A stretch of 47,957 nt of DNA from the NCBI GenBank assembly GCA_022821275.1, contig JAJEDY010000067.1:1-47957 (forward strand), given 5' to 3'. Positions 1 through 47,957 of the stretch are shown here, piece by piece; positions within the stretch are counted from its first letter, which is position 1, and every line of letters begins with the position of its first letter. The notes under the pieces are model-generated. The model made no database searches, was not told where the DNA came from, and saw only the letters and a list, made by a program, of their open reading frames with translations. The translations under genes and the position numbers were made by a program. This stretch comes from Candidatus Latescibacterota bacterium. GTDB lineage: Bacteria > Latescibacterota > UBA2968.

Positions 1-313
1 GTTTGCAAATGTTTATCCGATTGAGTATCTTTTTTGCCAGTCCCATTGTGCCGTCTCACTCGTTTGGGTTGTCGTTGATTTGGACATCTTTGACTCCCAA
101 TTTGCGTGAACGGCACTTTTTTGTCTATCCTTTTTAAAAAAATATGTCCGAAGTATTGGTACAGAATATGTGATTTGAAAGCAATCGCAACACAGACGCA
201 GTACTGGATTCCCAAGGGTTAAAAGCACTCCCATTTTGGACGCCTGCTTAAGACATCCAGGCGTGACGACAAGAATAGCGATTGTCATTTTTGTATGATT
301 ATAGAGGATATCT
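1..313. other. Upstream non-coding stretch
   Basis: No convincing coding sequence is seen on either strand. The open frame on the - strand here continues antisense through the start of the next gene and has no domain or Shine-Dalgarno support. The only structure found is the hairpin at 240-264, listed separately. Confidence 0.6.
236..268. repeat. REP-like hairpin, copy 1
   Basis: A 7-bp perfect stem, ACGCCTG (240-246) with CAGGCGT (258-264), encloses an 11-nt loop. It is framed by TGGA on the left and TGACGA on the right. The element at 2301-2332 has the same frame and a similar loop but a different stem sequence. Together they look like two members of one palindromic repeat family. Confidence 0.55.
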
Positions 314-2236
314 ATGGAACTCTTCTTAGTATTATATTCATTAGGCTCATTGGCAATCGTTGGTGGCATAGTAGTGGGACGGAAATATTTCCTGAAAAAG
401 GACGTAAGCGACCAAGCACAATCTGTGCGTACCCCACGCGACCTGGGGGCTTTGGTACTGGTTGAGCGATTTGGCCAGCCCAAATCTCAATTAGAAGACC
501 AAAGTTCTGCCTCTTCTTCGAATTCTGACGTCAATGAAACGAATGATTTACCCCCTTCCGATCTCCCAAATTCCGCTACGCCTCCACCATCCATACCCAC
601 CTTCACTGTTAAACAGCCTCAAGACCCTTATGCTGCTATTACCGCGGCTGCGCAGGGCGCCTGGTTCGGTAAGGATCCTCTTGAGAATTTGCTTGAAATA
701 GACGAACACGTGTACACAGCGATGGGTCAGCTTGCCGGAGAGCAACTCGACTCGATTGGCGACCTGCGTAATTATCTTTCGAGTTGGGATTCAGCCGAGA
801 TAGGTGAAGCACTTCCGGAAGGAGCTTTAAACAAGCTAATGGGCCATTTGGCTGAACCCATTGTTGGTCAGCATCTGGAAGAGTTGGGTATTCAGGTAGA
901 GATGCCAAGTATATCCAACCAACCGGGATATGATCTAATATTGGATGGAGAACATGCCGTCAATATCAAAACCGTTAGCGATTTCAGTTCGCTCTCTGAT
1001 CATTTTGAAAATTATCCCGATATACCTGTTATCGTGCCCGGAGACATGGCCGGAATACCCGACAATGCGATTCATCTTGACGCGGCCGGTTCTCTCGAAC
1101 AACTCAACGCGGCGGTGGAATTGGGGGAAGAGAATATCGTCTTGGTGGATGACGCCTTATCGCATGCGGATATGCTGGAGCATGCCGAAGGAGTAAGCGA
1201 TGCACTTCTGGAGAATGTGGATGTGGGCGGTATTCCATTTATCACTGTAGCCCTTTCCGGTTTTCGGGAAATCAAACTTCTAAAAAATCATGATACTGAT
1301 GTAACCAATGCCATGAAGAATTTTGGGTTGGACGTAGCGGGGACAGGGGGTGGCGGAGCCGCTGGGGCTGCGCTTGGAGCTACTATTGGCTCTGCTATAT
1401 TTCCGGGCGTTGGCACGGCCGTCGGAGCTTTATTGGGTGGCATTGGAGGTGCCATAGGGGGCCGCAAGGCCAGTAATGCCATCAAGGAGAAACCTTTCCA
1501 GGACGCGCTACAAGCGTACGAAGAGATACAGGGGAAAGCGAAGGAGAAGGCTACTGTCGCACAAGCAGAATCCGAGAAACAGTATGAACATACGGTAGAA
1601 AGCGAAGAAAAAAGCCTCGCCCAAACCGTAGAAAGTCGCAAACACAAACTCCAGCAGCAACAAAATGCTTTAATCCAAGAGCGTAGAAATGAATACACGC
1701 TCGAACCTGCACAAGCGAGAGAATTCCTGGAGGCGGCACTTAATGACCTATCAGTACACATTGCCAGCGTACAAGCCCAACTAAACAATATACCCTCTTG
1801 GAAGAAAATACTCTGGCCCGATGAATCCACTGTTTTGCTTCAGCAGTCTATCCTGCACCTTGAAAAGCTATCTAGCCTCCTGAAGCAACAGGCCGAATCT
1901 ATCTTACAGAATACACAATCGCAAAAGCTGGTAGGCGACCGTGCCACCTCTTTCCTACAGCTATTATTAGCCGTTGATGGTGCTACACCCAATATCCGTG
2001 AATTGATTCACGCCCATGAAGAACGCCGTCAAGAGCGAGAAGCACAATGGCGTGCTGATATAGAACAGATTCGGATCGAAGTAGCTGATCGCAGATATCA
2101 ATGTTTCCAAAAGTTGGCCGAAACCGTTGAAGAGTTACAAAAAAAGATGGAAGCAACTATGAAACCCTTCGTTGAAAAAGTAAAAAATGCTTCGCAGACT
2201 GTCCAGACTGAGGCCACCCGCCTGGGCAAGTCGTAG
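314..2236 (+). CDS. Membrane-anchored protein with nuclease-like fold, glycine zipper and coiled coils
   Basis: I do not recognise a named family. The 640-residue protein starts with one hydrophobic segment (about 3-23) followed by basic residues, so it is probably anchored with most of the chain in the cytoplasm. A low-complexity Ser/Pro linker (60-100) follows. Residues 175-245 resemble a restriction-endonuclease-like core: a helix with LAEPIVGQHLEELG, then GYDLI with D207 and VNIKT with K219. The usual Glu/Gln two residues before the Lys is Asn217, so nuclease activity is doubtful. A glycine zipper (about 343-384) could insert into or cross a membrane. Long charged helices (395-470 and 580-630) look like coiled coil. 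The ATG is preceded by AGAGGA. The gene stands alone, with a related hairpin repeat on each side. Function unknown. Confidence 0.75.
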   Translation: MELFLVLYSLGSLAIVGGIVVGRKYFLKKDVSDQAQSVRTPRDLGALVLVERFGQPKSQLEDQSSASSSNSDVNETNDLPPSDLPNSATPPPSIPTFTVKQPQDPYAAITAAAQGAWFGKDPLENLLEIDEHVYTAMGQLAGEQLDSIGDLRNYLSSWDSAEIGEALPEGALNKLMGHLAEPIVGQHLEELGIQVEMPSISNQPGYDLILDGEHAVNIKTVSDFSSLSDHFENYPDIPVIVPGDMAGIPDNAIHLDAAGSLEQLNAAVELGEENIVLVDDALSHADMLEHAEGVSDALLENVDVGGIPFITVALSGFREIKLLKNHDTDVTNAMKNFGLDVAGTGGGGAAGAALGATIGSAIFPGVGTAVGALLGGIGGAIGGRKASNAIKEKPFQDALQAYEEIQGKAKEKATVAQAESEKQYEHTVESEEKSLAQTVESRKHKLQQQQNALIQERRNEYTLEPAQAREFLEAALNDLSVHIASVQAQLNNIPSWKKILWPDESTVLLQQSILHLEKLSSLLKQQAESILQNTQSQKLVGDRATSFLQLLLAVDGATPNIRELIHAHEERRQEREAQWRADIEQIRIEVADRRYQCFQKLAETVEELQKKMEATMKPFVEKVKNASQTVQTEATRLGKS

Positions 2237-2300
2237 TAGTTGTTTTATCTGATAGACTGGATTACTGGCGTTGTGCCTTCGGCGTGGCGACTAAAACCAC

Positions 2301-2332
2301 TGGATTGCGGCTAAAATCATGCCGCAATGACA
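2301..2332. repeat. REP-like hairpin, copy 2
   Basis: ATTGCGGC (2304-2311) pairs with GCCGCAAT (2321-2328) around a 9-nt loop. TGGA precedes it and TGACAA follows. No T-run follows, so it is not a standard intrinsic terminator, although it lies 70 bp after the stop of the preceding gene. It shares its frame with the hairpin at 236-268. Confidence 0.55.
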
Positions 2333-2374
2333 ATCAAAACCTCGCGTTTCATTTTTCTGTACAGCGAGATTTTC

Positions 2375-2403
2375 TTGAAACAAAGGCTTTGATTGATTAT
2401 ATT
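2375..2403 (+). promoter_or_regulatory. Putative sigma-70-type promoter of the hydroxypyruvate reductase gene
   Basis: TTGAAA (2375-2380) and TATATT (2398-2403) are separated by 17 bp, giving a predicted leader of about 45 nt before the TTG start at 2455. The region lies within nested inverted repeats: CAATCAAA (2331-2338) with TTTGATTG (2388-2395), and inside them CTCGC (2341-2345) with GCGAG (2364-2368). The outer right arm overlaps the spacer, so a repressor site or structured leader is possible. Confidence 0.45.
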
Positions 2404-2454
2404 CCGCACTCGCAATTTTCTGAACAGAACGCATACTTATAAGGAGGATGTATT

Positions 2455-3600
2455 TTGAGCACCAATGACTGGAGAACACACAACGAATCGGGCAGCAAGC
2501 GCATAGTCGTGACCAAAGAATTGCCCGGCGACCGCTGGCTTGAAATACTCACGGCTGCTGATTGCCGCGTTGAGATTGGCACATCGACGGAAATATTGAG
2601 TGTCGAAGAGATCGCAGAAAAAATCGGCAATCAGTGTGACGGAGTGATCGGACAATTGACGGAAAAATGGGGCGAAGAACTCTTTTCCGCCCTCAAGAAT
2701 GCTGGTGGCAAAGCGTATTCCAACTATGCCGTGGGATTCAATAATGTGGATGTTGGCGTAGCGACCAAATACGGTATCCCCGTGGGCAATACGCCGGGCG
2801 TATTGACCGAGACCACCGCTGAAATGGCCGTCTCCCTCACATTTTCAGCAGCGCGTCGGGTCATCGAAGCCGACGCCTTTATGCGCGCCGAAAAATATCA
2901 CGGCTGGCTGCCCACGCTTTATCTGGGCGAATTGATGACCGGGAAAACGGTCGGTGTAGTCGGTGCTGGTCGCATCGGCTGCGCTTATGCCAAAATGATG
3001 TCCGAAGGGTTCAAAATGAACGTGGTTTATTTTGACCCGTATCCCAATGAATACATGGAAAATTACATCGCGGCTTATGGCGAGTTCTTAAAATCTCAAG
3101 GCGACGAACCCATTACCTGCCGGCGTTTGGACTCAGTAGAAGACGTATTGAGAACTGCCGACGTGGTGAGCTTACATCCGCTACTGGATGACACCACCTT
3201 CCACTTGATGAATACCGAGCGTCTTGCACTGATGAAAGACAATGCGATTCTCATCAACGCCAGCCGCGGGCCCGTCATCGACGAAGTCGCCCTGGTCGAA
3301 CACTGCAGAACCCATCCCGATTTCAAAGTCGGCCTCGACGTATTTGAAGACGAACCCCTGATGAAACCCGGGCTTAAAGATCTGCCCAATGTGGTCATTG
3401 TACCGCATATTGCATCGGCGACCATCTGGACCCGTTCGGGAATGGCGACTCTGGCAGCCTCAAATGTGGCTGGTGTTCTAAACGGATATGGCGCGTGGCA
3501 AGATCCGGACGATGTGTTGCCCTTCCTCGGCGACAATCCCCCACAGGCAGCCCCCAGTATTGTCAATGCAAGTGAAGTCGGGCTTCCCGCTCATGCGTGA
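2455..3600 (+). CDS. Hydroxypyruvate reductase, plant HPR1-like (D-2-hydroxyacid dehydrogenase)
   Basis: Probably reduces hydroxypyruvate (and glyoxylate) to D-glycerate with NADH in the cytoplasm. The start is TTG with a perfect AAGGAGG (2441-2447) 7 nt upstream; a nearby ATG at 2448 is out of frame. The Rossmann motif GAGRIG is at 170-175, and Asp194 at the end of the second strand favours NADH. Catalytic Arg271 (NASRG), Glu300 (FEDEP) and His318 (PHIASA) are all present. From LYLGELMTGKTVGV to the C-terminal APSIVNASEVGLP the chain closely follows plant peroxisomal HPR1 as I remember it, including the insert between the cofactor domain and the catalytic Arg. The plant SKL targeting tail is absent. 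The gene is monocistronic, ending in a strong terminator. The exact substrate is inferred. Confidence 0.85.
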   Translation: MSTNDWRTHNESGSKRIVVTKELPGDRWLEILTAADCRVEIGTSTEILSVEEIAEKIGNQCDGVIGQLTEKWGEELFSALKNAGGKAYSNYAVGFNNVDVGVATKYGIPVGNTPGVLTETTAEMAVSLTFSAARRVIEADAFMRAEKYHGWLPTLYLGELMTGKTVGVVGAGRIGCAYAKMMSEGFKMNVVYFDPYPNEYMENYIAAYGEFLKSQGDEPITCRRLDSVEDVLRTADVVSLHPLLDDTTFHLMNTERLALMKDNAILINASRGPVIDEVALVEHCRTHPDFKVGLDVFEDEPLMKPGLKDLPNVVIVPHIASATIWTRSGMATLAASNVAGVLNGYGAWQDPDDVLPFLGDNPPQAAPSIVNASEVGLPAHA

Positions 3601-3620
3601 TAAATACTGGTAGTCATCCA

Positions 3621-3659
3621 AAACGAGTCGGTTGCCCTGTGATCGACTCGTTTTTTTTT
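3621..3659 (+). terminator. Rho-independent terminator after hydroxypyruvate reductase
   Basis: AACGAGTCG (3622-3630) pairs with CGACTCGTT (3644-3652) around a 13-nt loop and runs into a tract of nine T residues. It separates the reductase from dusA. Confidence 0.85.
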
Positions 3660-3669
3660 AGGATTTTAT

Positions 3670-4680
3670 ATGGCTATTGGACACAGCAGGCGATTTTCAA
3701 TCGCGCCCATGATGGATTGTACAGATCGGCACGAGCGGTATTTTTTGCGCCTGATCACCAAACGGGTTTTGCTATACACCGAAATGGTCGCCACCGGCGC
3801 AATCATACACGGCGACCGCACGCGTCTATTGGGATTTGATCCGATTGAACATCCCATAGCACTGCAATTGGGCGGAAGCGACCCCGACGATCTCGCACTG
3901 TGCGCCAAAGTGGGTGAAGACTGGGGATATGATGAAATCAATCTGAATGTGGGGTGCCCGAGCGACCGCGTGCAATCAGGGCTTTTTGGGGCGTATTTGA
4001 TGAAAGAACCCGAACGGGTGCGCGATTGTACAGGCGCAATGCGCGACGCGGTGGATATTCCCGTAACCGTGAAAACGCGAATTGGCGTTGACAATCGCGA
4101 TTCTTATGAAGAACTGATACATTTTGTCCAGACCGTTGCCGAATCGGGATGCCGTATCTTCGCATTCCACGCCCGCAAAGCCTGGCTTCAGGGCCTGAGT
4201 CCCAAAGAAAACAGAGAAATTCCCCCACTATCTTACGACATAGTCTATCGCATCAAACGCGATTTTCCAGATCTGGACGTCGTAATCAACGGAGGGATTA
4301 CATCGCTCGACGAAGTCGCCGGACATCTGGCGCACGTCGATGGCGTAATGGTCGGCCGGGAAGCCTACTCAAACCCCTATTTCCTATCCGATGCCGACCA
4401 TCGCTTTTTCGGTGAGACTCGCCCCATACCTTCTCGGCATGAAATTTTACACGCGTATTTTCCCTATGTCTCCGATCAACTCGATCGCGGTACGCGATTG
4501 CACCACATAGCGCGACATCTCATAGGCCTATTTGCCGGCGTGCCGGGTGCAAAAACCTGGCGGCGATACATCAGCGAAAATGCATACAAAAAAGATGCAG
4601 GTATCGAAGTATTAGAGGCAGCGAGCGAACTGGTTGATTCACCCGAAACGAGGCATATTTACTCTTTAGCTTCCAGTTGA
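3670..4680 (+). CDS. dusA: tRNA-dihydrouridine synthase A
   Basis: FMN enzyme that reduces uridines 20/20a in the tRNA D-loop, using NADPH. The 336-residue length is typical of DusA. The N-terminal FSIAPMMDCTDRHER is the DusA form of the FMN-binding start. INLNVGCPSDRVQSG carries the catalytic Cys96. KTRIGVD and FHARKAWLQGLSPKENR are also DusA-type and separate it from DusB and DusC, and INGGI and GVMVGREAYSNPY close the TIM barrel at the phosphate site. The ATG has a weak AGGA upstream. The 3' end overlaps the convergent oxidoreductase gene by 22 bp, so the two transcripts must overlap. Confidence 0.93.
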   Translation: MAIGHSRRFSIAPMMDCTDRHERYFLRLITKRVLLYTEMVATGAIIHGDRTRLLGFDPIEHPIALQLGGSDPDDLALCAKVGEDWGYDEINLNVGCPSDRVQSGLFGAYLMKEPERVRDCTGAMRDAVDIPVTVKTRIGVDNRDSYEELIHFVQTVAESGCRIFAFHARKAWLQGLSPKENREIPPLSYDIVYRIKRDFPDLDVVINGGITSLDEVAGHLAHVDGVMVGREAYSNPYFLSDADHRFFGETRPIPSRHEILHAYFPYVSDQLDRGTRLHHIARHLIGLFAGVPGAKTWRRYISENAYKKDAGIEVLEAASELVDSPETRHIYSLASS

Positions 4681-5609
4681 TCCACCAGACGGATAGAGTG
4701 GATAACATCTCGCAGGTCGTTGTGCGGCACCTCGTTTTTATTGATACAATCGACAAAATGCTGGTGCATCGTCAAAACACCCTCGTAACTGGCGACATCA
4801 TCCTCTTCCACACCATCGATTTCCCATCCCCCCAGAGTACGCACCTGATTGCCTTCGTGAATCTCGATCTCCTGGGGAATTTTCATATAACACCCAATAC
4901 CCACGCCGTGCAGTTCAGAGCGCAACACGCGCCCACCAGAAGCGCGATTGCCGTGAATAGTGGCAGTCGCATTGTTTTCAAAGCGAACGAGAGCCGTGTA
5001 ATTATTATAGCTATCCCCGCCAAATTTATCCTGATAGGCGGCCACCTCCACGGGTTCACCCCCTGCCATATAGCGCGTGAGATCGACAATATGGCAAACA
5101 TCATTCCACAGTGTAGAAGTAAATTCTTTGCCATCGCCACCGAGCATTTGCTTGTTAAATGTCGTAACAATGGATGAAACGGGACCTTTCTCTGCCACGA
5201 GACGCATGGCCTCGCGCGTAACCGCGGTATAGCGTCGCTGGAACCCAACCGCGGCAAACACATTGTTGGACACAGCCGCCTCGAGCAATTGCTCGGTCTC
5301 TTCGAGATTGGCGCCGGGAGGCTTTTCAATAAAAATGTGTTTGCCCGCATTCATACAATCAATAGCCGTCTGCAAAATCCATTTTTCATTCATAACGCAA
5401 TAGATAATATCGAGATCGGTTTCATCGAGCATCTTTTTGTGATCTGTATATACTTGCGGAAACTCGTATTTTTTCGCAACCTGATCCAGGCGTTCTTCAT
5501 CCAGTTCGCAAACCGCGGACATCTCAACATCACGCTCCAGGCGATGGACATTTGGATAATGCGCGCCCTGACTGCGATTTCCAGCTCCGATAAATCCGGC
5601 TTTTAACAT
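4659..5609 (-). CDS. Gfo/Idh/MocA family oxidoreductase
   Basis: NAD(P)-dependent oxidoreductase of the sugar/inositol dehydrogenase family; substrate unknown. I place the start at 5609 (MLKAGFIGAGNRSQG), where GGGGGAA precedes the ATG. A longer frame reaches 5669 but adds 20 residues ahead of the Rossmann fold. GAGNRS near the N-terminus binds the dinucleotide, and IEKPPGAN is the family's EKP motif, whose Lys is part of the active site. The last part (HQHFVDCIN) is the usual Gfo/Idh C-terminal domain. At 316 residues it is slightly short for the family. It is transcribed away from the divergent gene at 5792 and overlaps dusA tail to tail. Confidence 0.85.
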   Translation of the reverse strand: MLKAGFIGAGNRSQGAHYPNVHRLERDVEMSAVCELDEERLDQVAKKYEFPQVYTDHKKMLDETDLDIIYCVMNEKWILQTAIDCMNAGKHIFIEKPPGANLEETEQLLEAAVSNNVFAAVGFQRRYTAVTREAMRLVAEKGPVSSIVTTFNKQMLGGDGKEFTSTLWNDVCHIVDLTRYMAGGEPVEVAAYQDKFGGDSYNNYTALVRFENNATATIHGNRASGGRVLRSELHGVGIGCYMKIPQEIEIHEGNQVRTLGGWEIDGVEEDDVASYEGVLTMHQHFVDCINKNEVPHNDLRDVIHSIRLVDQLEAKE

Positions 5610-5623
5610 GTGATTCCCCCAAA

Positions 5624-5664
5624 AGAAGTAAGAAGTAAGAAGGCCCTGCACCACCACCCCGCGT
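5624..5664. repeat. Short dispersed repeat (GAAGTA / TTCACACTTC type)
   Basis: Tandem AGAAGTA heptamers (5624-5637, followed by AGAAGG) and a TTTCACACTTCT segment (5664 region) lie just upstream of the oxidoreductase start. The same two motifs recur around 24280-24347 and 41890-41960. Confidence 0.5.
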
Positions 5665-5735
5665 TTCACACTTCTAATTCATGCTTGCAGTGATAAACAA
5701 TGTCAAGTCGATTATTGAGCGGATGTAAGAGCACT

Positions 5736-5763
5736 TTGATATTTGGTCTATCGGAGCTATAAT
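5736..5763 (+). promoter_or_regulatory. Putative sigma-70-type promoter
   Basis: TTGATA (5736-5741) and a consensus TATAAT (5758-5763) are separated by 16 bp. Transcription would begin near 5770, giving a leader of about 20 nt that contains the AAGGAGG of the gene starting at 5792. Confidence 0.55.
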
Positions 5764-5791
5764 TGTTTGGATCAAGACTAAGGAGGCTATC

Positions 5792-7312
5792 ATGGGATTT
5801 ATCGATGCTGTAGATAAACACGTACAGGAAGTATTTGCGCGTTGTACACACAAAAACGACACAATGCTGGCAGACGGGCTCGACCTATCGACCGCACAGC
5901 CGCTGATCTGGGAAGGAAACATACTTTCCAACCTCGCGTGTCAGCAAAATTTTTTGCGGACGCTGGACGCATTGGGAACATTGACCGCACAGGACAAATA
6001 CCACAAACGCGCAGACGAATGGATCCGTTGTGCCCTGGATAAAATTCACGACCCAGAATCCGATTTATTTTACTGGGGGGGTCACACGAGTTACGACCTC
6101 TTAACAGATGCACCAGTATTGGGCAATCACGAAATGAAATGCGTCTATCCGCATTATGCGTACCTCTACAAGATACATCCCGAACGCCTGCGCTGCTTTG
6201 TCAAAGCCGTCTGGCACGCGCACATCTGGGATTGGCCCACCTTACTCTTTAATCGGCACGGGATTTACGAAGCATGGGAAGAAAAGTGGGATGCAGAATT
6301 TGAAGGAGGACCACTGCCAATTGTGGAAAACACCGCGCTCTCCTTTGTCAACACGGGAAGCGATTTAATCTTAAGCGGGGCAATGATACACGCGCTTTCG
6401 GGTGATGAAACACCCTTGAAATGGGCAAAGCATCTGCTCTCCCGATACGACCAAATTCGACATCCCGAGACGGGATTGGCGGGCTATCAGTTTAATCACC
6501 GCGATCCCTGTCGGGTGCGAGAATCGTTCAAACCGCCGTTTGGCGAAAGGACAGACGTCAACGAAGTAACAATTATCACCAATGGCGTGATTCAAACTCG
6601 ATATGGACGAGCCGCCGTCACCTTTCTCAACGCAGCGGAAGCCCTCGGCAGTGAAAAGGGCAAAGCATTTCTCGATGTGGTAACCGCGGATTTAGACGCA
6701 CTGGCAACTCACTGTTATAATATCGATGACCACAGCTTTTATCCCGCAATCAATGACGGCACCCGTCTCTATCCCAAAAATAGCAATGAAGGGATCGGCT
6801 ATTGTCCGCCCACAAAGCTAAAAAAAGTACCTGCAAATGGATTGATGTTCTTATCTTACACGCGGGCATACCATCTGACGGGTATTGCGCGTTTTCGAGA
6901 AATGGCTTTCTCCCTCGCCAAAGGAATGGGCTGGGGCGATTTAAGTACGCCTGTGGATTTTGGATCTGGCGGTTCGCCTGCAAGTAATGAAGCGTGGGTA
7001 AACAAAGGACAGAACGATGCCTGCGCGTTATTCGGTCTATTGGAACTCCACTCGGCAACGGACGATAATGCGCTATTGCAGTCCGCCATCTCTCTTGGAG
7101 AACAATTGCTGCGGCAATATCAGGTAAACGGCCTGATTGTTTCAGATAATCGAGAAGGCGAAACAAATATCGATACCGCGCTACCCCTCGCACTATTGCA
7201 TCTGGAAGGTGCGAGACAGGGGAATCGCACATCGCTACCCGATTTTTATCCGAACAACACCTATTTTGACCCAAAAATTGTGATTCGCCGCTGGGAAGAA
7301 GAAGGTCGATAG
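5792..7312 (+). CDS. Probable alpha/alpha-barrel carbohydrate-active enzyme (pectate lyase family 2-like?)
   Basis: The 506-residue protein has no signal peptide and no membrane segment, so it should be cytoplasmic. Trp, His and Tyr are frequent, in motifs typical of (alpha/alpha) toroid sugar enzymes: WEGNILSNLACQQ, FYWGGHTSYD, HIWDWPTLLFNRHG, GLAGYQFNHRDPCR and SGGSPASNEAWVNKGQNDACALFGLLEL. Helical pairs recur at about 50-60 residues. The general look recalls intracellular exo-pectate lyases of family PL2 (PelW type) or related uronate enzymes, but I cannot confirm a catalytic residue and hold this loosely. AAGGAGG precedes the ATG and a good promoter lies at 5736. It is divergent from a Gfo/Idh oxidoreductase, which suits sugar catabolism. 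Confidence 0.6.
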   Translation: MGFIDAVDKHVQEVFARCTHKNDTMLADGLDLSTAQPLIWEGNILSNLACQQNFLRTLDALGTLTAQDKYHKRADEWIRCALDKIHDPESDLFYWGGHTSYDLLTDAPVLGNHEMKCVYPHYAYLYKIHPERLRCFVKAVWHAHIWDWPTLLFNRHGIYEAWEEKWDAEFEGGPLPIVENTALSFVNTGSDLILSGAMIHALSGDETPLKWAKHLLSRYDQIRHPETGLAGYQFNHRDPCRVRESFKPPFGERTDVNEVTIITNGVIQTRYGRAAVTFLNAAEALGSEKGKAFLDVVTADLDALATHCYNIDDHSFYPAINDGTRLYPKNSNEGIGYCPPTKLKKVPANGLMFLSYTRAYHLTGIARFREMAFSLAKGMGWGDLSTPVDFGSGGSPASNEAWVNKGQNDACALFGLLELHSATDDNALLQSAISLGEQLLRQYQVNGLIVSDNREGETNIDTALPLALLHLEGARQGNRTSLPDFYPNNTYFDPKIVIRRWEEEGR

Positions 7313-7333
7313 ACGAATAGACGAATAGACGAA
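7308..7333. repeat. GAATAGAC tandem repeat, copy 1
   Basis: Three near-perfect 8-bp units (GATAGAC, GAATAGAC, GAATAGAC) begin inside the stop codon of the preceding gene. The same motif follows the stop at 20251 and lies at 37323-37350. Confidence 0.6.
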
Positions 7334-7409
7334 CTCCACCCTACCACCCAAAGGTGTTACAAACTCCGCCGTAGATTCGCTGATTCGCATTCACAACAGG
7401 AGGTCCACC

Positions 7410-8501
7410 ATGAAAGCCGCTGTTTTGCGCGCAGCGCATCAGCCAATAAGTGTAGAAGATGTCGAAATTGCCGACCCAATCGGACGCGAAGTATTGATAC
7501 GCACCGCCGCCGCGGGAGTCTGTCACAGCGATGTCCATTTTCAGCAAGGACTTTATACCTGCGAGCTACCCGCCATACTCGGCCACGAATCAGCGGGTAT
7601 TGTAGAGGCGGTTGGTCCAGACGTGACCTATGTAAAACCCGGCGACCACGTAATCACCTGTCTATCGGTCTTTTGCGGGCATTGTCGCTACTGCACCACA
7701 GGGCGTCCAAATCTGTGTGAAGACAGAGAATCAACCCAGCGCAAAGAGACAGATAAACCGCGCTTGTCGCAAGATGGTCAGGCATTCTTTCAGTTTGCAA
7801 ACCTCGCCTCTTATGCAGAACAGTTGCTGGTACACGAAAATGCCGTATGCAAAGTCCGCGAAGACATGCCACTGGACAAAGCATCCCTGATCGGATGTGG
7901 CGTGACAACCGGCGTTGGTGCCGCGCTCAATACCGCCAAAGTAGAGCCGGGCAGCACAGTAGCTGTTGTGGGATGTGGTGGCATTGGCCTGAGTGCTGTA
8001 CAGGGTGCGCGAATAGGTGGCGCAGGGCGTATTATTGCGGTGGATACCGGTTCTTCCAAACTGCAACTGGCCCGAGAGTTGGGAGCCACCGACCTGGTCA
8101 ATGCCAATGATGGCGATCCCGTTGAACAAATTATGGATCTGACCGGCGGAAAAGGCGTGGCGTACTCTTTTGAAGCCGTGGGACTGAAACAGACTGCGGA
8201 GCAGTGTTTTTACATGCTCGAAGAAGGCGGCACCGCCACGATTATTGGCATGATTCCCGAAGGCGTCAAAATTGAGCTTACAGGACAAAACTTTTTACGC
8301 GAGCGCAAAATTCAAGGCTCAAGCATGGGATCCAATCGCTTTCGCGTGGATATGCCGCGATATGTAGATATGTATCTCATGGGCAATCTCAAGCTCGACG
8401 AAATGATTTCACACAATATTGCCTTAGATGATATTGACAATGCGTTCAAGGCTCTAATCGCAGGCGATGTCGCCCGGCAGGTCATCATATTTGATGTTTG
8501 A
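7410..8501 (+). CDS. Zinc-dependent alcohol dehydrogenase (class III-like)
   Basis: Medium-chain NAD(P)-dependent alcohol dehydrogenase, cytoplasmic. The catalytic zinc ligands are Cys38, His59 (followed by Glu60) and Cys163. The structural zinc lobe is intact with Cys89, Cys92, Cys95 and Cys103. The cofactor motif GCGGIG is at 188-193, and Asp212 (IIAVD) suggests NAD. LIGCGVTTGVGA is the class III/AdhC-type signature. At 363 residues it is a normal length. AGGAGG lies 6-7 nt before the ATG. It is the first gene of a run continuing to 13335, with 10 bp to the next start, so the alcohol it oxidises is probably an intermediate of that pathway. The substrate cannot be read from the sequence. Confidence 0.88.
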   Translation: MKAAVLRAAHQPISVEDVEIADPIGREVLIRTAAAGVCHSDVHFQQGLYTCELPAILGHESAGIVEAVGPDVTYVKPGDHVITCLSVFCGHCRYCTTGRPNLCEDRESTQRKETDKPRLSQDGQAFFQFANLASYAEQLLVHENAVCKVREDMPLDKASLIGCGVTTGVGAALNTAKVEPGSTVAVVGCGGIGLSAVQGARIGGAGRIIAVDTGSSKLQLARELGATDLVNANDGDPVEQIMDLTGGKGVAYSFEAVGLKQTAEQCFYMLEEGGTATIIGMIPEGVKIELTGQNFLRERKIQGSSMGSNRFRVDMPRYVDMYLMGNLKLDEMISHNIALDDIDNAFKALIAGDVARQVIIFDV

Positions 8502-8511
8502 GGGACGAACG

Positions 8512-9306
8512 ATGAATACCGATCTAAACCGAATCCGCAGAGATGGTTGGACCGTAATAGAAGGCGTAATCCCGGAAAATGAGGTAGATGCAATACGCGA
8601 TCACGTATTGCAATCAACCGGGATACACGGCAGAGCAAAGGCTGCAAAGGAGGGCATCGGGCACGTGCCGGGATTTATACGCTATGACCAGTCCCTCGCG
8701 CCCTATCTCGCAGACGAAAAATTGATGGCTATCTTCGAAGCACTCTTTGGCTCCTTTGTCAAAGTGTCTTATGTCTCAGCGACCATCAACCGCCGGGGCA
8801 ATCCGCGGGGCAGATGGCATGCAGACTGGCCGTTTAATCAGATCAACGCCTCACATGTGCTTGCACCTTATCCAGATGCGGTAATGCATCTCACAACCCT
8901 GTGGATGTTATCCCCTTTCACCCCTGAGAATGGCGGCACATTGATCGTGCCGGGCAGCCACCGATGGTCGAATAATCCAACCGGAAATATAGATGTGGAC
9001 CCGACCGCGCCTTATTCAACCGAGATGAATGCAACGGGTCCAGCGGGAAGCGTCCTCGTGCTGGACAGCCGGATATGGCACGCAACCGCCCCCAATCAAT
9101 CCCAAAAGGACCGGGTATCAGTTGTCGTTCGCTATGCCCCCTGGTGGTTGAACACGCGCGTATTGATGCCGGGATCTGAAGAACGCAAAATGATGGTGGA
9201 TGAAACCGGCTTGACCGACAACGATCAAGAACCTGTACCCCGCCGTGTTTACGAGGAATTGCCAGAAAACGCAAAACCCCTGTTCCGACACTGGATAAGC
9301 GACTGA
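8512..9306 (+). CDS. Phytanoyl-CoA dioxygenase (PhyH) family protein 1
   Basis: Fe(II)/2-oxoglutarate-dependent oxygenase of the PhyH superfamily; substrate unknown. I start it at 8512, where AGGGACGA precedes the ATG. A longer frame overlaps the upstream gene. The iron triad is visible as His103 and Asp105 (RWHAD) with His190 (RIWHATAPNQ), and Arg201 is the likely 2-oxoglutarate anchor. FTPENGGTLIVPGSH is a characteristic PhyH stretch. The 264-residue chain covers the full double-stranded beta-helix. It lies 10 bp after the alcohol dehydrogenase and 11 bp before a second, clearly different PhyH gene. Confidence 0.88.
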   Translation: MNTDLNRIRRDGWTVIEGVIPENEVDAIRDHVLQSTGIHGRAKAAKEGIGHVPGFIRYDQSLAPYLADEKLMAIFEALFGSFVKVSYVSATINRRGNPRGRWHADWPFNQINASHVLAPYPDAVMHLTTLWMLSPFTPENGGTLIVPGSHRWSNNPTGNIDVDPTAPYSTEMNATGPAGSVLVLDSRIWHATAPNQSQKDRVSVVVRYAPWWLNTRVLMPGSEERKMMVDETGLTDNDQEPVPRRVYEELPENAKPLFRHWISD

Positions 9307-9317
9307 AAGGGAAAAGA

Positions 9318-10091
9318 ATGAGCACAGTCACCGAACAACATATCCAACAGTATCGAGAAGAAGGATACTGCCATGTGGAGGGATTGATCCCCGCCGAACT
9401 CATGGCGAACGCCTGGGCGCGAGTACGGGAAATAGTAGATCATCCACCCGATTGGAAAAAGGGCAGATTTCAAGTCCTCAATCCCGAAATATACCGCGCC
9501 TCTTCAGGCGAACCAGTGCCCAAGGGCATTCAACGTCCGGGCCTGGAAGAAAAAGTATTTGCCATCGTTGCAGAACACAACAATATGGCAAATGCAATGG
9601 CGGGAGTTTTGGGCGGCGATGTAGAACTCTTCACAGATCAGATAGGGGTTAAACACGGCTGGATTGACACTGAGCAGGGTGGGTGCAGTTATTTTCATCA
9701 GGATTCGTGGTACTGGAAAATCGATCCAGAATTGGGGTGCAACTGCTGGATCCCGATGCATGAAGTCGGAAAGAACGCCATCGCATTATCGGTCATGCCG
9801 CGCAGCCATATCGGCTGGAAACTCGTACCACACGAATCTTATTACGACGACCCGCCGATGTTCAGAAAATCCCGGGTGAATGGCGACGAAACCTATGAAC
9901 CCTTTAAGCGCCACCGCATCCCGCTAAATCAGATCGATTACTCCGATGAAGTCCTGGTCAAAATGAAACCGGGCGATGGCCTCTTCTTCTCAAATTACAC
10001 CTGGCATCGCAGCGAGCCAAATCGCACGGGCAACTCAATGGCATTTTACGCGATCGCATATCAGTTGAAAAATCGGGTTTCAAAATCTTGA
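9318..10091 (+). CDS. Phytanoyl-CoA dioxygenase (PhyH) family protein 2
   Basis: Second Fe(II)/2-oxoglutarate oxygenase of the cluster. The triad is His127 and Asp129 (FHQDSWYW) with His230 (YTWHRSEPN), and Arg236 is placed to bind 2-oxoglutarate. GWIDTEQGGCSYFHQD and CWIPMHEVGKNAIALSVMPR resemble the PhyH subgroup common in sponge symbionts and Planctomycetes, as far as I can judge by eye. Identity to the previous PhyH gene is low apart from the motifs, so it is not a recent tandem duplicate. GGGAAAAGA precedes the ATG. It is co-transcribed with its neighbours. Confidence 0.87.
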   Translation: MSTVTEQHIQQYREEGYCHVEGLIPAELMANAWARVREIVDHPPDWKKGRFQVLNPEIYRASSGEPVPKGIQRPGLEEKVFAIVAEHNNMANAMAGVLGGDVELFTDQIGVKHGWIDTEQGGCSYFHQDSWYWKIDPELGCNCWIPMHEVGKNAIALSVMPRSHIGWKLVPHESYYDDPPMFRKSRVNGDETYEPFKRHRIPLNQIDYSDEVLVKMKPGDGLFFSNYTWHRSEPNRTGNSMAFYAIAYQLKNRVSKS

Positions 10092-10118
10092 GTGGCTTGT
10101 GACAAGAAAGGAAAAAAC

Positions 10119-11003
10119 ATGGCGCGTGTTGGGTTGATCGGTATCGGAGATATGGGCAGTGGGATGGCTGCGAACATCTTGAAAAATGGCCATGAGCTTG
10201 TCGTGTATGATTTGCGCCCCGAACAATTGGAACCATTTGTCGAGCGGGGAGCTTATGCAGCCAAAAATGTTGGCGAAGTGGGCGAGCGCGCAGACTTCGT
10301 GTTCGTCATGGTCATGAACGGCGACCAAATTAAAGCGATCTTAAACGGTGGCTTGTTGGACGGCATGAAACCGGGATCGACATTTATCTGCACAGCAACC
10401 ATCTTGCGGTCGGAATTAGTCGAAATCGCGCAATCCTTAAAAGAGAGAGAGATTCGCGTCATAGACGCCCCGGTAAGCGGTGGCGCACCTGGCGCAGCGG
10501 CTGGCACACTGACAATGATGGTAGCGGCACAGCAAGATGTTTTTCAGGACGCGACAGAAGTCCTCAACGCAGTCGGAGAAAACATCTTCCATGTCGGCGA
10601 AGAGATCGGAGCCGGACAAACCGTGAAAGCGTGTCTGGCCGTCTTGACGGGCGTTACCTATGCCGGCATCTTCGAAACCCTATCACTGGGCGTAAAAGCC
10701 GGCGTAAAAGCCGAAACCCTGTACGAAGTCATCAACACCAGTGTGGTCGGCAGCTTTTTGTTCAGGGACACAACGCAAAACATCATGGAACGAAATTTTG
10801 TAGGACAAAGCCGCATTGGCACAATGTACAAAGACCTTGGAATCGCAAAAACACTGGGACGCGAATGCGGCGTGCCCTTGTTCACACTCTCATCGGCTGC
10901 GGAGTGGTTTCAGGCGGGCATCAGTGTGAACCCCGAAGAAGCGAACTGGGCCATCATCAAAATTTTTGAAAACATGCTGGGTATTGAAGTAAAAAAGCGG
11001 TGA
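10119..11003 (+). CDS. 3-hydroxyisobutyrate / tartronate semialdehyde reductase family dehydrogenase
   Basis: Beta-hydroxyacid dehydrogenase, oxidising a 3-hydroxyacid or reducing the semialdehyde with NAD(P). I choose the ATG at 10119 (MARVGLIGIGDMGSG), preceded by AAAGGA; a GTG at 10092 would add nine residues without a ribosome-binding site. The N-terminal GIGDMG is the Rossmann motif. DAPVSGGAPGAAAGTLTMMV (117-135 region) is the substrate-binding signature. Lys170 in GAGQTVK is the catalytic lysine, although the motif usually continues with Asn and here reads ACLAVLTG. At 294 residues it is a typical length. It sits between dioxygenase and isomerase genes in one operon. Confidence 0.85.
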   Translation: MARVGLIGIGDMGSGMAANILKNGHELVVYDLRPEQLEPFVERGAYAAKNVGEVGERADFVFVMVMNGDQIKAILNGGLLDGMKPGSTFICTATILRSELVEIAQSLKEREIRVIDAPVSGGAPGAAAGTLTMMVAAQQDVFQDATEVLNAVGENIFHVGEEIGAGQTVKACLAVLTGVTYAGIFETLSLGVKAGVKAETLYEVINTSVVGSFLFRDTTQNIMERNFVGQSRIGTMYKDLGIAKTLGRECGVPLFTLSSAAEWFQAGISVNPEEANWAIIKIFENMLGIEVKKR

Positions 11004-11021
11004 GGCGTAAGGAGCATACTC

Positions 11022-11882
11022 GTGAAACTCGGTGTAATTACAGATGGAATCAGCAGGGATTTTGAACACGCGTTGAATGTCATGGCGGAATACGATCTGA
11101 GATATCCAGAACTCCAGTTTGTATGGGATCGGGAAGTAGGAGACCACGACGCCGAACAAGTAGCGCGCATAAAAGCACTATTGGATCAGCACGACATGCA
11201 AGTCTCATGCATCTCGCGGCACAACTTTGGTGGCTTGCCCGTATTGCAGACCGAGATAGGAGATGTTGTATTTGAGGATCACGTATCGGGATTGCGGCGG
11301 TGCATTGACCTTGCAAAAAACCTCGGGACAAATATTGTCAGAATTATGAGTTGCAAAAAAGAAATGATACTATTTGGGTACAACGGCGCAGAAGATTGGA
11401 TTGTCACCGCTGGTGCATGGGATAAACTGGTAAAACTCCTGGCAGTCCCCGTTCAAATTGCCGAAGAAGAAGGCATAACACTCGTCGTCGAAACGGGTAA
11501 TAATGCCATGATCACATCGGGATATCTGGCGAGAAAATTGATCGACGAACTGGGTAGCTCCCACCTCAAGCTGCTATGGGATATTCCCAACACAATGTAC
11601 TGTACGGATGTCCCCTTCCCCGATGCCTACAATGAAATTCGCGATTATATCGGCCATATTCACATCAAAGACGCAAAAGCCGATATAGCGCGTGCGACCG
11701 TTGGATTCTATCCCCTGGGCGAAGGCGATGTGGGACCATACCTGGAACCCATTGCAAACGCGCTCAAACGCGATGGGTATGCGGGCGCGATCTCATACGA
11801 AAGCGTCTATCGCCCTAAAGGCGGCACATTTGAAGACGGGTTCAGGGCGAGCGTTGCAAAATTTGTGGAAATTTTTGGTTAA
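11022..11882 (+). CDS. Sugar phosphate isomerase/epimerase-type TIM barrel protein
   Basis: Member of the xylose isomerase-like / AP endonuclease 2 superfamily. It probably isomerises or epimerises a keto sugar or related hydroxyacid using a divalent metal. The start is GTG, with AAGGAG 8 nt upstream. Expected metal-site segments can be seen: LVVETGN (Glu), LLWDIPN (Asp), GHIHIKDA (His and Asp) and AISYESVYRP (Glu). At 286 residues the length is normal. It lies 18 bp after the dehydrogenase and 10 bp before the HEAT-fused dioxygenase. The substrate is unknown. Confidence 0.83.
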   Translation: MKLGVITDGISRDFEHALNVMAEYDLRYPELQFVWDREVGDHDAEQVARIKALLDQHDMQVSCISRHNFGGLPVLQTEIGDVVFEDHVSGLRRCIDLAKNLGTNIVRIMSCKKEMILFGYNGAEDWIVTAGAWDKLVKLLAVPVQIAEEEGITLVVETGNNAMITSGYLARKLIDELGSSHLKLLWDIPNTMYCTDVPFPDAYNEIRDYIGHIHIKDAKADIARATVGFYPLGEGDVGPYLEPIANALKRDGYAGAISYESVYRPKGGTFEDGFRASVAKFVEIFG

Positions 11883-11892
11883 GGAGAACCTC

Positions 11893-13335
11893 ATGGCTGA
11901 CCCAATGCGGTTATTGACCGATGGTGAAGTACAGCGATTTATCGTGGATGGATGCATGACCGTTCACGCGGATTATCCCCCCTCTTTCCATGCGAATATC
12001 CACGACCAGATCGAGACCGTCTTTGAAAAAGAAGGCAATCCCGGCAATAATATCCTGCCCCGGATACCGCAGATCGGACAGGTATTTGAACACCCCAATG
12101 TGAAAGGGGCACTGACCAGCTTACTGGGACCGGGATACATCTTGAATCCCCATCGACATTGTCACCTGAATCCCCCGGGACGAAACGGACAGCGATGGCA
12201 CAAAGACTGTTATGTATATGATCACAATTTGCGGCATCCAAAATTCTACTGGGTGCTCGCCTTTTATTTTCCCCAGGACACGACTGAAGACATGGGACCT
12301 TCGGGCGTATTGCCCGGCATGCAAATATACAAAACCATCAGCGATGTAAATCCCGTGCAAACAAAAGAAAAAGCGCGGGCATTTTGTGGACCTGCGGGTA
12401 CAGTAGCTCTAATCCACTTTGATTCCTGGCACCGCGCAACCGAAAATATCAGCAATAAAAATCGGTACATGCTAAAATTTCAATTTGCGCGCACACAGGA
12501 ACCACAAAAACCCACCTGGGATCACCAGAGCCGTGCGTGGTCCCCGGGCATTGAAGATCGGCATCCAGCCATATCACAAGACGTGTGGAACTGGATGTGC
12601 GGAAACGCACAAAAAGAACGTGAGACGCCAGAGAGCAATCTGAAAAATTTGATTCAAATCTTAAAAAATAGATCGGAATCTGAACGCCTGGACGCGGCGT
12701 ATAAACTCGCTGAATTTGGCGCGGAAGCAGTACCTGAACTCATCGCCGCCATGCGAGAGGAAACACTCGCGACAATTGATGAAACAGAAGCCAAAACACC
12801 GGACAATGCCCATGGAACAAATCCCACGAGCGGATGCGCGGCACTATCCCTCGCATCCATAGGAAAACCCGCAGTCACCGCCCTGACAGAGACATTATCA
12901 GACAACCACTGGTGGGTGCGAGCGGTTGCTGCCAATGTATTGGGACATATCGGATCAGACGCGGTTGCATCTGTGCCCGCTTTGAGAACCGCGATAAAAG
13001 ACAATCACTGGTGGGTGCGCCGCAATGCAATCGAAGCTCTGGGCGCAATCGGTGATCTTTCCCCCGAGCTACTCTCCAACCTGACAGAAGCACTCGGCGA
13101 TGAAGACTATCGCGTACGCCGCAACGCAGCCCTCACCCTCGCAAAATTCGGAGAATCGGGCGATATTGCAGTTGAAGCACTGGGAACAATGCTCGAAGAC
13201 GAAAATCGCTACAACCGCTTTTACGCGACTTATGTATTGCAGCAGATCGGCACACCCGCTGCACGAGATATATTATTCCACACCCTATTCAATTCTCGCT
13301 GGTGTCCCATCACGACCAAAGAGAATATGTACTGA
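11893..13335 (+). CDS. PhyH dioxygenase fused to C-terminal HEAT repeats
   Basis: A 480-residue two-domain protein. Residues 1-230 are a PhyH-type Fe(II)/2-oxoglutarate oxygenase with His103 and Asp105 (RWHKD), distal His180 (SWHRATEN) and Arg191. Residues about 250-465 are PBS-lyase-type HEAT repeats, for example DNHWWVRAVAANVLGHIGSD and the nearly identical next unit with DNHWWVRRNAIEALGAIGD. HEAT arrays bind proteins or scaffold complexes, so the enzyme may dock on a partner. I place the start at 11893, with AAGGAG 7 nt upstream; a much longer frame from 11692 overlaps the isomerase. It is the last gene of the operon and the third PhyH enzyme in it. Confidence 0.87.
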   Translation: MADPMRLLTDGEVQRFIVDGCMTVHADYPPSFHANIHDQIETVFEKEGNPGNNILPRIPQIGQVFEHPNVKGALTSLLGPGYILNPHRHCHLNPPGRNGQRWHKDCYVYDHNLRHPKFYWVLAFYFPQDTTEDMGPSGVLPGMQIYKTISDVNPVQTKEKARAFCGPAGTVALIHFDSWHRATENISNKNRYMLKFQFARTQEPQKPTWDHQSRAWSPGIEDRHPAISQDVWNWMCGNAQKERETPESNLKNLIQILKNRSESERLDAAYKLAEFGAEAVPELIAAMREETLATIDETEAKTPDNAHGTNPTSGCAALSLASIGKPAVTALTETLSDNHWWVRAVAANVLGHIGSDAVASVPALRTAIKDNHWWVRRNAIEALGAIGDLSPELLSNLTEALGDEDYRVRRNAALTLAKFGESGDIAVEALGTMLEDENRYNRFYATYVLQQIGTPAARDILFHTLFNSRWCPITTKENMY

Positions 13336-13386
13336 TCGCTTATGCAAAAAAAAATGATGCAAAAATTTTATTTTTTATTACATTAC

Positions 13387-13412
13387 ATTAAGTAAGTAAA
13401 AACTTACTTAAT
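13387..13412. repeat. Perfect 11-bp inverted repeat
   Basis: ATTAAGTAAGT (13387-13397) and ACTTACTTAAT (13402-13412) are exact inverse complements around AAAA. It lies between the dioxygenase operon and the DUF5916 gene. No T-run follows on the + strand, so an operator for the downstream gene is at least as likely as a terminator. Confidence 0.55.
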
Positions 13413-13464
13413 GCTATCTCACCGGGGTTGGGACTGACTACTGAACACTATCCAGGAGCAAAAT

Positions 13465-15951
13465 ATGATCAGAGCGTGCTTGCTTGGGCTTTTCTGTATA
13501 GCGATTTGCGCGCATCCGGCTGAAAGTGATGACACAGCCGGCATAGTCAAAGACATAACGGGCGATCTCGCTTATGTATCTGGACTCAATGGGGCGGCAT
13601 CCCTGGGAAGCCAATTGCAGATGGACAATGGGTCAACGCTTCAGGTCATCAAAAAACTCGACGACGACGTGCTCGTGGCACGAGTAGTTGAGGAAAACGG
13701 TTCACCCGTAAAGGTATCGGATCGCATTCGCGTTGTCACCACACAGACTTCTGACGATGCACCGCGCGCTGTTTACGCCACCCGCGTAGATAACGGTCCC
13801 AAAATGGACGGGCGTCTGGACGACCCTGCCTGGCAAAATGCAAAACCCATCGAAGGATTTGTACAGCGCGACCCGGGCTACTGGGTGCCGAGCACAGAAC
13901 GCACAACAGCCCGTATTGTATATGACCAGAGAAAAATCTATTTCGGATTTGAATGTTTTGATTCTGAACCACATAAAATCGTGGCAAATAATATGCGGCG
14001 CGATTCGCAATTGTGGGGCGATGACAATGTGCAAATTCTTCTGGATACTTATAACGACCGCCAAACCGGCGCATTCTTCTTCGTCAACTCTCTGGGTGCA
14101 AAACGCGATCTGATCCTATCGCGGGAAGGCCGCACCTACAACGAAGATTGGGATTGCATCTGGGAAGCCAAAGGACACCGACACGACAAAGGATGGTCGG
14201 TTGAGGTGGCAATTCCATTCGATCAACTGCGATTTAAGGACGAAGAAGATGCGGTATGGGGCATTAACCTGGCGCGATTTATCGCCCGAAAAACCGAATC
14301 GACAGCATTGATGGTGGGGCAAAGATCGACATCGCCAACGCAGCGCTATCGCACAACAGACCTCGCAGAACTCAGAGGAATAAAATCCTTAAAGACCCGC
14401 CGCGTATTTCAGATCAAACCCTATGTATTGCCCGGCGCAGTGAAAGATTTGCAGGCAGAAGATCCATCTACACAAAGTACTTTTGAATCGGGTGTAGATG
14501 TGCGGTATGGCCTCACACCCAACATGATACTGGATCTGTCTTACAATACAGATTTTGCCCAGGTTGAAGGGGATCAAGAGGAAGTAAACCTGACGCAATT
14601 CTCGCAATTCTTTCCCGAAAAACGCGAATTCTTCCTGGAGGGATCCAGTCTCTTTGATTTTGGCGAAGCCGCCACGAGACGCGGCGGGGACAGCCGCCCG
14701 CCCACGATTTTGTTCTACAGCCGCCGAATCGGCCTGGAATCCGGGGAACCCGTACCCATTCTCCTGGGCAGCAAACTGGCAGGCAAAGCCGGCAAGACGA
14801 GTATTGGCGCATTGAATGTATTGACAGATTCCAAAACGCTTCAGAACGATACATTTGTCCAGCGCAGCAATTTCTCGGTCTTGCGCCTGAAACACGACGT
14901 GATAGCGCGGTCAAATATCGGTGCGATTGTTGTGAACAAACAAACCCCTGTTCCGGGTGCGGGTTGGGACCAGTACAACCGCGCTGCCGGGCTTGATTTC
15001 AGTTACTCGCCATCCAATGCCCTCAATTTTCAGGGATTTTACGCAAAAACCTGGGATTCTGCTGAAAATGCGCCGACAGGGGCTGCAGGATTTTTACAGG
15101 CCACCTATTCGGGGGGTATTTATTCCAGCACGCTAAAATACGTCGATATTGGAGAGCATTTTCTACCCAAAGCCGGATTTGTCAACCGCCGTGCTGGATT
15201 GACGAGACTTCGGCGATACGAGGCGCGAGTCAGAGCGCGAATACCCGCCAACACGAATCTCATTCGCTATGTTTCCACGGGACCGAGATTTAGGCTTATT
15301 ACAGATCCCAGTGACCCAATAAATAAAGTCAAATTCTGGGACTTGCAGGTCTCGACTTACACGCGATTCAATGCCGGAGACTGGTACCGAGTCGAATTCA
15401 CGCGAACGCACGACGTGGTCGAGCGCACGTTCAAGCCATCGAAAAAGCGACCAGACATAATTATCCCACACGGCACATACAATTTTACGAAATTCGGAAC
15501 CGGTCCCTATCCGAGCCGCTCGCGGAAAGTCCGCCCCGAGTTCGACATTGAGATCGGCAACTATTACACGGGGAGGCGATATAAACTTTCACTCGAAAAT
15601 ACCTTCATGCCTTCTGGAAAACTTTCGATTGAAACCGACTATGAAGTCAACTGGCTGCGCCTGCCCCAGGGCAACTTCAATATTCAGGTATTGAGCAACC
15701 GCTTGATCTACTCATTTTCCACGGACTTTTATGTCAAATTATTCGCCCAGTGGAATAATGACCGCGAACAGGCCAGTGTAAACGTATTGCTGAATTACCG
15801 CTTCCGTCCCGGCAGTGATATTTACTTTGTCTATGATCAGGGATTTGACGTGACTTACGATCACAACCTGGATGACCGGGATGTCTTGCGAGAATGGAAC
15901 GAAAGAAACCGGGCCGTTCTCATAAAAGTCTCATACATGCTGGGAATGTAA
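13465..15951 (+). CDS. DUF5916 outer-membrane protein with CBM9-like N-terminal domain
   Basis: The 828-residue exported protein starts with a signal peptide (MIRACLLGLFCIAICAHPAES). A small beta domain (25-95) is followed by a CBM9/DOMON-like module at about 105-300, with the motifs MDGRLDDPAWQNAKPIEGF, WGDDNVQILLDTYNDRQTGAFFF and GWSVEVAIPFDQLRF. The rest is a large transmembrane beta-barrel as in DUF5916 proteins, including FPEKREFFLEGSSLFDFG and a string of amphipathic strands. The family is common in Bacteroidetes and FCB-group bacteria; a role in binding or importing carbohydrate is usually assumed but not proven. GGAGCAAA precedes the ATG. It is monocistronic, ending at a bidirectional terminator. 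Confidence 0.85.
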   Translation: MIRACLLGLFCIAICAHPAESDDTAGIVKDITGDLAYVSGLNGAASLGSQLQMDNGSTLQVIKKLDDDVLVARVVEENGSPVKVSDRIRVVTTQTSDDAPRAVYATRVDNGPKMDGRLDDPAWQNAKPIEGFVQRDPGYWVPSTERTTARIVYDQRKIYFGFECFDSEPHKIVANNMRRDSQLWGDDNVQILLDTYNDRQTGAFFFVNSLGAKRDLILSREGRTYNEDWDCIWEAKGHRHDKGWSVEVAIPFDQLRFKDEEDAVWGINLARFIARKTESTALMVGQRSTSPTQRYRTTDLAELRGIKSLKTRRVFQIKPYVLPGAVKDLQAEDPSTQSTFESGVDVRYGLTPNMILDLSYNTDFAQVEGDQEEVNLTQFSQFFPEKREFFLEGSSLFDFGEAATRRGGDSRPPTILFYSRRIGLESGEPVPILLGSKLAGKAGKTSIGALNVLTDSKTLQNDTFVQRSNFSVLRLKHDVIARSNIGAIVVNKQTPVPGAGWDQYNRAAGLDFSYSPSNALNFQGFYAKTWDSAENAPTGAAGFLQATYSGGIYSSTLKYVDIGEHFLPKAGFVNRRAGLTRLRRYEARVRARIPANTNLIRYVSTGPRFRLITDPSDPINKVKFWDLQVSTYTRFNAGDWYRVEFTRTHDVVERTFKPSKKRPDIIIPHGTYNFTKFGTGPYPSRSRKVRPEFDIEIGNYYTGRRYKLSLENTFMPSGKLSIETDYEVNWLRLPQGNFNIQVLSNRLIYSFSTDFYVKLFAQWNNDREQASVNVLLNYRFRPGSDIYFVYDQGFDVTYDHNLDDRDVLREWNERNRAVLIKVSYMLGM

Positions 15952-15973
15952 TCCATCTCCCACAGTTACAAAC

Positions 15974-16008
15974 AAAAAAGACCGGACAAAGCATCCGGTC
16001 TTTTTTTT
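15974..16008. terminator. Bidirectional intrinsic terminator
   Basis: AAAAAAGACCGGA pairs with TCCGGTCTTTTTT around a 7-8 nt loop, giving a T-run on both strands. It serves the DUF5916 gene (+) and the convergent SDR gene (-), whose TAA stop lies in the tract. Confidence 0.9.
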
Positions 16009-16759
16009 ATCCACGGCCGATATAAGGCATCTTGGTCGCCATAATCGTCATAAATTGAACATTCGCATCTAATGGAAGGCTCGCCATATTGAGTACGGCT
16101 TGTGCGACGCCCCTGACATCCATCGTAGGTTCTACCAGAGTAGATCCATTGGCTTGCGGAACGCCGTTTTTCATGCGCTCGGTCATATCGGTCGCAGCAT
16201 TGCCAATATCGATTTGTCCACATGCGATATCGTATTTGCGTCCATCGAGCGAAGCGGATCTGGTCAGACCCGACACTGCGTGTTTGGTCGCCGTATAAGG
16301 CGCAGAATTTGGACGGGGAACATGGGCTGAAATCGACCCATTATTGATGATCCTCCCGCCCCGAGGCGTCTGATCTTTCATAATTTTAAACGCCTCCTGA
16401 ATACACAGAAAGACACCCGTTAAATTGGTATTGACGACCGTTTGCCACTGCTCAAAAGTCAAATCCTCAATATTGACGCCAGGTGCGCCCACGCCCGCAT
16501 TGTTGAACAAAACATCCAGACGTCCAAATTTCTCTTTCGTCTGGGCAAAAAGATTTTCCACAGATGCGGGATCGCCGACATCTGTCGGCACAACAAGCGT
16601 ATTAGAATCATCTACACTCGATTCACTCACTGTGGCATTCAAAGTTTCTTCGCGTCGTCCTGCCAGAGTCACAGAATATCCCGCATCCAAAAAGGCAAGC
16701 GTGGTGTGTTTTCCAATCCCGCTGCCCGCGCCAGTAACAATTGCAACTTTACTACTCAT
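16007..16759 (-). CDS. Short-chain dehydrogenase/reductase (SDR)
   Basis: Classical SDR, an NAD(P)-dependent oxidoreductase of unknown substrate. I start it at 16759 ([16 protein letters not shown]), with AGGAG 8 nt upstream, and not at the longer frame from 16819. TGAGSGIG (9-16) binds the cofactor, NNAG (86-89) stabilises the fold, and the catalytic set Ser142, Tyr155, Lys159 is present (YTATK), with the structural Asn near 111. Arg35-Arg36 after the second strand suggest NADP(H). At 250 residues it is the standard length. It is divergent from the YWTD gene, with about 220 bp of AT-rich DNA between them that should hold both promoters. Confidence 0.88.
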
Positions 16760-16982
16760 AGTCAAATCTCCTGATGGGTTGTGGTTTATGTCTAACGCAT
16801 GATAATACGCAAAACGCATAAGTCAAAAAATTTATGTACAGCCAGACGCCTGGAGATTTTAACGCAGCTTTCCACGTTCGAGCATCCTGATTATTTTTCT
16901 TTAGCAAATCTATAGCTATCATGTTATTATTCCTTATAACAATAATCAGTAACGCTAAAACTATAATTAAAGGGAGAAAACC

Positions 16983-18191
16983 ATGCGTCTATTAATCCTT
17001 GCAATCGTATCCATCGGTCTTCTGAATCAACCGCTTCAAGCCAGGATTGGATCACAATCGGGTAATCCGGACTTTGATGCGAGTGGCGAGGTCGATTTTA
17101 CCGACTTCTTGCTCTTTGCCGGCAAGTTCGGGGCGCGTCAGGGCGATGAGAGGTATGAGACCCAATTCGATCTGGATGGCGACGGCGAGGTTGGATTTGG
17201 CGATTTTCTGATATTCGCCGGAAACTTTGGCAAAACAGTGCCTAAGGCTATGGGAAAGATATACTGGACAGACTCTGGCACGGGTAACCCCACTCCTATG
17301 CAGGATGATAAAATCCAGCGCGCCGACCTCGATGGCTCCAATGTCGAAACCCTTCTCACCTACGAAAACTTCTTGCGGCTTCCGATGGGCATTACTCTGG
17401 ATGTAGCTGGGGGCAAGATGTATTGGACGGACGCCACCCGGGATAGAATCCGGCGTGCCGATTTGGATGGTTCTAACGTAGAAGATATCCTCAACACCAG
17501 AACATTCGGCGGGCAGTCACTCGAAGGCCCCGCCACCACCCCACGCGACGTTGCTCTGGACCTGACAAGCGATCCTCCAAAGATGTACTGGGTAGATGCT
17601 GGCACGCTCAACCTTGAGGAAGGTAAAATCTGGCGTGCCAACCTCGATGGCTCCAGTCCCGAAGCCCTCGTCACCTCTGGATTGGTTAATCCACAGAGCA
17701 TCGCCCTGGATACAACCGGGGGCAAAATGTACTGGACAGACTCCGGCACGGGTGGCCCCAACGCACTGGAGGATGATAAAATCCAGCGCGCCAATCTCGA
17801 TGGCTCCAACGTCGAAACCCTCCTCACCTTCCAAAATCAACTGCGGGTTCCAAGAGGTGTAGCCCTGGATATGACCGCGGGCAAAATGTACTGGACAGAC
17901 ATCGTCAGAGATAGAATCCGCCGTGCCAATTTGGATGGCACGGAAGCAGAAGACCTCGTCCTCACCAGAACAATCGCTGGGCAATCACTCGCCGGTTCGG
18001 CCACCACCCCGCGAGATATTGCTCTGGACCTGACAAGCGATCCCCCAAAGATGTACTGGGTAGATGCCGGTACGGCCAACGTCAATGACGGTAAAATCTG
18101 GCGCGCCAACCTCGATGGCTCCAGCCCCGAAGCCCTCGTCACCTCTGGATTGGTCAATACGCAGGGCATCGCCCTGATGCTCACGCCATAG
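16983..18191 (+). CDS. Secreted protein with dockerin-like EF-hands and six YWTD (LDL-receptor class B) repeats
   Basis: The 402-residue protein has a signal peptide (MRLLILAIVSIGLLNQPLQA). Two calcium-loop motifs follow: DASGEVDFTDFLLFAGKFG (about 32-50) and DLDGDGEVGFGDFLIFAGNFG (about 60-80). These are the dockerin-like module usual for this kind of genome. Residues 90-402 hold six YWTD/YWVD blades, enough for one closed six-bladed beta-propeller. Blades 1-3 and 4-6 are near copies, reflecting a 468-bp tandem duplication in the DNA. The chain ends directly after the sixth blade. Such proteins probably bind ligands at the cell surface; no enzyme motif is seen. AAGGGAG precedes the ATG, and a strong hairpin terminator follows. 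Confidence 0.85.
   Translation: MRLLILAIVSIGLLNQPLQARIGSQSGNPDFDASGEVDFTDFLLFAGKFGARQGDERYETQFDLDGDGEVGFGDFLIFAGNFGKTVPKAMGKIYWTDSGTGNPTPMQDDKIQRADLDGSNVETLLTYENFLRLPMGITLDVAGGKMYWTDATRDRIRRADLDGSNVEDILNTRTFGGQSLEGPATTPRDVALDLTSDPPKMYWVDAGTLNLEEGKIWRANLDGSSPEALVTSGLVNPQSIALDTTGGKMYWTDSGTGGPNALEDDKIQRANLDGSNVETLLTFQNQLRVPRGVALDMTAGKMYWTDIVRDRIRRANLDGTEAEDLVLTRTIAGQSLAGSATTPRDIALDLTSDPPKMYWVDAGTANVNDGKIWRANLDGSSPEALVTSGLVNTQGIALMLTP
17252..18187. repeat. 468-bp in-frame tandem duplication
   Basis: The unit starting near 17252 recurs 468 bp later (for example TACTGGACA at 17262 and 17730). Each copy encodes three YWTD blades (156 codons). The copies have drifted, mostly at third positions, and the blade motifs are intact in both. 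Confidence 0.85.
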
Positions 18192-18204
18192 GCTATGAAA
18201 ACCG

Positions 18205-18235
18205 CGGGTTCGCCCGGTGCTGGGCGAACCCGTTT
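18205..18235 (+). terminator. Intrinsic terminator after the YWTD gene
   Basis: CGGGTTCGCCC (18205-18215) and GGGCGAACCCG (18222-18232) form a perfect 11-bp stem with a 6-nt loop, followed by TTTCT. The stem is strong and the T-run short. Confidence 0.75.
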
Positions 18236-18366
18236 CTCGTCTCACCTCGCCTCCTTCCCCTCCCACAATGCATCCGCATTTTTTGGTTCTTGTTTGTCCA
18301 GGCAAGACGCATTATTTTGCTGTTTATATATGTTATTTTTTTTATAATCAATAGAAAGGACGAATA

Positions 18367-19419
18367 ATGGCGATTTTGTTTGCTCGGTCGCAAAATTTGG
18401 AACGGTCCTGGCCGTTTGTGCCAGAAGCATTGATGGCGCGGCTAAATGAAATAGATGAAGTACGCGTCGTACAGATAGAACGCGGCGCACCACTTGGAGA
18501 ATTGACGGATTTATCGCATGTATCGGCCATTGCGCTATTCGGCGGACAGTTGACAGAAGCGTGTTTGGCACGCGCACCCGAATTAAAAGCCGTGGGGGGG
18601 GTGCTGGATAATTGGGGCCATCGCTCTCTTCCAGTCGATGGCATGTTCGAACGCGATATCCCCATCATTGACGGCACGCGCGCGTGGGCGGCATCTGTCG
18701 CAGAAATCACACTCGCCCTGACATTCAATGCCCTGCGCATGATACCACAATGGCACAAACGCATGGCATCGGGGGAACGCCTGTGGAATTTTGAATACGT
18801 GCAATTTTGCGACAATCCAGATTTTGTCAACGGCACACTGGGAACCAAAACCGTCGGCGTCATGGGACTGGGACAAATCGGTGGACGGATGGCAATGTGG
18901 TGCAATGCGCTCGGCTCGCGCGTCCTCGGCTACGATCCGTTTATTCCAAAATCGCGATTAGATGAACTCGGCGTAGAAGGCGTGGAAATGGACACCCTCG
19001 TAGATGAATGCGAGATAGTCGTCGTCACCATACCGCCAACGCCATCAGCCAGAAAAATCCTATCGCGAGAACGCATTTATCGGTTGCGCAAAGGCAGCCT
19101 GGTCGTCATAACCACCCGCGCACATGCCGTCGATATGGACGCATTGCGGGAACGCATTATCGCCAATGAACTCGCTGGCGCATTTGACGTATATGATAAC
19201 GAGCCGGTACCAACTGACGATCTATTGCGCAATCGGGTCAACGTGGTACACACACCCCACATTGCCGGACGCACGCGAGATGCGAACTTGCAAGTCGCCG
19301 AAGTAATCGGCGATGATTTTGAACGGATATTAAAAGGCGAAGCACCCCAGGCGCGGCTCTCCAGAGAAGCGATAGACGTGCGAGGATCGCGCATGGATTT
19401 ACCGTCGATGCAATCATGA
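18367..19419 (+). CDS. D-isomer-specific 2-hydroxyacid dehydrogenase
   Basis: NAD-dependent 2-hydroxyacid dehydrogenase, unrelated in detail to the HPR1-like gene at 2455. The Rossmann motif GLGQIG is at 167-172, and Asp190 ends the second strand. Catalytic Arg251 (ITTRAHAVD), Glu279 (DVYDNEP) and His298 (HTPHIAG) are present. The usual Ser/Ala-Arg-Gly around the Arg is replaced by Thr-Arg-Ala, so the pocket may differ. AGAAAGGA precedes the ATG. It begins a + strand series (isomerase 28 bp downstream, then sulfatase and aminotransferase), probably for breakdown of a substituted sugar or hydroxyacid. Confidence 0.85.
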   Translation: MAILFARSQNLERSWPFVPEALMARLNEIDEVRVVQIERGAPLGELTDLSHVSAIALFGGQLTEACLARAPELKAVGGVLDNWGHRSLPVDGMFERDIPIIDGTRAWAASVAEITLALTFNALRMIPQWHKRMASGERLWNFEYVQFCDNPDFVNGTLGTKTVGVMGLGQIGGRMAMWCNALGSRVLGYDPFIPKSRLDELGVEGVEMDTLVDECEIVVVTIPPTPSARKILSRERIYRLRKGSLVVITTRAHAVDMDALRERIIANELAGAFDVYDNEPVPTDDLLRNRVNVVHTPHIAGRTRDANLQVAEVIGDDFERILKGEAPQARLSREAIDVRGSRMDLPSMQS

Positions 19420-19447
19420 TAATCAATAACCCCTTACAGGAGGAAAC

Positions 19448-20251
19448 ATGAAACTCGGACTCAACTCAGTTCTTTTTGGCGCGTGGAACATGGAAACCGC
19501 TTTTAAATACACGGCCATGGCCGGATACGACGGCATAGAAGTCGCGGCAATAGGTGGCATGAGCCAGCACCTCGTCCTCGACAACTGGCGCGAAACAGCC
19601 CGAGAAGCCAGGCGTCTGGGGCGTGAATACGGCCTCGAACTCCTCGCCATGGAACAACCCAGACAAGACCCCGAAATGATGGAAAAAGCATTCCGAGCTG
19701 CAAACGAAGCTGGCATCCCCGTCGTCAATTGCGGTCCGGGTGGAAAATCAGATGACGAAGAAACCTTCCAGCAAAGCATCGACTCCCTCGGCAACCTCGC
19801 CGACATGGCCGAAACATACGGCGTAACCCTCTGTGTCAAAGCCCATGTGGGGGCGGCCATCTACAACACCCCAACCACCCTGCGCGCGATGGAAGCCATC
19901 TCATCCCCTGCCTTTGGCATTGACATGGACCCCTCGCACATACACCGCGCAAACGAAAATCCAGTCGAAGCCATCGCAGCCGTTGTCTCGCGCGTCAAAC
20001 ACGTCCACATCCGCGACTGCAAAGGCCGCGAACGCGGCCCAGGTGCCCCTGAAAACCAGGCCAATGGCCGCGGCGACATCGACCTCGTCGGCTATATCCG
20101 CGTCCTGCACGAAAACGGTTACGACGGCCCCGTCAACCTCGAAGTCATTGGCACAAGAGCACAAGGACACAGCCTGGAACAATGTTGCATCATCGGCGCG
20201 GAAACCCGCGGACACATGCAGGCATCCTTGCAAGCGTGCGGCGCGCGATAA
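19448..20251 (+). CDS. Sugar phosphate isomerase/epimerase family protein
   Basis: TIM-barrel protein of the xylose isomerase-like superfamily, 267 residues. Likely metal-site segments are YDGIEVAAIGG (Glu), FGIDMDPSH (Asp and His), VKHVHIRDCKGR (His and Asp) and PVNLEVIGT (Glu). AGGAGGAAAC precedes the ATG. Its position directly after a 2-hydroxyacid dehydrogenase matches the pairing seen for the isomerase at 11022, which also follows a hydroxyacid dehydrogenase. Two different pathways with the same logic may therefore lie in this window. Confidence 0.85.
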   Translation: MKLGLNSVLFGAWNMETAFKYTAMAGYDGIEVAAIGGMSQHLVLDNWRETAREARRLGREYGLELLAMEQPRQDPEMMEKAFRAANEAGIPVVNCGPGGKSDDEETFQQSIDSLGNLADMAETYGVTLCVKAHVGAAIYNTPTTLRAMEAISSPAFGIDMDPSHIHRANENPVEAIAAVVSRVKHVHIRDCKGRERGPGAPENQANGRGDIDLVGYIRVLHENGYDGPVNLEVIGTRAQGHSLEQCCIIGAETRGHMQASLQACGAR

Positions 20252-20256
20252 ACTGG

Positions 20257-20281
20257 ACGAATAGACGAATAGACGAATCAG
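20257..20281. repeat. GAATAGAC tandem repeat, copy 2
   Basis: GACGAATAGACGAATAGACG follows the stop codon of the isomerase by six bases. It is the same unit as at 7308-7333. Confidence 0.6.
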
Positions 20282-20295
20282 ACCAACCACCCAAC

Positions 20296-20317
20296 GGGCA
20301 GGCACAGGGGCCTGCCC
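20296..20317. repeat. GC-rich hairpin in the sulfatase leader
   Basis: GGGCAGGC (20296-20303) and GCCTGCCC (20310-20317) enclose ACAGGG. It lies about 50 bp before the sulfatase start. From memory, similar hairpins occur as dispersed repeats in several environmental phyla. It has no T-run, so it is unlikely to be a terminator. Confidence 0.5.
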
Positions 20318-20366
20318 CTACAACATTGCAAGACAGCTCAAACCACACACAGAAAGATATCTCACC

Positions 20367-21728
20367 ATGCCCGACAAACCCAATATCCTCTGGATCTACG
20401 GCGAAGACCTCTATCCCAACCTCGCCTGCTATGGCACGCCAGCTGTGCAAACCCCCAACATCGATAAACTCGCTTCGGAAGGCACGCTATTTACAAATGC
20501 GTTTGTCACCTGCCCGGTGTGTTCCCCGAGTAGATCGGCCATCATCACTGGCCGCTATCAAACCAGCTTTGGCGCGCACAACCACCGCAGCAAACGCGAC
20601 ACCCCATTGCCCGAACACATTCGCCTCATCACCGACTACTTCCGCGATGCGGGATATTACACCTGCAACAGCCCAGGACCGCCCTTTGACAAACCCGGCA
20701 AAACCGACTTCAACTTCCAGCGCAAAGGCGTCTTTGACGGCATCGACTGGACCCAACGCGCCGAGGACCAACCCTTTTATGCCCAGAACAACATCACAGA
20801 CACCCATCGCAACTTCACGCCCGACCCGCAAAACCCCGTTGATCCCGACGACGTAGAGATCCCGCCTTATTATCCCGATCATCCTCTCATCCGAAAAGAT
20901 TGGGCAATGTATCTCGAAAGCGCTCAGGTTTTTGATCGCAAAGTCGGCGAGGTCCTCCAGCGCCTCGAAGACGAAGGCGTAGCCGACAACACCATCGTCT
21001 TCCTCATCGCCGATCACGGACGCGCGCACATCCGCGACAAACAATTCCTGTACGACGGTGGCATTCGCATACCCTGCATAGTGCGCTGGCCCGGGCACAT
21101 CGACGCAGGCGTCGTAAGCGACGAACTCGTCAGCGGCATAGACCTTGCACCCACCGCGCTCTCGCTCGCGGGTTTAGAAGTCCCCCCGGAAATGGAGGGC
21201 AACATCTTCCTCGGTCCCGATGCCAAATCCCGCAGCGAAATCTTCTCAGCCCGCGACCGCTGTGACGGCACAGTAGATCGCATCCGCTGCGTACGCACCA
21301 AAAACTACAAATACATACGCAACTACCACCCCGACCGCCCCTACCTGCAATTCAACCGCTACAAATACCAGCAATACCCCCTCTGGACACTCCTGCCCCT
21401 GCTCGGCAAAGAAGGCAAACTCACCGAAGCACAGGCAAAATTCCTCGCACCCTATCGCCCGTATGAAGAACTCTACGACCTGCAAGCCGACCCCCACGAA
21501 GTCGAAAACCTCGCAGAGTCGCCAGACCATCAGAACGCGCTCAACGACCTTCGCACGCGCCTCGACAACTGGATCGAAACCTATGGCGACCAGGGCGAAA
21601 ACCCCGAAGATCCAGAGGTCATCGCAGCACAAGCAGAAGACATGTACGACAAACATCAAAACGCCCCAGATAGCCAACTAACGCCCGAAGAATACATAAA
21701 AGCCTGGGAACAGAAATTGCTGGGATGA
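20367..21728 (+). CDS. Type I sulfatase
   Basis: Hydrolyses a sulfate ester using a formylglycine made from Cys52 in CSPSR (52-56), the standard CxPxR motif. The start MPDKPNILWIYGEDL begins directly with the first strand, so there is no signal peptide and the enzyme appears cytoplasmic. The first metal-binding pair reads Glu13-Asp14 where Asp-Asp is commoner. VFLIADHGRAH supplies the second metal site (Asp, His), and the C-terminal ELYDLQADPHEVENLAE is typical of sulfatases. At 453 residues the length is normal. The Shine-Dalgarno (AGAAAGA) is weak and rather far from the ATG. The gene is 10 bp upstream of an aminotransferase, presumably in the same transcript. Confidence 0.9.
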   Translation: MPDKPNILWIYGEDLYPNLACYGTPAVQTPNIDKLASEGTLFTNAFVTCPVCSPSRSAIITGRYQTSFGAHNHRSKRDTPLPEHIRLITDYFRDAGYYTCNSPGPPFDKPGKTDFNFQRKGVFDGIDWTQRAEDQPFYAQNNITDTHRNFTPDPQNPVDPDDVEIPPYYPDHPLIRKDWAMYLESAQVFDRKVGEVLQRLEDEGVADNTIVFLIADHGRAHIRDKQFLYDGGIRIPCIVRWPGHIDAGVVSDELVSGIDLAPTALSLAGLEVPPEMEGNIFLGPDAKSRSEIFSARDRCDGTVDRIRCVRTKNYKYIRNYHPDRPYLQFNRYKYQQYPLWTLLPLLGKEGKLTEAQAKFLAPYRPYEELYDLQADPHEVENLAESPDHQNALNDLRTRLDNWIETYGDQGENPEDPEVIAAQAEDMYDKHQNAPDSQLTPEEYIKAWEQKLLG

Positions 21729-21738
21729 GAGGTTACTT

Positions 21739-23046
21739 ATGTTCTCTGCCCCACAAGAATCCGTCATCCGGCGCATGACCCGCCTATCCCTTGAGCACAA
21801 TGCCATAAACCTCTCGCAAGGGATCACAGACGAACCCGTACTCTACGACCTCGCCTGGGCGGGCATCGCCGCCATACTGGGTGGCTCAGACGAAGGCTCC
21901 GAGCACTTGCACACGCTCACTCTCCGAGACCTCCTCTCGCGCAACCCGGGCAACGACCACCACAACCGTTCTCTCAAAGACCTCTGCGCCAGCCTCCGCC
22001 CCGAGTACGACCGCTACAACCAGTATTCCTTTCCCTACGGATTGCCCGAACTTCGGGAAGCCATTGCAGACTACACCCAACGATTCTACGCCTTTCGCCC
22101 CAATCCCGAAACGCAAATCACCGTCACCGCAGGCGCGACCGAAGGACTATCCTCAACACTTCGCGCCCTGTGCAATCCCGGCGATAGCGTCATCGTCTTA
22201 CAACCCTTTCACGAAATGTATCCCAATCAAGCCAGCCTTTTTGGACTGCGTTGCGAATATGTCTCCCTGCGCGAAAAAAGCGATGGCTGGGCAATTGACA
22301 AAGACGAATGGGCCACCGCGGCAAAACGCGCGCGCGCACTCATCCTCAACACGCCACACAACCCCACGGGCAAAGTCTTCTCCGAAGCAGAACTCGCCTT
22401 CATCGCAGACCTCTGTTGCAAACGCGATCTATATTTAATCACCGACGAAATCTACGAACACATTCTCTACGGCGATTGCGTCCACATCTGCCCCGCAACA
22501 CTCACCGGCATGGCCGAGCGCACCATTATTGTCAACGCCATCACCAAAACCGCCAACGCCAGCGGCTGGCGCGTCGGCTGGGTCATATCGCCCGAACAAC
22601 ACACCCCGCGGATTCGCGCTGTTCACGACACCCTCGTCGTACAGGCCCCCACCCCATTGCAAAAAGGCGCCGAGCACCTGTTGCGGTTGCCCGACGCCAT
22701 CTTCAAAAATATTCACAAACCATTCTTACAAAAACGCAACCTGCTCCTCAACGCACTCCAATCCACCGGATTCAAAATCACCCCACCCGACGGCTCCTAC
22801 TACCTCTTTGCCGATTACCGCTCCGTCCCCACCCTATGCGACATGAACACAACCGATGCCGCCCTGTACATGACCCGGGAAATCGGCGTCACCCCCGTAC
22901 CCGGCGACAACTTCTACGCAACGGGCAACGACGGCGACCGATACTTGCGATTTGCCTTCTGCCGCACCCTCGACAGCCTGAGCGAAGCAGCAGAACGACT
23001 GAAAAATCTGAAGGCGAAAAGTATCCGCAGAAAAAAACGCGAGTAA
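21739..23046 (+). CDS. Class I/II pyridoxal-phosphate aminotransferase
   Basis: Fold-type I aminotransferase of the aspartate/kynurenine aminotransferase group. PLP binds Lys270 in NAITKTANASGWRVGW. Asp236 (TDEIYEHILYG) contacts the pyridine nitrogen, NTPHNPTGKVFS is the cofactor-loop signature, and Arg278 follows the Lys. INLSQGITDEP near the start is the usual substrate loop. At 435 residues it is slightly long because of an N-terminal insert (about 45-80, rich in His/Leu). The preceding sulfatase ends 10 bp upstream and GAGAGG precedes the ATG. The amino donor and acceptor are not deducible. Confidence 0.88.
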   Translation: MFSAPQESVIRRMTRLSLEHNAINLSQGITDEPVLYDLAWAGIAAILGGSDEGSEHLHTLTLRDLLSRNPGNDHHNRSLKDLCASLRPEYDRYNQYSFPYGLPELREAIADYTQRFYAFRPNPETQITVTAGATEGLSSTLRALCNPGDSVIVLQPFHEMYPNQASLFGLRCEYVSLREKSDGWAIDKDEWATAAKRARALILNTPHNPTGKVFSEAELAFIADLCCKRDLYLITDEIYEHILYGDCVHICPATLTGMAERTIIVNAITKTANASGWRVGWVISPEQHTPRIRAVHDTLVVQAPTPLQKGAEHLLRLPDAIFKNIHKPFLQKRNLLLNALQSTGFKITPPDGSYYLFADYRSVPTLCDMNTTDAALYMTREIGVTPVPGDNFYATGNDGDRYLRFAFCRTLDSLSEAAERLKNLKAKSIRRKKRE

Positions 23047-23059
23047 TTTGAGCGTTTTT

Positions 23060-23139
23060 CGCAGATGTACACAGATGATTCGGGTGATGTTCCTGCAGAT
23101 GAACGCAGATGTACACAGATGATTCGGGTGATGTTCCTG
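23060..23139. repeat. Perfect 36-bp direct repeat
   Basis: Positions 23060-23095 and 23104-23139 are identical, separated by 8 bp. The unit contains GCAGATGTACACAGATGAT and lies between two convergent genes. It contains the CGCAGAT motif also seen, inverted, at 39748-39773 and 46717-46743. Confidence 0.8.
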
Positions 23140-23152
23140 TGGAGGGCTGACT

Positions 23153-24238
23153 TTATCTTCGCTCGTATTCAAATGGGAACGTCACAGGTTCACCATCGTT
23201 TGCCCACGATTGCGCCATCGCCACGTCAATCTCTCGATCCTTGCGACCGTTATAAGCCCCATATTCTGGCTCGGTATCGTTGCGAACGGCATTTGCGATA
23301 CTCACCAGCTCTGACGCGACGGTAATTTCGCCATCACTGAGCGGATAATTTTGCAACGGATTTTCCCACACCACCTCCGGCGTTGTATCCGCCACGAGTG
23401 CGGCGAGGGTCTCAAACCCATCGACATCGTTGGTTCTGCGGGCAACCGTGATTTTGCGTTGCTCATCGGCGGTATCGTTCAGAATAACCGCTTCATCGCG
23501 GAAGCACATCCCACGTTCGCCGTAGAACTTCGTGCCGTTGAAACCGCGAAGCGGCGAACCGTAAGACAAACTGCTGAAATTGAATACCCCGACCGCGCCA
23601 TCGGCAAATTCAATAACGCCCTGCTGCCAATCCTCTGAATCGCGCGTCGGCTGACCTTGCCGCCAGATGTGCTCCTGCACGGTGAAGCTCTTTCGCAAAC
23701 CGAACACGCGCAGGGGTTCGTTATCAAAACCGACGTAACTGCGAATCAAGCCGATCCCGTGATACCCGTGCCCGCGAAATTCGTTGTAGGCAACGTTGAT
23801 TTTGCCGAATACACCCGCCAGAATCATCTCGCGTTTAATCCGTTCCGATGGCACGCGATAATAGTTTTCATTGACCTCAATCTTTGTCCCATGCTGCTTT
23901 GCGGACTCGATCATCTTGTCCGACCAGCCGAGGTCTGTGTCGATCGGCGTCTCGGTGCAGTAACTCACGCCATGTTCAGAACACAACAACCCCGGGATAT
24001 GATTATTGCTGGGGGTAATTACGATGGAGCAAATATCCGGCTTCTCTTTTTCCAGCATCTCAGCGGTATCTGTATATACAGCAACGCTATACTTTGCGCC
24101 CTGTGCTTCGACAGAATCTGCGCTTACATCGCAAACGGCAACCAGTTCAAGGTCGTCCTTCAACTTGGCGATGAGCGGAAGATACACGCCTGTTCCACGA
24201 TTCCCTGTGCCGATATGTGCAATTTTGAGCTTGTCCAT
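23153..24238 (-). CDS. Gfo/Idh/MocA family oxidoreductase
   Basis: NAD(P)-dependent oxidoreductase, 361 residues. I start it at 24238 (MDKLKIAHIGTGNRGTG), with GGAGG 7 nt upstream. GTGNRG is the cofactor loop. The EKP motif is altered: the segment reads YCTETPIDTD, so the usual catalytic Lys is not there, and a nearby Lys would have to replace it or activity may differ. VNENYYRVPSERIKR and EFRGHGYHGIGLIRSY belong to the substrate domain and resemble the subgroup found with sulfatase and sugar isomerase genes. It converges with the aminotransferase and is co-directional with the SGNH hydrolase upstream. Confidence 0.82.
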   Translation of the reverse strand: MDKLKIAHIGTGNRGTGVYLPLIAKLKDDLELVAVCDVSADSVEAQGAKYSVAVYTDTAEMLEKEKPDICSIVITPSNNHIPGLLCSEHGVSYCTETPIDTDLGWSDKMIESAKQHGTKIEVNENYYRVPSERIKREMILAGVFGKINVAYNEFRGHGYHGIGLIRSYVGFDNEPLRVFGLRKSFTVQEHIWRQGQPTRDSEDWQQGVIEFADGAVGVFNFSSLSYGSPLRGFNGTKFYGERGMCFRDEAVILNDTADEQRKITVARRTNDVDGFETLAALVADTTPEVVWENPLQNYPLSDGEITVASELVSIANAVRNDTEPEYGAYNGRKDREIDVAMAQSWANDGEPVTFPFEYERR

Positions 24239-24319
24239 TGGTGTGCCTCCTCTAACAATTGAAGAAAGCTGAAAAGGTAAAAGGTAAGACGTAAGAGGAG
24301 AGAGGGGATGCCTTTCATT

Positions 24320-24347
24320 TCTCACTTCACACTTCTCACTTCACACT
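24320..24347. repeat. Two tandem 14-bp units, TCTCACTTCACACT
   Basis: Perfect copies occupy 24320-24333 and 24334-24347. The stop codon of the SGNH hydrolase (24341-24343) lies in the second copy. Related TTCACACTTC strings occur at 5660 and 41930-41960. Confidence 0.7.
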
Positions 24348-24994
24348 TGTCTTTCACACAGCATCTTAAACAACGCATCTGCAATGATAAAGTGCCCTGT
24401 CCGATTGGGATGTACAGGCTCTGGACAAAAAGTTTCTGAACCTCTATATTTCAAATGCACCTGAAAAAGATCGTGCAACCGCAACAGCTTTGTCCCATAT
24501 TTTTTACTCATCTTCTCCACAATGCCGATATACTCCGGAATCAACGCCATAACCTCGCTCTGGAACGTCTGTCCAGATGTATCTGTCGAAATATAAAAAG
24601 GCGTAATCAGCACAACAGGACATCCAATCTCCCGTTGCGTCGTATCCAAAACCGCATCGTACAATTCTTCAAATCGCGCGGGCGGAACCGCATCCTCCGC
24701 CTGTCGCAAAAGGCTGTGCAAATCGTTGATCCCGATCTTAATCGACAACTTATCCGGCGCGTGATCAATCACATCTTCTCGCCAGCGCTCGTGCAAATGC
24801 GTCACGCGATTGCCGCCAATCCCCTTATTGATATAAGTAATATTTCGCTCGGGAAACTGCGCCGTCACAATCTCTGTAAACGCCCGCACATATCCATTGC
24901 CCAGCGGCGCCTCAGCCGCACGCCGGCCACAATCCGTAATACTATCGCCAATCAACAACATCGTCTCGCCATCTTGAATCCAAAAATCGGACAT
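24341..24994 (-). CDS. SGNH/GDSL-type hydrolase
   Basis: Esterase or lipase-like hydrolase of 217 residues without a signal peptide. Block I is LLIGDSITDCG with nucleophile Ser18. Block II is NKGIGGNRV, and block III is IKIGINDLH with its oxyanion Asn. Block V reads PEPVHPNRTGH: His is present, but the Asp normally three residues before it is Glu. The start at 24994 has GGAGGAGG upstream. Its C-terminus and stop lie in a short dispersed repeat. The gene is divergent from modA with only 17 bp between start codons. It may deacetylate a sugar, in keeping with the nearby Gfo/Idh gene. Confidence 0.85.
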   Translation of the reverse strand: MSDFWIQDGETMLLIGDSITDCGRRAAEAPLGNGYVRAFTEIVTAQFPERNITYINKGIGGNRVTHLHERWREDVIDHAPDKLSIKIGINDLHSLLRQAEDAVPPARFEELYDAVLDTTQREIGCPVVLITPFYISTDTSGQTFQSEVMALIPEYIGIVEKMSKKYGTKLLRLHDLFQVHLKYRGSETFCPEPVHPNRTGHFIIADALFKMLCERQV

Positions 24995-25011
24995 ACTTTT
25001 CTCCTCCTCCC

Positions 25012-25785
25012 ATGAAAAAACTATTCATCTACATCTTCATCACAACCTGCCTCTCAACGCGCGGAATAGCCCTTGCCGAACCCGTAACCGTATATGCGGC
25101 TGCCAGCTTGACGAGCGCTCTGCAAGACCTCTCCAAAACCGCAGAAAAACAGGGCATATCCTTGCGAATGTCTTTTGCCGGTTCTTCAATCCTCGCCAAA
25201 CAGATAGCTCTGGGTGCGCCTGCGGATATATATTTCTCCGCTAATGTAAAATGGATGGATTTTTTGGCAACGGAAAAATTGCTCGAACCCAATACCCGAA
25301 TCAATCTGCTGGGCAACGCCCTCGTAATCATCTCCCCCAAAAATGAAAAATTCAAAGTCGAACCCCACGCGAACTTCGACTTCCCCAGCGCATTCGAAGG
25401 ACAATTGGCCCTGGGCGACCCATCTCACGTGCCTGCGGGTATCTACGCTGTAGAAGCCCTGAAAAAATTGGGATGGTGGACCCTGCTCAAAAACCGCATC
25501 GCCCCGGCAATGGACGTGCGCGGCGCACTCGCGCTGGTCGCCCGCGGAGAATGTGCTGCTGGCATCGTCTATGCCACAGATGCGACAATCAGCGATGGCG
25601 TCAAAGTAATTGCCACACTCCCCGATTCCCTATTGCACACCCCCATTGTCTATCCGATCGCCATCGTAAAAGAACAACATACCCCAGCAGTCGAAGCCGT
25701 CCTGCAATTCTTTCAATCAGACACAGCGGCTGCGGTCTTTCAGCGATATGGATTTCGTGTGTTGACTTCAGGAGATAAAAAATAG
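25012..25785 (+). CDS. modA: Molybdate ABC transporter substrate-binding protein
   Basis: Periplasmic binding protein for molybdate or tungstate, 257 residues. A signal peptide (MKKLFIYIFITTCLSTRGIALA) precedes the mature start EPVTVYAAASLTSALQDL, the hallmark of ModA. FAGSSILAKQIALGAPADIYFSA supplies oxyanion-binding residues; LGDPSHVPAGIYA and GECAAGIVYATDA complete the second lobe. No modB or modC lies nearby, so the permease and ATPase must be elsewhere or absent. Upstream of the ATG the + strand is pyrimidine-rich (TTTTCTCCTCCTCCC) with no Shine-Dalgarno, because that stretch is the ribosome-binding site of the divergent hydrolase. Leaderless or weak initiation is possible. Confidence 0.9.
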   Translation: MKKLFIYIFITTCLSTRGIALAEPVTVYAAASLTSALQDLSKTAEKQGISLRMSFAGSSILAKQIALGAPADIYFSANVKWMDFLATEKLLEPNTRINLLGNALVIISPKNEKFKVEPHANFDFPSAFEGQLALGDPSHVPAGIYAVEALKKLGWWTLLKNRIAPAMDVRGALALVARGECAAGIVYATDATISDGVKVIATLPDSLLHTPIVYPIAIVKEQHTPAVEAVLQFFQSDTAAAVFQRYGFRVLTSGDKK

Positions 25786-25845
25786 ATCTTTTTTTGTTGA
25801 TATAACCTTGAATATCGAACTACGTGATAATTTTGGAGGCATGGT

Positions 25846-26112
25846 GTGAACACTGTGAATAATACTGAACCTCGCATCAAAGCCATCAAGATCACTGAGG
25901 AATTGATCATCGCAGATTTGGTAGATGGCCGAACAATCAGTGTCCCGCTCGTTTGGTCCTGGCGGCTTGCAGACGCAACGCCTGCTCAACGCGAAAACTA
26001 TGAATTTATTGGCGACAGTCAGGGCGTTCACTGGCCGGATATTGATGAAGACATCAGTGCAGAAGGCATGTTGATGGGCGTACCAGCACGGCCCGCCAAA
26101 CAGCATTTGTAA
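25846..26112 (+). CDS. DUF2442 domain protein, copy 1
   Basis: Small 88-residue cytoplasmic protein with the DUF2442 pattern: IKITEELIIADLVDGRTISVPL, WSWRL, NYEFIGDSQGVHWPDIDEDIS. The start is GTG at 25846, with GGAGG ending 6 nt upstream; the ATG at 25841 is out of frame and too close. Function unknown; relatives often sit beside DUF4160 genes, but none is here. A close copy with about a dozen differences lies at 32375-32641. Each copy is followed by the same terminator and a convergent member of one secreted protein family, so copy and context were duplicated together. Confidence 0.85.
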   Translation: MNTVNNTEPRIKAIKITEELIIADLVDGRTISVPLVWSWRLADATPAQRENYEFIGDSQGVHWPDIDEDISAEGMLMGVPARPAKQHL

Positions 26113-26141
26113 AGTGCAATACACAGAGACATTATTCTTCA

Positions 26142-26166
26142 GGCGACCATCACGGTCGCCTTTTTT
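26142..26166 (+). terminator. Terminator of DUF2442 copy 1
   Basis: GGCGACC (26142-26148) and GGTCGCC (26154-26160) with a 5-nt loop and six T residues. The duplicate gene has the same hairpin at 32670-32694. Confidence 0.88.
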
Positions 26167-26196
26167 GTGTGCGGTTTTAGTCTTCGCTAACCTCAC

Positions 26197-27390
26197 TTAA
26201 AAATTAAACGTAAGCGCGGCGCGAAGTCCTTTTGAGGATGTGGGCGCAACGCTCAGGTTAAAACGATCAGGAGGCACCTCAATCCATTTGTCGGATTTTG
26301 TTATAGCGCCAATGAGAGTGCAAATACATATAGGTCCGATAAATATTATTCTCCCATACTTGCCAGATAGTACCCAGGGAAGATTTATAGAAAATCTGCC
26401 CGCATATAAAGAGGTGAGAGCGGTAGAAATAGAAAATCCGATGCCAATGCCGATTGCCATGCCTTTAAAGGTATTTTTGCGTTGCTCAATGCTGACTTCA
26501 AGGTTGGATATTGAAGAGTGGGGCACCTGATAAAATCTACGTCCATAAAGTGTAAGTTCTCCACGGACAACGAGAGTGTCTTGTGTCATTTTAACCAAAT
26601 TGCCAATCATCCATCCCTTCCGAATTGAAGGCGCATAAACACGCACTCTGGGTTCTCCTTCAGAGAGTTGTTGCGTAGCTTGTTCCCTGTGTCGTTGGGT
26701 CTGTCTTACATCTCCCCATGCTTCCATATCTCGCTGAGATTGGGCGACAATGAGGATATCGATGTCCGTGTATAGTATGATTCTCCTAATTTTCAACCCG
26801 CCACTCTCTTGAGCACTGACTACAATATGATTAGAGTACCTCTCCCTGATCTGTCCAGTTGCAGCTTTTTTTGTTCCATCAGATGTATAGACGATGTGGG
26901 CATACCCTTTCTTCTTCGAAAAGTCGAATTGTCCTATTGTAACAAACTTGTCCTTTAGCCGTTGTTTGAGGTGCTGTATGGCCTCCTGTTCAGCTTCTCT
27001 TTTTGCCTGTTCTATCTCTCTTTCCTTCATCTCTCGACTAAACCGATTTACCTCATTCATCTGCTTCGCTGGCACGGTTGATTCGTCGCTCATGACCACT
27101 GACAGCACATCGTCGTAGGCAATGGTCTTCTTACTCAGGAATCCTCCTTCTCGGATTGTGAACGACGTTTCACCAATCGCGTCAATCCACCCCTTTTCCG
27201 TTTTTTCCTGGCCGTTGTGATCGCGATAGGTGACTTGTACATACTCATCTCGAATTAGTGTATTAGTATTGACCTCTGTGCCCTGCAAGTATGTGGCTGC
27301 AGGTGCGAGCGCAGGAGCCATCACGTTTAGCAGAAGCGTTGTGGTTACAAATATGGCAATGGCACGACGGATGTTGTGTCCGGTGTACAT
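26197..27390 (-). CDS. Secreted or envelope protein with three SH3/Sm-like repeats (paralogue A)
   Basis: I do not recognise the family. The 397-residue protein has a signal or anchor segment (about 8-32, ending APAATYLQGTEVN). Three related beta-rich modules follow at about 48-102 (VTYRDHNGQEKTEKGWIDAI, then AYDDVLSVVMSDES), 162-218 (GYAHIVYTSDG, then LYTDIDILIVAQSQ) and 247-301 (RVRVYAPSIRKGWMIGNLV, then ISNLEVSIEQ). Each looks like a small barrel: value strand, turn, GWI/GNL strand and a closing Ile-Leu-Val strand. A charged helix links modules 1 and 2. Two hydrophobic segments (309-330, 345-364) precede a conserved tail ending AALTFNF. AGGAGGAG precedes the ATG. Relatives are at 29096, 32725 and 34880, and a more distant one at 33892. 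Confidence 0.8.
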   Translation of the reverse strand: MYTGHNIRRAIAIFVTTTLLLNVMAPALAPAATYLQGTEVNTNTLIRDEYVQVTYRDHNGQEKTEKGWIDAIGETSFTIREGGFLSKKTIAYDDVLSVVMSDESTVPAKQMNEVNRFSREMKEREIEQAKREAEQEAIQHLKQRLKDKFVTIGQFDFSKKKGYAHIVYTSDGTKKAATGQIRERYSNHIVVSAQESGGLKIRRIILYTDIDILIVAQSQRDMEAWGDVRQTQRHREQATQQLSEGEPRVRVYAPSIRKGWMIGNLVKMTQDTLVVRGELTLYGRRFYQVPHSSISNLEVSIEQRKNTFKGMAIGIGIGFSISTALTSLYAGRFSINLPWVLSGKYGRIIFIGPICICTLIGAITKSDKWIEVPPDRFNLSVAPTSSKGLRAALTFNF

Positions 27391-27405
27391 GGCGTTCTCC
27401 TCCTG

Positions 27406-27594
27406 TCAATTTGACGATACGGCTTTGCCGAAGGCATTGGCAAAAATCAGAAAATCGCTAATTCCAATCATGCCATCACCATCCAGATCAAACCGCACGT
27501 CATAACCCTCATCGCCCTCACTGAACCCAAACTGCGCTACAAAAAGCAAAAAATCGCCAATGCCTATAATCCCATCGCCGTTGCAACATCCCAC
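27406..27594 (-). pseudogene. Dockerin-like tail, out of frame with the metzincin/WD40 gene
   Basis: This frame encodes NGDGIIGIGDFLLFVAQFG and DLDGDGMIGISDFLIFANAFG, the same two EF-hand units as at 17080-17240. It should be the C-terminus of the gene at 27564-29051 but lies in another frame, overlapping it by 31 bp. Its only start is a GTG without a Shine-Dalgarno. Removing two bases (GC after GATGTT) would join WDV directly to NGDG and recreate a DxNxDG loop. I read it as the displaced tail of that gene and not as a separate gene. Confidence 0.75.
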
Positions 27595-29051
27595 AGCTTA
27601 AACTCTCGCCACGCTCCAAAAGCGAGAATTGTACCATCAGGCGAAAATGCCACAGAATAGACACCATTATCTGTTTGCCAAGTAACGATATTTGTCAGTG
27701 TTGCAACGTCCCATAGCTTGAGCGTGCCATCCTGCGACCCGGAAGAGAGGATTGTTCCATCTGGTGAAAATGACACAGAAAAGACACCAGAGGTAGTCCC
27801 CTCAAGGGTAGCGATATTTTCTCCTGTCGCAACATCCCACAGTTTTAACTCCCGCCACGCTCCGGCAGCGAGCATCTGTCCATCTGGAGAGAACGCTAAA
27901 GAATTGACAGGCCCTGTATGCCCTTCAAAAGTGGCGATATGTTGTGACAAAATTTCCCATAATCCAAAGGACTCACGCTTAACATTTCCGTCAGTATCAA
28001 TGACCTCAACGGAAATCGGATGTACAAGAGGATTTCCTAACCTCGTAAAGCCATCAGATGGAATAACACCGTCATAATCAAATTCAACGACAGTATCGCT
28101 CTTACCGTCCAATACCTGGAACGCCTTCACTTCTAGAGATCCAGTAGCCGGGTGTGGTAACACTGTTTCAACGTACAAGATCACTTGATGGAGCCCTTCT
28201 GAGTCGCTGACTTTCAGGCGGATAGGGACGCTCGTTGCGTCAGGCGTATATCCAGATGATGAAATGCGTTGGATTGTTGGCGGCGATATTTCTTGAGCTT
28301 CGACATTGAGATTGAAGTAGGGCTGTACGGCCAAATATTTGGCACTACACGCAGATAACTGATCTTCTCCTGGTCCATACGACATGAGATAGACATTTTC
28401 GTTGAAATCGTGCTGTAATCCAAAGGTATGCCCAAGTTCATGTGCGGCATTTATCCAAGGAAATTCCCCAGGTAACAATGCAGCACCACCATTTTTTTCG
28501 TGTGAGAATGCAAATCCTGCCCAGTTACCCCCTATAACTTTCACACCATTGTCAATGACAATCAAATAAATATTCCTCCGGATATCAAATGCCTGTTCAA
28601 CCTCATATAGTGTCTTACCAAAGGTATAGGTGAGATAGTAACTATCGGGATGTTGACCATCCACACGATGAACCATTGGTTCGCCCTCTGCATCGGTCTC
28701 AAAGCGGAAGGTCTTGTTTCCGTACCCATGTGCCTGCATCTGCTCGGCAAAGAAGGTCTGAGTCTGGCGAATGGTCACTTTCATCGAATCCACCACTTCC
28801 TGGCGAAAGGGACGATCATTCGGCAAAAAGTAGATCATCCGAACCGTGCGAGGTTCACCCACGTTCAAATCGAGCGCGTGCTTTGTAGCAGCATACAAAC
28901 TATCGCGCGCCCGCATGTCTTCGTAATCGAGAACTCGGCAAAAATGCACATTGTCCCCAGCAGATGGCGGCGAAGCATCTCCAACAGACGATAGACAAAG
29001 CAGTGCAAACAAGCACGCGCCCAACCTGAGTGTCTTGTAATATGTTCTCAT
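27564..29051 (-). CDS. Secreted metzincin-type zinc protease with three WD40 repeats
   Basis: The 495-residue protein has a signal peptide (RLGACLFALLCLSSVGDAS). Residues 60-235 form a metzincin protease: HELGHTFGLQHD gives zinc ligands His204, His208 and His214 with Glu205, and YLMSYG (Met223) is the Met-turn. A beta-sandwich-like region (270-385) follows, then three WD40 repeats (about 388-490; SLAFSPDG, SVSFSPDG, SVAFSPDG). Three blades cannot close a normal propeller, so repeats may have been lost. The frame ends in the third KLWDVAT, where a dockerin-like tail continues in another frame (27406-27594). I start it at 29051, since the upstream 15 residues are charged and GGGGTGA precedes this ATG. 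Paralogues of the SH3/Sm-like family flank it on both sides. Confidence 0.82.
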   Translation of the reverse strand: MRTYYKTLRLGACLFALLCLSSVGDASPPSAGDNVHFCRVLDYEDMRARDSLYAATKHALDLNVGEPRTVRMIYFLPNDRPFRQEVVDSMKVTIRQTQTFFAEQMQAHGYGNKTFRFETDAEGEPMVHRVDGQHPDSYYLTYTFGKTLYEVEQAFDIRRNIYLIVIDNGVKVIGGNWAGFAFSHEKNGGAALLPGEFPWINAAHELGHTFGLQHDFNENVYLMSYGPGEDQLSACSAKYLAVQPYFNLNVEAQEISPPTIQRISSSGYTPDATSVPIRLKVSDSEGLHQVILYVETVLPHPATGSLEVKAFQVLDGKSDTVVEFDYDGVIPSDGFTRLGNPLVHPISVEVIDTDGNVKRESFGLWEILSQHIATFEGHTGPVNSLAFSPDGQMLAAGAWRELKLWDVATGENIATLEGTTSGVFSVSFSPDGTILSSGSQDGTLKLWDVATLTNIVTWQTDNGVYSVAFSPDGTILAFGAWREFKLWDVATAMGL

Positions 29052-29095
29052 GAAATCACCCCACCTGTCTTTGAATCGAGATTTTGAAGAGCCCA

Positions 29096-29863
29096 TTAAA
29101 ACCGTAATGTAGCAATCGCTGATAATTTCCCATCGGAATTAGGGATCAGTCCCACAGAAAAACGGCGAGCTTCATAAGTATCGCGTGACTGTTCGGACAT
29201 AATCGTAGCACCAATGAGTGGGAAAATAAAAATGGCCATCAGGAGTTCATGATTAGCACGCGATATTGCTATACCTGCTCCGGCCCCTAAGAGACTACCA
29301 AGCATTGTATTTAGGAATTTATCAGATGGATCAACCATGCTCACACCGATAGGTACGCCGATCGCATAGCCAATCGCTATACCTAAAACCATTTCTCCCA
29401 AGCATGGAACGCTGCAATTATCATCACTTATCACCACCCCCGTGAATCCTCCTAGAATAGAACCCAATCCACCTGTAAGCAAACCAGTACCTATCTTGCG
29501 TGCAACTGTTGGCCTGGTTTTAATATCACCCTTCCGCTTTACGGGTGCAGTTGATTCATCGCTCATGATCACCGACACAACTTTGTCGTAGGCAATGGTC
29601 TTCTTACCACTGAAACCTCCTCCCCGAATCGTGAACGAAGTTTCACCAATCGCATCAATCCACCCCTTCTCCAATTTCTGTTCGCCTTTGCTATCGTAAT
29701 AAGTGACTGCAACGTAGGCATATCGGACCAACGTATCGGCATTGACCTCTGCGCCTTGCAGATATGTGGCTGCATACGCGAGTGTGGGCATCATCGCATT
29801 GAGCAAAAGGGCTGTCGTGACCAGGATCGCGATGGCCCTACTCGCGTTGTATTCGGCGTGCAT
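29096..29863 (-). CDS. SH3/Sm-like repeat family protein, short form (paralogue B)
   Basis: A 255-residue member of the family at 26197, 32725 and 34880. The signal or anchor segment (about 8-31) ends in AYAATYLQGAEVN, and one SH3/Sm-like module follows (VAVTYYDSKGEQKLEKGWID, then AYDKVVSVIMSDES). Modules 2 and 3 are missing. In their place is a glycine-rich membrane region (GLLTGGLGSILGGFTGVV and three further hydrophobic stretches) that resembles glycine-zipper proteins. The tail ends LSAIATLRF instead of AALTFNF. AAAAGGAG precedes the ATG. It is the gene nearest the relic sigma-54 promoter at 30450, about 590 bp away. Confidence 0.78.
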   Translation of the reverse strand: MHAEYNASRAIAILVTTALLLNAMMPTLAYAATYLQGAEVNADTLVRYAYVAVTYYDSKGEQKLEKGWIDAIGETSFTIRGGGFSGKKTIAYDKVVSVIMSDESTAPVKRKGDIKTRPTVARKIGTGLLTGGLGSILGGFTGVVISDDNCSVPCLGEMVLGIAIGYAIGVPIGVSMVDPSDKFLNTMLGSLLGAGAGIAISRANHELLMAIFIFPLIGATIMSEQSRDTYEARRFSVGLIPNSDGKLSAIATLRF

Positions 29864-29944
29864 AGTTTTCTCCTTTTGTGCCGTACAAAAAAAATCGCAT
29901 TTCGTTCCTCATCTACGCAAGACGCAGTGTGACGAGTTGACATC

Positions 29945-30132
29945 GACACCCCCAAAAAGGGGTGTCGGGCATTGTCAACAGTCACGCAGGAATAGAAATG
30001 CGGGAATGTCCTACCTATTTACCGAGACATGGGGGATCAGTCCATGTCTATATTCGGCTATTGTATTCAGCAGATACCCGACATAACGGGACCTGCTCGA
30101 CTGTTGACAAAAAGAAAATATACCATTCCCGC
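29945..30132. other. Structured non-coding element
   Basis: Between paralogue B and the duplicated promoter segment are several exact inverted repeats. GACACCCC/GGGGTGTC (29945-29952 with 29959-29966) and AGACATGG/CCATGTCT (30025-30032 with 30042-30049) are local hairpins. TTGTCAACAGTC (29972-29983) with GACTGTTGACAA (30099-30110) and GCGGGAATG (30000-30008) with CATTCCCGC (30124-30132) are long-range and interleaved, so together they could only form a pseudoknot. No open reading frame is supported. It could be a small palindromic mobile element or a structured leader. The rest of 29864-30200 shows nothing else. Confidence 0.45.
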
Positions 30133-30201
30133 GTTTTTTCAAATAGTTTTGTGATTTATATTCAATAATTTGGACAGTATCAGACAGCAATTTTGCTACA
30201 T

Positions 30202-30304
30202 CTAAAAATAGGCATGAATGCCCCCGCCTGCATAAACGCCAGCAAGACCCGTAGATTGAGAACTAATTTTTTCTCTGAGCCGGGAAACTGAAGGTTACAC
30301 TCAA
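30202..30304 (-). pseudogene. Internally deleted copy of the small outer-membrane protein gene
   Basis: 30202-30279 matches 35718-35795, the last codons of the barrel gene (AGVYAGGGIHAYF and stop). 30280-30304 matches about 36182-36206, its signal-peptide codons (VTFSFP). About 386 bp between them are missing. The two ends are in different frames and a TAG interrupts. The breakpoints lie at A-rich tracts in both source sites. Confidence 0.8.
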
Positions 30305-30394
30305 CAGAAACAGAAGCACCACTCTGCCCGTGGTAATTAAATTGGCAACCTGACCTGGAAACGCGGTCGCAAACGTCGATGTAAGCGTTGACAT
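30263..30394 (-). CDS. 43-codon chimeric reading frame (phosphatidyltransferase start fused to signal-peptide codons)
   Basis: The first 30 codons match the start of the CDP-alcohol phosphatidyltransferase gene at 38044 (MSTLTSTFATAFPGQVANLI, then RVVLLFL). The next ten come from the signal peptide of the small barrel gene at 36242 (LSVTFSFP), joined in frame. The frame ends RKN at a TAG (30263-30265). AAGGAGG lies just before the ATG, as in the parent gene, and a complete sigma-54 promoter sits at 30450-30466. The product would be a short peptide with one hydrophobic segment (about 24-38). It may be only a by-product of a deletion, but every expression signal is preserved. Confidence 0.5.
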   Translation of the reverse strand: MSTLTSTFATAFPGQVANLITTGRVVLLFLLSVTFSFPAQRKN

Positions 30395-30449
30395 CTCAAC
30401 CTCCTTCTGAAAGGTTCACATCTCAAACTTCTCGGTCACAACACGCAAT

Positions 30450-30466
30450 ATGCAAATCCCGTGCCA
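30450..30466 (-). promoter_or_regulatory. Sigma-54 (RpoN) promoter, duplicate copy
   Basis: On the - strand it reads TGGCAC-GGGAT-TTGCAT, with GG and GC 10 bp apart as the -24/-12 consensus requires. It is identical to the promoter at 38100-38116. Downstream on the same strand are the 43-codon frame, paralogue B, the metzincin gene and paralogue A. Confidence 0.75.
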
Positions 30467-30528
30467 AAACCATTTTACCCTCGAAAAAGGCCATTTTACC
30501 TGTTATCCACCCCAAAAATGCCCAAACA

Positions 30529-30568
30529 GTGCAAACTAAATATTGCACCTGCAAACCCCGTATTGCAC
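30529..30568. promoter_or_regulatory. Tandem 20-bp dyads, putative enhancer (duplicate copy)
   Basis: GTGCAA-N8-TTGCAC (30529-30548) is followed directly by CTGCAA-N8-TTGCAC (30549-30568). Both lie 63-102 bp upstream of the -24 element and are the same as at 38180-38219. Confidence 0.7.
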
Positions 30569-30582
30569 AGCAGACACAACAA

Positions 30583-30610
30583 ATCCGGAGACACACTGTG
30601 TATCTCCGGA
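30583..30610 (-). terminator. Decayed copy of the response-regulator terminator
   Basis: The stem ATCCGGAGACACA/TGTATCTCCGGA of 38235-38263 is kept, but its run of A residues (T on the - strand) is interrupted here (AACAA), so termination should be weak. It marks the outer edge of the duplication. Confidence 0.6.
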
Positions 30611-30904
30611 CTCATCCAACGGATTAGAAATTTGCTGACTATAATGGATTGCAGTGGTTTTGTCTTTCGGCACTTGTTCGGGAAAGAATTTCTCTCTTGC
30701 ACAACGATACGACGCGATAGGTGGGTCAGAACAGACGCTTTTGGAGCGGCATCCTTGCCGCGAGATATTGTCAAATGTTATTATCCGGACAAAAGTATGG
30801 GTTGTTTACTTTCCAACTGGGTTTGGATATATTTACCTGTGATTACTATTTCCAATATTATACAGATGATGTGATTTGTAAACTTATTGGGAGGCCATGA
30901 AGCC

Positions 30905-32344
30905 ATGACGGTTGCTGATTATATCAAGCAAGGGGAAGGTAAGACGCTGGAATTTAAGCGGGACTTGTCTTCACCCAAAAACCTGCTGAAAACTCTGGTG
31001 GCATTTGCGAATACAGCGGGTGGGCGGGTAATTATCGGTGTGGATGATATATCTCGTTTGCCCGTGGGGGTAGAAAATCCGCTTGATGAAGAGGAACGGC
31101 TTTGTAGTTTGATCGCCGACTCGATCAGACCGCGTTTGGTTCCCAATGTCGAAATGACGACAGTTGATGGCAAAACGCTGCTTGTCGTAGAAGTTTTTCT
31201 GAGCGGAGTCCGTCCACACTATTTGGAAGCCGAAGGCCCTGATCGCGGTGTCTATGTCCGTTTAGGCTCCACCAATCGTGTGGCAGATAGGGAATTGATC
31301 GCCGAGTTGGGCCGCTCGGTAGAAGGGATTGCTTTTGATGAACTCCCGATGCCCGAGTTATCGGTTGATGATCTGGACTTGGGGGTACTGGAAAATCTAT
31401 TTCAGGATCGGCGCGACCTCGGCGAACGGGAATTACACACTCTGAGGCTATTGACGAATGAGCAGGGGCGAGAGGTGCCAACAAAAGGCGCGATTTTGCT
31501 CGTAGGAAAAGAGCGGGAAAGACATTTCCCCGATGCCTGGGTACAATGCGGACGTTTCATTGGTCGGGACAAAGCGGATATCTTCGATCATATAGAACTG
31601 CACGACCCGTTGCCTTTGGCCGTGGAAAGCATCATGTTATTTCTCAAAAAGCACGCCATACGCGGTGCTGATTTCTCCGAAGTCCGGCGCAAAGACATCT
31701 GGAATATTCCCCTTGGAATTTTGCGCGAAGTGGTCATTAACGCGCTTGTTCACGCTGACTATTCACAAAAGGGAACACCCATTCGGGTGGCTTTTTTTGA
31801 TGACCGAATCGAGGTCGAAAATCCCGGCATATTGCTGCCGGGTTTGACCTTTGACGATATTCGCCAGGGTATCTCTAAAATACGCAACCATGTCATTGCA
31901 CGCATCTTTCGCGAACTCAATTTGATTGAACAATGGGGCAGCGGCATTCCCCGCATCTTCCGCGAGGCTGAAGCACTGGGGCTGTCGGAGTTGCGTATTG
32001 AGGAAATCGGTATGCGGATGCGTGTTACCGTACCGTTACTTGAGGACATCGCGGTTCACAAGGAACCCGAACAAGCTACCGAACAAGCTACCGAACAAGT
32101 AACCGAACAAGCAAAACGCATCCTGAACTGCTTAAAAAATGAACCCTTGAGCGCACGCGAAGCAATGAAAGCCCTTGGATTACATCATCGCCCCACGTTT
32201 TTTTACAACTATATGCAACCCGTCATGACAACAGGACTTGTTGAAATGACACAGCCCGAATCGCCGAGGAGCCCAAATCAGAAATACCGCCTCACAGCGA
32301 AGGGGAAAATGGCGATTTTTCAAAGCGGCCTACCGGAGGATTAG
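30905..32344 (+). CDS. AlbA_2 / HATPase_c_4 protein (Schlafen-like putative regulator)
   Basis: The 479-residue protein begins with an AlbA_2 domain (about 12-130; TLEFKRD, AFANTAGGRVIIGVDD, YVRLGSTNR). A middle region is followed by an HATPase_c_4-like module (about 270-370; LREVVINALVHADYS, IEQWGSGIPRI). A Thr-Glu-Gln repeat linker (about 385-400) and a C-terminal winged-helix-like segment end the chain. Such proteins are annotated as transcriptional regulators or RecG-like ATP-binding proteins and are often horizontally moved; some relatives occur in phage-defence loci. I prefer the ATG at 30905, with GGGAGG about 10 nt upstream, over a TTG at 30887. It lies between the two duplicated blocks and reads against both - strand series. 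Confidence 0.85.
   Translation: MTVADYIKQGEGKTLEFKRDLSSPKNLLKTLVAFANTAGGRVIIGVDDISRLPVGVENPLDEEERLCSLIADSIRPRLVPNVEMTTVDGKTLLVVEVFLSGVRPHYLEAEGPDRGVYVRLGSTNRVADRELIAELGRSVEGIAFDELPMPELSVDDLDLGVLENLFQDRRDLGERELHTLRLLTNEQGREVPTKGAILLVGKERERHFPDAWVQCGRFIGRDKADIFDHIELHDPLPLAVESIMLFLKKHAIRGADFSEVRRKDIWNIPLGILREVVINALVHADYSQKGTPIRVAFFDDRIEVENPGILLPGLTFDDIRQGISKIRNHVIARIFRELNLIEQWGSGIPRIFREAEALGLSELRIEEIGMRMRVTVPLLEDIAVHKEPEQATEQATEQVTEQAKRILNCLKNEPLSAREAMKALGLHHRPTFFYNYMQPVMTTGLVEMTQPESPRSPNQKYRLTAKGKMAIFQSGLPED
32067..32112. repeat. 12-bp tandem repeat within the AlbA_2 gene
   Basis: About four units of CCGAACAAGCTA encode the ATEQ/VTEQ linker. Copy number in such linkers usually varies between relatives. 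Confidence 0.75.
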
Positions 32345-32374
32345 ACATCGGCAATGTCTATTTGGAGACCTGGC

Positions 32375-32641
32375 GTGAACACTGCGAATAATACCGAACC
32401 TCGCATCAAAACTATCAAGATCACTGAGGAATTGATCATCGCAGATTTGGTATATGGTCGAACAATCAGCGTACCTCTCGTTTGGTCCTGGCGGCTTTCA
32501 GACGCAACACCTGCTCAACGCAAAAACTATGAATTTATTGGCGACGGTCAGGGCGTTCACTGGCCGGATATTGATGAAGACATCAGTGCAGAAGGTATGT
32601 TGATGGGGGTACCTGCACGCCCCGCCAAACAACGTGTGTAA
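32375..32641 (+). CDS. DUF2442 domain protein, copy 2
   Basis: Near copy of the protein at 25846, 88 residues, with differences such as Asp to Tyr in ADLVYGRT and Glu to Lys in RKNYEF. By analogy it starts at the GTG at 32375 (GGAGA 6 nt upstream), although the frame is open to an ATG at 32354. It lies 30 bp after the AlbA_2 gene, so it may be read through from it. The downstream terminator and the convergent family member are shared with copy 1. Confidence 0.83.
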   Translation: MNTANNTEPRIKTIKITEELIIADLVYGRTISVPLVWSWRLSDATPAQRKNYEFIGDGQGVHWPDIDEDISAEGMLMGVPARPAKQRV

Positions 32642-32669
32642 AGTGCGAGATACAGAGGCATTATTCTCA

Positions 32670-32694
32670 GGCGACCAGCACGGTCGCCTTTTTT
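32670..32694 (+). terminator. Terminator of DUF2442 copy 2
   Basis: GGCGACC (32670-32676) and GGTCGCC (32682-32688) with a 5-nt loop and six T residues, homologous to 26142-26166. Confidence 0.88.
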
Positions 32695-32724
32695 GTTTCT
32701 GAATTTATTCTTTTTCAAGCCTAA

Positions 32725-33801
32725 TTAAAAATTAAACGTGAGCGCGGCGCGAAGCCCGTTACCCGATGTGGGCGCAAGACTCAGGTTGAGACTCTGAGGC
32801 GACACCTTGACCCATTTGTCGGATTTGTCCATTGCGCCAATTATCGTACCAGTTAAAGTGGTGAGAACAGCAGCAGGTACAGCGACCAAAATAAGTCCAA
32901 GTTCAGCCCACCCTCTACTTTCGTCGTCGGCTTTATGTACATCCCAAGCAGATAGGGCAAGAATGCCAACTCCAATTCCAAGTCCAATTGCCGCTCCTTT
33001 TTCTGTGTTTCTATACTGTCCAATGTTGACTTCAAGGTTGGAGATTGAAGAACGGGACACCTGATAAAAGCTACGACCTCGTAGGATAACGAGTGTGTCT
33101 TGCGTCATTTTTACGACCTTGCCAACCATCCATTTCTTTTTAATCGAAGGGACACGGACACGCACTTTGGCATTTCCTTCATGAAGCAATTGCATAACCA
33201 TCCATCCTTCAATATCTCGTTGATGTTTCGCAACAGCGAGTGTATCAATCTCACTATATGCTATTTTCCAGTTTTTCCAGAACTCTTCCCTCTTTTGAAT
33301 TACAATACGGTCTGAGTCTCTATCGGTAATCTTTCCAGTTGCATTTTTTTTCTTCTTATCTGACGTATAGGCAACGTGGGCATACCACCCCTTCCTAATC
33401 TTTGAAAGATCAATCTGCTCGCGCGACATGAGCGTGATGGCCTTCAACTCTTCCTGTTTTTTTATTTCTTCAATAAACCGATTCACGTCACTCATCTGCT
33501 TTAGTATGGCTGATTCTTCGCTCATGATCACTGACAGGACTTTGTTGTAGGCAATCGTCTTCTTGGTCCAATGTCCACTGCGAATCGTGCACGAAGTTTC
33601 ACCAACCGCATCAATCCATCCCTTCTCCAATTTCTGCTTGCCTTTGCTATCGTAATATGTGACTGCAACATAGGTATCTTGAACCAACGTATTAGCATTG
33701 ACCTCTGCGCCTTGCAGGTATGTGGCTGCATACGCGAGGGTAGGAGCCATCACATTGAGCAGGAGGATCGCGGTTACAAAGACAGCAGCTAATTTTTTCA
33801 T
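32725..33801 (-). CDS. SH3/Sm-like repeat family protein (paralogue C)
   Basis: A 358-residue paralogue of the genes at 26197 and 34880. The signal or anchor segment (about 4-25) ends in AYAATYLQGAEVN. Three modules follow: VAVTYYDSKGKQKLEKGWID to VLSVIMSEES; WYAHVAYTSDKKKKNATGKI to IDTLAVAKHQRD; and KVRVRVPSIKKKWMVGKVV to ISNLEVNIGQ. Two hydrophobic segments (about 270-285 and 305-325) precede the tail WVKVSPQSLNLSLAPTS and the ending AALTFNF. AAAGGAGAAA precedes the ATG. It is the last gene of the - strand series starting at 38044 and converges on DUF2442 copy 2, as paralogue A converges on copy 1. Confidence 0.8.
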   Translation of the reverse strand: MKKLAAVFVTAILLLNVMAPTLAYAATYLQGAEVNANTLVQDTYVAVTYYDSKGKQKLEKGWIDAVGETSCTIRSGHWTKKTIAYNKVLSVIMSEESAILKQMSDVNRFIEEIKKQEELKAITLMSREQIDLSKIRKGWYAHVAYTSDKKKKNATGKITDRDSDRIVIQKREEFWKNWKIAYSEIDTLAVAKHQRDIEGWMVMQLLHEGNAKVRVRVPSIKKKWMVGKVVKMTQDTLVILRGRSFYQVSRSSISNLEVNIGQYRNTEKGAAIGLGIGVGILALSAWDVHKADDESRGWAELGLILVAVPAAVLTTLTGTIIGAMDKSDKWVKVSPQSLNLSLAPTSGNGLRAALTFNF

Positions 33802-33830
33802 GCGTTTCTCCTTTTGAGACAGTAGCTAAC

Positions 33831-33876
33831 TCAAAATCGAAGCGTAGCAACAGCGGATAATCGTCCTTTGGGACCT
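33831..33876 (-). pseudogene. C-terminal remnant of a paralogue B-like gene
   Basis: On the - strand these bases encode PKGRLSAVATLRF and a TGA. The final residues match the end of paralogue B (DGKLSAIATLRF). A stop codon lies two codons further upstream, so only the tip of the gene remains, between paralogue C and the gene at 33892. Confidence 0.65.
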
Positions 33877-33891
33877 GTTTAGTAATACTTC

Positions 33892-34809
33892 TTAAAATCT
33901 TAAAAACGGTCCAACCGCCACAGACTTCCCCCGCACAAAATAATTTCTCAAATACTCCCAAAATAAGTCTGTTCGCGCAGTGGCTTGCACACCGATATGC
34001 GGATGAATAGGTACTAGGAGAGTGGCACCCACCGAACCCTGTGGACGGGTAGCTTCAGGTCCGAACGGATCCTCTCCGCGAATGTAGTAGTATTTCTCAA
34101 AAGATAAACCAAACGCGAGGTCGGCCATCACGGCAGCATATTTACTCTTATAGAGAGCATATTGAGTGACCAGCAATAACGAAACCAACTGTCCAGTGAT
34201 ACCCTCCACACGCCGTCTAAGCTCAGCGGCACTTGGAGGGTAAGGATTCACATGTTCTCGGTCAGGAGATTCCGGGAAAATATGTACTTTTCGATAGGCA
34301 TATCTCAGTCCAATTCGTGAACGTCTTTCACTTGAAAAGAAATCGCCGAAATAGACCGATGCGGACCAGGGCAGTGCCTTTTGATGTCTCGCACCGAAGA
34401 TGAAGTATCCTGTGTTCGCTTTATCGACGCCTCCCAAATAATCGGCTTCAAGCGTCAGGTTGGGTCTGTATCGTGCTCTCAAGGAACGCAGCTTTTCCGT
34501 TCTTTCTCGTTCAGACATCGCAATGACCAGCTTGTGAATTTGGTCACGCTCAATCTCCGTCTTCCAAGAATGAATTCCGATAGTCAGCCGCTCTGAATCA
34601 ATTGCCTTGATATATCCTCTTACAGTAGCCATTCTTTCCCACTTTCCAGAGACCGGATGCCTCTCTCCTTCCCCGTAAATGATTACTACATACGCGCCGA
34701 CTTCAACCGTGCTGCTATCAATCTCACCGACTTTCATGACCTCTTCTGCCTGTAAGATCATTGGTATAAATGCGCCTAAAAACAAAACCATTACAGCCAT
34801 TCGTGCCAT
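33892..34809 (-). CDS. Outer-membrane barrel protein with N-terminal SH3/Sm-like module
   Basis: A 305-residue protein with a signal peptide (MARMAVMVLFLGAFIPMILQAEE). Residues about 35-100 form one module similar to those of the neighbouring paralogues (VVIIYGEGERH, MATVRGYIKAIDSERLTI, IHKLVIAMSERERT). After a charged linker come alternating amphipathic strands (TLEADYLGG, GYFIFGARHQ, ASVYFGDFF, SRIGLRYAYRK, GVQATARTDLFWEY) and the C-terminus SVAVGPFLRF. A terminal Phe after such strands is the usual signal for insertion into the outer membrane. I start it at 34809, with AGGAGG 5-6 nt upstream. It links the repeat family to the outer membrane. Confidence 0.75.
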   Translation of the reverse strand: MARMAVMVLFLGAFIPMILQAEEVMKVGEIDSSTVEVGAYVVIIYGEGERHPVSGKWERMATVRGYIKAIDSERLTIGIHSWKTEIERDQIHKLVIAMSERERTEKLRSLRARYRPNLTLEADYLGGVDKANTGYFIFGARHQKALPWSASVYFGDFFSSERRSRIGLRYAYRKVHIFPESPDREHVNPYPPSAAELRRRVEGITGQLVSLLLVTQYALYKSKYAAVMADLAFGLSFEKYYYIRGEDPFGPEATRPQGSVGATLLVPIHPHIGVQATARTDLFWEYLRNYFVRGKSVAVGPFLRF

Positions 34810-34879
34810 GAGTTCCTCCTGCTCAATAAATGACGTGATCTCTAACTCTAAGCGCAATTCGCGGCGAAAATGAATCCCA

Positions 34880-35731
34880 TTAAAAATTAAACGTAAGTGC
34901 GGTGTGTAGCCCTTTTGTAGATGTGGGTACAAGGCTCAGGTTAAAGTGTTGAGGTGGTATTTTGACCCATGTGTTAGATTTTGTTGCAGCACCAATAAGG
35001 GTAGAAAGAATACATATCGGTAGAGATACATATATTGCGGTAAAGAATGTAGGAAGCCCTTGTAATTCGCCCCCCTCTCTCGCATCGGCAATCGCGACTG
35101 GAACAAGGACACCAAGACCGAGTGCAAAACCGAATTTCATTCCTTTGTCCGTGTTTCTATGCCGTCCAATATTCACTTCAAAATTGGAGATATCAGAACG
35201 GGATACTTGAAAAAATGTGCGTCCTCTTTGGATAACGAGTGTGTCCTGCGTCATTTTGACAAGTCTGCCAATTATCCGTCTCTTCTGAATTGATGGGGCC
35301 TGCACACGCACCCTGGTATCGTATTTCGTTAAACCGATGTATGCGGCCTGTTCCCTATCTTGTTTTGCCTGCTCTATCTCTCGTTTTCTCATAAACCGAT
35401 CTACTTCATTGATTTGCTTTATGGGTGTGGTAGATTCGTCGCTCATGATCACTGACAGGACTTTGTCATAGGCAATGGTCGTCTTGCCGAAAATTGCTCT
35501 GCTCCGAATCCGAAATGTGGTCTCGTCAATAGCATAAATCCACCCCTTCTCTAATTTTCGTTTTCCATTGCTATCGTGATACCTGACTGCAACATAAGCA
35601 TCCCGAACCAGCATATCGGCATTGACCTCTGTGCCTTGCAAGTATGTGGCTGCATACGCGAGCGCAGGGGCAATCGCATTGAGCAGGATTGCCCCGACCA
35701 TAACAATAGATAGAGACCTAAAAATAGGCAT
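34880..35731 (-). CDS. SH3/Sm-like repeat family protein (paralogue D)
   Basis: A 283-residue paralogue with two modules. A signal or anchor segment (MPIFRSLSIVMVGAILLNAIAPALAYA region) leads into ATYLQGTEVN. Module 1 is VAVRYHDSNGKRKLEKGWIY to VLSVIMSDES, then a short charged helix, then TRVRVQAPSIQKRRIIGRLV to ISNFEVNIGRHRNT. The middle module of A and C is missing. Two hydrophobic segments and the tail WVKIPPQHFNLSLVPTS, ending in TALTFNF, complete it. I start it at 35731, with AGGAGGAGG upstream; that ribosome-binding site lies within the last codons of the barrel gene it overlaps by 14 bp, which suggests coupled translation. Confidence 0.78.
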   Translation of the reverse strand: MPIFRSLSIVMVGAILLNAIAPALAYAATYLQGTEVNADMLVRDAYVAVRYHDSNGKRKLEKGWIYAIDETTFRIRSRAIFGKTTIAYDKVLSVIMSDESTTPIKQINEVDRFMRKREIEQAKQDREQAAYIGLTKYDTRVRVQAPSIQKRRIIGRLVKMTQDTLVIQRGRTFFQVSRSDISNFEVNIGRHRNTDKGMKFGFALGLGVLVPVAIADAREGGELQGLPTFFTAIYVSLPICILSTLIGAATKSNTWVKIPPQHFNLSLVPTSTKGLHTALTFNF

Positions 35732-36242
35732 GGATGCCTCCTCCTGCATAAACGCCAGCGAGACCCTTAGATTGAGAACTGGTTTTTTCCCTGCCAAACC
35801 CTTGACCGATCTCCACGTTCAAACCAAGAGGAATCCCCCCAAGTGAAAACACAAGCTCGCCTCCAAAGGCAAGTCCAGTTGCCAGCGTCGTGGTCTTGAC
35901 AGTCTCCTCGCGGAGTCCCTCCTCTTTCTGTTGCCAGCCGCCTTCGAGAGTGAAATGAAGTCGGGCAAGGTTCCACCTGCTCTGGTGTTCGAATATGGCA
36001 TACGAAACGCCAGCACCTAACATATGGTCACTATCCTGACCATTGAGAATAAAACGTCCAACTGTTTGAAGATATACCGGTGCCAGTCCGTTATAGCGAA
36101 AACTAATGCCACCAAATGTGGGTGTCGCTCCCTGAAGTCCAATACCGAAATTTTTGGTGAGATCAGTTTTTTTCGCCTGAACCGGGAAACTGAAGGTTAC
36201 AATCGAAAGGATACAGACCAGATAAGAAATTGAGCGTGTCAT
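35718..36242 (-). CDS. Small outer-membrane beta-barrel protein
   Basis: A 174-residue exported protein. The signal peptide SISYLVCILSIVTFSFPVQA is followed by about eight amphipathic strands (FGIGLQGATP, FGGISFRYNG, VYLQTVGRFIL, LGAGVSYAIF, ARLHFTLEGGW, TTLATGLAFGGELVFSL, LGLNVEIGQGF) and a C-terminal GVYAGGGIHAYF ending in Phe, as expected of an outer-membrane barrel of the OmpX/OmpW size class. AAAAAAGGAG precedes the ATG. It lies 53 bp after the flippase-like gene and overlaps paralogue D. A collapsed copy remains at 30202-30304. Confidence 0.8.
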   Translation of the reverse strand: MTRSISYLVCILSIVTFSFPVQAKKTDLTKNFGIGLQGATPTFGGISFRYNGLAPVYLQTVGRFILNGQDSDHMLGAGVSYAIFEHQSRWNLARLHFTLEGGWQQKEEGLREETVKTTTLATGLAFGGELVFSLGGIPLGLNVEIGQGFGREKTSSQSKGLAGVYAGGGIHAYF

Positions 36243-36295
36243 TATTTTCTCCTTTTTTAGCTATTTGTTGACCTACATTTGTCATAGATGATACA

Positions 36296-37306
36296 CTACA
36301 TCTCAACCTGCTGAAGGCGATCATTTTGCGGTATCTCATCAGCCCGCTTGCCCCGTGGTCCAATCAGCAGCAAAGTTAGCCCTACCTGCATCCAGAAAAG
36401 CCTCCGAACCCGCCGAATAATACCCACAGCCAAACCCATCTTTGGATCCAACCCCATCAAATGAAACAGAAACACATGCCCACCTTCAAAAACGCCCATC
36501 CCGAGCGGAACAAAAAAGAACGCCGCATTAATCACAATCATCAGCGCGTGGAACAGATACACCGAAACAAACGGCATCGGTTCACCCAGCACGTAAAGAA
36601 TCGCGTAAATCTCCAGCGTCCCCAGGCTCCAGCCCAACAGATGCAAACCCAACAACCCCGCCAAACGCCACCTATTCAACCGATAAAACTGAGCCAACTT
36701 CTCATCAATCTCCACTGCCTGGTCGCGGAACCGCTCCAAAAACCTGAGCCGCAACCACAGCATCAAATTCAAAAACCGCGCAAAGGGGCTTCGGCGTTGC
36801 CTGAAAACAGTCCAAACAACCCCCAGAACAGACAGCGCCAGAACAGCGATCAGAGCGCCTCGCACCTCAGCCGGCCATGAAAAACGCTGCAAACCCAGCA
36901 CAACACCACCGATCACAAAAATCACCCCACCAATCATCTCACCCGTCTTATTGATCACCAGCGACGACACCCCACGGGAAACGCACATCTTATCTCTCAG
37001 CACAATCGCCTTGCCGACCTCCTTACCAACCTGCGATGCCGGCGCCACATTGCCCACCGCCTCGCCAACCAACTGCACCCACAGCAACTGCCTCAAACGC
37101 GGCCTTTCAGACCCGCGATCAAAACATGCCCGCCACATCCACGCATGATGAACAAATACCACCAGCGACAGACCGATCACCAGCACATACCCCCAACCCA
37201 TCATCAAAACATGCTGCAAGACCTCTGGGGCACTGAGCTGATGCAAAAGCACACCCAGGCCGACAAATCCGATCAGACAAAGCACGATATGCGTTCCCTG
37301 TTTCAT
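36296..37306 (-). CDS. Lysylphosphatidylglycerol synthase TM-like (UPF0104) membrane protein
   Basis: A 336-residue integral inner-membrane protein with about eight hydrophobic segments. The pattern matches the LPG_synthase_TM/UPF0104 family, the flippase half of MprF and the relatives of AglD: LLWVQLVGEAVGNVAPASQVGKEVGKAIVLRDK in the middle and PLGMGVFEGGHVFLFHLMGL near the end. These proteins are thought to move lipids or lipid-linked sugars across the membrane. No synthase domain is attached. GGAGGATGGC precedes the ATG at 37306. It lies about 90 bp after the CDP-alcohol phosphatidyltransferase, so the pair could make and translocate a phospholipid derivative. Confidence 0.85.
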   Translation of the reverse strand: MKQGTHIVLCLIGFVGLGVLLHQLSAPEVLQHVLMMGWGYVLVIGLSLVVFVHHAWMWRACFDRGSERPRLRQLLWVQLVGEAVGNVAPASQVGKEVGKAIVLRDKMCVSRGVSSLVINKTGEMIGGVIFVIGGVVLGLQRFSWPAEVRGALIAVLALSVLGVVWTVFRQRRSPFARFLNLMLWLRLRFLERFRDQAVEIDEKLAQFYRLNRWRLAGLLGLHLLGWSLGTLEIYAILYVLGEPMPFVSVYLFHALMIVINAAFFFVPLGMGVFEGGHVFLFHLMGLDPKMGLAVGIIRRVRRLFWMQVGLTLLLIGPRGKRADEIPQNDRLQQVEM

Positions 37307-37322
37307 GCCATCCTCCGAAAAG

Positions 37323-37381
37323 CGAATCAACGAATAGACGAATCTACGAATCCCCCCAGCCCCTCCCCGACCTGGGGGGAT
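37323..37381. repeat. GAATAGAC-type repeat and 10-bp GC hairpin
   Basis: GCGAATCAACGAATAGACGA and following units (37323-37350) match the dispersed GAATAGAC repeat. Directly beside them ATCCCCCCAG (37350-37359) pairs with CTGGGGGGAT (37372-37381) around 12 nt. There is no T-run on either strand. It sits between two genes presumed to be co-transcribed and may attenuate or stabilise the mRNA. Confidence 0.55.
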
Positions 37382-37396
37382 AGCCCAACCATCACC

Positions 37397-38044
37397 TTAT
37401 ACAACAACCCGTTTAGCAGCCGTAATCACTGGAATCGCCCGAATAACACAAAGCGCGGCCGTCAGATACGTCGCCATCAAAGCAAACATCTCAAGACCCG
37501 ATAAAAATGCAGGCGTCAAACCCGGCATCAGTTGTGCCGCATTCAGGCTGAACAACAGCACAAACGCGACCACCTTAGCAGTCCCGTACGTCGCCCGGCT
37601 CACGCGCGAGGCAACCAGCGCGAACCCAATCCGCGACTTCATCATCGTTGACTCGCCAAACGCTGTGAAGCCCTTCGTCAGCGCACAACTGCGAATTGCA
37701 TCCGTCACAAACCCCCTGCTGAGCACCACAATCGGCACCCAAAGCGGAATGACATGCAACCACGCAAACACCACCCACCACACATTCTCCGCAATCCGAT
37801 CACCCACAATATCCAGCACCCCCCCGACCTTACTCTCGCAACCCAACCGCCGCGCGAGATACCCATCCAGCCAATCCATCACCAGCGCAACAAAAGCGAG
37901 CGGCACCGCAACCCAGGCCAGCATCACATCTCCAGACACAGCAAAAACCGTCGCCAGAAACAGCAGAACCACTCGAGCCGCGGTAATCAAATTGGCAACC
38001 TGACCTGGAAACGCGGTCGCAAACGTCGATGTAAGCGTTGACAT
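37397..38044 (-). CDS. CDP-alcohol phosphatidyltransferase family protein
   Basis: Integral membrane enzyme that transfers a phosphatidyl group from a CDP-linked lipid to an alcohol, releasing CMP. The family motif D-G-x2-A-R-x8-G-x3-D-x3-D is complete: Asp60, Gly61, Ala64, Arg65, Gly74, Asp78 and Asp82 (DGYLARRLG, then GGVLDIVGD). About six hydrophobic segments cover its 215 residues. The acceptor alcohol (glycerol phosphate, inositol phosphate or other) cannot be read from the sequence. I start it at 38044, with AAGGAGG 5 nt upstream. A sigma-54 promoter lies about 56 bp before the ATG and the flippase-like gene follows, so lipid synthesis here appears signal-controlled. Confidence 0.9.
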   Translation of the reverse strand: MSTLTSTFATAFPGQVANLITAARVVLLFLATVFAVSGDVMLAWVAVPLAFVALVMDWLDGYLARRLGCESKVGGVLDIVGDRIAENVWWVVFAWLHVIPLWVPIVVLSRGFVTDAIRSCALTKGFTAFGESTMMKSRIGFALVASRVSRATYGTAKVVAFVLLFSLNAAQLMPGLTPAFLSGLEMFALMATYLTAALCVIRAIPVITAAKRVVV

Positions 38045-38099
38045 CTCAGCCTCCTTCACAAAGGTTCACATCTCAAACTTCTCGGTCACACCGCGTAAT

Positions 38100-38116
38100 A
38101 TGCAAATCCCGTGCCA
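38100..38116 (-). promoter_or_regulatory. Sigma-54 (RpoN) promoter
   Basis: The - strand reads TGGCAC-GGGAT-TTGCAT: TGGCAC at 38116-38111 and TTGCAT at 38105-38100. This is a full match to the -24/-12 consensus. Transcription would start near 38090 and read the phosphatidyltransferase, flippase-like, barrel and repeat-family genes. The adjacent regulator gene encodes a sigma-54 activator. Confidence 0.82.
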
Positions 38117-38179
38117 AAACCATTTTATCCCAGAAAAAGGCCATTTTCCCTGTTATCCACCCCCAAAAATGCCCAAACA

Positions 38180-38219
38180 GTGCAAACTAAATATTGCACC
38201 TGCAAACCCCGTATTGCAC
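38180..38219. promoter_or_regulatory. Two tandem 20-bp dyads, putative activator-binding enhancer
   Basis: GTGCAA-N8-TTGCAC (38180-38199) abuts CTGCAA-N8-TTGCAC (38200-38219). Their centres are 20 bp apart, about two helical turns, and lie near -99 and -119 relative to the predicted start. That is the usual place and geometry for NtrC-family enhancer sites. The activator gene begins to end 72 bp further on. Confidence 0.72.
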
Positions 38220-38227
38220 AGCAGGCA

Positions 38228-38263
38228 CAAAAAAATCCGGAGACACAATGTGTATCTCCGGAT
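38228..38263 (-). terminator. Terminator of the response-regulator gene
   Basis: ATCCGGAGACACA (38235-38247) and TGTATCTCCGGAT (38251-38263) form a 13-bp stem with one mismatch. On the - strand it is followed by seven T residues. It isolates the regulator transcript from the sigma-54 promoter. Confidence 0.85.
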
Positions 38264-38291
38264 CAGTAAAGTTGCAGGGGCTGGGGGCTGG

Positions 38292-39683
38292 CTACCGATA
38301 AATCCCGGGATCGATCCCGTGCTCCTTCAACTTCTGTTGCAGCGCCTGCCGTTTCATGCCAATGGCCGGTGCTGTACGACTGATATTGCCGTTGTGGTAT
38401 TCCAACGCGGATCGGATAAACGCAACCTCAAAAGACTGCACAACCTCCTGCTTTGCATCTTGAAAAAATACCCCATCACGCCAGACAGACTCAGTGTTCT
38501 CCACAGACTCAACACCCCGAACCTCCTGGGGAAGCAAATCGCGACTTAGCTCAGACCCATCCGAAAAAATAACCGCTCGCTCGACCAAATGCATCAACTC
38601 GCGTATATTACCCGGCCAGGCATACACCATCAGCAACTTCATCACATCCGGCGGAACATCCGTCATCGCCTTGCCGTGCTGATCATTAAAACGCGCCAAA
38701 AAATGCTGAACAAGCAGCGGAATATCCTCGCGCCGATCCCGCAGCGGCGGCAAAAAAATATCCACCACCTTCAAGCGATAAAAAAGATCCTCCCGGAACC
38801 GCCCTTCTACAATCTCCACTGGTAAATCCTTATTCGTCGCGCTGATAATCCGAACATCCACCGTCACCGTCTCCGAACCGCCCAGCCGCTCAAACTGTTT
38901 CTCCTCCAGCACGCGCAACAACTTCGCCTGCGTCTCGATGTGCATATCGCCGATCTCGTCCAAAAACAGCGTCCCCCCATCCGCAAGCTCAAACTTGCCC
39001 TGCCGCCGCGCAGTCGCCCCGGTAAACGCGCCCCTCTCATGCCCGAACAACTCACTCTCGATCAACTCCGTCGGCAACGCCGCCGCATTCACTGCGACAA
39101 AAGGCCGCGCCTTTCGGCCGCTCTGCTCGTGAATCGCCCGCGCGACCAACTCCTTACCCGTACCGCTCTCCCCGCTAATCAGCACCCCAGCATCGGTCAT
39201 CGCCACCTTCCCGATCAAATCATAGACCCCCTCCATCGCACGGCTGCGACCAATCAACAACCCGAACCCCGACTGCTGACGGATCTCGTTGCGAAGCGTC
39301 TCATTCTCCCGCCGCAACCGCACCGTCTCCAGAACATTCTCCACCAAACAGCGCAACTCATCCACATCGTAGGGCTTGCTCAAATAATCGTACGCCCCCA
39401 CCTTCATCGCCTCCACCGCAACCCGCTCCGACCCATACGCTGTAATCACAATAACCGGCCGCGCATCCCCCTGATCAGCCAATCGCTTCACCAGCGTCAA
39501 TCCATCCATCTTCGGCATCTGGATATCGCAAATCAACAAATCGGGATTGTCCTGCGCCACAGCCGCCAACGCCGCCGCACCATCCTCTGCCTCGACAATC
39601 TCACACCTCAGCGCAGCAAGTGCCCGCTTCAACCCGTACCGCGCCGCAGGATCATCATCCACAATCAAAATTTTATACTGCAT
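38292..39683 (-). CDS. Sigma-54-dependent response regulator (NtrC family)
   Basis: A 463-residue transcription activator with three domains. The receiver (1-120) has phosphoacceptor Asp53 (LLICDIQMP), the acidic pair in IVDDD, and Lys103 (SKP). The AAA+ domain (about 140-370) has Walker A GESGTGKE (171-178), the sigma-54-contacting loop GAFTGA (218-223), Walker B LFLDEIGD and the arginine-finger region FREDLFYRL. The C-terminal Fis-type helix-turn-helix (about 420-463) reads ISRTAPAIGMKRQALQQKL. I prefer the second ATG (39683): AAGGA lies 8 nt before it but touches the first one. The histidine kinase is 62 bp upstream. Likely targets are the sigma-54 promoters at 38100 and 30450. Confidence 0.93.
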   Translation of the reverse strand: MQYKILIVDDDPAARYGLKRALAALRCEIVEAEDGAAALAAVAQDNPDLLICDIQMPKMDGLTLVKRLADQGDARPVIVITAYGSERVAVEAMKVGAYDYLSKPYDVDELRCLVENVLETVRLRRENETLRNEIRQQSGFGLLIGRSRAMEGVYDLIGKVAMTDAGVLISGESGTGKELVARAIHEQSGRKARPFVAVNAAALPTELIESELFGHERGAFTGATARRQGKFELADGGTLFLDEIGDMHIETQAKLLRVLEEKQFERLGGSETVTVDVRIISATNKDLPVEIVEGRFREDLFYRLKVVDIFLPPLRDRREDIPLLVQHFLARFNDQHGKAMTDVPPDVMKLLMVYAWPGNIRELMHLVERAVIFSDGSELSRDLLPQEVRGVESVENTESVWRDGVFFQDAKQEVVQSFEVAFIRSALEYHNGNISRTAPAIGMKRQALQQKLKEHGIDPGIYR

Positions 39684-39745
39684 AGTCTTCATCCTTCACA
39701 CGTCTTGGCTGTCAGCTATCAGCGGCCAGCCCACCAACATCTCTT

Positions 39746-41875
39746 TTATCTGCGTCCATCTGCGTCATCTGCGGATCGCACTTCATCCCCCCCGGGAAGT
39801 TGAACCGCAAACACCGCCCCTGCCCCCTCTGCATTTGCCACCTCAATCACACCCCCCATGCGCTCCACATCGCGCTTCACAATCGCAAGCCCCAACCCCG
39901 TGCCCGAAGCCTTTGTCGTAAAAAACGGCTCAAAAATGCGAGCCTGATCTTCCTCTGAAATCCCCGGACCCGTATCCGACACCCGTACTTCCACCCCACC
40001 CTGCAATCGCCGCGCCTGCACCGTCAACTGCCGCTCTGTGCAATCGACTTCCATAGCCTGAATACCGTTCAAAATCAAATTAAAAAACACTTCCTTCAGA
40101 TCCTCTGGATCGCCCTTCACCGCGAGACCATCCGCCACCTCGAAACAGATCTCCACATTCTGTCGTTCCGCCTCGTGAAACAAAATCAGCACCACATCTT
40201 CCAGCACAGTCTTTAGATCCAACACCTGAAATCCATCGTCCTGCTTGGGCTGAGCAAACCTGAGCAAGCGATCCACCACGCGGCTTAACCGATCAATCTC
40301 GCGCAACACCACAGACAAATCGCCCGCCTTTGTCTGATCACCCTGCAAATCCTCCCGCAACACAGTCGCAATCGCCTTGATCGAACTCAGGGGATTCTTC
40401 ACCTCGTGCGCAATACTCGCCGAAAGCAACCCCAACGCCGAAAGCCGCTCCGCTTCGTACATCTGCCGCTCCAATTGCAACCGCCGCTCCACCAGACGCG
40501 TATTTTCAATCGCCAGTGCAATCTGATTGCAAAGCGTACCCAGCAAATCCCATTCCTCAGACGAAAAAGATCCCCCGCGCTTCTTCTCGCCCAAACAGAG
40601 CAAACCAACCGGCTTTTCCTCTTGCAAAACCGGAATACACAGTTCAACCCCTTGCTTTGCGAGTATTGCGGTAAGTGCTGGATGGTGCAAATCGCCTACA
40701 TCCAGCGGGCGGCGATGGGTCAACAGCCAACCGACCACTGCCTCAATCTGCGCCTCGTCCCCATCCCCAAACGGTGTGACCGGCGGCTCAAACCCCGGCA
40801 GACCACTGCTTGCGATCACCTGCACCTGACTCACCTGTCCCTCCTCGTACTCAAACACCACCAGCGAAACAGCGTGTACCTTCAACACAGTTCCAACCGC
40901 ATCCACCACCGACTTCAACCGATTCTCCAGCGCGTGCGGCACATTCAGCGTTTGACTCAGCGAACCCAGCAAATGCTGGTACTCGTATCGCGCCCTGAAA
41001 AACAGGCGATTGATGATCCCCTGCAACCTGTTCTTGATCGGCTGAAACAGAAAAATCAGCAGCGAAATCAAAATAGCCTCAACCACCTCCACCCTGAACC
41101 CACTATCCAGACGCCCCAATGCCTCTGCAACGCGCCGGATCACCAGCAAATAAACCGTCAACACAATACCCGTCAGCGCAGAATAAAACAACGCGGGATT
41201 CACCACAATCTGGAAAAAGCTGTACCGATAAATAAAATAGCCCAGAATATACGCCGGCGCGATAGGCGAAAGAAAAAGCACCAGCGCGAGCACAGGTCCC
41301 ACAACAGCACTTTGAAGCAATCCAATCGGATACGCAAAAACCGTCAAAACCGCAATACCCGTCAGCGCGAATGCCATCAATCGGCAAAACACCTTATGCA
41401 CCTCTGTCTCCGACCGCATCGCAAAACCCCGGCAGAGATACGCTGAAAACAGAAGCATAGCGATGGCATACAGGCTAAAACTCACGCGCTTGATCGGCGC
41501 CTGGGACATGCCAATCAAAAAGATGATCACCCCCGGCACAAAAGTGATCGGAATGAGATACCGCCGCAACCCGCGCGCCACCTTGTGCTCATCTGCAAAA
41601 GCCAGCACTGTTCCCAGCAGCGCAGACGGCAAAAAATCCAGCCCAAAACGCGCCACATGCGCCGCATAATTCACGGCACCGGCATCTGGCGCCGCCTGCT
41701 CGATCAAAATGCGCAGCGCGTCCCCCGTGTACCAGAGTGCCCCCGCAGAAATCAAAAACAACAACGGCAGCGGCGTGCCCCTCCGCTTTACCGCCGAGAC
41801 AAAAATGCCCCAGAGCAACCCGGCGGCAATCACCGCGCCGACCAGCCAGATCGTCTCGTATAACGATAAATCCAT
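39746..41875 (-). CDS. Membrane histidine kinase with GAF domain (PrsK/NtrB-like)
   Basis: A 709-residue sensor kinase. Residues 1-290 contain about eight to ten membrane helices, a GAF domain spans about 310-460, and the kinase core follows. The H-box ASIAHEVKNPLSSIKAI has phospho-accepting His490. The N-box FFNLILNGIQAM (Asn603), G1 box SDTGPG (Asp634) and G2 box GTGLGLA (658-664) are intact. The architecture recalls PrsK, the kinase of PEP-CTERM/exosortase systems, whose partner PrsR is also sigma-54-dependent; no exosortase or PEP-CTERM protein is visible here. I start at 41875 (MDLSLYETIW), with GGTGAA upstream. The last codons and stop lie within an ATCTGCG repeat. It pairs with the regulator at 38292. 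Confidence 0.9.
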   Translation of the reverse strand: MDLSLYETIWLVGAVIAAGLLWGIFVSAVKRRGTPLPLLFLISAGALWYTGDALRILIEQAAPDAGAVNYAAHVARFGLDFLPSALLGTVLAFADEHKVARGLRRYLIPITFVPGVIIFLIGMSQAPIKRVSFSLYAIAMLLFSAYLCRGFAMRSETEVHKVFCRLMAFALTGIAVLTVFAYPIGLLQSAVVGPVLALVLFLSPIAPAYILGYFIYRYSFFQIVVNPALFYSALTGIVLTVYLLVIRRVAEALGRLDSGFRVEVVEAILISLLIFLFQPIKNRLQGIINRLFFRARYEYQHLLGSLSQTLNVPHALENRLKSVVDAVGTVLKVHAVSLVVFEYEEGQVSQVQVIASSGLPGFEPPVTPFGDGDEAQIEAVVGWLLTHRRPLDVGDLHHPALTAILAKQGVELCIPVLQEEKPVGLLCLGEKKRGGSFSSEEWDLLGTLCNQIALAIENTRLVERRLQLERQMYEAERLSALGLLSASIAHEVKNPLSSIKAIATVLREDLQGDQTKAGDLSVVLREIDRLSRVVDRLLRFAQPKQDDGFQVLDLKTVLEDVVLILFHEAERQNVEICFEVADGLAVKGDPEDLKEVFFNLILNGIQAMEVDCTERQLTVQARRLQGGVEVRVSDTGPGISEEDQARIFEPFFTTKASGTGLGLAIVKRDVERMGGVIEVANAEGAGAVFAVQLPGGDEVRSADDADGRR
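39748..39773. repeat. ATCTGCG repeat, copy overlapping the kinase stop
   Basis: Three ATCTGCG units (39748, 39758, 39767) encode the last residues of the kinase (ADDADGRR). The same string occurs at 46717-46743 and, inverted, around 23060-23139. Confidence 0.65.
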
Positions 41876-41929
41876 AACATTCACCGCCTTGAAGTAAGAA
41901 GGCCACACCACCCAAAGGCTGGTGCTTCA

Positions 41930-41960
41930 TCACACTTCACACTTCATCCTTCACACTTCA
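41930..41960. repeat. CTTCACACTTCA repeat at the sulfatase stop
   Basis: Overlapping CACACTTCA units run to 41960 and include the sulfatase stop codon (41958-41960). GAAGTAAGAAGG lies at 41891-41902 beside it, the same pair of motifs as near 5630 and 24300. A small CACCA/TGGTG hairpin lies between. Confidence 0.6.
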
Positions 41961-43346
41961 ATACCCCTTCGCCAAATCCGCCCGGCTTTGCGCCTCGGCA
42001 TCTTCGGGATCGCGCCTCAATTCCCTCGCCAACAAATCGTGCAATTCCGCGATGCGATCGGCCTGCGCGGGATCATTTGCCAGATTGTTAAATTCTCCTG
42101 CGTCCTCTTCCAAATTGTACAATTCCCGTTCGGGACCGTGCACCTCGTCAAACCGCGCGTGATACACGTACTTCCACGGACCCTGCCGAATCATTGTCAT
42201 GCCCGACGCAATATTGTGGGCGTAGTATTCGCTCACCGCAACATCTCGCCAATCGCTATTCCCATCGTCCAGATAATCGAGCAACGACTCGCCATCCCAG
42301 TCATCCGAGCGTTCCGCCCCGCCGATCTCCGCTATGGTCTGCGCCAGATCCACCAGCGAACACACACCCGTCCGTCGCTGCCCACCTGCCCAGCGCTTTG
42401 GAAAAGACACAATCAGCGGCGTCCGCGAAGCGTGTTCATACATATTGTTCTTCCACCACAACCCGTGGTCGCCCTTGTTCTCGCCGTGATCCGTGCAGTA
42501 AATCACAATCGTATTATCCGCCACCTCAGAATCATTGAGCGCGGCGAGCAACTTGCCGATCTCATCGTCCAGCCAATTCACAAAGCCCCAGTAAAGCTCG
42601 CGCCCCAACTTCGTCTGCTCTGGCGTCGCCTTTGTCACACCAAATCCGGCTCGCAAATGCTTGTAATTGGTCGGCAACGTCTCCAAAAAACCCTCGGGGA
42701 TCTCGGGCATGGGCACCCTATCTTTGTAAGGCGCGTAATATTCTTCTGGAATAGTCAACGGAAAATGCGGCGCCAGATAGCCCGCCAGCAAAAAGAACGG
42801 CTTATCATCCGCAGATCGATTCTGCAAAAACGCACTGCACTCCGCCGTCACCTTTCGGTCCTTCTCCAAAATGGGCGATGTGTCACTCGTCTTAAAAGCC
42901 TTTGCCCGCCCTTCCCAACCGCGTGCTGATTCACTCAGATCATTGAACGCCCGCCGCCCGCCCTTGCCACTCCTCTCCCCTTGATTCGCACCGGGATAAA
43001 CATCGCGAAAGCCATAGCGATGCCCGCCCGCAAAATGCATCTTGCCACCCAGCCAGCACTCATAACCCACCGTATTCAGCGCGTGCGGCAGCGAGGGATA
43101 ATCGTCAGAGGGCAACTGGCAATCATTGGTCCACACCCCACAGCGACTCACGTATTGCACCGCCGTAAAACTCGCACGCGCAGGCGCGCAAAGCGGTGAA
43201 GTCGTATAAGCCGCATCAAATACAATACCCTCTTCCGCCAGCCGATCCATATGCGGCGTTTGCACAATAGAATCGCCATAACACCCCATCACTGCCGGGT
43301 CGTGCTCATCGGACATAATCATCAGAATATTTGGACGGTCAGACAT
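41958..43346 (-). CDS. Type I sulfatase (choline-sulfatase/arylsulfatase-like)
   Basis: Formylglycine sulfatase of 462 residues without a signal peptide. Cys53 in SPLCAPARASF (CAPAR, 53-57) is converted to formylglycine. MIMSDEHDPAVMGCYGD gives the first metal site (Asp13 with His15 nearby), GGKMHFAG and APHFPL contribute His and Lys, and VIYCTDHGENKGDHGLWWKN gives the second metal site. SDEHDPAVMGCYG and DHGLWWKN are reminiscent of choline sulfatase, but the substrate is not certain. It is clearly different from the sulfatase at 20367. AAGGAG precedes the ATG. The gene lies upstream of the histidine kinase in the same direction, with a repeat between them. Confidence 0.9.
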   Translation of the reverse strand: MSDRPNILMIMSDEHDPAVMGCYGDSIVQTPHMDRLAEEGIVFDAAYTTSPLCAPARASFTAVQYVSRCGVWTNDCQLPSDDYPSLPHALNTVGYECWLGGKMHFAGGHRYGFRDVYPGANQGERSGKGGRRAFNDLSESARGWEGRAKAFKTSDTSPILEKDRKVTAECSAFLQNRSADDKPFFLLAGYLAPHFPLTIPEEYYAPYKDRVPMPEIPEGFLETLPTNYKHLRAGFGVTKATPEQTKLGRELYWGFVNWLDDEIGKLLAALNDSEVADNTIVIYCTDHGENKGDHGLWWKNNMYEHASRTPLIVSFPKRWAGGQRRTGVCSLVDLAQTIAEIGGAERSDDWDGESLLDYLDDGNSDWRDVAVSEYYAHNIASGMTMIRQGPWKYVYHARFDEVHGPERELYNLEEDAGEFNNLANDPAQADRIAELHDLLARELRRDPEDAEAQSRADLAKGY

Positions 43347-43383
43347 AAAATCTCCTTACGGTTAGTGTGATATGATACATCAT

Positions 43384-44295
43384 CTAAAGCAACTGATCCA
43401 ACGCCTGGGCGCGATTGATATCGGTACGCCAGAATTCCTCGGGCGTATCCGCACTCCACCTCGCCCAGATTAAAGCCAGAACCAGCCCCCATTTGATAAT
43501 GCGCTCGCGCGGGATATCCAACTCTTCGGCCATAATCTCCACGCGGCGAACATCGATCTCGCCCCGGTCACATCCTTCACAGGATTCATCGGGATAATTC
43601 GCCAAAAAAGCACCGACCTCGTAACCCGGATCGCCAAAATAACCTTTGGGATCAATGACGAGATAGGGTTCGCGCTCTGAACGCAAGATATTCCAGTGGT
43701 GCAAATCCCCGTGCAGAACAACCGTTTCTGTACTGGAACGCATCAACTCATCGTAAAGCGTTTCGGCGCGCACAACCCACTTTTCGGGCAACGGCCCGGT
43801 ACCCCCATTGTATTTTTTGCGCAACTTATCAAAGCCATCTATTTCATAAGCCGTCGGTCGAAAAGTGTGAATTTTCGGAACGGGTTGCCAGAACTTTTTC
43901 ATCAGCCGGGCGGCAATGCGCGTATTCTCCTCGTCATCCGGACAAACACCCAGAGGGACACCTGGACGGATGCGCTCCAGCATCAGCACGCCCAACGCCT
44001 CGTCAAAATCGAGCAATCTGACCGTACCATTACCATTGCAAAGTTGCAGCGCGTGGCACTCTTGTTGCCAATTTTCCGCCAGTTGCACGGGCGAACCAAT
44101 TTTCAGAACAACCTCTGTCCCCTGCGCATCCGTCGCCGGCGCAATATAGCTATAGGACATCTCGGCGTAATCTTCTGTCATAGGATCTTCAATGCGAAGA
44201 TTCCATCGTTTTGCACACGCAGCAACGATATCTGGCAGCCGTTCGATCCAGTCAGCCCATTTTAGATTAGACGATAAGGTCTCTGGAATGTACAT
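43384..44295 (-). CDS. Small-molecule phosphotransferase (APH(6)/hydroxyurea kinase-like)
   Basis: A 303-residue kinase of the aminoglycoside phosphotransferase fold, closest in motif style to the streptomycin 6-phosphotransferase/hydroxyurea kinase group. VVLHGDLHHWNIL has the catalytic Asp197 and metal-binding Asn202, and VIDPKGYFGDPGYEVG has the second metal ligand Asp215. VVLKIG carries the ATP-binding Lys. I start at 44295 (MYIPETL), with AGGTGG upstream. In environmental genomes this group need not give antibiotic resistance; it may phosphorylate a metabolite. It lies 37 bp upstream of the sulfatase and 53 bp downstream of pbpC. Confidence 0.85.
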   Translation of the reverse strand: MYIPETLSSNLKWADWIERLPDIVAACAKRWNLRIEDPMTEDYAEMSYSYIAPATDAQGTEVVLKIGSPVQLAENWQQECHALQLCNGNGTVRLLDFDEALGVLMLERIRPGVPLGVCPDDEENTRIAARLMKKFWQPVPKIHTFRPTAYEIDGFDKLRKKYNGGTGPLPEKWVVRAETLYDELMRSSTETVVLHGDLHHWNILRSEREPYLVIDPKGYFGDPGYEVGAFLANYPDESCEGCDRGEIDVRRVEIMAEELDIPRERIIKWGLVLALIWARWSADTPEEFWRTDINRAQALDQLL

Positions 44296-44348
44296 GGATT
44301 TTCCACCTCTCAAAAACGTAAATCTGGAACCGGCCTACCAAATACCCT

Positions 44349-46634
44349 TCACCCCTGTCTCGACGAGACGTAAAACCGCGTTTGGTCACGGTGGCCGATC
44401 TCGTCGATCACCTCGAGCGTGTGTTGACCCGTCGGCAGCGCAACGGATTTGACGTGCCGCGTATTTGTCTCTCCCAGATAGCGATGGTTGAGATACCAGT
44501 ACAACGTGCGGTTTTTATCGCGATGTGTCACCCGCAACACGACATTTTGCACCGCACCGTCAAAATCTCGGGGCAAATAGAGACGCGCATTCCGCGTTGG
44601 ATACACAATATGCACAGGTGCGTGATCTGCTTGCGCCGAACAATCCGCGCGATGCGGTGGCAACTCCCCCGCGCTTTGACCGCGCTGTCGCAAGTGGTGA
44701 ACAACATCTGGCGGATACACCAGCCGCGCAACGCGACGGTATTCACCCGGCTCCCAACAAAGGGAGCATACCCGCTGTGTACTATCGACATTCACCGTTA
44801 TAACCCGGTGATACGGACAAATTTTCAAAAGAGAGCGGGGTGCTTCTACAGAAACCCGCTCTGGACAATGCGGCGCAGCGCGATACCCCGTATCTGCACA
44901 GACATCGCGCTGGATCAAATCGGCCTCGGGTGGCGCAAACCACCGTTGACCGGGACCGTGGGGCAAGCTATTAAACAAATCGAAAAACAAAGGCGCGGCA
45001 CAGCGCGCCCCCGTGAGATCAGAAACCCCCTCACCCGCGAAATTGCCCACCCACACAGCAATCGTCCACTGTGGCGACACCCCCACAGCCCACGCATCGC
45101 GATGCCCATAACTCGTACCTGTTTTCCAGGTAATGGGCCACTGATTTTGAAACTGATGCCAGTAAAATTCTATTCCGGGCCGCGAGAGATCGCGCAACGT
45201 ATTCAGCACCAGATAACACGCACCGCGACTGAGCAAAGGCGGGGGTTCAGACGGGCGGTCTGCCGGATTGATATGAAGGGGCTGAAACACGCCCCCATTG
45301 CCCAAACCGCGAAAAAGCAGCGCCATATCCCAGCCCGTCACCTCGGCACCGCCGAGAACGAGGGGCAAGCCGTAATCATTGGGCGCGCGGAACAACGTCG
45401 TCAAACCAGCCGCGCGAAGCCGTTCGTAAAACGCCACCACGCCATACTCATAAAGCAAGCGCACCGCAGGCACATTCGCCGACAAAATCAACGCATCATA
45501 CGCCGAGACAAGCCCCTGAAATGTGCGACTGGCATTGTGTGGCGAAAACGAGCCGTAATACGTCGGTATATCCCGAATTTTGCTCTGCGGCAGAATCAAC
45601 CCCGCATCCATACTGAGCGCGTAGAGAAACGGCTTGAGCAACGAACCCGACGACCGCGGCGCGCGAATCCCATCGACGTGGCTATCTGTGAAATTTTCAG
45701 ACCCAACATAAGCGCGAACAGCACCCGTCTTGGTATCCGCAATCAGTGCAAAACCATTGTGAATCCCGCGCTGCCGCAACCTGCTGACGTGACGCGCAAC
45801 GAGTTCTTCTGCCCGAACCTGAATATCCCGATCAATCGTAGTCGGATGAACTAACGACGTCTGGCGATCTACAATGTACTGCGCCAGATGTGGAGCCAGC
45901 ATGGGAAATGGATGTGACTTATGCGGCACAGATTCTTTCTTCGCAAGATACAGCGTCTCCGCATCAAAATATCCCGCCCTGTGCAGCGCGATGAGCAACG
46001 CATCGCGCTTCTTTTTTAACAAATCGGGATTTGTCAGAGGCGAAATTCTACCCGGCGCATTGGGCAGCACCGCGAGCAATGCCGCCTCTGCCCAGGTTAG
46101 CTGATCTGGCGATTTCCGAAAAAAACGCAACGCCGCCGCTCGATAGCCCACCACATTTCCGCCATAAGGCGCGTGATCGAGATAAAGTTGCAAAATCTCT
46201 TCTTTTGAATACCGCACCTCCATCTTCAGTGCCTGAAGCATCTCCAGTGTCTTGTAAAAATAAGTACGCGGCCTGGGGTGCATCAGCCGCGCCACTTGCA
46301 TAGTCAAAGTACTCGCGCCACTCACAGTTCTGCCCTGTTTCAAATTCTGATACAGCGCGCGCACCACAGACACGGGATTGACGCCAAAGTGATAATCAAA
46401 GTACCGATCTTCAAAATAGAGCACACTCGTTTTGAGCTTCTGCGAAACGCGCGCATCCTTCCGAGGCGGAAAATGCCACTGCTGGCGGTTATTGAGAAAA
46501 GCGCGCAAAATGCGCCCATCTTTATCCAGCACAACCGCGCTATAATCCGCTAAAAAATGCGGCAATGGAACGGCAAAATACAGAAGTACTATTCCCGCAA
46601 AAATACCGACTAAAATTTTATATCGACGTCTCAT
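44349..46634 (-). CDS. pbpC: Penicillin-binding protein 1C
   Basis: Bifunctional peptidoglycan synthase of about 761 residues with one N-terminal membrane anchor (7-25). The glycosyltransferase (family 51) domain has catalytic Glu75 in YFEDRYFDYHFG, then GASTLTMQVARLM and KMEVRYSKEEILQLYLD. The transpeptidase has Ser331-x-x-Lys334 (SLLK), SAN (385-387) and KTG (504-506). The C-terminal part with several Cys (about 600-760) is the PBP1C-specific domain (BiPBP_C). The start is uncertain: neither ATG 46634 nor GTG 46658 has a clear Shine-Dalgarno; I chose the ATG. It follows the alpha-2-macroglobulin gene, a pairing known from E. coli yfhM-pbpC. Confidence 0.93.
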   Translation of the reverse strand: MRRRYKILVGIFAGIVLLYFAVPLPHFLADYSAVVLDKDGRILRAFLNNRQQWHFPPRKDARVSQKLKTSVLYFEDRYFDYHFGVNPVSVVRALYQNLKQGRTVSGASTLTMQVARLMHPRPRTYFYKTLEMLQALKMEVRYSKEEILQLYLDHAPYGGNVVGYRAAALRFFRKSPDQLTWAEAALLAVLPNAPGRISPLTNPDLLKKKRDALLIALHRAGYFDAETLYLAKKESVPHKSHPFPMLAPHLAQYIVDRQTSLVHPTTIDRDIQVRAEELVARHVSRLRQRGIHNGFALIADTKTGAVRAYVGSENFTDSHVDGIRAPRSSGSLLKPFLYALSMDAGLILPQSKIRDIPTYYGSFSPHNASRTFQGLVSAYDALILSANVPAVRLLYEYGVVAFYERLRAAGLTTLFRAPNDYGLPLVLGGAEVTGWDMALLFRGLGNGGVFQPLHINPADRPSEPPPLLSRGACYLVLNTLRDLSRPGIEFYWHQFQNQWPITWKTGTSYGHRDAWAVGVSPQWTIAVWVGNFAGEGVSDLTGARCAAPLFFDLFNSLPHGPGQRWFAPPEADLIQRDVCADTGYRAAPHCPERVSVEAPRSLLKICPYHRVITVNVDSTQRVCSLCWEPGEYRRVARLVYPPDVVHHLRQRGQSAGELPPHRADCSAQADHAPVHIVYPTRNARLYLPRDFDGAVQNVVLRVTHRDKNRTLYWYLNHRYLGETNTRHVKSVALPTGQHTLEVIDEIGHRDQTRFYVSSRQG

Positions 46635-46716
46635 GATCAGGATTTTCAGAGCTTGCACTGGAGAGATTCTATCCAGTGATACAAGGATGAACAGGATACC
46701 CCCAGCCCTTCTTTTG

Positions 46717-46743
46717 ATCTGCGCTTATCTGCGTACATCTGCG
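46717..46743. repeat. ATCTGCG repeat after the alpha-2-macroglobulin stop
   Basis: ATCTGCG occurs at 46717, 46727 and 46737, a 10-bp period, and ends four bases before the stop codon at 46747. It is the same motif as at 39748-39773. Confidence 0.65.
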
Positions 46744-46746
46744 GAT

Positions 46747-47957
46747 TCACCTAACCACCACAGTTCTACCCGGCACAACCGCCTTAATTTCATTATTGTA
46801 CATCGCCTCGACAAGTGTGGGGGGCAGGGTAAATATGCCCGCGGTAACAGCATTGAGCTTCACGACAAAATTCTGCGCATTGCTCTCAGGTGCGATATCA
46901 AAAAAATATGTCACGCGATCGTCGCGCATATCGACATAAGCCTCGCGGCCCAAACCCAAATTAGACGTCCATCTCGGCATTGGCGCGCCCGACAAGCGCG
47001 TATTTTCAATTTCCCAACCCGAAGGCAACAACTGAGTCAATGCAATCTCGCGGATATGTGCGGCAGATGTATTTTTCACGCTGAAATGCACCCAGAAAGT
47101 CGCTCCCTGTTTGAGCGTATCGGAATACACGGGAAAACCATCTTCATCGCGCCAGCGCACCTCGAGTTGCAAACTGCGAGATTCGGCCACCGCATCGGCC
47201 ACGATCGGAACCCCCGACCACGCGAGTGTCGCAAATGCCCGCGTCACCGTACTCTCGGAATTGAGCTGGACGCGGACAGATTGTCCAAACCCGGATTCGA
47301 TATCGACATTGTAAAAACGCGAACCCGAATCAAACGGCACGACCTCCCCACCGGGCAATGTCACCGAACCCGTCAATCGTAGCGGTTGATCTCCCTCAGT
47401 CGCCCGGATATACTTGCCCAGTGCCAGCAGCGCGAAACTGCTCGTCTGTGTCGAATACCACCTGTCCGATGATAGAGCCAAAGCGATTTCATCTGCCAGA
47501 GGATCGGCTTCTCCCCAGCGTTGAAAATCGACCATTGTCCCCAAAATCATCGCGCGATCTCGCAGTGCAGATCCAAAGGTATGTTCCCACCTCTTACCCT
47601 GATTTGCAAGCGTACCTGCACCCCTGAGAATCTCATTGGCTATCGCAGCACCACCCGCGCGATGATACGCCGATGCCAACAGCCATTTCTCCACATCCGT
47701 CATATCCCGCAAACTGCTTTCCTTCAGTAAATTCATCGCCCCCAGCGCGGGTTGATTTGCCAACGCGAGCAAATAGACCCGATAGGTTCTGATCATGAGA
47801 TCATCGCGCGTGGTCAAAGCGCGGGATTGCTCGTATTGCACCCAGCTTTCAAACAAATCGTCCGGCACATGATAACCGAGAGCTCTGGCCTCAATCAAAA
47901 AGTGCCCGGCATATAGCGTACCCCATATCGAGGGCTTAGACCGACCCGGCCAATAGC
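46747..47957 (-). CDS. Bacterial alpha-2-macroglobulin, C-terminal part (gene cut by window edge)
   Basis: Periplasmic protease-trapping protein that works with PBP1C in envelope defence. Only the last 403 or so residues are in the window; the frame stays open to position 47957 and the visible part includes WGTLYAGHFLIEARALGYHVP, typical of the alpha/alpha toroid (thioester-containing) region. The final part (TFWVHFSVKNTSAAHIREIAL, LLPSGWEIENTRL, RDDRVTYFFDI, LPPTLVEAMYNNEIKAVVPG) is the C-terminal domain and matches the usual family ending. The thioester motif itself would lie outside. It is followed by pbpC about 110 bp downstream. Confidence 0.9.
   Translation of the reverse strand, partial: YWPGRSKPSIWGTLYAGHFLIEARALGYHVPDDLFESWVQYEQSRALTTRDDLMIRTYRVYLLALANQPALGAMNLLKESSLRDMTDVEKWLLASAYHRAGGAAIANEILRGAGTLANQGKRWEHTFGSALRDRAMILGTMVDFQRWGEADPLADEIALALSSDRWYSTQTSSFALLALGKYIRATEGDQPLRLTGSVTLPGGEVVPFDSGSRFYNVDIESGFGQSVRVQLNSESTVTRAFATLAWSGVPIVADAVAESRSLQLEVRWRDEDGFPVYSDTLKQGATFWVHFSVKNTSAAHIREIALTQLLPSGWEIENTRLSGAPMPRWTSNLGLGREAYVDMRDDRVTYFFDIAPESNAQNFVVKLNAVTAGIFTLPPTLVEAMYNNEIKAVVPGRTVVVR

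Follow-up and report, generated by a model that had tools for sequence, protein, structure and literature searches.

The window that we analysed, a stretch of 47,957 nucleotides from a Candidatus Latescibacterota genome, very probably carries a dedicated local two-component sigma-54 switch which acts on lipid-synthesis, flippase-like and exported envelope genes. According to the proposed mechanism, a membrane histidine kinase would phosphorylate the adjacent NtrC-family regulator, which would bind both abutting 20-bp dyads located behind the terminator of its own gene and oligomerise. The bound regulator would then loop across the ~64-bp linker, and its AAA+ GAFTGA machinery would open the -24/-12 promoter, so that genes for a phosphatidyltransferase, for a membrane protein of HpnL/LPG_synthase type and for several exported proteins in a row would be expressed. 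Through a duplicate of this promoter, the same regulator would also drive a second set of exported proteins, with SH3-like repeats. We infer the kinase-regulator pairing, the binding of the regulator to the dyads and the activation, as well as the physiological role, which would be membrane lipid/envelope remodelling. The locus provides a testable, site-level sigma-54 circuit from an uncultured phylum.

Control region and its probable activator

The elements follow one another on the - strand in the order kinase, regulator, terminator, dyads, -24/-12 promoter, a leader of ~50 nt with AAGGAGG, and the ATG of the phosphatidyltransferase gene:

39746-41911, - strand: membrane sensor histidine kinase with a hydrophobic multi-TM N-terminus, GAF (328-468), HisKA (493-555) and HATPase_c (600-706)
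38292-39692, - strand: NtrC-family response regulator/enhancer-binding protein with receiver, AAA+ and Fis-type HTH
38234-38264, - strand: intrinsic terminator of the activator gene, 14-bp stem and T-run
38200-38219, - strand: distal putative activator dyad, 20 bp, GTGCAATACGGGGTTTGCAG
38180-38199, - strand: proximal putative activator dyad, 20 bp, GTGCAATATTTAGTTTGCAC
38100-38116, - strand: sigma-54 -24/-12 promoter TGGCACGGGATTTGCAT (TGGCAC-N5-TTGCAT), predicted +1 near 38090

The promoter lies where the first-pass annotation had placed it, the core -24 GG and -12 GC are correctly spaced in TGGCACGGGATTTGCAT, and no sigma-70-like promoter was found in the gap between the activator and phosphatidyltransferase genes. 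In the genome (5.66 Mb in 101 contigs), 40 matches to the strict pattern TGGCACN5TTGCW were counted, versus 4 to its reversed control. With this tenfold excess, a modest false-positive rate should be assumed for any single site, and the site at 38100-38116 is convincing because it is conserved (see below). The two putative dyads abut at 38180-38219 on the - strand, share the pattern TGCAA-N8-TTGCA and are separated from the -24 box by 63 bp. They had been described before as two abutting GTGCAA-N8-TTGCAC-type dyads; the position was correct, and the 6-bp arms do not hold for the distal dyad, where the perfect dyad is 5 bp. Also as described, they stand beside the terminator (38264-38234) and the stop (38292) of an activator gene whose GAFTGA loop, at residue 221, is intact.

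A Pfam scan and a check of residues gave the domains Response_reg, Sigma54_activat and HTH_8 in the order that defines the NtrC family, with receiver residues D56, D12-D14 and K106 and the Walker A motif GESGTGKE present, and the inverted-repeat sites predicted upstream of the promoter are paired, as would be expected for an activator of this family. Against the model of NtrC proper (TIGR01818) the regulator scores 472.6, below the cut-off of 558.6. In the kinase, the start codon of which is uncertain, the HisKA histidine is H in SIAHEVKNPL. The lack of an RpoN gene had been named as a possible refutation of the scheme; rpoN is present in this genome, G000 (PF04552 at G000:C59:57915-58388, E 8.8e-56, RpoN box ARRTVAKYR).

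Genes behind the promoter

Six genes were examined downstream of the primary promoter:

37397-38041, - strand: CDP-alcohol phosphatidyltransferase with the DxxDGxxARx8GxxxDxxxD motif intact; start codon ATG at 38041, preceded by AAGGAGG
36296-37330, - strand: LPG_synthase_TM / flippase-like, HpnL-related membrane protein
35718-36242, - strand: 174-aa protein with a signal-peptide-like N-terminus and C-terminal ...HAYF, no family match
34880-35749, - strand: exported member of a family with SH3-like repeats and a glycine-rich helical hairpin
33892-34809, - strand: exported protein related to this family, with a single SH3-like repeat and a C-terminal region that varies
32725-33801, - strand: exported member of the SH3-like-repeat and glycine-rich helical hairpin family, 358 aa, structure modelled

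The phosphatidyltransferase scores 59 bits against PF01066 (cut-off 22), and its motif can be read directly in the translation. The ORF finder started this gene at a GTG at 38059, which is unlikely because a ribosome-binding site precedes the ATG at 38041; the predicted start of transcription near 38090 would fit the latter arrangement. The gene content given in the first-pass annotation (phospholipid synthesis, a flippase-like protein and envelope proteins) was right, as a phosphatidyltransferase, an LPG_synthase_TM/HpnL-like protein and signal-peptide proteins are present. For the phospholipid synthesis named there, the product of the enzyme is uncertain: it stays below the cut-off for PgsA (TIGR00560, 61.4 vs 109.1), and the genome contains six PF01066 matches, this enzyme included. 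The HpnL-like protein scores above the general flippase-like cut-off and below that of HpnL itself.

The 174-aa protein is possibly a small outer-membrane barrel; its predicted structure (pLDDT 32) is unusable. In the model of the 358-aa protein, which is of moderate quality (pLDDT 70, pTM 0.35), a signal-peptide-like N-terminus appears to be followed by repeats that form small beta-barrels and by a glycine-rich helical hairpin. Compared with solved structures, this model matched Tudor/SH3-like folds weakly, with 0 matches at E <= 0.001, and no solved relative of the protein was found by sequence. A literature search for such a combination of lipid and envelope genes with a two-component system found nothing.

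Conservation across genomes

The close relatives used for comparison are MAGs named Latescibacterota, two of which are filed as Gemmatimonadota. Sponge-associated Latescibacterota have been described (PMC12993501). Each of the 11 genomes of the genus has the tandem dyad next to its orthologue of the activator gene, so that homologous loci devoid of the dyads, listed earlier as another possible refutation, were not encountered there. Tandem dyads and an orthologous regulator were both missing from the four other genera of the family that were compared (0/4 for both), the best activator match being <50% identical over most of the protein.

An alignment of 13 control regions included two diverged orthologues, L022 and G014, the activators of which are 77-83% identical. 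Conserved islands in this alignment coincide with the half-sites and the -24/-12 core. Half-sites are retained at 19/20 positions in L022 and 20/20 in G014, versus 44/80 and 46/80 (~55%), respectively, for the spacers and linker (Fisher p = 4e-4 and 8e-5, with positions taken as independent and only two diverged sequences compared). The -24/-12 core is invariant at 10/10 bases across the 13 sequences, L022 and G014 included. With TTGCA and the -24 T as its limits, the linker measures 64 bp in nearly all regions, even in L022 despite its diverged linker sequence; the exceptions are 63 bp (the duplicate in the window), 61 bp (G014) and 53 bp (L020), where a single 11-bp piece, approximately one helical turn, is missing. 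The HTH of the regulator is nearly identical in nine aligned orthologues, and its residues TAPAIGMKRQALQQK are invariant. All orthologous loci that were examined have phosphatidyltransferase and HpnL-like genes behind a copy of the promoter, which in G013 is the distant one. No 174-aa protein was found in L022 or G014, nor was the SH3-like family found behind the L018 genes. Such conservation shows that the unit of activator, sites and promoter is real.

Extent of the predicted regulon

According to the first-pass annotation, the motif should predict a regulon genome-wide. This expectation failed, as scans for the tandem dyad, for single dyads near -24/-12 sites and for a relaxed pattern all gave the present locus as the only credible target. 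Perfect TGCAA-N8-TTGCA dyads number 12 in the genome, 4 of which make up the two tandem pairs in the window. The tandem dyad with <=3/20 mismatches occurs at 4 places in 5.66 Mb (0 for the reversed control), and is perfect only at the two window sites. None of the other single perfect dyads lies <=3 kb from a strict -24/-12 site, the nearest pair being 3.3 kb apart. The relaxed pattern (dyad, 45-75 bp, GGC-N8-TGC), scanned over 15 genomes, recovered the present locus in 11/11 genus genomes and sporadic or coding-like matches elsewhere; recurring ones (TGCACAGGG...GTGCAACAGG...) are conserved along their whole length between genomes and look protein-coding. We therefore rejected a genome-wide regulon, at the resolution of scans which degenerate, weaker target sites would escape. 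Since a credible combination of dyads and promoter exists only at the present locus, a dedicated local switch is indicated, with a predicted regulon of one locus and, after duplication, two promoters. The regulator would thus activate a single locus, as co-localised activators of Desulfovibrio do (PMC4641369, PMC3333781), and the dyad motif would serve as the address of a single locus and not of a wide regulon.

One may ask whether the promoter, while sigma-54 dependent, has its dyads read mainly by another NtrC-type activator, the neighbouring regulator having its targets elsewhere. As the genome contains 33 matches to the activator, another of them could bind the dyads, and a paralogue locus on contig C73 has TGCAA-N3-TTGCA sites with an identical half-site. 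However, the spacing is N3 at that locus and N8 here, the dyads adjoin the present regulator gene throughout the genus and are missing together with it from the four other genera, and no other credible dyad target was found in any genome scanned. Local targets are, moreover, common, a strict -24/-12 site being located within 700 bp of 7 of the 13 activators listed for this genome, with ~0.02 expected per gene. We consider binding mainly by another activator quite improbable, and retain the adjacent regulator as the candidate reader of the dyads.

Duplication of the control region

A feature absent from the first-pass annotation is a second copy of 37955-38265, found at 30305-30614, 92.6% identical, in which terminator, dyad pair and promoter are all preserved intact:

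30529-30568, - strand: duplicate tandem dyads, perfect, identical to the primary pair
30450-30466, - strand: duplicate sigma-54 -24/-12 promoter TGGCACGGGATTTGCAT
30205-30391, - strand: remnant in which phosphatidyltransferase codons 1-32 lie beside the 24 final codons of the gene for the 174-aa protein, frame closed
29096-29863, - strand: SH3-like family gene, 255 aa, first intact gene behind the duplicate promoter
29096-27564, - strand: metallopeptidase/WD40-type protein, between SH3-like genes
26197-27390, - strand: SH3-like family gene, 397 aa, further behind the duplicate promoter

Because the promoter was duplicated and the copy is without lipid genes, the same regulator should also drive this second SH3-like set. 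The distal-dyad spacer TACGGGGT is common to both window copies and occurs in none of the other genomes, therefore the window copy arose (or was homogenised) in the present lineage. The G000 duplicate might conceivably be an assembly join, but G013, a single-contig genome, also has two copies of the control region, at 1260167 and 1279827, of which the regulator-adjacent one is without lipid genes and the distant one keeps them. The G013 breakpoints, at codon 10 of the phosphatidyltransferase gene and codon 310 of the HpnL-like gene, differ from those in G000. To judge from these sequences, the dyads and promoter appear to have been co-duplicated at least twice, independently, in G000 and in G013, the lipid genes having been lost from the distal copy in the former and from the activator-adjacent copy in the latter. 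What is most unusual about the locus is that two independent duplications led to one and the same outcome, which makes it a small example of a local switch gaining targets.

The presence of two copies in the window and two in G013 might suggest that a repeat or a mobile element, and not a control region, accounts for the conserved block. This explanation is extremely improbable and was rejected: nine other genomes have one copy at the orthologous place, 0 further copies exist in 5.66 Mb, the extra copies include parts of adjoining genes, and conservation is concentrated in the half-sites and -24/-12 elements.

Each independent duplication left one copy without lipid genes, facing SH3-like genes, and this would also agree with the expanding exported SH3-like-repeat family being the main output of the switch and the two lipid-type genes mere passengers. 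We regard such a division of roles as unlikely, since both lipid-type genes are kept in every genome examined, and since L018 retains the promoter and the genes for the phosphatidyltransferase, the HpnL-like protein and the 174-aa protein, behind which no SH3-like gene was found. The reading we favour remains a switch acting on lipid-type and envelope genes together. It is conceivable, if still doubtful, that such a switch gains targets by repeated in-place duplication of its control region and loss of lipid genes rather than through scattered sites, with the SH3-like family placed under the same kinase in a lipid/envelope remodelling specific to this lineage of Latescibacterota and without described counterpart.

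A separate observation concerns the surrounding gene array. Diverged direct duplications of SH3-like family genes surround the duplicated promoter (25832-36242), among them a direct repeat, 25832-26313 / 32361-32841, which is 87% identical; the arrangement of this gene-family expansion site also differs in other members of the genus. Elsewhere in the window, 17252-18176 is a tandem duplication of ~460 bp, 81% identical.

Other sigma-54 loci in the genome

The layout of the present locus recurs in the genome. At four further loci a promoter lies directly behind an activator gene, with differing kinds of repeats between them, and local sigma-54 switches therefore look a common style in this genome. 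At one noteworthy locus (L179, G000:C73:146000-156500, 6763-10499), genes for a histidine kinase and an NtrC-type regulator are followed by paired TGCAATTTTTGCA-type sites and TGGCACGGATATTGCT, then by a PTS EIIA_2/PtsN-like gene and, 3 nt on, by a sigma-70-family (RpoD/RpoS-like) sigma factor. This looks like a sigma-54-to-sigma-70 relay, in outline similar to Rrp2-RpoN-RpoS of Borrelia (PMC2940757). At another (L178, G000:C81:38500-46000, 620-6302), an activator gene with a sigma-54 promoter directly behind it precedes genes for a radical SAM/SPASM peptide-maturase-like protein and an ADOP-type permease, possibly a sigma-54-controlled modified-peptide cluster. A third (L180, G000:C67:1000-10500, ~7500-7800) has three similar TGTTTC-N4-GAAACA-type repeats ~24 bp apart between the activator gene and the -24/-12 element; the long ORF that follows has matches among phage-integrase-type recombinases and also contains an AAA region. 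At a fourth (L181, G000:C46:45500-55000, 1-4732), the promoter downstream of the activator faces genes including a second, apparently receiver-less sigma-54 activator, and an activator cascade is possible.

Comparison with known systems

The closest known system in layout and site geometry is AtoSC/atoDAEB of E. coli, where a 40-bp element consists of two abutting 20-bp sites (PMC3118216). Both systems combine a kinase and an NtrC-family regulator with a neighbouring sigma-54 operon and two abutting 20-bp sites with TGCA half-sites, and the top NCBIfam matches of our pair are AtoC and AtoS. However, the scores fall far below the cut-offs (NF008469, 495.6 vs 714; NF008468, 214.7 vs 646 bits), for which reason AtoSC membership was rejected. 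The 20-bp sites read TGCA-N10-TGCA here and GCTATGCAGAAATTTGCACA in atoDAEB, and the targets are lipid/envelope genes rather than the short-chain fatty-acid genes of E. coli.

In biological setting, the closest system is PrsK/PrsR of the PEP-CTERM system, in which an upstream motif and a -24/-12 box precede exported surface-protein genes (PMC1569441, PMC9850573). A transmembrane kinase, an NtrC-family regulator and a motif with -24/-12 ahead of exported-protein genes are common to both, whereas the scores for PrsR (TIGR02915, 402.7 vs 502.6) and PrsK (TIGR02916, 134.7 vs 300) are below the cut-offs and no exosortase (PF09721) was matched in the genome at E <= 0.001; PrsKR membership was rejected on both grounds.

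Co-localised enhancer-binding proteins of Desulfovibrio mostly use palindromic sites with 4-6 bp arms and 3-8 bp spacers, and many of them have cell-exterior targets; of the one-component activators in that count, most have a divergent target and only one has its target behind the activator gene (PMC4641369, PMC3333781). The activator gene adjoining its own sigma-54 target is a shared trait. The phylum and the site sequence are different, and the target lies here behind the activator gene, an arrangement rare among the Desulfovibrio one-component activators. The type of switch is ordinary, and the locus adds a clean new case to the general class of two-component sigma-54 activators that are co-localised with their targets.
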